A stretch of 64,000 nucleotides of DNA. Source: Nymphaea colorata. Taxonomy: Eukaryota > Streptophyta > Magnoliopsida > Nymphaeales > Nymphaeaceae. The DNA is taken from assembly GCF_008831285.2 (NCBI RefSeq), contig NC_045141.1, positions 17,594,106-17,658,105 of the forward strand, read 5' to 3'. This document shows positions 1-64,000 of the stretch, in pieces (position 1 is the stretch's first letter; every line of letters begins with the position of its first letter). Both the position numbers and the translations under genes were made by a program. The notes under the pieces were generated by a model. The model saw only the letters and a program-made list of their open reading frames with translations, did no database searches and had not been told where the DNA came from.

Positions 1-1115
1 ATGCTCATAAGTCGCACTGGTTGCCTCAACTGTTTGTGTTGCTTTCCTTCTACCCTTTTCTGGTATGCCTACTTGTACTAAGAATCTGTATAACTTTCAG
101 AGGGGAGCTCTAATTGCATTGGAAAAATTGGCTTGTTGCTAGCATCCTTTAAAAATTGTGAATGAATTAAAGAACTATACAGTCTTTGAGCGTGTATCTT
201 ATGGACATCAAGTTGCCAGCTGAACCCAGAATATATTGTATAGTCTTTCATTTGGTTTTGAAACCTTCGGTGAACCGACATGGGCTGAATCATCTGATTC
301 TGGCTTACTTTTCTGATTCATGGAACAGAGTGGCAAAATTTTGAAAAATTCTATGCTCTCCCTGCATTGTCTCAGTAGAGAGAGCCGATAGAATATGTAC
401 TAGGCTGCATCACATCAATAAAGAAATCCGACTTAAATTCTGCATTGCACTGCTGCCTATAAGACAGTCATGAGGACTACAGAAGGTTCTTTTGTGTGGA
501 GCACATTGATAACTCAGTTGTGGTCAAGCTAACGGTTTGTTGGAATAGTCAAGAATTAGCTAAATATGAGATTGGCATGTGAAATGAATCCAATTGCTTT
601 ATTATTTCATTTTACATGATTCATCTACTAGTACAACATACATGCGCCTAATCAGCACTCTGATTACTTTTCAGTCACCTAACTGTTCTTGCTTCTCAAT
701 GTGCTGTATGGACAGGTCTGGTGATGGCTTTAATTGGCTCGCTTCTTAGTTCTCTTATGGTAATAGTTATGAAGGCATCAGTTTACCTTATAGTTTGGGT
801 ACACATTTTTCTTTTCTTGCCCGGATCACCAACGTTGACCAAACGTCCATCCTTCTTCTGCTATTGTGTTGATTGCAGTGTGCTGTCCTTCCTTCACTTT
901 GTTTCTTGAAGATAGTAAAAAAGAAGGCTTCAGATGTTGAGGCCAGACTACACAAAGTAAAATTGTGTGCGCATTTGCATTTTTCTCTTGGCTACTTATT
1001 CTGGCTTGTTTTTGTTTATTGGGTTGCCCTTAATATCATAATCATTGGGCTGAGCATGGTTGGAGCTGCTTTTGGCACATATTCTTCTGTATCTCGAATC
1101 CTACAAAGCTATTGA
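1..1115 (+). pseudogene. 3' end of an AVT1-like amino-acid transporter, probably broken
   Basis: Exon-like blocks at 1-62, 716-759 and 879-1115 match the C-terminal transmembrane part of AAAP-family vacuolar amino-acid transporters (AVT1 group). The clues are MALIGSLLSSL, then PSLCFLKI after splicing at GT 760 and AG 878, then FGTYSSVSRILQSY before a TGA. The gene begins left of the window. Two defects are visible. In block 1-62 the motif ASTVCVAFLLPFSG is out of frame with the preceding MLISRTG, consistent with loss of about 5 bases near position 20. Reading on in the ATG frame through the next exon reaches TAG within a dozen codons. The last intron expected after RLHK has its GT near 950, but no AG where the family sequence resumes at ALNIIIIGL (about 1030), so it would be read through as some 20 hydrophobic residues. 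Family membership is firm; pseudogene status is inferred from these defects. Confidence 0.65.
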
Positions 1116-3165
1116 ATCCTTCCGCATTTGGAACTTAACTGTTTGTGCCTGCAAGCAAAGAAGCCAACTTCAATGTTTTTGCTTCATCAGCAGTGTAACA
1201 CTTTTGTAAGGAACAGAAACGTATAGACAATTGCTTTCTTTCCTTTTCTGTGACATGGCAGTTGAATGCTTATTTATGCATAATATATATGTTGCAGTTC
1301 TCATTTTAACAAACGCATTTTAATACATTGACCTCACAACGTCAATGATTTTGAAAACCACATTCTTCAAATGTTTTAGTATCTCCTTCAATTTTGGGCG
1401 ACCAAAGACTATGATCAAAGAAATATCAGGCTCACCATCACTGTGGGCCAAGAACTGATTTTGAATCAGCCAATAGATGATGGATATGTGGGAGCATTTT
1501 AAGATCATTTGGCAATAACTAAGTCCAAGCGTTCATTGATTGGCTTAAACGAGAGCTGGTAGAAGTCCGTTTGCCAAGTTCATGATAAACAACCAGAGTC
1601 TAGAATGGGGGAGGTGAAAAAACAACCTAGATTATGATAATCTAGTTTGTTTTCAAATGGGATCTGACATGGTTAATTTAATGGATTTCCCATTTTTCAT
1701 TTTCCTGAATCCAACCTGACCCGAACTCTAGTGGGTACACTGTTTTGGATCAAAGCTCTTTGTAACCTTACGATATGGACAAAACTCCTTTGACTAAACT
1801 AAGACCTTATAAATGATATTACATAACTCTACCAACAGTAGTTTTCCTATGAATTTCAATGCTCTTAAGTTGTTTTCTTTTCTCCTGAGAATTAAACTGG
1901 GATGTGGTTTGTTCACTCTGCCTACATACTGATGTAGTAACTATGAGGGTTTGGAATGATATAGGGTGTGCCTCAGTTGTGATGCCGGCAGTCATGATTC
2001 AATTTTCATTCTGTCAGTTCACTAACAACCAATGATATTGAATGGCACCTGATTAGGCTGATGGTAGGAACTGAAAAGGGAGAGAGGAAGTTGGCGCAAG
2101 AGGGTGTATTCCAAGAAGATGTAGGTAGGTTCTTTCAAACTCAAAATTTCAGAAAAGCATTGAACTTACGGAAAAGCCAACAAATATGCCTCCAATATGG
2201 TTAACTGCTTGTTTTTCTAAGAAGAGGATTATTGGGGGAACATGAAAATTATTTCATTCTACTGCTATGTTTTAATTTACATATTGGCATCATTCTTCTC
2301 TGCAGCACAAGAAGTTGTTGATACTCCTTGTGAACTCAAAATGGAGGCCACTCCTGCACCATCCATTACACCAATCTTTTTCTTATGACAATAATGTTAC
2401 AAGATTGGATTTCAAAAAATTTCAAGTGAAAGAAGAAAAGGTGAAGAAGCTTTATCTTCTGACAGAAAAGTGTTTGGACTGCATGGAGTCATACACCCCA
2501 ACTTTAACGCTACACGAAGTTGTGGAGACCAGTTTTGATGCTAACATGATGTTAACGACAATCAAAAGGAGCCACTAAAAGTTTTAGGCCCAAACCAACG
2601 TGGTACTGTGCCACTTTTGCAGGCAAACCTTCGTCCGATTGGTGAAAAGAGTCCGAACCATTCTTAAATGTGTGCCCAACTACCCGATTGTACCGTTCGG
2701 CCCAAAACTTAAGGGCAGTAATGCCATTTCCTGACCACCCAAAAAGGAAGAATGTCAGCTTTTTGAAGTTTTCTGCCTTTTTAGCAGCAGAGGGTCCCCC
2801 ACTCTGTCCCTATCCAAAAGGGGCAGTTGCATCATGCATGGGAGTAATAAATCTAAATAAATACTAGAGGAAAAACAAGGCAGCAAAGTTTCAAAGGCAT
2901 GAAATGAAAGGAAACAACTCTGAGAGAGAGCAAGCTGCCAGGCCAGGCCACAGTGTACTTTTACATCTTTATAACGTGTAACGTTTGGTCAGGAGACTCC
3001 TTTATGAAAAAATTTCGCTAGGAGTTCGCTTTTCTAGCCATAATTTAATGGAGCCCCTCGTTGTCATTTTATTTTTTACGAAACATTCCTTTGGCCTGTC
3101 TTCTTGAAGTTGTAGAAGGAAACAAAAAAAACCCATCAGCTTCACATGTTTCAACATGACAAGTT
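1116..3165. other. intergenic, no gene seen
   Basis: AT-rich DNA between the AVT1-like 3' end and the TCGAGCTCGAG repeat. The open frames here (for example 2315-2578 and 2670-2867, both +) are short and match nothing I know. The first part presumably holds the 3' untranslated region of the upstream transporter. I see no RNA gene or clear transposon end. Confidence 0.6.
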
Positions 3166-3169
3166 GTGA

Positions 3170-3720
3170 AGGCAAACTCGGCTCGTGAACGCGTTTGAAT
3201 CTAGTCATTTGCTTAACGAGTCGAGCTCGAGTTCATCAGTCGACTCGTTCAAATAATCGAGTTGAGTTTGAGCTTAACAAGTAACTATCGAGTCGAGCTC
3301 GAGCCTTAATCGAGTTTGTTGAGTCTTAATCAAGTCGATATATTCATTCGAGTTTACGAGTTTTAATTGAGTCGAACTCGAAATGATTCGAGTTTACGAG
3401 TTTTAATTGAGTCGAACTCGAAATGAACACGTAATAATGAATATCAATTATATTCAAACGAGTTTGTCGAATCTTAATCAAGTCGAGCTCAACACGTAAT
3501 TGTCGAGTCGAGCTCAAGCTGCTTCCGTCAAGCTATTGTTAAGCTCGAGCCGAGTCGAGCTATTCTCAAACTCGAACTGCTTTCATCGAGTTATTCTCAA
3601 GCTCGAGCCGAGTCAAGGTATTCTCGAGCTTGAGTCGAGTTCGAAGTTTCATTAGTCAAACCAAACTCGAGCTGACAAAAGTCTGTGCTCATCAACTCGG
3701 CTTGACTCATGTTCACCCTA
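3170..3720. repeat. TCGAGCTCGAG-rich repeat, copy A
   Basis: About 550 bp dominated by variants of GAGTCGAGCTCGAG, GAGTTTACGAGTTTTAATTGAGTCGAACTCG and similar words in both orientations. An exact internal duplication (AATGATTCGAGTTTACGAG and flanks) sits at 3345-3425. The right end, TGTTCACCCTAA at about 3710-3721, resembles the TAGGGNTGNACA terminus of the copy at 24720, which has target-site duplications. I therefore read this as a non-autonomous hAT-type element or fragment. A left terminus is not clear. Confidence 0.55.
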
Positions 3721-4830
3721 AACCTGCCGATGAAGCCGTAGTGAGGAAATAAAAGATGTGAGGCTCCATTCTGGAACTTTAGCATAAAAGTGAGCCTTTC
3801 ACGTGAAATTTCGTGCTTTCTTTCGTAAATAGTGGCATTAGGTACTCTGTCTGATCTGATCTGATCTGATAAAAGAAAGGAAAAAAGAGAGGTGTGTTTG
3901 TTGAGAGAGGACAAAAAGGGGGTTGATTGAATCGGGCAACCACTCCAACTCCTCACTTTTATTATTTATGAACCTCATCTCATCTGGGGAAGGGCGAAAA
4001 AAAATCTCACACCTTTTTCCCTTCATCTTTTGCTTTTTTTCTTGAAACTTTCAAAAGGCACACTTTCTGCACCATGCTGCCCATTGCTTGTTTGCTCGGA
4101 ATCATTGCATCTCTCTTGCTTTTTGCTTCCTTGCCCTTTTCTCTCGCTCCAACTTAACCTTTTTCACTCTTTTCTGTTCTTCTTCCTTCCTCCTCTTGAA
4201 AGAAGTGCGGAAAGAATGCAGAGAAGCATTCCTTCTCTGCAAAAGAAGATAAAAGAAAAGGCCTCATAGTGCGTGTCCGTGCCTAGAGACAAGAGCTGCA
4301 TTTGCCTCTCTTCCGGAGGTCCTCCTCCTCTCCTCTCCTCCTCCTTTTTTGCGAGTCTTCGACGTCCAATCATCATTCATACATGAGTTGTATTATTTAT
4401 CGGTCTTTCGCCGGAGGAGGACTCGGCTTTCATCTTTGGACAATGAACAATTGCACTAGGGTACCTTAATATTTTAATATTTCTTTTTACCGGCGTGACT
4501 GACTGACATGTTGACGCCTGCTTTATATGTATTGACATGCTCGAGCTTGCTTTTTTTTTAGTATTACAGAATGGTTCTTGAGATTCATATATTAACATAA
4601 GGATAATAGACAGAGGGGGGATGACTAATGAGGAATGAGTCATCTCAATGATTAACAACGTAAAAGAGGTGGCTATCCAAGTAATTTGCAGTAAAGTTGA
4701 GCATATCCCGACCCCACTCATAAATGGCAAAAGCACGAACCCGTGTTCCCCGCCGTTAAGATTCCGCGAAAAGCCTGACACACCGCTGACCGCCGTTGCC
4801 TCTCTGTCACACCGGCAGCAGACTACCTCC
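3721..4830. other. 3' flank of SMAX1; pyrimidine-rich, no gene
   Basis: Contains a short TGATC/CTGAT tandem (about 3847-3870), purine/pyrimidine-biased tracts (4030-4370) and the region just downstream of the SMAX1 stop codon. Open frames here are shadows or low complexity. The 3' untranslated region of SMAX1 should lie in roughly 4400-4830, but I cannot fix a polyadenylation site. Confidence 0.5.
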
Positions 4831-7800
4831 TCAGCTCCGGCAGACCGGAATCTTGCTTGGCAGCCAGTTTCCTGCTGCCGGCAGTTCGACGGGGTCGTCG
4901 GATCCGGAGAGCACCAGCCGGACGACGGCGTCCCCTTCCGCCGGCAAGCCGCCTTTCAGCTCCCGGAAAACCGGCACCAGCACCCGGTCCGCCCACTCGT
5001 CGACTTGGTCGAGGTCGCTCGAGCTCGGTCCGAACCACGCCGAGCCCAGCAGTTGCTCCACCACCTGTTCGTCCACCTCGAAGGGCACCCTTCCCACGTG
5101 GCAGGTGAATCTGGTGCTCAGCGCATTGGAGATCCGCTTCGACAGCACCTCAAAGTCGACCGGCTTGAACGCGATGGCCTCGTCGGCGCGGTCTACCATC
5201 TCCTTCATTAGCCCCGGCGGTTGCCTGAGTGCAGTCTCCACTGTCACGTCGCTCGAGTCCCGGGAGCCGTGAGAAGCATCGACGACGACGTTGTCATCGG
5301 CCATCAAATTTAGGTCTATCCCCCTAGGCTTCCGGGTAGCCTGACTTTCTTCCTCTTCGAGCCACGCCGGCCGCCGTTTTCTCCCAGTGGCTGACAGGCT
5401 GCTGCTGATTGTGAGCTGCAGCGGCCGAAAACAGGTAGCTGCAGCTGCCAACTTGTCTTCCTTGACATGATCGGCGTCGGGCGATTTGCCGCCGAGGCTC
5501 TCCGGAAGCCACTCAGCGGTCAGGATGAAGATCACGCTGCCGAGACTCACCTCCCGGCCATGTGAATCCGGCAACCTCCCCTTATCCATTGCTCGGATCA
5601 GGTGGCCGTGGATCAGAGAATCGGCCTGATCAATGTCCTCCAGCACTACAACAGAGAAAGGATTCCGTCTAACGGCGTCAGCTATCCGGTCCAGCACAGT
5701 GCGGCCTCGGAACCTCGGACCAGGTTCGTCGTCTTCGTCCTCATGATGGTGGCCGTTGTCGGCCAGACCTAGCCGGATGGTCATCGGCCTGTTTCCGAAC
5801 ACCAATTCCGACAATCCGGCTGCCATCTTCTTCTTCCCGACCCTGTCGGGGCCGAGGAACAGAAGCCACGTATCGCCCTTCAATCCCATGCCTCTCTGTT
5901 TTCTCTCACTGGAACGGCTCTTGGTGACCACAGTAGCGACCGTAGTCGCAGCTTCTGTCTGCCAACTAACCGTCTGTGTAAGACCCTTGAAGAGTCTCTT
6001 GAACGAATCTGCGTCCAATGGCGAAATCTTGGGGTTATAGACGCCGGAAACTGTCTGGGTGGGTGTGCTGGCAGTCAAGTCCTTGGGCCTGTCACTGCGC
6101 GCGTCCGTGGCAGCATGCTGGACTGGTGGCAGCTTCGGCTGACTGAGTACAAGCTCTGTTCTTACTGGACTTGCCGGTGGTGACTTCGCCGGTTCTGATG
6201 ACAAGGTCAGAGTCGCATTTGTGGTGGTGCCTAATTGAAGGCTAGTGTTTCTGCTCGCCTGCAATTTGGGTTGTAACTGAGGCCTAAATACCGAATTCGA
6301 GTTACAGACACTGCCGAAGGCGCTGCCGTTGCCGGAAATCTGAGAACCGAGCAAGGGGGAGGAGATCTGAGAACCGAGCAAGGGGGTGAATGTAAGGGAG
6401 GATGGTCTTTCCGTCCCAATAACAGGATGGTATCTCGGATGGAGGCGACTACAAGTTTCATTCCATTTCTTCTGCAGTTCCTCTGATTTCTGCCTCCAAA
6501 TTTGGTCTTGGTTTTCTTTCTTCTGCAGCAGAATAAAATGGCTGTAAGAAAGAAATTCTTAAATCATGAAGTTATGGAGAATTCATTCCGTTTATCGAAT
6601 TTTATTACCGTAGATTGGTCGTTTGCCTTCAAGTTCTCCGATTTAGCAAGCTGCAACCACTGTGGCAATTGCTGCTGGCTTTGCTGCTCTTCTTGTTTGG
6701 CATCTGAAGCCGATTTCTCGAACACATCGGCCACGAGCTTGGCAAGCTCCTTCTCATAATTCTCCATGCAGGAAGGACAGCAGCTCATCTTCCGAGCCGA
6801 ACCCGAATCACCATTTTCAGCCAGCTTTCTCGACAAGAAAGGATTCCCCTGGAGACCTTTGATAGGGGAAAGTGACTCCACGGAGCTACTGAGAATTCCA
6901 TTGCCTCCAATTCTGTAATATTCCATGATAGAATCAGATGAATGAAAAGAAACAATATACAAACGACAAATTGCATGGTATAAGACGGGGAAAAGCAAAA
7001 GGCTATGACCAAAGAACAGGCAGGAATATACACTAGAAAGGGAACCAGGGATCAACTTGAAATAGTAGATAAGAAAATATCAGACTACAGAAAGAGACTA
7101 GCAACAAAATTCTGTAACGAGTAAAACAACAGAAAGAAGCATAAATGCCACGAAGAAATATCATGGAAGATCCAAAAGTAAAGAGAACATGATGCATCCC
7201 ATAGGAGTGATCCATGTAATAGAAGTCGAAAGGCCCCTGCCTGAATCTCACAAAACCTCAAATGTAATGAAGGAAAAACAAATTCTTTTTACGTATTAAG
7301 GAAAAAAAATTAGGGGGAGATCATATTCTCGGTTGATTTCATTAAGGCAACACTAGAGAGCACTGGCAGAATGAGAAATTTTAATTAAGGGGAGACAAAC
7401 ATGCTGGAATAGTTAAAAAATATAAAAACGTAGAAGAAATTTCCTTTTATTCATATGGATTTTCTAAAAACTTGAAAACATAGAGGGATTTAACTTTTCC
7501 CCTAGTTTTCTTGAAATGAATTTTACGAAACAAACTAAAATATGATACAATCTAATGATTTGAATAAGAACAAACAAAAAGGTGAAAATTGTTTAGGTTT
7601 TTATACAAACCAAGAAACAAAAATAAACAAAAGAAAATCTAATGTTAATAATAATAAAAATTATGCTTTTGACTAAGGTGAAATAGCAGATAGAGTATTT
7701 TCTAGTCTTTCTTCGTATATCAAAGAAAAAAAACATAAGCTAAAAGTCCAAAACTATGTGCAGTAACGTTTAACAATATTGTTTAATAGAAAAAACTGGT

Positions 7801-9220
7801 GACATGTATACCCTTTTTTTCTCTAATTCCCTAAACAATGTTTTCAAAAGCAAAACAGGAAAACAAAAGGTAAATGAAAAGTTTTTAAAAATGAGAAGCA
7901 TTACATGATCCTAATTTTTCCTTTTTTTCTTTCTAATGTCCTAAGTTTCAGTGGGGCCACTGTGAGCGAGAGAGAGGGAGAACAGGGAGAGAACAGAGAG
8001 AGATGGTACCTCTGAAACAGTCCAGGATGAGGAGACCTTGCAGCAATAGGAACGGCTTGCAGATCCCATTCGTTCTCCACAGTGGGGTGATAAACTCGGC
8101 ACCTTATGTAAGTCTCACACGTTGCAGTCGCCATTAACCAGACCTTCCCACCCTCGCCATGGCTACCCAACAGCTTGGCCATCTCTGAAACCACATCCTG
8201 GACTGGCCCGGACACAGAGACGCCGAAAGAGCCGCCGCCGGCCTGCTCGACCAACCACCTGAGATCGCCGAGATTCAGAATCACGCCGCCATGGCTGCTC
8301 ATCTTGCTCTCAATCAGGGCACCTAACTCCTTGATCTTCGGACCGATCCTCCCTCTCTCCTCCCCCTTCGCCGCACACATACTGGACAACTCTTTCTCCA
8401 CAGAGATAACCTGGACTTCCTTGAGGACCTCCCCCACTTCCTTCCTCTCAATCTTGAGGAGAAGCTCCTTCATTACTGCCTCGGGCTCGTGATCGCCGAC
8501 AAGAACCGGATTCCTCTTCTTCGCTCGCTGTAAAATATCCACCAACTTCTTGACCTCCTCCGCCCTCTGCCCACCAACGGGCCGGTCGCCGACAATCGAA
8601 GCGGAGGCCTGCAACCGGGGATTCAAATACGAATTCCGCATAGGGATCGGCCGGTGGGATCCGAGCGAGAATCCGGCCGGAGAAGGCGCGGCCGGCTGCG
8701 AATTGGAGGGCGAATTGGCGAGGGTCTGCTCGATGGTGGCCTTGACAGCAGGGCTCGAGAAGCTCGCCTCCCTCATAACCCTGCTGACGCTAGGATCGTC
8801 AAGAATGGATATGACGAGCTGCTCCAGTTCGACCTTGACGGCCAGGAGCGGCTGCTGCTGCTGCTCCGGGCAGCCCCTCCGCTGATGGGCCTGTGCCCGC
8901 TTCAGCGCTGCCATCAACGCGTTCGAGATCGGAGGCTCGGCGACATGGGACAAAGCCGACCCCGACGCCGGCAGGCGGTCGAGGGCAACGGTGAAGCAGA
9001 GCTCGAGGGCGCGGCATTGAAGAGGGTGAGAGGAATTGGGGTGGGACCGGATGCAGGCCTGCTTGAGAAACCCGGCAGGCGAGGACAGCAGAGTGGCGGC
9101 GACGTGAAGGGGAGTGGTCTGGCTATGGCCACGGCGACCGGCGTCTGCGATCGAATGGTTGAGGACGCTGGCCGCTTCCGGAGTGAGCGTCTGCAGAATC
9201 GTGCTCAGTCCAGCACGCAT
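4831..9220 (-). CDS. SMAX1: SMAX1 / SMXL Clp-like repressor of karrikin/strigolactone-type signalling
   Basis: Three exons on the minus strand, 9220-8010, 6912-6609 and 6522-4831, with GT-AG introns and phases that join exactly, give 1,068 aa. The start is the first ATG and gives the near-invariant MRAGLSTILQTLTPEAA. Residues 1 to about 170 are the double Clp-N domain (NALMAALKRAQAHQRRG). The D1-like part ends near the exon 1/2 junction. Exon 2 holds the conserved SCCPSCMENYEKEL block and PQWL. In the D2-like ATPase part, GPDRVGKKK (about 729-737) is the P-loop-like motif, FRGRT (about 776-780) is the RGKT degron position, and LEDIDQAD (about 799-806) is Walker-B-like. DLNL (about 908-911) is the EAR motif that recruits TPL/TPR co-repressors. 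In the family, KAI2 or D14 with SCF-MAX2 marks these nuclear repressors for degradation. Exons are GC-rich against AT-rich flanks. The paralogue alternative, SMXL2, is in the same clade. Oddity: degron Lys is Arg. Confidence 0.95.
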
Positions 9221-9830
9221 GGTCGGAATCGATGCGTAACTCGGTACCCAAGTCTCTCTACACCTGACGAACCAAAAGGAAGAAAAGGAAATAGGGTCTT
9301 CTTCTCTGTCTCTCCCTAATCATAGCTGGTGGTATTATCTTCTTCACCTTCAGATGTTAGAAAAGCTTCAGAACCATCATCGATCCCTCATCTGCGAAAC
9401 ACTACAATTCTTTCTGCTTTCTTCATCCTCCCTCCTTTCCAAACACCAACTTTCTCTTTTGCCCTCAATACATCACAGGAACCAACAAAGCAAACTCCCT
9501 TCCCTTTCCCAAGTGGGTCAGCTTTTATCCTCCTCGGTGGTTGATTTTTCTGCGTCCCTGCTTTTCGTGTGAACGAAGAAGACTTCAAACTAAAAGTCGA
9601 CGGCTGCTGCTCATCCCTCTCCGCGTAATTCCTCCACTTCCACTCGCCCCCCAACGAAAATAAATACGTCCAAAACGGCAGAGAGGAAAATAGGAGAGGA
9701 ACAAAAATAGTAGAGAGAGAGAGAAAGCAGGATAGATAGAGACAGACAGTGAGAAGGCGAGGAGGAAAGTTAAAAGGAAGGGAGTCGGAAGGAAGATGAA
9801 GTTCTCTCTCTCTTAATCTGCCGGGGCCAA
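9221..9830 (-). promoter_or_regulatory. SMAX1 5' leader and promoter-proximal region
   Basis: Lies directly upstream of the SMAX1 ATG. It is rich in pyrimidine runs on the sense strand (seen as GA runs, for example GAGAGAGAGAGAAAG near 9714), typical of plant 5' leaders. I see no canonical TATA box at a plausible distance, so the transcription start cannot be placed. The open frames in it (9329-9654, both strands) look non-coding. Confidence 0.45.
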
Positions 9831-10372
9831 CGTCATTGTTGCTCTAAAAGCAAGCATGGTCAGTCCATCCTTGTGCCATCTCTCCTTGTGACGTAATAAA
9901 CTCTTATACTCTTCTCCCCTCACCAATTGAAAATGGAAGAAAATCATACAATGCAGGTTTTCTGTTTAAAGCCACAAAGCTACTTTAAGCCTTTGATGTG
10001 ACAATTTTATATACATGGTTGATTACTTAAATTTGAGGAATGTTGAGAAAACTTAAAAAATTAAAAAAAAAAAAAAGCATATGCAAACATCACAAAGTGT
10101 TTTTAACAACATTAACATTTGTTGTTGTATTAAAAACAGTAGCTAAGGTTTTTGTGGTGACTATTTTCATTGATCAATTGCAAGTTTTAATCAAGTGGCA
10201 AGCATTCAAATGGTTTGGATGCTGGAAGTTCTTGAAGGTTAAACAATAGTAATCTATTAAAAAAAGTTGCCACAGCAGCATTTCATGGTGCTTCTAATAA
10301 TAGATTATAATGTGTTCAGCAATGTATTTTTAATTTTTATCCATTTAACAGCATTCGGTATTTAGTAGGTTT

Positions 10373-10403
<31 letters not shown>
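10373..10403. repeat. (AT)n microsatellite
   Basis: Uninterrupted alternating TA of about 30 bases. A similar tract lies at about 11034-11065. Confidence 0.9.
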
Positions 10404-10406
<3 letters not shown>

Positions 10407-11029
10407 ATGCTATATGGGTGTAATTTTAAATATTGAGCACATATATAATCAAACATCCATTAGGAAGGGGTTAATGATAGTACTGCAGTTCACATTCAAG
10501 GGGGTTCAAGGTTCAAAAACAATTGTTATAGTCACATTGCAATGTATTATTCTTAGAAACGGTTAAAAAGCAGCGAGCGTGACACTCAAATTGATAGTTA
10601 TACAGTAAGTCTACTCAAAACATAAACTCAAAACAAACCAAAAACTTAAAAGGCATAAAGGTCTGATCTGTTTGTTAAGTAAAAAAAAATTTTAAAAAAA
10701 AAAAGAAAAGAAAGAAAAAAAGAGGGCAATGGAAGGCCTGTCAGGTAGCGGCAATTAGGTGGGTCCCCTTATTGAAATTTATTTACCAAAATTGACGCAA
10801 AACCATGAGATTGGTGGGGCCCCGCTTCGCCTTTTTTTTCGTCGGTCTAAGCTAGCTACCAGCGATCATTCACTTTATTGCCATGCTTTGCATGTGTGAT
10901 TGAGCGTCAAATTTGAAGCGACACAACCATCGCTTATCCCACCAACAAAGACTCCACAAAACCACTTTTTCGCCTAATGTTAAAAAATATGTATACATCT
11001 ACAACTAAGATCCTCACCTAAGCAATCGA

Positions 11030-11069
<40 letters not shown>

Positions 11070-11457
11070 GCAATTTTAACCACCGATATACTTGAGAAAA
11101 AGGAGGGAAGAAAAATATGATATCTTAGTTATTTAATACTAATTCAGATCTTTTTATACTCACTTTTTATTCCAAGCGTCCGTGAAAACAAAATCAGCGT
11201 TCAAGATCATTCCCTTTAAATATAATATAGCACTTAAGGATCTAGCTAATACAACCATGTCTTCCAATAGAACATAAACCTAAATCCCGTTATGCAGCTA
11301 GGTGTGGCTTTTGGAACCGAATTCATACACTTTTATTTTTTTGCTTACACAAAAGTCCGACCACCGGAAATTGCTGGGAGTTAGATTTCCGGCCTTTTTA
11401 TTAACCAAAAATTAATATGTTAGCTAGAAATTTGTTTTCATGAGGCACAAAATATAT

Positions 11458-11586
11458 AGTTAACAAATTTTCAATCGACCTTAAGATAACGACTGAATCT
11501 CGTGGAACTGTCTCATATAACTAACAAAATTTCAATTGGCCTTAAGATAATGACCTGAATCTTGTGAAACTGTCTCATATAACTGC
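11458..11586. repeat. two-copy tandem repeat, unit about 64 bp
   Basis: The unit runs from TTAACAAATTTTCAATCG to GTCTCATATAACT and is followed at once by a second copy with a handful of substitutions (AACTAACAAAATTTCAATTG to GTCTCATATAACT). No coding potential. Confidence 0.85.
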
Positions 11587-13138
11587 GACACATATCAAAC
11601 TTGTGAATTAAGGTTTTTGATTGGATTCAAGGAAGTGGATTCCTCAGGCTTCAACTAACCCCCAACTTTTTAAAGAACAAAGGGAGAAAAGTAGAAGACT
11701 TAGTTTAGAATATTAGGTTGCGTAGATTCAGATCCGATTAAAATAATTGAGCAAAGCAAAAAGGTGCATGAACCACCCTCTTGTATTTCAATAGCGACTC
11801 CTTTGTGCTTTTGCTTTTTTCTTCCCCCTTTTCTATAGGATCTCATATGTCTTTATGCATGAAAATACTTCTCGTTCCTCAAATCCGAATTTTAAATTTC
11901 AGTATCTGACGTATCAAACATTCCAGGCAGCCTTTCATTCCAGAGTCAACTTCTAGAAATAGTTTTTTTTTTTTTTTCTTTCTTTCTTTGTCCGATTTCT
12001 TGCAAAAGTGGCTTAGTGATGCAGGAGATGGGTAACATAGCGCATGAATTCATTGAAATGAGAGTTTACTCTCATTAAGTGACCTAATCCTCAGAAATTT
12101 TCTCAATATTTAAAAAAAAAAAATTGGGTAAAGAATTACCCAATTAAGTACTGAAAGTGAAATTAGTCTTTAAGTTTTTCTAAAGGCTACACGGCTTTGA
12201 ATTCAATGACCAGCTACGTTTTTTGTTCCTCCAATTAAAGGAAGCCTTTAATAAAGCGCCGTGATTTTTTTTTGAACAATTTCAACATCACTACAAGTCA
12301 TGGCGCATGAAAATATGTGAACATTAGATGCTTGGTACGGCTTTGATTTTCGTTCATGGGGGGTCAAATTTTACCACTTGATTTATTTTGTATGTGAACT
12401 TAAAAACTTACTGTATGTGCCTTGACTTAACATGAGAAATGAATTAAAATACGAAAAAAATTTCAATAGAAGAGGACAAAGTTAAGTGCAACGTATTGGT
12501 GAATTTAAGGACGTCATTTCCGCTGATCATTAAAAGACGTCGCTATTTTCAATTTACTTCAAGGAATTTCATCCATACTTATTGTAGGAAGAAAAACATG
12601 TGAAAAATGTACGTGGGCGTCCTGAATCTTGATTTTCTCTTCCACTTTTTTGAGGGACGCGCATTCGCTTTGAGTCCCATCACAATGTTCTAGAACCTTT
12701 CTGCAAATTAATTTACTTATTTAGCTCCTTTTCACATGTGTTTACAAGTTTTTGAGACATTTGCGAGCAATGAAATTGATGATCATGTATATTTTGTTTT
12801 GGCTTCATATTTTTGTAGTTTTATTCTTTGTAGAAAAGGGTCCCTTCCATTTTCTAGCATGCATGTGGGCGTCTTCTTGTTCAGATTACAAAGCAAAAGA
12901 AAATTTTTGTATGAAAGCACGCCTCAATCTTGAGTTGGGATATCAAATCCTGTCAAATCGCTGTTGCGAGTGGCTGAGCCACATGTTTGGTAGGTTTGGG
13001 CAGTTGCCTACACCAGCCTCACAAAATTTCTTTATTTTCGTATACAGATATTCAAATATTTGCTGGTTTACGTAAATTAGTGTCTCTAAAAGTATGAAAG
13101 CTTTTGGATTGGTATTCCTCGTTGGGTACACTTGATAA

Positions 13139-13190
13139 CTTCTCTCTCTCTCTCTCTCTCTCTATCTATATATATATATATATATATATC
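13139..13190. repeat. compound (CT)n-(TA)n microsatellite
   Basis: A run of TCTCTC of about 25 bases leads into TATATA of about 22 bases. Confidence 0.9.
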
Positions 13191-13734
13191 AACTTCCCAT
13201 TACCGAGTATTGGGTATCGAGTTGGAGTTGTCAATACCAAATTAACCATTTGAAAAGCTAATTAAAGAAGAACAAAAAATTATAATATTGTTATGCAAAT
13301 AACACAACGACCCACTAAATTTTTTTCAATAAAATTTTAAAGAAATCACCTTCATCCTATTTAACATTATATATTTTTAATCACATAGTAAAGTGGTAAA
13401 AGCAAAATGTGACACTTAGTAAAGTGGTAATAGTTTTTAAAATTTTCAACATTTGAGAAGACGCATTGAGTTTGAACTTATTTTCAGTCAAAACTTGACA
13501 GCTACTCCTAAATTTTCATAGGAGCAACAACGTCGAACATTTTTTTAGTCAAGATTTGGGAGGTACAAAGATTTCGTAGGAGCCTCAATAAAAACCTAGG
13601 TGCCTATACCTCTAATTTGGACATTTTTTGATTTCGATAAAAAGAACTAATCTAAAGGGCACAATATTTTTTTACTACTCTATAGTTTTATTTGTACATA
13701 AACATGTTTCAACCTTAAAGAAAGAGGATCGCCC

Positions 13735-13920
13735 CTCTTAGTGGCGTAGCATAACTGGTTTGACTAGCAGATTGGTAGAAGAATGGTCGTTAGTTCAATT
13801 CTTGTGGGTGTTATTTCTCTGCACTATAAAAGGGTAAATGTGTGACACTCTGATTGATAGTATATTGTTCTCCACTCTAGTCTTAAAGCAATCAATCCTG
13901 AACCCCGGAGGTAGAGGATG
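13735..13920 (+). mobile_element. tRNA-derived SINE, copy 1
   Basis: Opens with GTGGCGTAGCATAACTGG, which fits the RNA polymerase III A box. About 45 bases on comes GTTAGTTCAATTC, a B-box-like element. GTGGGTGTTATTTCT follows, then a tail containing GTGACACTCTGATTGATAG. The same order of blocks recurs at about 33712 (+) and, inverted, near 20045-20208, 35185-35305 and 54770-54980. A repeated pol III-type head with a shared body marks a SINE family rather than a tRNA gene, because no clover-leaf can be completed. Confidence 0.7.
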
Positions 13921-16615
13921 AGGCGCTGGAAATTTGATTAAAGATGAGTGCAAAAATGTAAATCAACAGACAGAAGCTCTTATATGTAAAGATGGTACTT
14001 GACTCGATATATTTCAAGGTTTGAACCCTGCATTGCTATGAAAGAAGAATTAGACTCAGACTCGCTTGCTTAGCATTTAAAGGTCCTGTAAACAGTAAAA
14101 ATAACTTCAAATGAGGATTATTGAAGCGATCAAATACATGCAGAGAGTGGCTTTACCTCTGCTTTGCATAAACAACTACGTATATGAAAAATTGAACGGT
14201 GCCAGTCCATCTGATCAGGGGTGGAGGGAGGAGGAGGGCCACCTTAGGCCATGGCCCCACCTCAACCAATCGAAAAAAAAAAAATTACATTGAAAAAATT
14301 AAAAAAATTTAGTTGCGCCATATATTGTTTGGATTCAAATTCAGTTGGGTACTACCCGAATCCAGAAGTTGAACTATTGGGCTCGCATGCATATGATTAA
14401 TACAACCAGCCCCACTATGGCAACTCCTCATGTCTAGTGCACAAGCTACGGAAATCTCATCATCGAGCCCTAGTCTAGCAACATGACCACATGTTAATGT
14501 GTCATTATAGTGATGGTGATGCACAAAAAGCGGGTGTGATTAGTTACCATCTTGTTTATCATCATCAACTTTTCTCATAAAGCAAGCTTAGAATTGACTT
14601 ACATGTGGTCATAAAAGCGCCTTTATGTCAAGACTGCAGCTGCTGGTGGTTTGGTCAATGGTTTCAGCCACACGCTGTTGCAGCAAGCTTTCACCAACTA
14701 GGGTACAGATAAATGAACCTTTCCTTGTGACAAATAAATGTATAAGCCAGTTTTAAGCTTTCACTTTCCAAGGATGTGGAGAGAAGAGAGAGCGGTAGGC
14801 TGCATGTCTAATAAATGTAAGTGGGGATGCAAATGGACCGGATTCAGAATTCGATCAAGATTTAATACAGTTGAAAGTGACAAAATTATCTTATTATACT
14901 AATTGGCCTGCCTATTGATCTTAGCTTTATATAGCCGTTTGATGTAGAAAAAAAAAATTAATAAAAAAGGTGGGTTTGAAGTTTTTTGACTTTTTATGCA
15001 ATATATTTATTAAATTTTAAACGTGCCAAGAAATTCAGGATTTTTCTTCCACAAGGCTCTATTGCATTTAATTGCCTTTGCTTCCCTTCGAGAACCAAGA
15101 TTAATTGGCCTCACTGTTTATGACAACGCCCCCTTCCTTTCAAATAGTCTTTGGTGGCTTGGAAAACTTTTCTTCCGACGACAAAGTTATGTATCTTTAA
15201 AGTACGAACAGGTCATCAATGAAGAACGGAGTTGATGAGCTTCACCTTCCTAACACTCCTTTACTTACAATTACTAAAGGGATCCCAAGGAATTTTCCGG
15301 TGCATCAAAACACTGTGCTTAGGAATGAAGGAAAAGATTTTCGTTTCATGATGCTTTGGATGGTTGATTTTAAGGTGTTTATGAAGGAAGGGATAGATTT
15401 GAATTGGATATAATTTCACCTACCGCTTTTGAGGAAGATAAATTTTCGCCCTGCAAAGAATGTATGACACAATTTTACCTACCACTTTTGAGGAAGATGA
15501 ATTTTTGCCTCGAAAAAAGTAGACGGAAACGACGGTGCAATAATTGGGCGAGGTGTATTTGTAGCTATATGGTGAGGGCAAAGGATAGGGAGGGGGCGAT
15601 AGGCGGCCCCGTATTCATTTTAAATAATCAAGACATCAACTCACCATACTGCAAAAAAGGGGTCACCAACAAATAAGTTAAAGCATGGTGGAAGGAAGCG
15701 GCAGGTAGTTTGATGCATTAAAAGCAGACCATGTACCCTACAAGGACGAGGGATTGGATGAAGGCTTTGACCTTATGTTGGGTGGTGGTCTCCCCATTTA
15801 CTCGAAAAAACTCAACACATTGGCGTCCACTCTAGTTTAGATTTGTAGGCCGGCCTTTGTCGCGGGCTTATCTTCAATCCTCCACCTTATAAATAAGGCA
15901 TGGCCTTTGTCCAACCAAGGAATGGGCACATAAACTATGGACCTAATTTCAGGGGGGCCGGAGGAAAGCAGTGGAGAAATTCAAATTTTCCATCACCAGC
16001 ATCCGGTGGCTTGTATGTATTCAGTATTCGGATGGGATTAAATGGGAAAAGAGGCCATGTGAAAGTATAGGGCATTCAATTTTGACATTAAGTTTCAGCA
16101 AAAGGGCAACATGTGCCGTTTTCTCTTGTTTTCCTAAACACTTTTTAAGGGTTTGCTTACTTTTAATTACTTTGAAATTTCAACCCAAAAACTCCCTTTT
16201 TTTTATTTAAATAGAAAAAACAAATAATAATAAATGACGTTTTTTTTATTAGTGAATACATAACCATGTTCTATTAAACAGTTATCAAAGATGAAAATGT
16301 GGGGGCTCGATGATGTGACTTGAATGGTCATGTGAACATCAAAAGAGGCGGAGGGTCACAGAATTTATAACATGTAATAAAAACTGAGTAAGTAATGTAC
16401 ATTTCGAAGCATTAACTTCTTCCAGGCTTAGAGGACGGCAGCCCGCCCCAAACTAAAGATGGAGGTGGACCGGTTGAGCTCAGGTCAAACCCTTGCGGTC
16501 AAGCCGGAGCACAACACCGGTGAGCATCAACACCGGTGAGCATCAGCAAGAGGGATAAAGGTCGCCAGGTGGGTAGTTGGAACACATAAAGGCTTGCACA
16601 AGGGAGGCGGACAGT
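13921..16615. other. intergenic, no gene seen
   Basis: Apart from the repeat at 14215-14315, the stretch has short unrecognised frames. A small imperfect direct duplication (CCTACC..CTTTTGAGGAAGATAAATTTT) lies at 15419-15450 and 15478-15510. Another (CAACACCGGTGAGCATCA) lies at about 16512-16545. Frames at 15023-15676 (+) look like pieces of something once coding but match no family I know. Confidence 0.45.
14215..14315 (+). repeat. partial copy of GGGGTGGAG... A-rich interspersed repeat
   Basis: GGGGTGGAGGGAGG, then CCATGGCCCCACCTCAA, a run of A and AATTACATTG. The same order is seen in the longer copies at 18779-18970 and 59824-60012. This copy lacks the 3' half. Confidence 0.55.
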
Positions 16616-16619
16616 TCTC

Positions 16620-17005
16620 TGCTTGTAATATTTTTTCAACTTCACTTCAAACTCGGGCTCGACTCAAACTCGCTCAGTTAACCTTGACTCGGAAGCTAAA
16701 TGAGTCAAGTTCGAGCTTAACAGATAACTCAAGTTTGTAAATGAATCGAGTTCGAGTTGGATGAATTTGACTCGATGAAGCTCGATTAGGCTTGTTTAAC
16801 GCTAATCCTTATTTTTTGTAATTTCAAAAACTTAAAATGACTTAGATAAAAGCATGAAAATTATAAGTAAAAAAATATATATTAAGAGACACAAGCTTAA
16901 CGAGTGGAGCTCGAGCTCGAGCTCACCTCATGAAGCTTGAGTCGAGCTCGAGCCGAGATATAAGTGAGCGAAGTCAAGCTCGAGCTGTAGCTCGGCTCGC
17001 TCGTT
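16620..17005. repeat. TCGAGCTCGAG-rich repeat, copy B
   Basis: ACTCGGGCTCGACTCAAACTCG through AGCTCGAGCTCGAGCTCACC to GCTCGGCTCGCTCG. Same vocabulary as the other copies, but neither end has a recognisable terminus, so it is probably truncated. Confidence 0.5.
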
Positions 17006-18374
17006 GTCCATTTCTATGTAAAACCTCAGGTCTATCTCCACTTTCTCTGAGTCATGTCATGGGCCAACAAGAGCAAGATTTAACTGAAAACCAGCTGCCT
17101 ACTAGCCACTGGCCGGAACCCCTTGAAGTTTCTTCCTCTTATTCCATCTGATATGATTTGATAGACTAAACCATTCTCTTGGCTTGAAGTCATCCTATGC
17201 GTCCAATCTCCTTCCATAACCAAGCTCTTGTTGTGCCATAACATTTTGTTCGGCAAATTACCAAAAACGTTTCCTAGAATAAATTGAAAGTGGAGCGAGC
17301 AGATTCACATAATACCTTGTTTCATGAAGCTACATCATTTTAATACACCAATTACATACTCATCAACAAGTCAAAAATCATATATATATATATATATAGC
17401 GAGAAAGAGAGGAAGAGGGGCCAAGGTAGGTATGCGTCCATCCTGAGTTAAGAATTTAGAATAAAGAATTCGAATTCAGAGTGGGCCTTACACACCATAA
17501 ATTCAAAGCTAAAGAGATTTATGATATCCCTGTCTTGAATTTGATTCCTTACCAAAGAATACACGATGCACATATACAATGTCATACAAGTTTGGTCTTA
17601 ACCGTCTATTTGCGAAGAAACTGATCATACAAAATCGAGTGGATACGGATACCCATTCAAGAAGAGGTTTTGCTGGTGTTTTCTAATATTTTCAAACTTT
17701 TACTCTATTTTTTTCTTGCCTTTCTTTTCTAGTTAAACTATTTAAAAATATTATTTTATCAATTTCTAAAATAAATGTGTGTGTGTGTGTACATGCCAAG
17801 TAGTATTATATATTGGGGCAAGAAGTGGAGGCAGTTTCAAGTGTCAATCTTTGGAAGGTAGCTAGCGATGGCCCACTTCATGAAGTGGATAGAGACAGAG
17901 GCAAAAAGGTAGTGTGGGCAAGTGGGGGGCCATCTCCATCTCCATCTCCATCTGCACCGCCTTGTTTTCATGGTGTTGACGACAAGGCCATATCTATCGC
18001 CCTCGCCATTAATGGCTGAGAAAGAAGAGCCTTCACCGGAATCAGACATGATGAAACGCGGCCGGGGAGGAAGAGGAGGAGGAAGAGGAAGAGGAAGAAG
18101 CCAAGGAAACTGAAGCAAACACCATCACAATAATAGTGTCAAAAAAGGTGAGAGGGGGTCCATGCGCACCAACCATCCATGTGCCATCATTCATTGCCTT
18201 TTCCATCACGCCCAAAACGATTTGTCCAGAAACTCCGATCCGAGACCGTAAATTAATTTCGCTAAACTTTCGCACTGCAAAAAAAGAAAAGAAAATGCAA
18301 ATGAGCAACTGCTTCAAGTACGTGATTGGGTCTTATTTGAATTTTCTTTACTCTCGTCACCTTAATCATGAGAG
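17006..18374. other. intergenic; low-complexity CATCTC and GGAAGA tracts
   Basis: No gene recognised. The frames at 17813-18118 on both strands are driven by a (CATCTC)n-like tract at about 17932-17955 and a GGAAGA-rich tract at about 18066-18105, so their Pro/Ser and Arg/Trp repeats are not evidence of a protein. An (AT)n tract lies at about 17381-17398. Confidence 0.5.
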
Positions 18375-18778
18375 TAGGGGTGTACACGAGACGAGTCGAG
18401 GCTGCTCGAGCTCGGCTCGATCGAAGCGGTTTGAGTTCGACTCAACAGTTACATGTTGAGTTTCAGCTCAAGTTCAATTAAGGTTCGACAAATTCGTTTG
18501 AATAGAATTGATATTCATCGTTACGTGTTGATCTCGAGCTCTACTCGATTGAGGCTCGACAAGCGCGTAAACTCGTTTGAATATATCGACTTGATTATGA
18601 CTTGACAAACTTCATTAAAGCTCGAGATTGACTCGGCAGTTACGTGTTGAGCTCGAACTCAACTCTATTATTTGAACAAGTCGACTCATGAACTCGAGCT
18701 CGACTTGTTAAGCAAATGACTCAGCTCGAACTCATTCACACAAGCTGAGCTTTAACGAGTCGAGCTAGTGTATACCGT
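18375..18778. repeat. TCGAGCTCGAG-rich repeat, copy C
   Basis: Begins TAGGGGTGTACACGAGACG and ends GTCGAGCTAGTGTATACCGT. The ends are imperfect inverted repeats (GTGTACAC against GTGTATAC), and the interior is CGAGCTCGAGCTC-like. It abuts the A-rich repeat that follows. No clear target duplication is seen, possibly because that neighbour interrupts the right end. Confidence 0.55.
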
Positions 18779-18970
18779 CAAGGGCGAAACTAAGGTAGGG
18801 TCTGCATGGGCCTTGAAACCACCTCAAAAACTTTTTTTTTAATTACATGTAAATTTTAAAAAAATTCACTAATTTTATATAAAAATTTTGAAAAATGATA
18901 TTTCGGCCCTAATTAAAATTTAGAAACTTTAATTCAGCTTCGTTCATGAAAAATTTCTTGCTCCGCCATT
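18779..18970 (+). repeat. A-rich interspersed repeat (second family), copy 1
   Basis: AGGGCGAAACTAAGG, then GCATGGGCCTTGAAACCACCTC, a poly-T/A block, AATTACATGTAAATTTTA, ATTTTATATAAAAATTTTG and ATGATATTTCGGCCCTAA, ending TTGCTCCGCCATT. It matches 59824-60012 nearly word for word. The short inverted ends (GGGCGAAAC against GCTCCGCC) hint at a small DNA transposon. Confidence 0.6.
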
Positions 18971-20044
18971 ATATACCATTGTTTGCAATTTAAAGAATGA
19001 ATGATCATAAAAAATGAATTAACAAACAACCAATGTTTCATGGTCTCATCAATTCGACCAACTACACTACACTTTTCTCATCCACATTCTCATTGGGGAA
19101 CTTCTCACCAAGATTGGTCGAGAAAACAAAATTGCCCGAAATACTTCAAATACGTATTCATAATGAAATTTTTGTTTGGCGTGATTTTGGCAATAAGCTT
19201 CTCATTTGTGGATTTTTTTTTTTCTTTCTTTTCTTTACCTATGATTTATGAAAAATTGTGAACGAAAGCCTCAATTTTTTGTAAATTCAAGCCTCAAATT
19301 TGGAAAATCAAAAATGCCAACCGTGTCCCTAAGAGCAAGAATAAGACCCGCCATCTTAGAAAACTTTTTCTGAATTTGTATATTATCCTCGAAACCAAAG
19401 CCAGCTGGAAGTTAGGCCTCCTTCCCATCATTTCAAGAATTATCAGTTCCAATATTAAAAATAAATCTTATTTTTAATTACTTTTAAAAGAAACCATTTA
19501 TTCAAAAATGTTTTTTTTTTTTGTCGTTTCCACCGATTCGTAACCGAGTCAGTGGAACGGTGAATCGGCCGAGTCGACACCTGAATCGGTTCTGACAATG
19601 CTGTGGATCCGTTGGCTTTGGATCGATCGTTTCGTTCCTTGTTAATTTGTCATCTTTCGCAGGAAAGAGGGTGGAGATATCCAGAAGGGATGTTTCTGGG
19701 CAAATGATGTACTTGGGAACCAAAAAAGAAGCAGCTGCTTTTACCTTTTTGAAATACGAGGCATGCACGGTGCCGATTCACTTGTCCCTTTGCGTGGAAA
19801 CTAAAAAGAAAGGAAGAGGAGGAGGAAAAAGTCGAGGGTCTTCCTTTTTCTAGACAACTTTTACCTCCATCCAAATCCAACTTTTTCACATTCAAACCAA
19901 ACCCCACCCAACCTTTATTGAGGAGATAGAAAGGAGTTGGTACAATGTGTTGGTGGACAAACATGGGCCTAATGGCCAAGGGCATTTTATTATGCACATT
20001 TATTTTTTAAGAAGCAAAAGATTAACAATCCATCACTAAGTGAG
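18971..20044. other. intergenic, no gene seen
   Basis: Short frames on both strands (for example 19502-19768 and 19650-19997, -) without recognisable domains. A patch of higher GC at about 19525-19640 (CCGAGTCAGTGGAACGG..) carries CGATTC/GAATCG words but no identifiable gene. Confidence 0.5.
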
Positions 20045-20208
20045 AAAAGTTCGAGACTTTTTCCTACCTCTAAGGTCTTAAAGCCGAGTTGGGGACCTAG
20101 GTGGGGTACGATACACTGTCATGATCCCACCATTTGCGGTGTGAGAGGAATAAATAACACCCATGAACTGCTATGCACTCTCTGACTAGTTATGCTACGC
20201 TCCTTAAA
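20045..20208 (-). mobile_element. tRNA-derived SINE, copy 2
   Basis: On the minus strand it begins GGAGCGTAGCATAACTAGTC, continues to ATGGGTGTTATTTATTCC and then into a body with CCACCTAGGTCCCCAACTC. The head and the GGGTGTTATTT block match the SINE at 13735. Confidence 0.6.
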
Positions 20209-23100
20209 GCTACTACACACGTTTCAAGGGCAAAAAACATTGGTGAGAAATTTTTCCAACAAAAGTGCAAAGGAAACTTGGAATTTAGCTGTTTTGGAGT
20301 AGGTGTAAAAACTTTTGAGCTTGTTGTATATATCGGTGTCTCATGGAGGTGTCATCCGTTCATTTGCATAAGATGAGGGTAGTTCATGCCCATAGAGAAA
20401 TAGGAGCTGCACCCAATTCTATGTCTTCTTATACAAAAAGTTGCAACTATGACATTGATGGATAAGGGAATCCTTCTAAGCCAAGCAACTTTTGTTGAAA
20501 AATGCTTCATGTCTAATGACCTCAAATCTAGAATTTGTCTTCGACCCCAAATTCTCTCCGATTATATATATATATATATAGCCAATGGGTTTTATTGAGG
20601 TCTGTTGTTTATGCAATAAGTGTATTAGTAACAAATTTTGTCCAGTTATGTTTTTTCAAAGCTTTTAGCAGCATTCTTGGGATGTTTAGTGACAAATTTT
20701 TTTTAAAAAAATATTTAGTAATACTTAACAGGAGACCGCTTAGACAAGGAAGAAAAACTAGACTTACTAAAATTAATTATTAAAGTTTATTTTGCAATGT
20801 AACATTATGGATATGATCTTAACAACAATTTGGTGAGAAACATATTTAAATCAATCGCTTTTTACTTTAATAATATGTGTTTAATAATAAAAAAACTGAA
20901 CAGTTCTTATAACATAAAAAAGAAAGATCAGTTTTGTTTTACTAAATTAAGTTAAACTAGAACATGATTTCTATTAAATTAATATTTATGCAAAACATTA
21001 GAAGGTTTACATTTTGTTTAAAATTCTTTTTAACATAAATTTATGAGGCTTGATATCATTTACCGACATGGTCTGCTATTTATCAATTACTATATATGTA
21101 TATTGGATTCCTTTGGCCATCTAATGTAGAGGATGTTTTAAGCTGAGTGGCGTTTGGCGCAAGGAAAGAGAGGGAAGAATCATGTGAAGGCGAGAAAGGG
21201 GAGTGACGTGATGGCTCGCTTTCGACTTTTTGCTCCGCCAGCTTTTTTGGGGCCGTTGCTCTTCTTTACTCATTACTTAATATTATTCCCTTACGCCAAA
21301 GGCAAACTTTTGGAACCATCCGCCAGCCTTTCTTTTCTTTTCTGTATTATTTATACTTTTCCGAGGCCAACACGCCACCTCCCGCCTTTTTAGTCGCTTA
21401 TTTTACCATTGTTGCCTTTTTGTTTGTTGGATTCTGGCTCTGCTTCCTCTCAGAAGATGCGACCCATTGTATAATAAACAACGAGAGAGAGATCCTTTGT
21501 ATCTTTTCTTTTATTTAATCGTTGCAATGCCGAAACATTTGAAATTTATTTGGTGTTTTTCGTTCTTCAAGTATAAGCGCTTGTGGTACATCAACCCCGA
21601 GTTTCCGTTGCCAACAAAATTGACTGTTTAACGAATGAATGTATGCAAAAATGACAAAAGAAAGTTAGTTGAGTAGTATCGCTTTTTATTGACTTTCTCT
21701 TGCTACTCATTATAATCATTTAATTTGCATATCAGATTCATAAGATAAGATTGGTGAATACAAGTGCTTTGAGTTTGACAGTGTGATCCAAGTAGTACAA
21801 CTATTTAAGTCAATCACGTCTCCCAAAGCTCTCTTCATTTGTCAACTTAGTGTATAATACATGATTCCTAGCAACTGAACTCCTTAACCTTCCCTCCCGT
21901 AGAGTAAGTAGGGTTTCACACTTCTTCCAAGCATGCTTTCCATGTTATGTGCTAACATCACAAGATATATTGTCATGTTTTGTTAAAGGGTGTTTTGGTA
22001 ATTTTATAAGGCAAAAAATTTGCTCAATGATTGGGGATGCAAATGACTAGATGGTGATAGAAATTATATTATATATATATGCACTTATATGTTTAGTCGC
22101 TGCACCATCGTACTGCACATTATACATGCATTGCTTTCTGCTTGATTCAGCGTTTGATTAGATCTCACATGCTTCTCAAGTAATGCCCAATCAAACCAAG
22201 CAGCATCTCATACTACTGGCTTGACTGAGCTAGACATAGTCGGTCCACAACATTCTCCCACCACCAAATCGTCGCTGCCCTCAATGGAAAACTATGTTGT
22301 CATCCCCTTTATTTCCTTTAATTGAGCCAACATTCGTTTGATTGACGCACCCACCATGTTGCGGCTACCATAAACTATTGCTTGCGTGAGTATGCCATTG
22401 GACATTCGAAAGAAAGGCTAAATAGGAGACGTTAGCCTTCACCAATTCTTACTGCTGCGAAGGTTGAAGTAACAGGGATGGCTGTTCTTTTAGTGTTGAG
22501 GGCAAAGAAACAGTCGAGAGCCTTCCCCCTCGCCGTCCGGGACAAAAACGTCCTCATGTTGTCCGTCCGTTGTACAATGCAAGAAAGACAACGCAGAGAA
22601 CAAAGTTTGCCCCCATCAAAGCGGGACACTTGTGGAGCGACAGGTCGTGTCGGGCACGGTACGAACGATTTGAATCCATACAACCTTCTTGGATATCTGG
22701 AAGAGAAAATAGAAGGAGTGAGGTACGCCTTTGTGATCCACAGGGCGCCAGATATCAAAAGCTTGGTGCTCTGGCAAGATGGTGTCCCATCCAAGGGACC
22801 AACTCGGACGAGAACCCGAGTTCCAGTCTGAACACGAGTTCTAACGCATGAGTAGAGTGGGGCCATCTGGTTCCCCACATTGACTAGTCCGATCTCTTGG
22901 GACAGCATTGCCGTCTGAGTTATGGCCAAACCATTTCCGACCAACTTTGTGTTCAAACGCCAGATGTTTTTGTACAAAACAGCCTTGCACACTGACTAGC
23001 GAAGAGGACATCGGATTCCTTTCAAAGCAAGAAACCAGATCTTAAGCTAATTACGTCGCTTAGATCTGGACTCCAACATGAACTGGGTATGGTCCTATTC
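20209..23100. other. intergenic; one unassigned 186-codon frame
   Basis: The longest open frame is 22432-22992 (-, 186 codons), overlapped by antisense frames at 22478-22831. This patch is visibly richer in GC than its surroundings, but the predicted peptides show no domain I recognise and all three overlapping frames cannot be genes. It may be a fragment of a retroelement or of a captured gene. The rest is AT-rich, with small (AT)n tracts near 20565 and 22070. Confidence 0.4.
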
Positions 23101-23102
23101 AG

Positions 23103-23420
23103 TAGGCCTGCACACGAGCTCAAGTTGATGGACTCCAACATGAACTCGAGCTTTACTCAACTACACAAAATTGAGGTCAAAACTCGAGCTCCAACATGAA
23201 CTCGGCTCAAAAAACTCGAGCTCAACTCGGCTCTAAAACTCAAGCTTCGAGCTTTTTATAACAAGCTCGAGCTTTATTCAACTACACAAAATTGACTCGT
23301 TTAACTTCGTGTAACTTGTAAAACCAATTTTGACAATATTATACAGAGTACCGGGTTGCGAGTCGATTCAAGTATAAACGAGTTGAATTCTTCAAACTCG
23401 AAAGCAACTTGTTTATCGCT
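23103..23420. repeat. TCGAGCTCGAG-rich repeat, copy D
   Basis: Starts TAGGCCTGCACACGAGCTCAAG, similar to the start of copies C and E, and continues with AACTCGAGCTCAACTCGG. The phrase CCAACATGAACTCG(AG/GCT) occurs twice. No right terminus is recognisable. Confidence 0.5.
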
Positions 23421-24711
23421 TTGAGTATCTTTGTATTGAATGTAACACGATTTCCTAGTCAGATGTTATATATATATATATATCATATTTAATGTTTTCA
23501 AAATGGTTCAATTAGATATCAAATCCAATCCATTGACGTCTGTATACATAACTCCAAAGCCGTTGACACCCAACTTTCCACCCTATCCTTTTTTCTTGTC
23601 CAAAAGAGCATCGTTGTGTAGCGTTTTCGTCAAATCTTTCGGCATACGGCTAATTTCTTCCTCTTCAGGTAAACGATGGTGGTACATTTTATATGGAGAA
23701 AAAGTTTCTCAGGAATAGGGAAAAATAAGTCCCAAGTTATGACGAATCCTCTCGTATTCAAAGCATTTCATAAGGTGCCACCAAAAAGGGGGAAATCCTT
23801 GATTGAAACGTGAGACTTTATTAAGGGCCCGTTTGTTTCACCCAACCTTCCGTCACAATCTATAATTTTGTCATAGAAATAATTAAGTTTTTTAGTATGT
23901 TCAGGCCAATATATTGGTAGGTAGGATAAAATCAACTAAGTAAAAATTTACACCAAACATAGACAGAGCCTTGAAACTTATGGGATAAAGTTTTTTAAAA
24001 AAAAACTTCCACTCGTACAGTGGGACAGTCCTACCACTCACACTAATATATATATATACATATATATATATATATCTTATAGATGAGTGCATCAAAATGG
24101 TTATTTGGTTTATAAAATCTGCAACCAAATAAATACACTACTTAATAAGGCTATACGCTGATCTCCCAATAAATAAAATTTTTTCCGAATCAAACAGACA
24201 AGACGTGACAGAGGTGGCAACTAAAAGCCACCAAAACACATCCGGCGACCGAAAGGCCTTCTTCTCACGCTTTAGGAAAAATATATCTATCCAACTTTTG
24301 TTGGCGCAACAAAAAAGCTCTTTAAGCATCATGTTTAGATGAACGCGTGGCGAAGAGGTGAGGACAAAAAGGGAGGAAGGAATACTCGCTTTCTCGAGAA
24401 GCGTGTGGATCATTGATTAGCACCGACGCGCGCGGACCTACTTTTGGGTTTTAAAGTCTTACCAGATTTCAACGCGCCTAGTTTGGTGCATGTTGGCGTG
24501 GCGTTGACTTGACTTGGCTCACCTTGACCGCAGTTACCTGTTGATGGCCATGTGAGCTGGTGCCTAACTTTTAGTTAGTTACCAGGAACGATGACTAAGG
24601 ATGTGTATGTTGGAAATACACCACTCAACAACAATATGGGAAGGAGAAAAACTCAACAGGAGGTGGGTCCGAATTCGGTATTTGTCTTTGGATGTATCTT
24701 TTACCATATCT
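23421..24711. other. intergenic, no gene seen
   Basis: AT-rich. Contains (AT)n tracts near 23465-23483 and 24043-24075 and a patch beginning AAGGGCCCGTTTGTTTCACCC at 23822 of the kind that often starts small plant DNA transposons, without a matching end that I can see. The frames at 24138-24413 and 23901-24128 (-) are not recognisable. Confidence 0.45.
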
Positions 24712-24719
24712 AATTTATG

Positions 24720-25149
24720 TAGGGCTACACATAGGCCGAGTCGAGCTCAAGTTCAAGTTGGGCCAGCTTGATCGCTACTCTACTCAAAAAACTCGAGCTC
24801 GAGCTCAACTCGAACTCTCAAGTTCCATGGTGTGGGCTTTAGATCCTCTCAACTATACAATGTCAGACTCGAGCTCGACTCGCTTACTTTGTTTAGCTTG
24901 TATATGTTAACCTGTGTTATTACTTTTAGGTCACTTAACTCGTCAACCTGTTTAACTAATTCAAGTATGATGAACTAATTTTACGTAGTCGAGTCGAGTT
25001 GAGTTCTTGCAACTCCAGCTCGACTCGTTTATGAGTATAAATTTAAACTCGAATTCAACTCGTTTATAAATGAGTCGAGCTCAAATTGAGTTTTTTCCAG
25101 CAAGTTCGAATCGAGAACTTGAGTTGGCTTGACTCGTTGTGCAACCCTA
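24720..25149. mobile_element. non-autonomous hAT-type element (TCGAGCTCGAG family), copy E
   Basis: The best-preserved member of the TCGAGCTCGAG family. The ends are TAGGGCTACACA at 24720 and TGTGCAACCCTA at 25149, an imperfect terminal inverted repeat (10 of 12). They are flanked by AATTTATG (24712-24719) and AATTCATG (25150-25157), an 8-bp target duplication differing at one base. The 430-bp interior is repetitive GAGTCGAGCTC words with no coding capacity. An 8-bp duplication and short inverted ends are characteristic of the hAT superfamily. Confidence 0.75.
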
Positions 25150-25890
25150 AATTCATGAGATGTTCATTTGTTGAGATTTCAACATTAATTGATCGAAAAA
25201 GTTTATGTGTATCTTAATATAATCTATATTAGACTTTCATTTTCAAATACACAACCGAGAATTTAAATCGAGTCTAATTTCTTAATCTAATCGGATATTA
25301 AATTCTTTTCCGCCTCAAAGCATTTCAGCTAGATATCCGCACTGATTATGATCTACTGACAACCCCGTCAAAGCCATCCTTTGTTTCTTATGTTTATTTG
25401 CGACTTCAATTTCAATCCATGAAGTATTATTCATTGAAGAGAGCTCTGATGGTCGATCAACTACAGGTGCTGCCAGCTTCTGGTAATTTCTGAATTACCC
25501 CACGAATAGTAAATGCGTTGAAGTGCATATATACTGTTTCATACAAGTTTTGAGGAAAGATAAAAGTTCATGATCGCTAGAGCCATGATTTCTTCGAAAC
25601 CCATCACATTCTGTCTCCTTAAATTCTATGCGACGGTACATTTTTGTCTTTCACACAGTTGAATCGCCAAAATGTCCTAAAGTTAGGAAAACTTCAACAT
25701 CAATTGAAGGATCTCATAAGAGATGTAAAGTTGGATGCTTAATTACGCTTTTATTTTTCGCTTCCAGTCAAAATCTCCATCTCGGTTTGCGCACGTATAC
25801 GAATTCAATGCAATGTATGAATTCGAGGAGATCATATCTTCAAGGTCTTTAATTCGTCATAGGAATTCAATAATTCTAAAATCTTAGGAT
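25150..25890. other. intergenic, no gene seen
   Basis: AT-rich. The frame at 25628-25852 (+) lies just upstream of the copia relic and might be its more decayed 5' continuation, but I find no residue pattern to support that. Confidence 0.45.
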
Positions 25891-26966
25891 ATGATAGTAC
25901 CTAAAGTGAAGATAATTCTCGCAAACAATGGACAACAGACCGTAGTTTTTGGATGTTTATGTTATGCCTACAATGTTTACAAAAATCACAAGTTTGACTC
26001 GAATGAAAGTCATTGCATATTTCTCAGCGATCAATCAACTTACAAGGTTTATGATTTTGAAAGTAGGTTGTTGTTCACCACTAGCGACGTCAGATCTTTT
26101 AAAAATCGTTTTTCATATAAAATGAAATGCACACTGAACAAGTGATTCTTCTGTTACCATTCAATGATTACGTTTAATGTGAGCATGAGTTTCTTCCAAA
26201 CCCAAGCAAACCTCTTGTCAACCTTCAAAATGGAAATACTCAGTTTGAACCTCTAAACAATAACCAATCCAATCTAGATGATGGGACCAACCCTAACCTC
26301 ATTCCTCAAATCAATCGAGCCTACTCATGGTGATTTGGTCAAGTTTCAACCTTTGTCAAAGTCATGCACGACCCTAAATGGTGTGATGCCATGAAAGCCG
26401 AAATTAATGCATTAGAAGCCAATCATACCTGAACTATCACGAACGGCAAAACTCCTATAGGCTGCAAATAGGTGTTCAAAATCAAATACCAATCTAATGG
26501 TTCTATCAAATGGTACAATGTCTGCCTAGTTGCAATTGATTACAATGAAACTTTTGGTTTGTCCCCCAAGGTCTCTATTATTTAATGCCTTTTGACCATT
26601 GCAGCTATTCCAAAGTAGCACCTCTTTCAAGTGGAGGACGACATTCTCTAGATCATATGCAGAGCTCAAGTATATGGCCATGGCTCTCGCCATGTGTGAA
26701 CTTATTTGGCTAAAGACATTACTCTACAAAGAGCCCAGGACTTTATTCTGTGACAACCAAACTGTTTACAGTCAATCTAGTGTTCCGTGAAAGGACAAAA
26801 CACAACGAGATTGATTGTCATGTGGTTAGAAATAAGATTCAAAATGGAGTCATTCAAATTCAATTTGTCCCCACAACTAAGCAAGTTGCAGACATGTTCA
26901 CCAAGCCCTTGTGACGAAAAGCATCCACAATTTAAGAAAGCAAATTGGTGCTCGGCAAAATGGCAG
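25891..26966 (+). mobile_element. decayed Ty1/copia retrotransposon, pol remnants
   Basis: Three copia pol pieces in order on the plus strand. (1) 25930-26145: the integrase tail, FGCLCYAYNVYKNHKFDS then CIFLSDQS..YKVYDFESR, as in the usual FGC..Y..KF..R...CIFLGY block. (2) About 26340-26580: the start of reverse transcriptase, DPKWCDAMKAEINALEAN, then NGKTPIGCK*VFKIKY with an in-frame stop where Trp is expected. (3) About 26600-26930: RNase H, YMAMALAMCELIWL, LFCDNQT and [16 protein letters not shown]. The catalytic core of reverse transcriptase between pieces 2 and 3 is deleted, and several stops and frame changes are present, so it is inactive. Confidence 0.85.
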
Positions 26967-27135
26967 TGTTGGAAAGTTGTTACATTGAGTTTTTCATAAG
27001 GAAAATCAATCTTCTTGTTGAGGAATCCTATCTAAGATTAGTTGTTGCTTGATTTTAGGCCAGTTTGTAGGCTTCAAACATATATAGCTGAAGCCAAAGA
27101 GATTATATGTATCATAAATTGACAATCAATATAAT

Positions 27136-27170
<35 letters not shown>

Positions 27171-27175
27171 TCCAC
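26967..27175 (+). repeat. probable 3' LTR of the copia relic
   Basis: Begins TGTTGGAAAG right after the pol remnant, where a copia 3' LTR should start, and plausibly ends TTCCACA after a (TC)n run (27139-27166). TGTTGGAA and TTCCACA are near-complementary ends, as expected of an LTR. Only one LTR was found, so the boundaries cannot be checked against a partner. Confidence 0.55.
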
Positions 27176-30100
27176 AGAATTTAACAAAGGAAAGCACAAG
27201 CATTGAAGTTTGAAGTAGAAATTCGTGACGGTGAAACCGTGAAAGGTAGAGGGCAAGACACATAGATGCTAACACAGCTCACCTATGAGTGCTCCTGATT
27301 CCTTCAGAGTTCAGACCTGAGGAAGTGGTTGCCCACCGGCCGGCGATAGGTGACCTGTGACCGGAACGGCACCGGTGGGCAGAGGACCAGCCAAGCCGGC
27401 AAAGGGCGTCCTCGCTAGGAGGAGGCTAGGGTTCCAACCCTTTTCAGTTTTTTTTTCTCTTTCAACACTCGCACTGCTCACCTTGTTTTTGTTTTGAAAA
27501 AGTAGGTCCAAAAGGCCTTTCCCTCCTTATCAAAGAAAATTCATTTGTGAAAGATTAATCACATGGAGGATGCTGTGGACCCTCTTAATTGAAGTGAAGC
27601 CAATGGATTATCAATTTGACGTTTTGAAGTGGAAGAGTTCAAATTTTCGAGTAATGGCTGCAACAATGTTGCCAATAATTTTCACGTGATTTTGCACATG
27701 CAGTTCCTGTTTATGCACGTTTACAAGCATGTTTGGCACTTGCTTCTTATTCATATTTCAGACATTCAATGCCTATTCAGTTGAGATTAGGGCCACTGGG
27801 CATATGTTGTCGGTAATTGCTTGGCAAACAGTCAGTATCAACAAAATGAAAGGCCTTATCTTTCTTAAGAAAATTTTAAGTTTTGAAGTTCAGTTCAAAA
27901 TTTGAGTTCAGTTCAAAATTTGAGCATATATAACATAAGATATACAGAAGAAAAGAAAATTAGGAAATGCCATTTTCAAGTTTTCGATATTGTTTTCTGA
28001 AATCTTAATATGAATATCGCGATATTTTCGGGAAGAACCCATGTAACTTTTTTGCCAGCCTATGCCTCGTGCAAAATAAAAATATAATCCACATTCATCG
28101 TTATACTAATGTTGTGTTTGTTTCACCATAGATATGAGATCGGCGGTCTGAGATACCTAAGATCTAAGATCCATGGATTTAAGATCGAACCTCCTCCCCA
28201 TCCGACCTTAAATAATCTATGGTGTTTAAGATCTACCATAGGTTTAAAATCCTTGCTACTCAGGTCCTCAATTTGTTTGAACTAAGGATTTCTCGAAACA
28301 CATCTTTTATGCAGCCTTAGATCTAATATCCGAGGCTATCTAACATAACCTAACGACACAATAGAGAAGACTAAGCAAAACCTTGTCATATGATAAAGGG
28401 TTTATACATCTGGACTGACCTAGCCGATGCAAGTCTGTTCCCTTAAAATGTTTAGACTTGGGTTTAGGTTCGCCCTTTATCATATCTAATTCAGTCATGT
28501 ATGCCTTCATAGTACCTGACTCAGTTGTATTCAAACTTGAGATTTGAAACCGAATCCAGATCCAGCAGGGGTAAGACCTAAGTTTTGTATAATCAAACCA
28601 AATCCCTGTTGTAGGTAACGGTATACAGATACAGATACCATCAAATATATCAAATCCAAGTCCATGTTCAAATTTTACCCACCCATTTCCATTCCCCACC
28701 TATGGATGACTGCAACCAACCATAGCGGAGACAGCCATTCAATGTTTCTTTATTTTAACATTAACATCCTTGAATATTTGCTCAGTTAAGTGCCCCTTCA
28801 TATATGAAAATCTTTACCAAAAAATTTTTCTAACTCCGGCACTATATAGAACCATGCAGAACCAGTCAGACTACAGGAAAATTGACCATCCACTATGATC
28901 CATACATATACAAACAACTGTTTCTGAAATCTAGAGGGTTTGTTTTGTAGTCTTCTGAATCATGTCAGCCCACCCCTTAGCCTATTTTAGTTCAGCACCT
29001 AAAAGTGTTATGGTGTGAAACCGGAATAAGACTCATCGAGAACTTAAATAATCCATTGCTCTCAAGCCCTTCTCAAACATGAAGTGTTCCAACAAATTTA
29101 GACAAATCCTTCAGAAATATCAGGATTTGTTCAACTAGTTCATGCTGAATTATTTTTATTTTTCTGTCCCCAACAAACGTTTAGTTGAGGAAAAAAATAT
29201 CAAAGAAATGCAAGTGTCTGCAAAAAATCTTGTGAGTATTTTATGAATCTACCCTAAATATTGAGATAGATTCATGAACTAGTTGAACAAATATTCCATA
29301 TAAATTTATATGAATATTTGAGGTGGATTGATGAAGCATTCACACAACATATGAATTCCATGAATCTATCCACATATTTAATATTTAAAACCGAAGCATT
29401 CACATGCACAGCCTGCCAAACAGTCCACAACCAAACCGACACTTGTGGCGTTATAAATGAAGTATGGCGAGAGAAAAATATCTCCCATTAATGTGGACAG
29501 CCGAGCCAAGATGCCTTTTTTGGTGGTGACTTGCATTCATCGAAGACTGAAGAAATGAAGGCGACGGATTTGAGCTGCCGAAGGAACTCATTCACTTCTG
29601 CCATTAAATGTCACCTGCTTCGCCCTTCCTTTCGGGCCCCAGAATCGACACCTCCGTTTTTTGACCGAACACGTGAAGTGAGGAGGAAACGGAAACCCAA
29701 CTGGCCCGGCCAAGCCAGCCGGCCAGGTGGGGTTGCTCGTCACTGTCCGTCGTATTGTTGGCCACCGTTTCATTCTCGTCGGCGATCATCGCTGCAATCC
29801 CGATCGTCACTCACGATTTCGTTCTCGTGGAGCAACTCTTTAAGAACACCTGCCTCCTTTGAGGGACATTTTAGTCCCTCAATAGCCCAAATGTTTAAGT
29901 CTGCTACATATCGGGTCTGGTAGCTGCCTGTTTTCTTTTATATATCATATAAACTAGATACGCTAGATCTTGCCATATGATAAAAAAAATTAAAGTCCAA
30001 AAACACTACAAACCGTTGCTACAATCACTGTGAATCATTATTGCATCATAAGATGAACCATCGTTTATGATCGTCACATCTCTCATTCCAATCAATTGCT

Positions 30101-32181
30101 TGTGTTTTTAAAAATGTTTCAAACACAAAAGAGGGCTATGCTTCCTTCAAGTCCTTTCCCGTTTCAAAAAGGGAAGATGCAAAGGAAAAGTTCAGAATTC
30201 GCATAAATTTTTGCATAGAAATAATATTTGGTCACACTCCCATAATTCTGACGGTTTCTTTTAAATATTCTAGATAAGAAATGGTTTTGTTTTTTTTAAA
30301 TCTTATATTTATAGAAAATGGTGTAAGCCCCCGATTCCTAGATCATCTTGGAGATTGAAGTAGTGACATGGTGTTCTCTGGGCATTCGTGCAAAAATGCA
30401 AACAGTTGTTGCTTGAGTTTGATCGGGGAATATCAAATTCTGCTTAAATTGGTCTTGCTTTCCAATGTGGGGACTGAGAAAAATGTCTTTGGAGATGAGC
30501 CAAATCCAAAATTTGCATGTAATCTCATTTGGATGGGAACTTAACTGGATGATCTGGAACTCAAATTCACATGCAAAAGTTGCAACCTATGCCCATGCAT
30601 TCAAGTTATAATTTATTAAAGTTTGGCCAGCATGCCGACCATATCTATCGATCCAAACAGGATCTACAAAATAAAAAAGTCATGGTCGAAGCTTTTACAG
30701 AGGATCATATGGGTACAGTTCATCAAACAGTAACACCCTATTCCTGTTTCTGTAAAGGCAAACAATAAATTTATTTCAAACCATGTGATATTAATAGTCA
30801 TTGTTTCATAACATGAACATGTATCATTACCACAAAACGCTACATACTAGATGTTCTCATTAATTAAAACGTCCGATCAACCAAGTAAAATGCTCTGACA
30901 TCCAAGGCATACCTGCCCATGAAAGAAAATATATAAATAAACAATGCGTTAGAATCATTTTTTCTTCCTTGGAACATTTTACATGCAAAAGAAGGCATGC
31001 TTGGGATTTGATCCACAGTCTCCCAACTCGACATCTGTCCCATTCACCTATTTACACTTGTAGTTGTTGGAGTAATTGTCATCATACTACTTTTGTGTAT
31101 TTAATGGCTACCTTTCTGCTCCAGACCTGTGGATTTCTGTAGTAGTACAGAGATATCGATATTTTTCATTGAAGTTCTGGAATGGCCCATTCCATAAGTG
31201 TCTGCTACAGTTTATACATTTGTGATCTTCTGATCTTTCTAGGGCTAAGTGGACAGTTCGTCTAAAGATCAGGTTGCTATAACTCATTTTCCTTTATTGG
31301 GTTACCTAACTGTAAGGGCTTATAAAGGAGGGAGGCCTGGCCTCCAGCAGGTGGATTGTAGAACCTAACTGTTAAGGGCTTTCCATTTGATTGACAACCC
31401 ACAGTGACAACTTTGATTCAATCCATATTTAAAAGTCCAAACATTTACTGGGTGACAGAAAGAGGCGGAGGTTAACATGAGGGCTCATTTCACTTCTTAT
31501 ATTTTTGGGGTCTTGGACTGTGTTGGAACATGAATGAAGAAGTACTGTGTAGCTTTCAACTTGAGTGTTGTGATCCCACTTTTTAGAGTACAAGAGAATA
31601 ACAGCCATGACAACCGAACGGAGATGGTGTCTTCTGCACACCCACCTGCCAAACCAACCATTATACGCCCTTAAGGCGGTGTTGATCAATCTCATTTCAC
31701 ATTGCTCTTCATTGTTTGGATATGAGATGCCAATGAGTTGAGTCTAGGGGGGTCCATATTATTTAGATGGATCTGGTCAATAGAATAAGTTGGGACTACT
31801 TTATCAGATTAAGAGGCAAGAAGCCGAATAAAGTCAAAATCATTAATTAGTCCACTTTATATATGAAAACAGGATCTTTCACACAGTTTACAAGTGAAAC
31901 CCAGCTTATCCAAAACCTGAACCGATTTGGTCGACTCAGAGCAACTGCTCGTTTAGGAGCAATGGAGCGTGCTTGTATATACGTGCATATATTCTTTTGT
32001 ATGTAAGCATGCGCTTATCAAAAGCATATCCATGTAAATGATAACTGCTATTCAACTTTTTCACATACAGCATTGTTGGTTTATGCTGCCATATATATTC
32101 TATTTTCCTTTAGCCTGAAGACATCCTTTTTGCAACAACCCCCACTTGGGCTTTTTCGATTCTTTTAATTCTTATATATAT

Positions 32182-32224
<43 letters not shown>

Positions 32225-33709
32225 GGGCCATGAATAATTTTGACACGGTTTTTTTCTCCTCTGTAGTCTTTTCACTTCTTGTCATGCATAATTTAGACTT
32301 TACAGAGCCTAAGCTTCGCTTTCATCGTTTCCATAACCTTTTGCTTGCCTTTGTGTTGTTGATTTTGCATGGTTTGGTTCTCTTTCTATCTTCGTCGCAG
32401 AGCGCAATTTAGTCGTTGAGGTTACTGCGGGTTAAATTGCTAAATGAGCAGCATGTGCTTGATGACATTTGATATGTTTAGCCTTTTTCACATTCTTGGA
32501 CGTGTTCCTTGGAAAAGTGAATGAATGGATGTACTCTCAATCGTGCTCAAAAGCTTATGAATCACTATAAAACTCAATGGTACATTATATATGTTATTGT
32601 CATGGATAGTTAAAGTAGAAACACGAAGAAAAAGGTTGAAACTTGGAAACTAATATTGGACTACCTATCACCTTTTTCCCTTTGTTTTTTTTTCAATCAT
32701 CCATCACAATGGATCGAATGACCCTCATAAGTGAGCTGAATAAATTATGGATGGTCAATCACTATATATATAATGCTAGCAACTAGGGCCATCCATTTAA
32801 AATCAGACGGCTCCTGTTGGTGGCTTTCATTCCACCAAATAAACTTATCATTAAAGAACTTCGGTTTCGGTTGATTAACTGAGAAGCTTAATTTGATTCC
32901 AGATGATGCCTTCTCATTTGAGCTCACTATCAACTTAGTTAATGCAAATGTTGATCTCTTCTTCACCTTCAAGGTCAAATATAGCATTGTTACCAAAATC
33001 GACCTGTACAGGCTGATTCAGATTGAATTGGTGAAGAACCTATTCATTCAGTGGCCGATTCAAGCTTGCCGCATATTTAAAAAGTATATTCTTTTGTTTT
33101 TTCCAAAACATGAGTTTTTTAAATATTTTTGTCGATTCAAAACCAATTCTTTTAAACCAGCTGAGTCTAGATCCAGACATGGTCGAGCTTATCCTTCTTG
33201 TCTTTTAAATTCGCTGGCGATGAGGACACTCGAGATGCCAACAAAACATGCCCATGAATATGCCACCTTATCCTATACCATGCCTTTTGTTTTGAGTAAA
33301 ATTAAAAATGAAAAAGATCAAACCATTTATCTTTTGTTTCTGTCTTTATCCCTTATCCGTATATTTGAGTTTTTAATCTGTTGCTCTACATTCGTGTTTC
33401 CTTGAGTGAAGGAATATATGTGCGATTTGGAGAAATGGCGCTAATTTGACGGCCATTTGTTTCACCTTGAAAGGTTGTTGTCTCATCGTAAGAACTTCTC
33501 TTAAGTTGTTAGTCGAGTAACTTGTGTTCTTAGACCTCCTTTCAACGAGTGGAGGCCTAAGCACAGTTCACTTGAGGGGCCTTTTGATTTCTCTGCATTT
33601 CAGTTGAGAATCAGATTTCAAATTAAATCCATAACTGTGGATTTGAGAACTTGAATTTGAATAGCCATTAAGCCTTGAATCCATTAATCTTGAGTCAAAG
33701 GGGTCAGAT
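27176..33709. other. 6.5 kb intergenic stretch, no gene seen
   Basis: No recognisable protein. The longest frames are 32893-33405 (+, 170 codons), 29531-29923 (+, 130) and 28340-28699 (-, 119); none has a domain I know. A (CT)n run of about 40 bases (32184-32223) precedes a small frame at 32230-32412 that encodes a hydrophobic peptide. A leader-like arrangement is possible but unsupported. The stretch at 28110-28300 (GTGTTTGTTTCACC..) has the look of a small DNA transposon without provable ends. Confidence 0.45.
29127..29293. repeat. short inverted repeat, 20-bp arms
   Basis: ATTTGTTCAACTAGTTCATG at about 29126-29146 is matched by its exact reverse complement at about 29274-29294, leaving a loop of about 127 bases. 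It could be the core of a foldback element. No flanking duplication was found. Confidence 0.6.
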
Positions 33710-33711
33710 CC

Positions 33712-33870
33712 GAGAGGCGTAGCATGTTTGGTAGAGTTGGCAAATCGATAAAAATCTGGTCATCAGTTTGATTTCTGGTAGGTACGACTCTCCTGAACTA
33801 TAGATGCACTACCCTTTTAGTTGACAGTGCCTTGTTTCTGAACTGCAAACGGATGCACTACCTCTAGTTA
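33712..33870 (+). mobile_element. tRNA-derived SINE, copy 3
   Basis: GAGAGGCGTAGCATGTTTGG (A-box-like), then GTCATCAGTTTGATTTC (B-box-like) about 45 bases on, then GGTAGGTACGACTCTCC. It matches the head of the copy at 13735 but diverges more in the body. Confidence 0.55.
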
Positions 33871-35184
33871 ACAGGTGTCTTTCCATCCAAGGCCCAAAAA
33901 CAAGGTCTGGACAGTGGGGCAAGGGACAGAGGAGATGAAAAATGAAGGGTTGAAGATACCTCTATACCTTACTCAGATAATGAATTTCGGATCTAAATCA
34001 GATATAAACAAACAATCCCCCGGTGCTCTCTCTCCCTCCTCTTTTGTAAAGGCTGAATGCGTCCGCTGCGCTGAACACAACCCAGAAAATATTTTTCAAT
34101 TGACTTTTTCTCTCTCTCCACCTTTTTGCTCCAGCTCTCTCGTAACCTTTTTTGCCTTCTTTTTCTCTCTCTGCGTATCTTTCCTTTTAGCATTGAGCTT
34201 TCTGGAAAGCGTGCACTGCGTTTCGTCGTGGAAGAGGACACGTGAGCCCAACATTTGCCCATGAAATTAACAATAGATTCGTACTCTTTTGGATGTTTTT
34301 CCTCAGATTCATTTTCTTCAATCGTCTTGAATCATTCGTCTCATTACTGTGCTTACCCAATTTCTGATATAGAGAGCACGCAAGGGGTTATCCAGGGAAT
34401 CGTTCTTTGTTTCTTATTCGTTGTCTTTTACCGGAGATGAATCACATTGTAGAAACCATGCTTCCACATTTTGACGGGAAGAAAGAAAGAGAGAGAGGTA
34501 ACAAGAACTCATTTTTTGTGCTAAGCGCCATGCCTACACATGCCAACCAACCATCTGCGTCCAACCATGCATGCCTGCAGCTTAGCCACTTGCATACGCC
34601 AACACTGCTTCACCAAAAGGAGACACGAATTGACGGCTTATGCCCACAAATTTGTGCAAGCAAACTAAATGGATACTCTTCCTTCTATACATTGGACTCT
34701 TCCAAGAAGAGTACTGTTGAAGATGTCAGATATAGAGGAAGACCTACAGCCAGAAGAAACGACCTGTTTGTCGTCGGAAAGGTACCCAGATAGGGAATCC
34801 TGAATGGAAACTCCCGAAAGGAGAGTAATTTCTGTGGCAGATGGTCGCTGGGTGGCAACTCTAACCAGATAGATAGCAGTAGCGGTCTGATGGCGGACCA
34901 TGTGATTCCCTGACTTACCACATACTCATGTTAAGATCTCATCACTTTGCTGCACAATTGGCAGAATCGTTTCTTGTTCGCGCGCTTGATTGTCGGGAAA
35001 AATAAATGACAGGGTTTCGATCGGAATGAATAGTAAGTACAGCAGACAATGCTGAGCTTGAGGCATACGGACCCTGTTTTTCAGCAAGGCATGCTGTTAA
35101 AAATTGGGAGATACCCCCGCTGCTCTTCTTTTTTTCTTGCCTATTCAGGATTGCTTTGGGAGTTGGGTGGGGAGCCCTATACTA
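33871..35184. other. intergenic, no gene seen
   Basis: Pyrimidine-rich tracts (34030-34200) that could be part of a leader or an LTR, and unassigned frames at 33875-34264 and 34407-34793 (+). Nothing recognisable in either strand. Confidence 0.45.
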
Positions 35185-35305
35185 TCAACTAAAATATGGC
35201 ACATCAATATGTAGTAGAAGAAAATAACACCCAGCAGTACAGCAAAATAACATCCATAAAAATCAAACGTTCACTAGCAATCCAACCAGCTATGCTACGC
35301 CGTTT
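35185..35305 (-). mobile_element. tRNA-derived SINE, copy 4
   Basis: On the minus strand AACGGCGTAGCATAGCTGG, then about 45 bases on GGATGTTATTTTGC and TGGGTGTTATTTTC. Same head and body order as the copy at 13735; truncated at its 3' end. Confidence 0.55.
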
Positions 35306-35444
35306 ATACCGTTTATAGATCTGCTAAGATAAAGACTCGTAAGAAACTATAACTACATCGGGTTGCCTCATGTGCTCATCCACGTTCACACAAACACGTG
35401 CATTGTGCATGTGCGTAACACACAGGTGTGTGCGAACAAACTGA

Positions 35445-35640
35445 ACGAGATAGCTTACATCAACCTAAAGCTGAAGGCAATACAACTAGTAACTTGTCGA
35501 CAAAATTTTAATTGTTTTTTGACAGTTCACACACACAAAGTGTGAATCCTTCGGCAGTGCAAACAAGTTGAATTGGATATCACATCAATCTAAAGCTGAA
35601 GGGCAATCCAATTGGTAACTTGTCGATAAATTTAAATTTT
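35445..35640. repeat. imperfect tandem duplication
   Basis: ACATCAACCTAAAGCTGAAGG..AACTTGTCGACAAA is repeated about 125 bases later as ACATCAATCTAAAGCTGAAGGG..AACTTGTCGATAAA. Non-coding. Confidence 0.75.
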
Positions 35641-35867
35641 TTTTTTCAAAATGAACAGAAACAGATGCTGATACTCGATTAACGAGCTTATATAGAAGTC
35701 TGACATGGGAGCCTACTTTAGCTTGTGAATGTTATGGACGTTACACTTGGAAGAAGTCAACGACCACTTGATCAGGTGATGTTGGGATTGACTTTGACGG
35801 ATGTGCATGTGTGTGTGAGAGAGAGAGAGAGAGAGACCTTAAAACAGAAACTCCTTGTATCGTATAT

Positions 35868-36032
35868 ACGGGTGTTGTCAAAGCCAGGCAGCTGTAATGG
35901 GTTTCTTACAAATAATGACAAACCCAAAGGGCCCAGATCCAACAAGTTCCCTTGTATTCGAGATATGGCTGTTGTCAAAGCCAGAAGTGTGGATTTCTTA
36001 CAAATAATGACAACCCAAAGGGCCCAGATCCC
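35868..36032. repeat. imperfect tandem duplication, unit about 82 bp
   Basis: GTTGTCAAAGCCAG..TTTCTTACAAATAATGACAAACCCAAAGGGCCCAGATCC recurs directly downstream with small indels. It lies just 3' of the ubiquitin-protease gene. Confidence 0.8.
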
Positions 36033-36236
36033 CTAATTTCCTTTTATTAGTGGGAGAAACCATGTAAGAATAACAGGAAAAAAAATTGAATGCACCTTAG
36101 GTCAGCTAATTTATCGACTGCTCTTCATCTTGTTTTGAACGGAATGAGCAGATCCGACTATCATCACACGTAAATTGGGATTCTCTACTCACCTAGGTAT
36201 GACATTGATGCAGACTTTGTCCCATGCCTACGTAAT

Positions 36237-39200
36237 TCAGTACGTCTCCTGCCTTGGCCTCTCGCAATTTGCAAGCAGCCGCGAGCCGTTTCTATAGGGC
36301 TCCAAATCTGTCAAACTGCCATTATCAACCTCACCATCACCACTGCCAAGAAAAGAATGAGCAAAGCCATTGCAGAGGGAGCTAGTTTTCATGTTATACT
36401 CAGTTGTAAGAATTTCTCCGTCAGCTGTTTCAAGCTGACCAAAATGATCAGGACTCCGATCCGCTTTATAATTATCCAACGAGTTCCTGTTCATTCCAGC
36501 AGCCTTGTCAGAAAAGCCTGGAGCAAAAAGTGGCTTTGGTCTCCTGAACGATCTAAGAAGGCTCTCCTTCGGGGACAATAAAGCATTATCATCTACAAGC
36601 CCATCTGTGCAAATCCTTCCGGTTTCAGTAATCCCCTTCTCCACATTCTCATCTACTGGTGGAACAGTGATACGCTCTGTTGCAGACAGTTGACTGGGAA
36701 TAGAAGACGTAGCTACATGCATTTTTCTACTTAACTCTAGTGATGCAGATGCATGGGAAATTCCATTAACAGATAAATCTCCATAGTTGAACTGACCATA
36801 ATCCAGTTGCCTCTGATCCTTATGCTTTGATGACATCTCATTGCAGTCATACGAATCCCACATGCTATTGCTGGTTGTGCAACCGTCCACAGGCAGATCA
36901 TGGTTGGTGTGTCCACCCAAGTCAGGCTCTTCGCTTCTAGAAACAGAAACTTCGGATGACGAAGATGGCCCATTGAAGGTTATACTGCTTGAGTTGTTCT
37001 GAGAAGTTGGAACTGCATCCATGCCCATGGTTTTTGGTTTTGCATGAACCAGCACATCCACTGAATCTTCTTTTCCTGTTGCAGAGTCTGGCTGTGATCT
37101 TTGGACCTCAATTCCAAGTTCCACACTCCAATCAGGCATTTGTCTTCCTGGAGACATAACATGTAACGGCTCGATGATGCTGACGGAGCTAGTTGTGGGA
37201 CATGGGAGTTCTTCGATACTAACTGACTGCTCATCATCATTCTTCAACACCTTGAAAGTTTTACCACTAGATGGACGGACAATTATCCTGCAAAAATGTG
37301 TTATGCAGAGCATGAGCACAGCTGTTGGCGCAAAGAACATTTGAGTGCTATACGTATACAATGCCATTCTACAAAATTTGAGCAGAATTGTGGATGAAAA
37401 ATAACACTTTCTCAGGCTGCTAGTGACCAGCTAAAATCTCTAAAATAATATTATGGTAGATGGAGAGCCACCAAGCAAAATCCACAGGAATATCTAACTC
37501 TTACATACGTTGCAATATATATATATATAAGGATCCTTACATTATACCTCCCAATCGTACCTCTTGATGTTTTGAAGATGTTTCTAATGAGTGTTTAGAA
37601 GTATAGGGACGAAGAAACAAATCAAGAAAAATGTAAGTGAGACAGGGTCAGAAGATTGGCAGTCTCATAAAGCTAGCAGTTATTCTGTGCGCTTGCCTTG
37701 AAGATTTATGCAAGTCTTCTCAAGTTTTTATAGCTCAATAAATGTATAAAACCTCAGCCGAGCACACATCAATGAATTGAATAGGGAGCTAACAGTTTCA
37801 GTGTATGAACAGACAATTGGCTACAAGCCATACACGGGAAAATATCCATAAAAAAGTACAGAACATGATCTATAAGGAGTATCCATTCCTTTTCCTTCTT
37901 CTTTTGCAGAATAAAACACACTTAGCTGTGATACTACATTACGGTTTTCAGTATTTGGAAGACCAAACCATTTTCAGGTATGAACTTGCATATTTGGTTG
38001 GAAACCAAGAGATTTGAATATTATAAATAATGTGAATTTGGCTAGCTCTAAACAACGTTAGACTAATAAGAATATTATAAGACTTCCATGTCCAAGAAAG
38101 GACTTGTGTAGTATAAAATACAGAAAATGAAGGTGTTTTTTATACTGTGAAAACATACATGCAAGTAAGCTTCACTCTACCAATTCAACATGTGCAAAGC
38201 ATTGAACATCTTTATGCTCATTCCTTCTATTTCCATGGAAAAGAAAGCAGCTCTCACGGAATGCTTAACATAGGTAGTTGTGCACATTGATAAAAGCACA
38301 TGCAAATACATGTGCATGTTTATGTGTGTCTGTGTGTGCAACACATACTCTATTAAGGTCTTAATTCCTACTGTTTGAAGCAACTCAAAATCTCAAGCAA
38401 CTTCCCCGATCTCTGTCCTCATACACGCACATAGAGAAAGAGAGAGTTGTTAAAGTCGTTCCAATAGTTAGTTGTCAGGATCTAGTTACGTACATACTAA
38501 ATATGTATGACATTGTTTTCTTATATCCTTTTAGGTTGATTTTATAGTACCTCAACATAGCACCAAAACCTTCCCTTTCTATTGATCGCATTGGAAGAAA
38601 GAGAAAATAAGGAATAGCTCTCCAATCACAGTTATATGTTTACACACACACCCGCACACACAAATTTGATATGTGCTCAAAGGTTTGACCTGCTATATAG
38701 AAGCATATAAGCTCTTTGAGAGAGCACCTCCTCCAGTTCCACTTTCATTACCTGAAATGGCATCAGAGAATATCAGGAAACAGATTAAACATTGAACAGA
38801 AAAAAAATCTCCATGAGATTGGACATACAATTACCTTGCAATCATCAATCCTGTACCAATTCCCTTGATTATCCTTGGTATAGCAGATGTAATGCCCAAA
38901 AAATGAAGCATTAAGCATGTCAACATGAACGACAATGGCATAGAGTCTGTAAATATTGGTGCCATCACCTGCTTCACTCATGTACGGACCCAGATCTAGA
39001 GTTTCAGGAAAAGTCACCCTCTTGTTTAACTTTCCAAATCTTCCACTCTGAAAGTCCCAACATGTAATATCACATAAGAAGCCTCTATTAGACTATTCAA
39101 GGATGCACCTTAGGTGATAGTGCAGGAGCAAATAAAACTAACCTGGAATCGCTTTAAAGCAATTGTAAGGACATTTGGAGCCTGATGGACAGTGAGCCGC

Positions 39201-42200
39201 TTCCATGCTGTCACATAACCATTACATCTGCAAAGAAACAAATGACAGCGTATATCATGAATCTGGGACAAAAGACAGAAAACATAGCCAAGCAATACAA
39301 GATGCATAAATGCATACCATTTTAATATCAGTTCACAATAAAGCTTAAAAAACTTGCCCATACATGAATCAGAAAGGTACTTCGAACAGCATCACCTTAT
39401 ATCGGCACCATAATAGCTCATTCAATCAAAAGAAGCAAACAGAATACCCGCCTACAGATGACAAAGATGGTTTCCACCATTACTTTTGTACTCTCATATA
39501 ACTGACTTTGTGTCCAAGTTCTTTCAATTCATTTAATGTAAGACACAAATGTTCATTTGAATATAAACTTTTCTACACATGGGATAACCCTGTGGAATGA
39601 AACTTTTGCTAATTGTGAGAGCGCTTGAAGTTATCTGCCAGATAGAGCACCCCCTATCAAGCAAAATATTGGTCACTCTACTATTTTAAGGACATCACAA
39701 ATTTTGGCAGCAAAATGTAAACATTTTGAAGCTGAAAGATCTTATATTTCTCCTTAAATACCAAAACCAATAACAGTCAGCATGGTAACAGTGCACATAG
39801 CAAGGAGGTGAACCTCTGGTGGTTTTCCCCTGGGTGAATTAATTTCACATCTATGGCATTATATTTGGTATACATAAAGGTAAACAAGTATCTTCTACAT
39901 CTCCCAAGCAATAGATATGGTATTTACAGAAAAACAAACCCCAATAATTTAACCCACTTAATAAATTGACCATGAGCAATCCACTTCGTTGTCACATGTA
40001 GAAAAAAGGAATTTGAAGTGGATGTCCATTAGAATAGGAATTTCTCCTGTAAAACAGGAACTTCAAATGGTGAAACTTGCTCAGCCAATATTAGAAGAAA
40101 AGGATGGAAAACATTTTGCTGAAATGCAAAATGTCCATTCTTTTCCAAAATTCAAACATAGAAAGCAAAGTAACGAATTGGAATTGCTGAGTGGTTAGCA
40201 AGCCATAACAAGCAGGAGGCTGCCATCCAACAATCTCAAAGAAGCCTTCATAAATCCAGGGTATGCACTTGAACCAACAGTGCAAGGGTATGCACTTGAA
40301 CCAACAGTGCAATAAAAAAAAAACATTTGGAAGACTAGCATAAACAGAGACAAACAGTAATTCGTCACCGGAGCATCTGGAGAACAGCAAACTTACCCAT
40401 CGCACTTGTACATATTTTCACCTTCAAGCCATTCCTTTACGGTAAACTGGTTCAGACATTCTTCCAGAGATTCAGCACCTCCTTGAATTTCAACTGTCAA
40501 ATCCATCATATTCTCATACCGATTTGAAATCTTATTGCATTTTGAGCATATCACCTGCATGTAGAACAAGTTAAGAAGAATTTTGAGCATATATCCTGCA
40601 TGTAAAACCAGTTAAGCAAACGCTTCAAGAAACATGGGTAAAAGTGACTGTAAGATTGTAAACACTTTGAAGGAGAATTTATTTTAATTAATTCAAACAA
40701 GAAAAAAGTGGCACCAAATGCAAGAAAACAGTTACTCTCAGAACTATAACCAGTTGAATGAAGAAATTCCGCATGCAGCAGAAGGATCATCAATGATGAA
40801 TTGAATTGACCCAAATGAATGATGAACAAGATAAATCTCAATTAATGAATTGATTACCTACTAAGTTAATAGTTCACCGGTCTATCCACATACATGAGTT
40901 GGTGTTACTTGTAGCTGCAGAAGGTAACTCAAAAAGTAGACAGACACTTTGCTGTGATGAGTTGATACTCATCAGAAGCAAGTTAGACATTGCCTCTGGA
41001 CAAGCTAAGCTTGTATTCTTGAGTTCGCAAGTAGGACTTGTACCAAGTCCATGAACAACAATCCTAAACAATTGATGTACCTGGGTTCCAGAAAGCTGCC
41101 TAATGTTTCATTGGCATTGTGAACTGTCAACCCTTACCAAAGGTAGAGCTAACAACTACTAAGCTTTATCTTATTTACGACTAGAAAATGACTTCAACAG
41201 CAGTAGACTGTTGCTTGGTCCATTTTTAGCACTACATTCAGCAAACATCTTTGCACATGCTTCCATATTTCTTCAGTTCAGAACAACAAGAAGGTGGCAT
41301 CACTTGCTAGAAATGCCTTACAGCATCTGACGATACATGAAGTGGAACTCCGGGAAGTTTAGAGAGGATAAATATGCACCCACCTGCTATTATTTAGGGC
41401 CCATCTTTTCCCGTGTTACATACACACTGCCTACAAATAGGGACATTTGTGTCTAGTGGTTTTGGATACATATACAATATGCTGCACATCATTTTGTACT
41501 CTCTCTCTCCCTCTCCTATACAATATGCTGCACACCATTTTGTACTTTCTCTCTCCCTCTCCTCTCACAAAAAAAACGAAAAGGACACACAACAAGTAAA
41601 GAAAAGAGCCTCTCCCTTACTAAAGGAGAAGACTATTTGCTTGCCCAAAATACACAAATACTTTTATCTAAAATATGTTATTTTCCTTCTCAAGGAAGAG
41701 CTAGTTCCCCGACAAGAATGTTTCTTCGGCTGGGAAATGAGAGTGGAAATTAATGTGTCCCCTTTTCTCCTAATTGTGTCAAAAGGTGAACAGAGGTGAA
41801 TGGCATAAAAATTACACTCTTTTCTTTTGCAAATTTTAGAAAGAGTTTTTTTCTTTTAAAATTTTTCAACTAAAGTATGAGTTGTTAAAATTGAAATGCA
41901 TATGTACATGTGTGTGTGTCTGTGTCTCTGGCAATCACAGCTTGTCTACATACCTTCTCAAAGCTTTAGATCTCTCCCCATCCTAACTTATCACGACATT
42001 CATTTCCAGCATGTCATTGGAGCTTGAATGAGCCCCAAATCACTCATTACCATACATGTCACATGCACAGTTTGTTGTGAGGAGCATAATCTCATCTAAC
42101 ATGCTGCAAGAGACAGTTCTCTTTGGTTTTTCTAAAATTTTCCTCTTTTTTATGGTTTCCTTAGCTTTTCTTTTTCCATTCAAGAGACATATTTAAAAAT

Positions 42201-45200
42201 GTCAAGGTTGTGAACACATTCAAGCATTGTAAACCCTCCATATTCCACAACAAAAGGTGGGAGCCTATTAACCTCTGGTGTATGCACAAGATACGTCTGC
42301 CTCCTTTAACATTCCCAGGTACCCTACTTAATATAGGTTAAGGCACTTTTGACTTGCCTCTTCTTCCATCTTCCTTGCTAGGTTTGCAAAAATGGTATAA
42401 TGTTGGAAGGTACATTGCTTATTTAGTTTGCAAGCAGAAAGCTATCCATCTGAAAGGGTTGACCTATTTGTCAGTCATGCAGGCCTACTGGAATAGGGAA
42501 GCTAACAGAACCTCTAGCAAAGTAGGTAATAGAAGCTGTCAAGTTGATCTTGATTAGAGTTAAGGCCCAAGGATGTATAGAAGTGCAAGACTTGGTATCC
42601 TAAAGTATATACCGGAAATCATCCACCATAATTTAGGAAGCCCCACCTATCACAGTTAAGGTTGAGCACCTGCAGCCACTAGGTAATAGAAGTCCCTTCT
42701 TCTCTCATACAGGAACCAATCTGCCATGTCCATGTGACCTAGATTTGACTCTAGAGGTAACCTTCTTCTCTCATCTACCTTCCCTTCCTTTAGATTTGTC
42801 CATGTTCCTTAGTTTCCTACCGCAAGTTGAGCAGCCACAGACCCTCCTGGAACACAGTTCTGATAGAGGCTCTAGTAGCTTAAATGATAGGCACAAATGA
42901 TCCATATTTAACATATCAATAAGGTAGAAGCATAAATTGGATTGTGAAAGGATCTAAACACCGAACGAAATGGAAGAATACTCACCTGAGACTGGAGATA
43001 ACCACCAAATATGTGATGGATAAGAGTTGTTTCTTGACAACTTGGTTCAATGGCCTTTTCCCCCCCAAACTCATCAAGACAAATTGACTGCATTGTATCA
43101 ATTGCAAATCTGAAAAACAAACTCACATGAGGCTAAACTGGAACTCCAATCCAATGAGAGGATAATACAAAAATGAATATAGCAAATGAGCCATTTCACA
43201 AATTTAAATCCATTCCAAAGAAAAATATAGACCTCATAAATTCATGAGCATCTTCCTGTTTCCCATATCCAAGATTTCCACCAATGTTAGGAATGCGAGA
43301 AAGGATATTGATTGGTGAAAAAGGATGCACGCTGTGCCTCACTCGATGGACATGGGTTTGAAGTTCACATAGGAAACACCAATCATTCCGACTGCCTGAG
43401 AATTATCAAAAGGTGAATCTAACAAGTCTAAAGACATAATAGCACAAGATTCAAACATGAAATAGGATCAATTTACATTCTTTAGAATGATCTCTCTCCA
43501 GCAAATAGGCAACCAATGGTCGAGTTGATGCAAGACATTGAAGAACCACATTCGCAAAACAGCTGTACAAAGTAAACAATAGAATCAACTACTAAACAAT
43601 TAACCTATTAAAACAAACAGAAAAATAAATTAGGTGAGAGAATGGCACAGCAACCTGTTGCCACAATTTAGAAGTCCACAAGGCGGCAATCCAGGTCTAT
43701 TCCAGTTAAATAGTTCCACAAATTCCTCATAGGGGAATAGAACCTGTCCACTGGAAGCATTAAATGAAATTCTCTATGGTTTCCTCAATAAGGCAATTGA
43801 TCCAAGAATTCCAAGAAACTGACAAATTACTAAAAGGATTATAGAAATGACAAACAAATAATCCACCTTCCTTGGCTTCTTCGGAGTCCTGCAGATTCCA
43901 CGGGCAGGCAGTAAAGAACCTGCATTATCAGGATCCTCCAACCCCCTAGTTTGTCTCTTACATCCAGAAGTACTGGTCAGATTTTCATCATTTGTGGTTG
44001 CTGCCTGGTTGCATTTCATTTTGTGACCTGCATTCCAGTCCTTACTCTGGCATGTAACAGAGCTACAGAAAAATAAAAAACATGTGAGTTTCCTTCAAAC
44101 AACTTCATCACAAAAAAATTTGGTCTAAAGGAAAATTCAATACAAGAAACCACAGAGAAATCATCAAAAGTACAGTGTAGCACATCAAAAAATTAGTGAT
44201 TGTTATTCAAAAATTAATCAGAGAGATTGCAATGATGAACCGTTGCCTCCTCAAACAGAAAATAAACAGGAATGTGGCACACTGGAACGTTTGAAGAAGT
44301 AACCAATATTGAAAATTTATCAGGAAGATTGCAATAATGAACTGTTGGTCCCTATTGCAGAAATCAAATGAGAAGGCAACCAAAAATAAAGTCAATAAAG
44401 CACCTATAACTCAATTTGTTGGAAAAATAACTGATTCCTTTCCAAGAAAGGATCCAACTATTAACCACATGTGTCGTGTGTGCGTTATAAATGAGGAATG
44501 GCTTCAACCAGTCCCATTTTGGCGCTGGTTTTTCCACCCACTTTTTCTCTCTTACTCTCTCACATACTTTTTCTCTCTTCCCCTCTTTTTTCCCCCTCTC
44601 CACAACCACCCTTCCCATCCAAGATTAGTGGAACATAGGGAGGGGAGGAAACCTGAAAAACCAGTCCCAAAGTGGGATTGGTTTTACACTTTTACTCATT
44701 CCCACAAAATGCATAAAAGCAATTTTCTTAAATCGTAATATGAGGTATCATTATCATAATTCAAAATTTCTTAGTGGTACAAAATTTTATATAAACTTGT
44801 TTGCATCTGATAAAAGTACATGTGAATGTAACCGTCAATGCATATCATGCACATACAGCATCATACAAAAATGCTCTGCAGTTAACAGCACTAGGTGGAC
44901 CTAGTCAGCAAAGCCAACATAATAGGCCTAGCAACACATAGGCAGCACCCAGGCAAAAGCAAGTCACTGGTCAGCCATAACCCATAAGTAAAAACAAAGG
45001 AAGAAAAAGAGTGAGGAACAAGATGGGGTTTTCAAATTCCCCTACATCAATGAACACTGAAGACAGAAGCCCAAGAACATGGATTTCCAGAGATAAAAAC
45101 ATACGTCTGGCCCACACACGTGCCACAGCCCAGGCACTTAGCCAAAATAAAAATTGTTTTTGGCTAAAAGATGTTTGTGTATCAAAAAATATGGTATTGT

Positions 45201-46754
45201 CATTTACAAACTACCAAGATTTATCAAGATTTCTGGGAAACACAATTAACAAAATCCTCTCACTACCTTAAATAAAGGCATGTGCTACAATATTGTGCAG
45301 AAAAGGTCTAGAGATCTATATCCCAAAGGCAAAACTTGTCTGCCATCAGATACCATAAGTTTAAACACAAAGATGGTAAAGGGCAACTTTTACAAAGACA
45401 AGTGGTTGTATTGCACCTTAATAACCACCTCAATATGATACGAATTTGAAGAATAGATAGTTCTAAAGTACTAAAATATATTTAAAAAGGAAAAAGAAAA
45501 TAAAAGAAAAAAAGAAAACTATACCGTCATTCTAGTTATTGTTTCTCCCATTGAAAATGTAATTTTCAAAAGAAAAAAAACCTACCGAGATATGAATAAG
45601 TTTCGTGAAGTCCTTACAGTTTCACTGTCGACCTCGACATGCATCTTTACCAAAGGTATTGTAGTGACTAGTCTCAAGTTTTGCATCATTGCCAGTACAT
45701 GCTCCCTTTGTCAACTAAAATTGCATGCAACAAGTACTTTTCCATGTTATGCTCCTAAATTAGGTGAGTTTGCCCCACGCCACAAACTACAAGAGAGACA
45801 AGATTTGGACTTCAACCTGACAAGTTAGTTCTTTCTACTCGAAACCAGATAACCATAAGAAGTAAACAGCATGAAACTGGGAGACAAATCGAACTTCTGT
45901 CATATCTTGAGGCAATAACATCAGGCTTACACTTGATCCCCAAGAAAGCAATTTCGAGCGCCAAAATATCAAGGCAAACAAGGCATACATAAACCTCCAA
46001 ATCAACAAAGGAATTAACACCTAACAGAATCTTCGCCTCAACCCAAAACTATGGGTTAAGTGAAAAATAAGAAACATGAGAGTATTCCCCTTGAAGTTTG
46101 AAGAACATCACCACAACAATGATGCATGATCATATTGCCAACAACCACGCAAGTCCAAAACCAACAAGCTATGTGGAGTCCGGACAATACCAAATCGAAG
46201 TTACTTCATCGAGTTTAGTTAAGCAATTAGGACCTCTGAATATGGTACCAACAAACCAACCAAATCCTCAGCAGGGACAAGGAAATAGCGGATAATAACG
46301 AAACCACGAATAGGATCAGTTCAATACCAGGACCACAATTAAACCATGATAAAGAACAAGCACCAATTAGCAGAACTATTCCCCCGAAAAAAGTACTCAA
46401 CACAAAACGATAAGGAATTAAGAACACCGAAGGCGAAAAAAGGCAAACGACGAATGCATGAAGAGAAAGTAGGAATTCCATTCCGTACCAGTAGCGCACA
46501 GCCTTGCACCGCGAGCATTTTTTGGTGGACGGCCTGCGGCAGACGAAGCAGACGCCATTGACTGCCACAGCCATGACGCGTCCGGCCTCCTGCGGCCCCC
46601 GCTGTCCGGCGTCGTCCCCCAATCTCCCGACCGTCAGGTACCTGGAGGCTGTATCCCTGACGAGACGGACCGCCGCGGCGCCCACCAAGAGAGCAGTGAC
46701 GAGGAACTTGAAGAACGTGGAAAAATCGACCCTTGAGATTGCAGAGTTTAGCAT
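36237..46754 (-). CDS. MYND-type ubiquitin C-terminal hydrolase (UBP15-19 group, UBP18/19-like)
   Basis: Eleven minus-strand exons, 46754-46489, 44062-43867, 43743-43655, 43562-43477, 43395-43233, 43109-42986, 40554-40397, 39227-39143, 39047-38835, 38751-38690 and 37287-36237, join in phase with GT-AG introns to give 830 aa. The protein is a cysteine protease that removes ubiquitin from substrates. Residues about 14-32 are hydrophobic, a likely membrane anchor. The MYND zinc finger uses C69, C72, C80, C83, C89, C93, H102 and C106, and is split by intron 1. The USP domain runs from about 155 to 481. [14 protein letters not shown] carries catalytic C185, the CSKC at about 311-314 begins a zinc-ribbon, GHYICY carries H441 and RIDD the acidic residue near 457. 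The C-terminal 350 aa are one exon, Ser-rich and low in conservation. Introns 1 and 6 are each about 2.4 kb. Nothing looks broken. Placement within UBP15-19 rests on resemblance from memory. Confidence 0.93.
40256..40312. repeat. 27-bp tandem duplication in UBP intron 7
   Basis: GGGTATGCACTTGAACCAAC..AGTGCAA occurs twice back to back without visible change. Confidence 0.85.
41463..41562. repeat. 51-bp tandem duplication in UBP intron 6
   Basis: ATACAATATGCTGCACATC..TTTTGTAC with its CT-rich tail is repeated with two or three changes. Confidence 0.85.
44500..44690. repeat. MITE-like inverted repeat in UBP intron 1
   Basis: AACCAGTCCCATTTTGGCGC..GGTTTTTC near 44508-44533 is matched in reverse complement by GAAAAACCAGTCCCAAAGTG..GGTTTTAC near 44656-44686 (most positions agree). 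The arms enclose about 120 bases of pyrimidine-rich DNA. It resembles a small DNA transposon; no target duplication could be settled. Confidence 0.5.
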
Positions 46755-48356
46755 CTATATACTAGGGCGTGGCGAGCGAACGGAGGGGAAAGAAGGCGGC
46801 CGTCGTCGTCTCTCTCCCCTTCATGGATCGCCTACCAGGAAAGGAATCCCCCTCCCGTCCCCGTTCCTTTCCCAAATGCTCGTTCTCACTCCCTCTCGCC
46901 CGTCGTCGTCTTCTCCGTCTCCTTTCTCATCCTCGGAAGAGCGAGAAGCTTCCCTCCGTTCTAATGAAGGATCATTTTCACTTGTGGAAGACGCTTTTGT
47001 GCCTAATTTCCCGGGCAGGATCACTGTTGCCCAATATTTTACGTTGTGCGGTGATAATGCGAAATTAAAACCAAAAATACTTTTAAATCTGGGGCCAATT
47101 TGGGTGTCACGGCGTTTCATCCTATAACAAGCAACCTCTGTTTAATCCGCCATTGTTAGTAAATAAAAGGTCTGGGTTGAAAGATAAATGCATGAACCAA
47201 AAGATATAAAAGAGTAACACATGGAGGAGCAAAAGCAAGAAAAAAAATATTTTTCAAGTATACATCATAAAGTAGGCAATCAATTTCAAGAGAGTACCAA
47301 GTTAAAATGAGAGTTATGTACAGCTAGTATAGTAAGTCCACTTGTAGTCCGTCAATAATGAGGGGTAGATTTCATTGCCATAATATGCAAGGTAACCTCC
47401 ATAAAAGCCTTAAGCATTTCAATTGTGTCATAAAATGACCATAATTTCCATGTTATGCCTATAACACCCAAAACATAGTATAAATTGGGGGACATTTTCC
47501 ATGCACATTTTTGCTCCATACTAATTTTGCTCTTGTAGTAGAAGAGCTTTCCATTTAATCACATTTTACTAATTTTCAACTCATAATAACATTCACACAA
47601 TATCATCAGCTAAAAAAATTGTAAAAGCATGCACGTTTTTGAAATCATACAAAAACGGTGGGTGTTTCTAGAATCTTGCGCCATACGTATCTTTGGTCCA
47701 CCACTTCCTCCACTTTCTGTGTTTTGAGGACATTCAAGTTTTCATTTTTTTTTTCCCTTTTTCTGTCTTGCAACCGCTTTCTTCCTCGAGAATGAAAGTT
47801 ATTAAAAGGTTGGTAGGTGGCATTCCTGTATATGTGCCTAACAAAACTCATTGAGAATAGTATATTGCATCACATAAGCGACTGGCCTGACTGTATACCA
47901 AGGGAGGCAACTTGGTCGTATTTCTATTAAGAAACTTTCAGTAACTGACATAATAAAGAAGAACTTTCAAAATGAAAAAAAAGAATCCTGTTTCCTTTTC
48001 ATGGTGTAAATATTATATAAGCTTGTTTTTTTCTGGGTGTTCTGTAATGTCCATAAGCAACTCCCCACTTTGGAGTGATCTCCTCCTTTGATCCTTGATT
48101 ACAAGTAGAACCTCCAAACCAGATGGATTCATAATTTATGATTATCATATCAAATCCAACCTAAACTAAGTTAATATATTTATATTCCGCAGAATGTGAA
48201 CTGTTTTCTTCCATTTTTTGGGGATACGTAAGTTTGGGTTATGCAGTGTAGATGCTTTGACAGTAGGCCCGGCAGTCTATGGAAAGCGAGGGGAAGGGCA
48301 GGGAAGATGCTTTCGCATCTTCCTTGTTACATATAAACTCCTCCTTGGTTATGCAG
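45841..48356. repeat. inverted duplication, arm 1 (contains UBP exon 1 and promoter)
   Basis: This block, from GAAACCAGATAACCATAAG at 45841 to TCCTTGGTTATGCAG at 48356, reappears in reverse complement at 61267-63720. Matching landmarks include exon 1, the region 46760-46980, the frame at 47645-47851 (its mirror is 61789-61992), and TTACATATAAACTCCTCC. Small indels and substitutions are spread throughout, so it is a real duplication of some age. Immediately right of the arm comes (AT)n. This arm belongs to the intact gene, so it is presumably the original. Confidence 0.88.
46755..47140 (-). promoter_or_regulatory. UBP 5' leader and proximal promoter
   Basis: Directly upstream of the UBP ATG. 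It is GC-rich for about 200 bases, then AT-rich beyond 46980. TATATAGAT ends right at the start codon, too close to be a functional TATA box for it. The same sequence is present in arm 2 of the inverted duplication, upstream of the duplicated exon. Frames 46504-47127 (+) are antisense shadows. Confidence 0.45.
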
Positions 48357-48432
48357 ATATATATATATATATATATATAGAAAGGCTTTCAAGATGACGG
48401 TGTTCCCGCTTTCAAGATGACGGTGTTCCCTT
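48357..48432. repeat. (AT)n tract and 25-bp tandem duplication at the arm 1 boundary
   Basis: (AT) repeats at 48357-48379 are followed by GCTTTCAAGATGACGGTGTT twice in succession (about 48386-48430). This is the inner breakpoint of the inverted duplication. Confidence 0.8.
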
Positions 48433-48889
48433 AATTATTTTGTTGGTAATCTTTATTACAAACCAAAGAAAATTTTCTCATTGTTTTGAACAAATCCAGT
48501 CAAGTTAAACCATAATTGTGCCACCAACTAAAGTGACCCAATTTATTTGGGACAAAAATATTAGGTCGCTCTCCCACCTTTTAGGAGGTTGGACTTAAGA
48601 CATTCAACCTGAAAGAGGCCAAGAGTTTAATACACAATCATGATTCGTAGCTACCCCAACTTGCAAGAAAGAACAAATAAAACAACACAAAAAGCAAGAT
48701 AAAAGAAGTTGTTTATACCACCTAGTTTTCCCTCCCCTTTATGATTAATCTTAGAACAATAACAAGAAAGTGACTCTCTCTCCCTCTCATATCTGTTCTT
48801 GGTTGGTCCAACTTAACTTGGTTGAATGGCATCCGATTGTTACGTTGTTTTGCTATTGGAGGGTATGATTTCAACCTTTTGGCTGTACC

Positions 48890-49465
48890 TTCACTTCTTT
48901 GCCTCGACTACTAAGCGGTTCAGAACATAATGTCATGTCATGCCATAGACGGATATACAAACAACAACTGCTGAAACCAATGGATGATGAACAGGTCTGT
49001 TTAATGATGCAAGAAGTGGACAAGAAGGGTGATCTTCGCCCTGACAGTTTTACAGGTAGCTTCTACAAGCAGTACTTTTGGGGAGGAATTGGGGACAATG
49101 GCTGTCAAGCTCTAGAAAGTGATCTCAACAACAGGTGCGTCCTTCCCCAAATAAACAGGAACAAGTATTATTATGATGCCAAGGAAAGAAAACTTTGAGC
49201 CATCCACACTTAGGACCATTAATTATGTGTCCTTCTCAACAAATTTATTGTGTCTGATGAGAATCGCAATGCATAAGCTTGTAATTATTTGTCAAAGAGC
49301 CTTTTTCTAGAATGGTTGAGGCAGTGTCATTCTCTTTCTCCTTTCTTGTTTCTCTTTGCCATAGAAAGGCTTTATCTGGTTTTGGATGAGGAAGAAAGTG
49401 GGTACTTCCATGGATATGAAAATTAATATACCTTTTATCTCCCTTGTCCAGATAAACTCCCAAAG
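48890..49465 (+). mobile_element. decayed LINE (L1-type) reverse transcriptase fragment
   Basis: The frame at 48899-49198 has DEQVCLMM..VDKKGDLRPD then SFTGSFYKQYF, matching the plant LINE block where PGPDGFTG is followed by FY..YW and then VLPQ.N. Downstream, in shifted frames to about 49400, come RQCHSLSPFLFLFAIERL, equivalent to RQGDPLSPFLF..A.E.L, and a DEEES tail. The YADD catalytic motif is not present in what remains. Frame changes and stops show it is dead. Confidence 0.7.
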
Positions 49466-50236
49466 CCTATTGTTCCAGGATATCTGGCAAATTAAATTGA
49501 AGGATGTCTAAATCCAAACTCTGTAATTCCTGCAAGTGGAGATCTAAGGCTGTTCATATCGCTCACGAAGTTGCAACTAATGTCTTCCCAAATAGACGAT
49601 CTCCCAAACAGCATGATTCTATTAGTAGACGATGGACTCTGTTAGAAGAGCGGATTCCTCTTTTTAAATTGATTTGGGAAATGAAAAGTAAATGCCAACG
49701 TCTACTTGTAAGTTTGATATCAAGTGTATCAACTGACAACAAAGTTAGCTAAACCCCAGTTCATAAGGGAGCGTTTGGTAGTAGGAACACTCTATCCTTT
49801 CGAAGGTCGTGTTTGATTAACCTATCCCAATCTTTGGGACACATTTATAGAAAACTGTGTTTCAAAACACATAGTGTACCTGTTATGAAACGGCTTCTAA
49901 CAGGGACACTGTGTGAGTGTCATATAAATGTGCCTTAATTGGGGGAATTCGCCCGAGGAGCTTATTCATCGAACATCCATAAAGTGTATAGGAGTCTGCC
50001 TACTTACCCCAGCTTATTATCTCCTAGAAAAGAGTACTGAGCAGCCATTTGAGGGGTGTCAACAGATACGACTCACACCAGACCCAGGTGCACCAGACCT
50101 GGTCCGAGTATCAAGTACCGCTGATCTAGATAAGAGTTAACGACAACTACACTTTGGTCATGTACCGCACATGCCAATCTTAGTTCCCATCTAATAAAAT
50201 ATTACACCTTTATGTTTTCAACGGAAATTCTGACGG
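49466..50236. other. intergenic, no gene seen
   Basis: An unassigned frame at 49504-49752 (+). At 49768 GGGAGCGTTTGGTAGTAGG has the look of a small DNA transposon start, but no paired end is evident before the hAT element that follows. Confidence 0.45.
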
Positions 50237-50244
50237 GTTCTTAG

Positions 50245-50670
50245 TAGAGATGTTAACAGGTTGGATTTAAACCAAATATACCCTTAACCATATCTCTTCT
50301 TACGATATTCACATATTTGCATTCAGATTCAAATACAAACAAAAAAAAGTTATATTCGAATCCGAAATCTGATTTCACAATTTGAATCTGATCCAAATCT
50401 GATATTTACATTCATATCCGAATCCGAATCTGAATTTTGAACCGATTTAACTGATTTTGAAAATGTAAGAGCATTAGATATAGGATATTTGTTTAAAAAT
50501 AAATGTGATATGAATCCATATCTGAATCTGATCGAATATTTAAGTATATCTGAATTTGATCGGATGTCATTTTTTAAGTCTGTGATTTCTTAATCAGATA
50601 TCAAATATTTATTTTCATATCTGATTTTTTCCAAATGGTTCTGTTGGATACCTATATATTGGCATCCCTA
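50245..50670. mobile_element. non-autonomous hAT-type element, 426 bp
   Basis: Starts TAGAGATGTTAACAGG and ends TATTGGCATCCCTA, an imperfect terminal inverted repeat (9 of 12). It is flanked by GTTCTTAG (50237-50244) and GTTGTTAG (50671-50678), an 8-bp target duplication with one difference. The interior is built of repeated GAATCTGAT, CCGAATC and ATATCTGA words, subterminal repeats of the kind hAT transposases bind. No coding capacity. Confidence 0.75.
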
Positions 50671-50678
50671 GTTGTTAG

Positions 50679-53525
50679 TCTATCCTGTACATATATCAAA
50701 CTATGGCTGTGCTCCAAACAGTAATTGGAGGAGATTTTTCTCTCATAGAAAACCCAGATCTATCCTCTTAGATTTAGTACAGGCAGGTTGCCAGTTGAAT
50801 CCAACCATTGACAAGTACTCGGCTTCGATCCCGAGATTCTGTCACAATTCATGAACAGGGAATATGAAATCATCTCGGCTGATATGTACAAGGGAAATGT
50901 AACTTTTAAATCACCTGAAAAATACAAAATGAAGATGGTGGGCCTTTCTCAAATTCAGAAATGGTATGCACCTGATCTTCTCACAGGGCTGATGGCCTGA
51001 TTCCCAACCTTCAAAGGTCGGACAGGAGTTCTGGCAGCCCCATTATCGTGGAATTCCTCATGGTTCGCAATGAGCGGAGAACAATATGATGGGTTTAGCA
51101 GACATGTTTCTAAGCAGAAAAATAAATCTTTTAGTCTGTTGGCTGATGCATGCATGCAGTTAGTTGTGTACTTATAACTTCCTGATTAAGCCGCAAAAAA
51201 GAAAAATTAAACATGTGGAGAGTTTTCAAGTTGTATGACTACTAATTGTCATCTGAATTAGAAAGAAAAGGTAGTAAAAGGTGTGCAGCCACATGGGGAT
51301 AAGGGCAAAACCGCAGAAATACAAAATTACATAAATGTCTTTACAAAAAAATTTCATCCATTAAATATAGATCAAGCTCCACACTCCGACATTTTATCCT
51401 GGAATGTGAAATTAAACTTGTGTTGTATGTGGACCAGACATTTTTAGCTTTTTCGCAACATCAAACCATTTGCAGAAATGAACTTGAGTCATGCAAATTA
51501 TGTGTAAATAAGCAATTCATTTATATGTGCCCATCCTTCATAAGAGTTCCGATGGGTTGTTGCGTTGCTTGTTGCAGGTTCAAAGTTGCGAGCTAGTGCT
51601 GCGTTGAGATCCTGGGTGAAGCCACAAAACTACTCCAACCTGTTGGTATTAGAGCTCTTATTATTGAATCTGCAAGCAGCAAACCTATAAGTTACATCTG
51701 GCCTTTATCTCTCTCTCTTGTGGGCACATGCACACCATCAGGCTTGTTTATTCTACCATCCTAATAAATATCATAGAGACTCGGTGCCTCAAATAGAGTC
51801 CGATTGCGCAAGAGGCTATACATGATTCTATTATCACAAGTGCTTCTGTTATTGCTTTTGAGCAACACTGTACATGCAGTCTAGGCATTATTCATAATAA
51901 TAGATAGTTTAGATCATGACAAAGTGCATGAACATATTATACTTTGTTTCTCAATCTTCTAGCGTGCTAAAAATCTCAAAACATCAATTATACATTCATG
52001 TATAATCTCTCTGCATGTATATCACACGGTTCCGGATTAATAATGAAAGAAAAAAAAGGTACCACACATATATCCCCTGTATGCTAACATGATTGGTATC
52101 ATTAGCTTTGCTTATAAGCCCCTCTATAATGCATAGACCTAGCATGAAATTTCTGCTTTGTATCTGCAATAAGATTATGAGAAAAAAAAAGGGGGGGATA
52201 GTACAAAAGGACCCAAAAAGAAAAAAAAAAAGAGAACCAAGAAATTTGTTTTAAGATGCAATGCTATTATATGCATGAAAAATGGCAAAATCCATATGCT
52301 TCTATTCTGGTACTGCACATATAAAGTTCTGCCGTGTTCGTATAGTAAAACAGAAAGGTAGGACAACGTTGTGCCTCTGATTTTCATATATGAAGACCGT
52401 TCTGCTCGGTAGCCTAAAAGGTTTTCTTTGTGCATATGTTTGATAGCGTAATCTTTATGCTTCCATCTGAGAAGTGTGCATGTGAAATCTCAAAATTAAA
52501 ATCATTCAGCTAAGTCTTTGAATGTTTTTCATTCGTTGCTTGCATGTTGCATGATTAACTAGAGAAATTGTTTAGATGAATCCTACATTGTTAGTTCCGT
52601 TACTTATTATAACAGAAGACATGCAACATGCTCAGTGGATTCGATAAAAGAACATATCTATATATATATGAAAAAAAAGGGACGCTAGATCACCAAATAA
52701 ACCATGGAATAGCAATGAGAGCGAAACATATATACATGTGCGTCCGAGAACCTGAAAAAGAGAAGTCAAAAGCCGATGACTCGGCATGTACATAGGCCCA
52801 CCACTTAAACCACACTACACAGAAGATTTATTATAAAAAGCAAACCAATCTCCCACTCTTCTAGCAGTGAACCCTGAACCATCTTCTAAAAGCTTCACAT
52901 GATGAGAACAGATGACAGTAGCGCCATGCAACTAAGTGAAAGCCATGCATGCAAGATTTCAAATGACCTGAACCATCAATTCAGGCATATTTCAGAATGT
53001 TATTGAATTAAGAAGACCATTTTTATGACCTGAGATCAGATTTAATCTAAATTCCCTCGGATTCCCTCCCTCCTCTCTTCTTCTTCTTCTCTGCCTCCTC
53101 CGATATGACAATCTATAACTACGAAATTCGAATCAATCTTTTGTCAACATTTTTTCCCATCCCATCCGCTCTATGACATTGGCACTGACCATGAACTCGA
53201 TCTTGCAAGTAAGCTATGGAGATGTAGGAGTGGGACCGGGTCACCGTAATGCATCTGCTACTAGTATGTGAGTCCCCAGCGATTTGTAACCTCGTTTGTA
53301 GCAAACTTACTAAGCTGAGTAGTCATCCATTAAGGGCTGTTTGGCAACAACAACACACTTCTACTGTCTTATGAATCTTCCTTAGAACATGGAACAGATT
53401 CAGAAACACTGTAACAAGGGGAATCAGCCTTTGCCAGAAAAGCTAGATCCGCACACACTTTGAATCTCTTCTTTCGTATTCTCTTTTTCTTCTGGACTAA
53501 CTGAATTCTAAGGTTTTGGTAACAG
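50679..53525. other. intergenic, no gene seen; should contain the missing AVT1 N-terminus
   Basis: AT-rich with only short frames. The first exon(s) of the AVT1-like copy starting at 53526 should be here, but I find no ATG-led block with an acidic/polar N-terminus followed by a donor in phase. Pyrimidine runs lie at 53060-53100. Confidence 0.45.
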
Positions 53526-53982
53526 GTGTTAACGTGATGGTGGGAGTTGGAATTCTGACTACACCTTTCACCATAAAAGGAGCTGGATGGGCAAGCTTGC
53601 TGGTCTTAGCGTGCTTTGCAGCCATGTGTTGCTACACAGGCATCCTCATGGGACGTTGTATGGGAAGCAGAGGAGGCATTGTCAGCTATCCAGACATAGG
53701 AGAAGCTGCTTATGGAAAATATGGGCGTTTTTTGGTACTTGTAACTTGAATTGCTCCTGATTTCTCCACCAAGACAATGGTTCTTTTCCTTTTTCTCCAC
53801 AAATAAATGAGCATCACTCATCTTTTATTTTTTTTATATATATATACACACACTGACACAAACAAATGGTAACATGCACTGAAAATGCAACACTAGTTGG
53901 GCAGTTTCTAATTACTGAACAATCACATTTTTGCATTTATGGTTTAGGTGGTTTTGTATCTGGAATTGTATGTAAGTATAAT

Positions 53983-54745
53983 TAAGCCTGGGCACCGGGC
54001 CGGGCCGCCGCCGGGTACCCGGTACCCGGCCCGACTCGGTCCCGGGCCCGGGCCTTGCTTTTATAGTAGTCGGCCCGTTAGTTACCGGGCTCGGCCCGGC
54101 CCGGTAACTAACGGGCCGGGCGCGGGCCAGCCGCTTTGATCGGCGGCGGCCCGCGAAGCCCGTTGTTTTTTTTTTTTAAATGAACTTCGTTACTCGTTAG
54201 GGACCTAGGGTTAAATAAAAATGAACTTGAGCTTAGAGAGTTAGGGTTTACTTTTCGACCTTCCGTCGTCACCGTCGCCGGTCGAGACTCGAGAGATTGC
54301 ATTTGCGGCATTGCCTCCTCTTCGCCCATCGGCTGCTCCTCCGATCGTCGCCGTCGCCATCGGCTGCCTTCTCCGGTGACCGTGTGCCGGCTGCCGTAAA
54401 GGTCTTCAGTCTGTAAACTATCAATGTGCCTATAAAAGAACTTGATACTCCATGGTGTTTCATCATCTGAAGCTGTAAATTGTGTTGCCTCCTGCATTCG
54501 TTGTGTCTGAGTTTTTTCAATAACGGACCGGGCCGAAGCCCATCTAAGCCCGCCCGGCCCATTATTAATCGGGCCGGGCCGGGCCTCGGGCCTTGACCGA
54601 AGCCCGAGGCCCGATATGACTTGGGCCCGGCCCAGCCCGTTTAGAAACGGGCCGGGCCTCGGGCCGGCCCGTTTAGGTTATTGGGCTTCATTTTTACATT
54701 TTTATCGGGCCGGGCCGGCCCGGCCCGGCTCGATGCCCAGCCTTA
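53983..54745. mobile_element. non-autonomous hAT element with perfect 8-bp target duplication
   Basis: 763 bp inserted 11 bases after the donor of the AVT1-like second exon. Ends TAAGCCTGGGCACCGGG and CTCGATGCCCAGCCTTA form a terminal inverted repeat. Both sides carry AGTATAAT (53975-53982 and 54746-54753), an exact 8-bp duplication. Subterminal regions are dense CCGGGCCGGG and GGCCCGG arrays, in strong contrast to the AT-rich host intron. The middle (about 54180-54520) is GC-moderate and holds a 129-codon minus-strand frame (54108-54497) of no known family, perhaps transposase remnant or captured host DNA. The left duplication preserves the intron donor sequence. Confidence 0.9.
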
Positions 54746-54769
54746 AGTATAATATGGATGACACACTGC

Positions 54770-54980
54770 CCGAAGGCCTAAAGGCCCCTCCATTTTCCCT
54801 GTCTCTGGGGTCCTAAGCTGCATCGGTATAAACGATAGAACGCTACACCTTTCAACTTGGATGTCGCGCCCTGCCACCTTAAAACATATGAACATAATGC
54901 CCACGAGAATCGAACCAAAAACTTGCCTTATACAAGCTCATAACCCGACCAGCTACGCTATGCCCCTTGAGGCGATGACG
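54770..54980 (-). mobile_element. tRNA-derived SINE, copy 5
   Basis: On the minus strand AAGGGGCATAGCGTAGCTGG (A-box-like), then TTTTGGTTCGATTCTCG (a good B-box match), then GTGGGCATTATG and a body with GTTGAAAGGTGTAGCG. The best-preserved B box in the family. It lies in the intron of the AVT1-like pseudogene, 17 bases past the target duplication of the hAT element. Confidence 0.65.
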
Positions 54981-56050
54981 ATGATTCTAGTCGACCATTG
55001 TCGTTCTTCTACATGATAACAATTAACTCCATTAACCATGCTCTCTCTCCCTCTCTCTCTCTGCACCTCATAATACTGTGCATCTGCGTGCAATTTAACA
55101 TCTTGGAAGGTGATAACCTAACAAAGTTATATCAGGGAGCTTCAATTGATTTGGCGGGGATTCACACTTCATTTTTCTTATCTTTTTATGCTTGTGAACA
55201 AAGTTTCAAAAAGTGTGGACTCATATTTTTTAATTGACTATTTACCGGGTCTTTCCAAACGTGGAATGCAGCTGGTGGTGTTCTTGCAACAATTTTAATA
55301 TCCCTTTCAGTGTTTGTTGTGGGTACAACTGGTGGTATAGGACTTCACCAAACCAGCTCCTTTATTAATTGGAATGGTCTTCCGTTTGCAATCGGGGTGT
55401 ATGGGTTTTGCTACTCTGGACACACGCTATTTCCTAATATCTATCAATCAATGGCACACAAAACTAAATTCAACATGGCGCTACTTATTTGGTAGGTAAT
55501 TTTTTTTTTTCTATGGACTAGTGTCTCAATATAACATGTTCTCGAAATTGTTTATCTGACGCCGCAGCTTCTTTTTGTGCACTGCAATATATGGTTTTGT
55601 TGGAGCGATGGGATATCTCATGTTTGGTCAGAAAACTAGATCCCAAACAACCTTGGACTTGCCAACACATTTTTTTGCTTCAAAAGTTGCAATATGGACG
55701 ACAGTGAGTGCATCATTGATATGTCTATCCATGTTTTATGGCAAGTCTTGTTGATAGAGAGTTACAAATTAATAATTCATGCTAACGATATTATGTAGGT
55801 ACTAATCTCTGTTCTTTCATTCTTTTTCTTATTAGGTGATCAATCCCCTCACCAAGTATCCTTTCACTTCTAGTAAAATGAATAGAGTACATGCCAGCAG
55901 AATAGATATGCCTTACTTCTTAATCCCTTGGCGAAGGGCTTTGAGAAGTTGCTTCCAGTAGGGAGACAAAATGGGTTGCTCGTTTGCATGCTGATAAGGA
56001 CAGGACCAGTTATTTCAACCGTCTGTATTGCATTACTTTTACCTTTTTCG

Positions 56051-57319
56051 GTATGCTTATTGCCACTCATGACTATGGTAGTATTACTTTGAACGTAAGC
56101 AAAAGAACTTCACGTATAACACAAGTTTAATTTCACATTCTAGGATAAAATGTCAGGAGTGTGGAGCCTGATCTAATAGAATGGAAGGTATTTTTGTTGG
56201 TACTGACGCATGCAAAAACATTTTGTGCACCAGTATAGCGCATATAACACTCTAGAATCTATTTAAATTGTTTGCAATAAAAAGCCCTAATTTTTAATCC
56301 TCGGAAATACTTTGGAAATCAAGATTTTCAGCTGAAAAAAGGGGAACTCGCATGCCAATAGAAATCACATATTGATTCAAAGGTTGTTCTTGATAAGTTT
56401 TAATGAAACTCCTTCTAGGTCGACCCTAGGATGCTCATAGCTCACAAACCGCATAGAATCTTCCAAAAGTCATGTGACTTCAGTTCTAGGGAAGAACTTC
56501 ACGCATCGGGCAAGGGAAGAACTTCACGCACGCATCAGGCAAGGGAAGAGGTTACAATGGAAATCAATCACCAAACAATTGCTGGGTTGCGACTTGTAAC
56601 TGCCTAGGGGGAATCCAAGGACGCAATTATAAAAGCCCAGCATTTTATGTTGAACATTATTAAAGTGTGTCTCCTTATTCTTTAAGCGAACTCGTAAAAT
56701 GCTTTTAATTATTAGAGGATTTGCCATCTGCATTTATTTTTTTCCGTTGAATTGCATCTTCGACATGTGTAGCGGTGAAGGAATCGTCTCTCCTCTTACT
56801 TTTTGTACCTGTCAGGTTCTTCTGGAGAGGCCATTTTTATTTTCTTTGGACATGAATTATAAAAGTTAGTGCTTTTGGGATCTAAATGGTCTTTTGCAAA
56901 AGATGGATTAAAAACAATGTTTTGCACTCTTTAACATTTTATACCCTTTTCGTACAAAATGTAGACATAAATCTCGGTCATCAAAACAATAGAAATCTAC
57001 CTAAATTGGCGTTGCGATGCAGAAATAAGATCTTAAGAGTCAATAACATCCTTTTAAGCTTATAAAACTCACTTTTGTATTGATTTCCAAAATGTAAAAC
57101 ATAAAAATTAATAAGTTTGAGTTAAAATAATAAGTGGTCGTTATGTATATATATGCTTTGTTAATTTTTTTTTGCCTTTCATATTGAAACAGACTTAGAC
57201 TCATTTGTATAAGATCTGTATTTTTACTGATTAGTTTTTTGTTCAAGTTGTCAAACAAGAACACCATTAATCTAAATCCGAACAGTTCTAGTGAGTAGAC
57301 AAATTATGATAGTATGCAT

Positions 57320-57365
<46 letters not shown>

Positions 57366-57410
57366 TAAATTTAATGTATTAATGTACCCATTTTATTACA
57401 TGATGATACA
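56051..57410. other. intergenic with a promoter-like duplicate (about 56470-56650)
   Basis: The block 56533-56645 (GGGAAGAGGTTACAATG.., CACCAAACAA, GTAACTGCCT, GGACGCAATTATAAAAGCC) recurs in the same order at 60735-60815, where it ends 20 bases before an ATG. A 25-base direct duplication (GGGAAGAACTTCACGCA..) lies at 56491-56540. A (TG)n(AG)n microsatellite lies at 57323-57362. No gene follows this copy. Confidence 0.5.
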
Positions 57411-57740
57411 TAGCATCATAAGTAATGGGCACCAACATGATTGAAAGTGGAAACAGCCACTGGTGGTTTGCTTAAGCAGTCTCGATGAACTCGACAATGA
57501 GAGAGTAGACAGTCTATGGACTTATGATCCAAGACACCAATGCCATCTTCATAGTCGTACATGCACTGGGAGACCCTCGCAATGTTGAGAGCCACGTTCA
57601 TTAAGGAACGAGAGAAGGAGGTCTATTGCTGTTGCTGCTGAACCGAGAGCAGCTCCCTATTCAGCCTCCTCTATGCATCCATTCGCAAGTCCTTTATGTG
57701 TTGTCGTGTTTGCTCCTCGGCTACCGATAAAGTTGAAAGA
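57411..57740 (-). pseudogene. terpene synthase C-terminal fragment
   Basis: On the minus strand the peptide runs RRLNRELLS, a Gln run, FSRSLMNVALNIARVSQCMY and then DYEDGIGVLDHKSIDCLLS. This matches the last exon of plant terpene synthases, where the pattern is AWK.LN.E.L, then NLAR..Q.MY, then GDG.GV.D...K. There is a stop where the Trp of AWK is expected and another in the Gln run. The catalytic DDXXD region is absent. It is a relic of a sesquiterpene or monoterpene synthase, brought here by transposition or left by decay. Confidence 0.7.
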
Positions 57741-58008
57741 CAACCGTTTTAGAGAGATTTAAGGAAAGAATCTTTGCATGATCAACTAAAATTAATGATA
57801 ATGGAAAAAAAAATCTTTCCACTTAGTTTTCCATGTTTATCGTTGTCAAGGTTATAATGTTAATGATAGGTTGAAAGGCAACCGTTCTAGAGAAATTTAA
57901 AGAAAGAATCTTAGCAAGATCAATCAAAATTAATGATGAAGGAAAAAAAATCTTTTGACAAAAATCAGATTTGGTTTCCCATGTTTATCATTGTCAAAAT
58001 TATAGGAA
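57728..58008. repeat. two-copy tandem repeat, unit about 140 bp
   Basis: GTTGAAAGACAACCGTTTTAG..ATCAACTAAAATTAATGAT..TTTCCATGTTTATCGTTGTCAA is repeated directly as GGTTGAAAGGCAACCGTTC..TTTCCCATGTTTATCATTGTC with scattered changes. It may be part of an LTR, given the primer-binding-site motif downstream. Confidence 0.75.
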
Positions 58009-58152
58009 CTTCAACTATTTAAGCTCGTTCTATGCATTATGAAACCAAGGCTCATGGTAGCCTTCTATGGTGAAAAACCATGCAATTTTAATGAAAAAAA
58101 ACTTTTTATTGTTGGTTTTTATTTGTTTTACTTTTTCTTTATTTTTTAATTT

Positions 58153-58165
58153 GGTATCAGAGCAA
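58153..58165 (+). other. retrotransposon primer-binding-site-like motif
   Basis: TGGTATCAGAGC, the standard plant LTR-retrotransposon site complementary to initiator methionine tRNA. It would place a 5' LTR end just upstream and an element reading to the right. I find no gag or pol beyond it, only a short Lys/Gln-rich frame before the inverted repeat that starts at about 58283. Confidence 0.55.
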
Positions 58166-58282
58166 GATGCTTGACGAAGAAAAATGAAACCAATAGGTGG
58201 CCCGCAGACGACCAAATACATCGCTGCCTTCTTCACCAAAGCGAAGACTCAATCACGTGAAGAAAATCCTGAGTGCATGCCA

Positions 58283-58992
58283 AAGTGTGTCAAATTGAAG
58301 TATGTCGAATGCAAAGAGTTGTTGAATGGATAAAATATTAGGAAATTTATTATGAAAATATAGAAATTCTTTATATATTAGTGCTAGGCAAACAAATTCT
58401 TTTGCAAATATAGAAAATAGCGATCGGTTCGCTTTAAGTTTCAGACGACATTTCCATGCATGACAGAGTCATTTCTATAGCTTACAGGGAACTAAGAGGG
58501 CTTGAAGCTCAAGCTCCCAACGTGGCTTACCTTCATCCGAAAATCGACGGTCTTGGCCTCTGCTCCATAGATGCCCTTCAGGATCTCTGCGAAGACCGGC
58601 TTCAACCGCATAGATTCGTCGACCTAGACACCACTTGCCGATGAGGGCGCCGGACCTCCAAGCCTGCTTCCGTCGTTGAGAATCAAGGAAACGATGTGGG
58701 CGGAGAACGAGTTGAGCTCGTCTCTGGTTTGCACCCTCAGGAACGAGAGAAGCTGATCAGCTCTCTGTCCTTTTGATTCAGTATTATATTATATAAAATT
58801 TAAATCAATTTGATGTTGGATGGTTAAAAATTAATAATATATCACTAAAAGTATCGTAACTTCTTGATAAAAGCATCATGAACCGGTGCTGCACTATAAA
58901 GGAAAAGCAAGTACTTTTTCATAATAAATTTCCTAATATTTTAGCCATTCAACAACTCTTTGCATCCGGCATACTTCAATTTGACACACTTT
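58283..58992. mobile_element. foldback or Pack-type element with 73-bp inverted ends
   Basis: The segment GTGTGTCAAATTGAAGTATG..AAATTTATTATG (58283-58354) is the reverse complement of 58920-58992 with three mismatches by eye. Between the arms are AT-rich subterminal parts and a GC-rich core that encodes a serpin fragment. Long inverted ends around a fragment of an unrelated host gene fit a gene-capturing DNA transposon. A clear target duplication was not found. Confidence 0.65.
58531..58762 (-). pseudogene. captured serpin exon fragment
   Basis: The minus-strand peptide is ADQLLSFLRVQTRDELNSF, then VSLILNDGSRLGGPAP, ASGV*VDESMRLKPVF and EILKGIYGAEAKTVDFRMK, then GTAAGC. This is the plant serpin pattern: QLL.FL.....D.LN, then DGS..GGP, ANGVWVD.S..LKP.F and YKAE...VDFQ.K. 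It ends at the donor of the single conserved intron of plant serpin genes. The Trp codon of GVWVD is a TAG stop. Only about 78 residues are present and the reactive-centre loop is absent, so no inhibitor can be made. Confidence 0.8.
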
Positions 58993-59820
58993 TCATTTGA
59001 GGCCAAACAAAACTAGCTTTTGCTTTTCCTTTTTCTTTTATGGCAACTGAAATCACACTTGATTTTATGCAATTCTAATGTTTCATCATTTGAGTTTTGA
59101 TGTATTACTAATCATGTAGTTTTGCCTGAAAAATTCTTCTCTTTGCCAAGTGTATGTGTTTTAGCTTCTTCTTAATTTATTTGGTTTAGAATAATGTTTT
59201 CACAGCAGTTTTTGTGCATGCATAGTTTCATTGTCATATATGTCAATGAGAAAATGCAGGAATTTAAAGTTTGAAAAAATTACAAACCACCAGTCTCAAG
59301 TTTTGGGTGAATAACACATAAAGAAAATAAAAGCATCTATATACAAAGAAAATACAAGTGCCAAATACTTATGGCTTAGGCAAGTGTCATAATTCAATGC
59401 ATTTTATTTATATACAAAGAAAAAAAAATCAAACATTTATAACTTACGCAAATATCATAGTTTAATGTGTTTTATTTATATACAAAGAAAAAAACATCAA
59501 ACATTTATAGGTTACGCAAAGAACTATATCATCCGTACAAGCGCCCTTTGCTTTATGATTTTGGTTCCTTTGAACCCAAACCGTTTTTATGACTTCAGAT
59601 CAGATTTAAATTGGGTCACTTTAGTTGGTGGCACAATTATGGTTTAACTTGACTGGATTTGTTCAAAACAATGAGAAAAAATTTCGCTGGTTTGTAGTAA
59701 ATGTTACCAACAAATAATTAAAGGAACACCATTTTCTTGAAAACATGCATATATATGCATGTATGTGTATATATCTAATTATATAATTTTTAATAAGTTT
59801 GATTGCGCATAATCTAGTAG
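58993..59820. other. intergenic, no gene seen
   Basis: AT-rich, containing only the tandem repeat at 59335-59520 and short frames without recognisable content. Confidence 0.5.
59335..59520. repeat. three-copy tandem repeat, unit about 65 bp
   Basis: Units of TATATACAAAGAAAA.., then CAAACATTTATAACTTACGC and AAATATCATAGTTTAATG, begin near 59338, 59409 and 59476. The last two are closer to each other than to the first. Confidence 0.8.
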
Positions 59821-59823
59821 GAG

Positions 59824-60012
59824 CAGGGGGTGGAGCCATGGTAGGAACCCTGCATGGGCTCTGGCTCCACCTCAATTTAAAAAAAAAAATTACATGTAAA
59901 TTTTAGAAAAGTTCACTTGTTTTATATAAAAATTTAGAAAAATGATATTTCAGCCCTAGTTAAAATTTAGAAACTTTAATTTTGTCTTCTTCATTAAAAA
60001 TTTATGGTTCTA
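59824..60012 (+). repeat. A-rich interspersed repeat (second family), copy 2
   Basis: GGGGGTGGAGCCATGG, GCATGGGCTCTGGCTCCACCTC, poly-A, AATTACATGTAAATTTTAG, ATGATATTTCAGCCCTA, ending TTATGGTTCTACC. It matches 18779-18970 along its whole length, and its first half matches 14215-14315. Ends GGTGGAGCC and GGTTCTACC are imperfect inverted repeats. Confidence 0.65.
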
Positions 60013-60714
60013 CCTAGAGTAGAACTGCATAACAAGGAGGAGTTTATATGTAACAAGGAAGATGGAGAGCATCTTTAGTGTAGTATAAAATCAAGTTAGG
60101 AAAAATTCTAGGAGAAAGTTTTTGATAAAAGGGAAGAAAACTTTGTTTTACTTCCTTGCAGTTTGCCTGCCTTTGTCAAAACCAACTCAGAAAAACCAGT
60201 TTTTTTAGTAGGAACATGGCGTTATGTTTCACAAACTTCATGCATGAGGCACAATGATATTTATTAAAATTCAAGTAATTTCTCAAACGAGGGATCAAGG
60301 GGCCTAAGATCAGCTTTCTGTTATACAAGTTAACCCTGGATCTGCCTTTCTTAGCAGTCTCTGGCCAGGCTTATTATACTGGGGTTCTGCATTGCATCCA
60401 TTCCAAATTTCACCGATATCTGTTAAAATATTTTGATATTGTTGGCGTTTTGGGGATACCTGATCACATTGGCAAGATATTGCAATATTTTCGAAATGTC
60501 CCCACAAAATAAATATTGAGGATAATATATATATATAATACAATTTGTATATTTTGTATTTTTATGACTCTTAATCTTTAAAAAAAATTTGTAATTTATT
60601 AAAAAGGTATTTTTCTTTATAGTTTTTTTTACTTTTTTATTTTCATTTTTATCTTCTCAAAAAATTTTCTTTAATAGGTATTTTCGTCATGACACTCTAG
60701 CACAGAAACCGGAT
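60013..60714. other. intergenic, no gene seen
   Basis: Very AT-rich. At 60022-60072 the words TGCATAACAAGGAGGAGTTT, ATATGTAACAAGGAAGATG and GAGAGCATCTT repeat the sequence found at the inner end of inverted arm 2 (about 61270-61320), so a small extra fragment of that arm lies here. Confidence 0.55.
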
Positions 60715-60834
60715 AGAAACGCATTGGGGAAGGGAAGAGGTTATAACAAAATGATCACCAAACAAATGCGTGTAACTACTGCCTACTAGGACGCAAATAT
60801 AAAAGCCGGCATTCTATGGTGCTGCTGCCAAAGA
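60715..60834 (+). promoter_or_regulatory. promoter-like block duplicated from about 56.5 kb
   Basis: GGGAAGAGGTTATAACA, CACCAAACAA, GTAACTACTGCCT and AGGACGCAAATATAAAAGCC match 56533-56645. ATATAAAAG at about 60797 is a good TATA box and lies about 35 bases before the ATG at 60835, which would make a very short leader. Presence of the same block next to the AVT1-like copy suggests it belongs to that gene family; this is inference. Confidence 0.45.
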
Positions 60835-60918
60835 ATGGAGAAGGCGAACGATTTGAAGGCACTGGTGGGGGGCGGGGGAGAAAAGGAGGTGGAGGACGTT
60901 GATAAACACGGCAGTAAG
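60835..60918 (+). CDS. possible first exon of a third AVT1-like copy
   Basis: ATG at 60835 opens MEKANDLKALVGGGGEKEVE and then DVDKHGSKSY, a polar, acidic N-terminus of the length and style that precedes the first transmembrane segment in AVT1-type transporters. It could end at the weak donor CCG/GTGCAA (about 60924). The frame continues through LILILLFLILIC to 61050, probably intron. No second exon is found before the inverted duplication begins at 61267. The assignment rests on position and the duplicated upstream block, not on a conserved motif. Confidence 0.3.
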
Positions 60919-61180
60919 AGCTACCGGTGCAATCTCTCAGCTCTTATTCTTATTCTTCTTTTTCTCATTTTGATCTGTAAAATTTATTTTAGCTGCAATG
61001 ACTACTTTTTGAATCAGAACCGTTTGCGAACATGCTGTATTTTTCTGTGAAGTCAAGACACCGCTAACTTTCTACGTTCGTGATATATACCTTTCTGCCT
61101 GGATGATTTTCATGAAGATAATTCAAGGGATATTTATATATCACTCTCTGTATGCAGGGCAGGGCAGGGCTAAAAGTTGT

Positions 61181-61183
<3 letters not shown>

Positions 61184-61253
<70 letters not shown>
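61184..61253. repeat. (TA)n microsatellite at the arm 2 boundary
   Basis: About 35 uninterrupted TA units. It produces Ile-Tyr open frames on both strands that are not genes. Only 13 bases separate it from the inner end of inverted arm 2. Confidence 0.95.
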
Positions 61254-61257
<4 letters not shown>

Positions 61258-61266
61258 GTATGGAGT

Positions 61267-63720
61267 CTGCATAACCAAGGAGGAGTTTATATGTAACAAG
61301 GAAGATGCGAGAGCATCTTCCCTGCCCTTCCACTCGCTTTCCATAGACAAGCTCCCTGCCGGGCCTACTGTCAAAGCATCTACACTGCATAACCCAAACT
61401 TACGTATCCCCAAAAAATGGAAGAAAACAGTTCACATTCTGCAGAACATAAATATATTAACTTAGTTTAGGTTGGATTTGATATGATAATCATAAATTAT
61501 GAATCCATCTGGTTTGGAGGTTCAACTTGTAATCAAGGATCAAAGGAGGAGATCACTCCAAAGTGGGGAGTTGCTTATGGACATTGCAGAACACCCAGAA
61601 AAAAACAAGCTTATATAATATTTACACCATGAAAAGGAAACAGGATTTTTTTTTTTCATTTTGAAAGTTCTTCTTTATTATGTCAGTTACAGAAAGTTTC
61701 TTAATAGAAATACGACCAAGTTGCCTCCCTTGCTATACAGTTAGGCCAGTCGCTTATGTGATGCAAATCATGCAATATACTATTCTCAATGAGTTTTGTT
61801 AGGCACATATACAGGAATGCCACCTACCGACCTTTTATTAACTTTCATTCTCCAGGAAGAAAGCCGTTGCAAACAGAGGAGGAAAAAAAAAAGATACGTA
61901 CGGCGCAAGATTCTAGAAACACCCACCTTTTTTGTAGGATTTTCAAAAACCTGCATGCTTTTACAATTTTTTTAGCTACTGATTTTCCGTGAATGTTATT
62001 ACATATTATGAGCGGAAAATTACTAAAATGCTCTTGCTGACTAAATGGAATGCTCTTCTACTTCTACTACAAGAGCAAAAGTAGTATGGAGCAAAAATGT
62101 CCATGAAAAATGTCCTTCAATTTATACCATGTTTTGGGTGTTATATGCATAACATGGAAATTATCGTCATTTTATGACACAATTGAAATTCCTAAGTCTT
62201 TTATGGAGGTTACCTTGCATATTATGGAAATGAAATCCCTCCCTCCTTATTGACGTACAAGGACTTGCTATACTTCTTGTCACGCCCACCTTTACGGGTC
62301 ATAACTTTCATTTTAGCTTCCTACTCTCTTGAAATTGATTGCCTACTTTATGACTTATACTTGAAACATATTTTCTTTCTTGCTTCTGCTCCTCCATGTG
62401 TTACTCTTTTATATCTTTTGGTTCGTGTATTTATCCTTCAACCCATACCTTTATGTACTAACAATCGCGGATTGAACGGACGTTGCTTGTTATAGGATGA
62501 AACGCCGTGACACCCAAATTGGCCTCAGATTTAAAAGTATTTTTGGTTTTAATTTCGCCTTATCAACGCACAACGTAAAATATTGGGCAACACTGATCCT
62601 GTCTGGGGAATTAGTCACAAAAGCGTCTCTACAAGTGAAAAAATGATCCTTCATTAGAACGGAGGGAAGCTTCTCGCTCCTCCGAGGATGAGAAAGGAGA
62701 AGGAGAAGACGACGACGGGCGAGAGGGAGTGAGAACTAGCATTTGAGAAACGAATGCGGAGGGGAGGGGGATTCCTTTCCTCGTAGGCGATCCATGAAGG
62801 GGAGAGAGACGATGATGGCCGCCTTTTTTCCCCTCCGATCGTTCGCCACGCCCTAGTATATAGATGCTAAGCTCTGCAATTTCAAGGGTCGATTTTTCCA
62901 TGTTCTTCAAGTTCCTCGTCACTGCTCTCCTGGGCGCCGCGGCGCTCCGTCTCATCAGGGATACAGCCTCCAGGTACCTGACGGTCGGGAGATTGGGGGG
63001 ACACCGGAGACCGGGGGCCGCAGGAGGTCGGACGGGTCATGGCGGTGGCAATCAATGCGTCTGCTTCGTCTGCCACAGGCCGTCCACCAAGAAATGCTCG
63101 CGGTGCAAGGCTGTGCGCTACTGGTATGGGATGGAATTCCTACTTTCTCTTCATGCATTGGTCGTTTGCCTTTTTTTTCCCTTCGGTGTTCTTAATTCCT
63201 TATCGTTTTGTGTTGAGTACTTTTTTTTTTTTGGGGAATAGTTCTGCTAATTGGTCCTAGTATTGGACTGATAATTATCCGGTATTTCCTTGTCCCTGCT
63301 GAGGATTTGGTTGATTTGTTGGTACCATATTCCGAGGTCCTAATTACTTAAATAAACTCGATGAAGTGGCTGCCATTTGGTATTGTCCGGATTCCACATG
63401 GTTTGTTGGTTTTGGACTTGCGTGGTTGTTGGCAATATGATCATGCATCATTGTTGTGGTGATGTTCTTCAAACTTCAAAGGGAATACTCTCATGTTTCT
63501 TATTTTTCACGTAACCCATAGTTTTAGGTTGAGGCGAAGATTCTGTTAGGTGTTAATTCCTTTGTGGATTTGGAGGTTTATGTATGCCGTGCTATTTTGG
63601 CGCTCGAAATTGCTTTCTTGGGGTTCAAGTATAAGCCTGGTGTTATTGCCTCAAGATAATGACTGAAGTTTGATTTGTCTCCCAGTTTCATGTTGTTTAC
63701 TTCTTATGGTTATCTGGTTT
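61267..63720. repeat. inverted duplication, arm 2
   Basis: Reverse-complement copy of 45841-48356, beginning CTGCATAACCAAGGAGG and ending TTATGGTTATCTGGTTTC. It carries the duplicated UBP upstream region, exon 1 (62864-63123) and about 600 bases of intron 1. It is about 60 bp shorter than arm 1, with many small differences. The arms are separated by about 12.9 kb. Confidence 0.88.
62864..63123 (+). pseudogene. duplicated UBP exon 1 with MYND half-finger
   Basis: The copy opens [20 protein letters not shown] and ends [20 protein letters not shown] followed by TG/GTATGG, so the start, membrane segment, first half of the zinc finger and splice donor all survive. It is 260 bases against 266 in the parent. 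Between RLG and CVCFVC a one-base gain, a three-base loss and a one-base loss shift the reading frame and then restore it, so about 24 residues differ wholly but no stop is made. Whether exons follow beyond 64000 is unknown. With intron 1 cut and joined to an inverted exon, it is most likely a partial copy. Confidence 0.8.
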
Positions 63721-63848
63721 CACAAATTTAAATCCATTCCAAAGAAAAATACAGACCTCATAAATTCATGAGCATCTTCCTGTTTCCCATATCCAAGATT
63801 TTCACCAATGTTAGGAATGGGAGAAAGGATATTGATTGGTGAAAAAGG
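63718..63848. repeat. copy of UBP exon 5 region, antisense to the duplicated exon 1
   Basis: TTTCACAAATTTAAATCC to TTGATTGGTGAAAAAGG is the same strand as 43195-43323, that is most of exon 5 and its donor-side intron, with three mismatches by eye in about 128 bases. Relative to the duplicated exon 1, which reads rightward, it is in antisense orientation. The junction with arm 2 falls at a shared TTTC. Confidence 0.88.
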
Positions 63849-64000
63849 GTTGATATATAATTATGGAAAAGCTGATGTTGTTTGTCTGGGAGTTATTGCA
63901 TGTCTTCTCATAAGCAGCATTCTTATTCACAACTAAGTTTAATAAATGGAGCCAGCATGATCCTGTAATTTCTCCTTTTCCCATTAATAAGAAGTTTTTT

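Follow-up and report, generated by a model that had tools for sequence, protein, structure and literature searches.

The DNA stretch analysed here (64,000 bp, 39.4% G+C; referred to as the window) most likely contains an inverted and partial segmental duplicate of a plant-type MYND/USP deubiquitinase (UBP) gene, covering its 5′ end, with the 3′ end of the duplicate patched by a 131-bp piece of filler DNA (Table 1). Repair of a double-strand break involving template switching (SDSA or microhomology-mediated synthesis) is the likely origin of this arrangement. Read in this way, the locus provides a small and clear example of break repair leaving mixed-orientation gene fragments beside plant genes. 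Such debris is raw material, which rarely yields antisense or siRNA loci like the soybean I locus.

Table 1. Features of the UBP gene and of its inverted copy, in positions of the window.
Feature	Position	Strand	Basis
Parental source of the 131-bp piece (39 nt of intron 5, final 92 nt of exon 5)	43194..43324	-	128/131 identical to 63718-63848
Parent exon 5, 163 nt, origin of the antisense piece	43233..43395	-	AG acceptor, GT donor, in frame in spliced translation
Arm 1 (presumed source of arm 2), from the upstream region of the parent through exon 1 into the 5′ part of intron 1	45841..48379	-	BLASTN, base-level alignment
Parent exon 1, 88 codons + 2 nt, donor GT	46489..46754	-	ORF, GT donor, in-frame join to exon 2
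Outer detached remnant of the inverted copy (~48545-48410)	59607..59742	+	BLASTN, 91.2% over 137 columns
Insert with dispersed repeat (probably a transposable-element piece)	59743..60024	+	Also near 18782-18963 (77.7% over 188 columns, E 1e-34), weakly at 14218-14324 (67.9% over 109, E 1e-7)
Second, partial copy of 61267-61319 (~48356-48304), at the edge of a ~1.1-kb insert	60025..60075	+	96.2% over 53 columns to 61267-61319; 94.3% to 48356-48304
Arm 2: inverted copy of 48379-45841	61237..63721	+	BLASTN, base-level alignment
Exon 1 copy, 260 nt, 86 codons + 2 nt, then donor GTATGG	62864..63123	+	Alignment
4-nt microhomology TTTC, common to the exon-5 piece and the end of the intron-1 block	63718..63721	+	Junction read-out
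131-bp putative filler piece derived from exon 5/intron 5 of the parent, in antisense to the reading direction of the arm	63718..63848	+	BLASTN, alignment
Stretch past the piece, running off the window, 152 nt	63849..64000	+	

The parent gene is encoded on the minus strand, with its ATG at 46754. Its spliced exons 1–7 extend from 46754 down to 40397, with the acceptor of intron 1 at 44062 and exon 3 beginning at 43743. Pfam analysis of these spliced exons, with a query that carried one mistyped residue, displays matches to zf-MYND (5.7e-11) and UCH (5.1e-25), and further UCH sequence of the parent is located at 39092–38766 (1.8e-13). Among solved structures, the top match to the parent is ubiquitin carboxyl-terminal hydrolase 36 (8bs9, E 4.9e-47). 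The MYND-USP layout is that of the plant UBP15–19 proteins.

Self-comparison of the window by BLASTN displays three main inverted blocks, with identities of 88.8, 93.5 and 93.0%, which pair 48379–47745 with 61237–61892, 47694–46362 with 61890–63255, and 46296–45841 with 63274–63721. Arm 2 thus assembled comprises a diverged upstream region, exon 1, the donor and about 600 bp of intron 1. An earlier reading made from the sequence only had placed the UBP upstream region, ATG, exon 1 and donor of this arm on the plus strand, and base-level alignment confirmed this, with the ATG at 62864 and the GT donor at 63124. The copied donor reads GTATGG against GTACGG in the parent, and the copied exon is shorter than the 266 nt of its counterpart by deletions of 3, 2 and 1 nt, which leave the frame open. 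About 13 kb separate the two arms; the ATGs of parent and copy are about 16 kb apart, and the two units are divergent in orientation. Apart from the exon-5 piece, self-BLAST of the window at E 1e-8 found no second copy of the other parent exons.

The segment that follows the intron-1 part of arm 2 matches its source on the same strand (E 2.85e-59), a value that rules out chance similarity, and it is therefore antisense to the reading direction of the arm. The sequence-only reading had described this segment as a near-identical antisense copy of exon 5. The near-identity (128/131) and the antisense orientation are borne out, whereas the full exon is not present: the segment covers only the last 92 of the 163 nt together with 39 nt of intron 5, and is broken in mid-exon at 63848. 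The accompanying figure of about 100 bases antisense to UBP exon 5 was right, as 92 nt are counted (63757–63848, with 2 mismatches and a longest perfect run of 45). The intron-1 block and the piece have exactly 4 nt in common. Among 200,000 random junctions that combined intron 1 with the plus strand of 40001–46488, an overlap of at least 4 nt occurs at about 2.0%, and one junction with such microhomology is, taken alone, weak evidence.

The breakpoints disregard gene structure, as the arm ends in intron 1 and the piece extends from intron 5 to the middle of exon 5. This argues for copying at the DNA level and not for retroposition. Both retroposition and an exon-bounded copy are ruled out by the presence of intron-1 and intron-5 sequence and by breaks located within intron 1 and within exon 5. 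A DNA-level copy that retains intron-1 sequence and is devoid of essential parts of the parent has the structural properties of a duplicated (non-processed) pseudogene or gene fragment. Likewise, a short templated insert with a nearby source on the opposite strand and TTTC at its junction has those of filler DNA generated by template switching.

Based on these data, we hypothesize the following course of events. A strand copied along the coding strand of the parent, from the upstream region into intron 1, would have proceeded as far as 45841. Synthesis may then have switched at TTTC onto the opposite strand at 43194, about 2.5 kb farther downstream in the same gene, where 131 bp would have been copied up to the middle of exon 5. 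The end of this copy would next have been joined to unrelated DNA. Insertions and substitutions presumably accumulated later, and the copy is now probably a non-functional gene fragment.

Additional support for the repair view comes from the outer part of arm 2, which is interrupted by two inserts and by an additional partial repeat of 53 bp; upstream, the homology continues in this broken form to 59607. On the other hand, the arm and the exon-5 piece may be gene fragments captured by a Pack-MULE-, CACTA- or Helitron-like element. Such elements are known for captured fragments in mixed orientation, the neighbourhood contains repeats (a 77-nt inverted pair at 58282–58358 and 58916–58992, and the dispersed repeat within 59743–60024), and a gene-like open frame is present at 60835. 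However, the 77-nt pair closes ahead of the start of the arm, the UBP sequence of arm and piece comes from a single gene inside the same window, and of 64 inverted-repeat pairs in 58100–64000, none of the 25 longest brackets the arm, noting that Helitron ends are without such repeats. Capture by a transposon appears unlikely.

Repair-associated filler DNA of this kind has been described in plants. In maize, filler is copied from near the break, with lengths of 1–131 bp in wx and of 50 bp, taken from two sites, in p2/p1 (PMC2686159). In rice, foreign filler was reported for 58 of 94 putative excisions, with an average of 13 bp and a range of 1–123 bp (PMC4423477). The cases described there (maize p2/p1, wx and R-r; rice transposon excision sites) resemble the present one in that a short segment copied from nearby sits at an illegitimate junction, and according to these reports filler can be complex and can create chimeric genes (PMC2686159, PMC4423477). 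The piece described here differs from these published examples in lying next to an inverted 2.5-kb duplicate made from the same gene. Its length of 131 bp, equal to or above the largest fillers quoted, is a point against the filler view.

Divergence along the copy was counted as substitutions per ungapped columns: 19/605 in the distal upstream region, 84/935 in the proximal upstream region, 15/260 in exon 1, 34/588 in intron 1, 3/131 in the piece, and 152/2388 in the whole arm. The piece is not significantly different from intron 1 (Fisher p 0.13), exon 1 (p 0.20), the distal upstream region (p 0.78) or the whole arm (p 0.061), but it shows significantly lower divergence than the proximal upstream block (p 0.006). 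The upstream region is itself uneven, with 3.1% distal (61267–61888) versus 9.0% proximal divergence (61889–62863; p 3.3e-6), and the step coincides with an indel of about 55 bp near 61888. The divergence of the piece, set beside that of most arm blocks, is compatible with one event, and we infer a single one. Because of the uneven arm and of the piece ranking below the proximal upstream block, one event at a uniform rate is too simple a description. Gene conversion between the arms, two different ages, a later patch or constraint on the parent exon could account for the unevenness.

The same counts bear on the possibility that the junction at 63718 is a chimera of assembly or reads, a concern raised by its closeness to the edge of the window. 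Both blocks carry substitutions of their own relative to the parent, and therefore neither represents a verbatim mis-joined parent read; the short microhomology at the junction fits repair as well. We consider such an artefact extremely unlikely. The closeness of the window edge, which lies 152 bp beyond the piece, may also suggest that the piece is the margin of a longer second UBP copy on the minus strand, extending past the window. However, the match halts in the middle of exon 5, and neither the remaining 71 nt of the exon nor the preceding intron is found in 63849–64000, so that a longer copy has a very slim chance of being the explanation. Compared with the rest of the window, these 152 nt give nothing significant (best E 1.2).

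With respect to coding capacity, comparison of the exon-1 copy with its parent yields a dN of 0.035 and a dS of 0.041 for 65 of 88 codons, gapped and frame-shifted codons having been dropped. Seven of the 65 counted codons are changed (5 nonsynonymous, 2 synonymous). Coding constraint leaves no sign in these values, at low power, since only seven changed codons are available to detect it. The unspliced frame of the copy stops after 125 codons and contains just the first half of the MYND finger, which scores under the Pfam cut-off (17.1 versus 22.7 bits), and Pfam returned no match to UCH in this reading frame. The exon-1 frame, still open after three deletions, speaks against the view of a non-functional gene fragment.

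The presence of a copied promoter region ahead of an antisense piece may suggest a self-derived antisense regulator. Judged from the sequence, the copied promoter would drive a plus-strand RNA in which exon 1 in sense orientation would precede a 92-nt antisense stretch of exon 5; by analogy, this RNA would pair with the mRNA of the parent and feed siRNA production, as proposed for the soybean I locus. Complementarity to the parent mRNA amounts to 90 of 92 nt (longest run 45) and provides 33 perfect 21-mers to the spliced parent exons 1–7. Such an RNA would be in keeping with an AATAAA past the piece, at 63941, and with a possible cryptic acceptor at 63685. The acceptor-like sites at 63241, 63521, 63527 and 63685 have 13–14 pyrimidines in 20 nt, compared with 11–16 at six parent acceptors; sites of this kind ahead of the piece could retain it in a mature RNA, while an acceptor past 63848 would remove it.

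However, several properties of the copy argue against this regulation. The upstream block nearest to the ATG is the most diverged of five blocks counted (25/265 at 62600–62865). The copied segment stops about 1.78 kb short of the parental intron-1 acceptor, and inclusion of the piece in a mature RNA therefore hinges on a cryptic acceptor or on the transcript staying unspliced. A further AATAAA at 63351 precedes the piece, and the antisense overlap is limited to 92 nt. A search of 62800–64000 (8-nt seed) found no inverted repeat of at least 15 nt, and the sole self-complementary 12-mer was one palindrome. This finding and the distance between the arms argue against a hairpin of the MIRNA or IR-siRNA type in a transcript of 62800–64000. 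No Rfam family reached the gathering score in 40000–64000.

A geometry of this type has been described for the soybean I locus, where a rearrangement puts a promoter and first exon(s) before an antisense gene copy, giving subtilisin-antisense-CHS1 (PMC6418295). This locus is a precedent in which the chimeric transcript was demonstrated by strand-specific amplification. It differs from the present case in several aspects of the published account (PMC6418295): promoter and four exons derive from another gene and the antisense part is a CHS1 region within a CHS cluster, whereas here one gene supplies both parts, the target is 92 nt long, and the case is built from sequence.

Of 11,956 rice pseudogenes, 145 exceeded an antisense small-RNA threshold, and 38 of these had matching small RNAs of the parent (PMC2708354). 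These rice pseudogenes resemble the UBP copy as duplicated gene fragments near a parent, with potential antisense complementarity. Of the 38 pairs with complementary small RNAs, 21 lie within 10 kb of each other (PMC2708354), which favours regulation by a nearby copy, but the arms here are farther apart than that. The 38 pairs were picked by observed small RNAs (PMC2708354), in contrast to a copy recognized by its bases. The proportion of 38 in 11,956, a figure which refers to one grain library and a coverage threshold (PMC2708354), is a low base rate for an antisense function. The inverted-duplication model of plant miRNA origin also starts from an inverted partial gene duplicate close to a gene (PMC3237417). 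The model as outlined there involves two adjacent segments, convergent or divergent (PMC3237417), whereas the arms here are about 13 kb apart and no sense counterpart lies close to the antisense piece. The model would presumably need one transcript across both segments.

Taking together the acceptor, the AATAAA signals, the lack of an inverted repeat, the divergent units and the low base rate, antisense regulation is possible but quite unlikely, and nothing in the sequence itself points to regulation of the parent by the copy. A more specific version, a young silencing locus in which the duplicated promoter of the gene would drive a short antisense RNA and thereby exert negative feedback scaled to promoter activity, is very improbable. 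If true, parent and copy would share regulation, unlike the soybean I locus with its promoter from another gene, and if transcription of this type took place, the gene would carry its own promoter-matched antisense feedback.

The window contains further elements. The ~1.1-kb insert in arm 2 has a 53-bp stretch of UBP upstream sequence on either side (60025–60075 and 61267–61319), a flanking repeat that exceeds the length of an ordinary target-site duplication. Within 60719–60927 of this insert a promoter-like stretch, TATAAAAG, is found, and the gene-like open frame of the insert, from 60835, has no Pfam match at E 0.1. The part at 60719–60821 is 70% similar to 56530–56652 in the spacer between the arms (E 2e-10). 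The two halves of the 77-nt inverted repeat are 96% complementary and surround 557 nt with a 93-codon open frame that has no Pfam match; together with its interior, the pair looks like a small TIR element. Between the arms, the plus strand at 53507–53749 resembles an exon of an amino acid transporter gene (Aa_trans, 2e-11). Finally, a SMAX1-like gene at 4834–9319 is represented by two minus-strand open frames, with matches to the SMAX1 nucleotide-binding domain (6.7e-32) and AAA_2 (1.1e-11).
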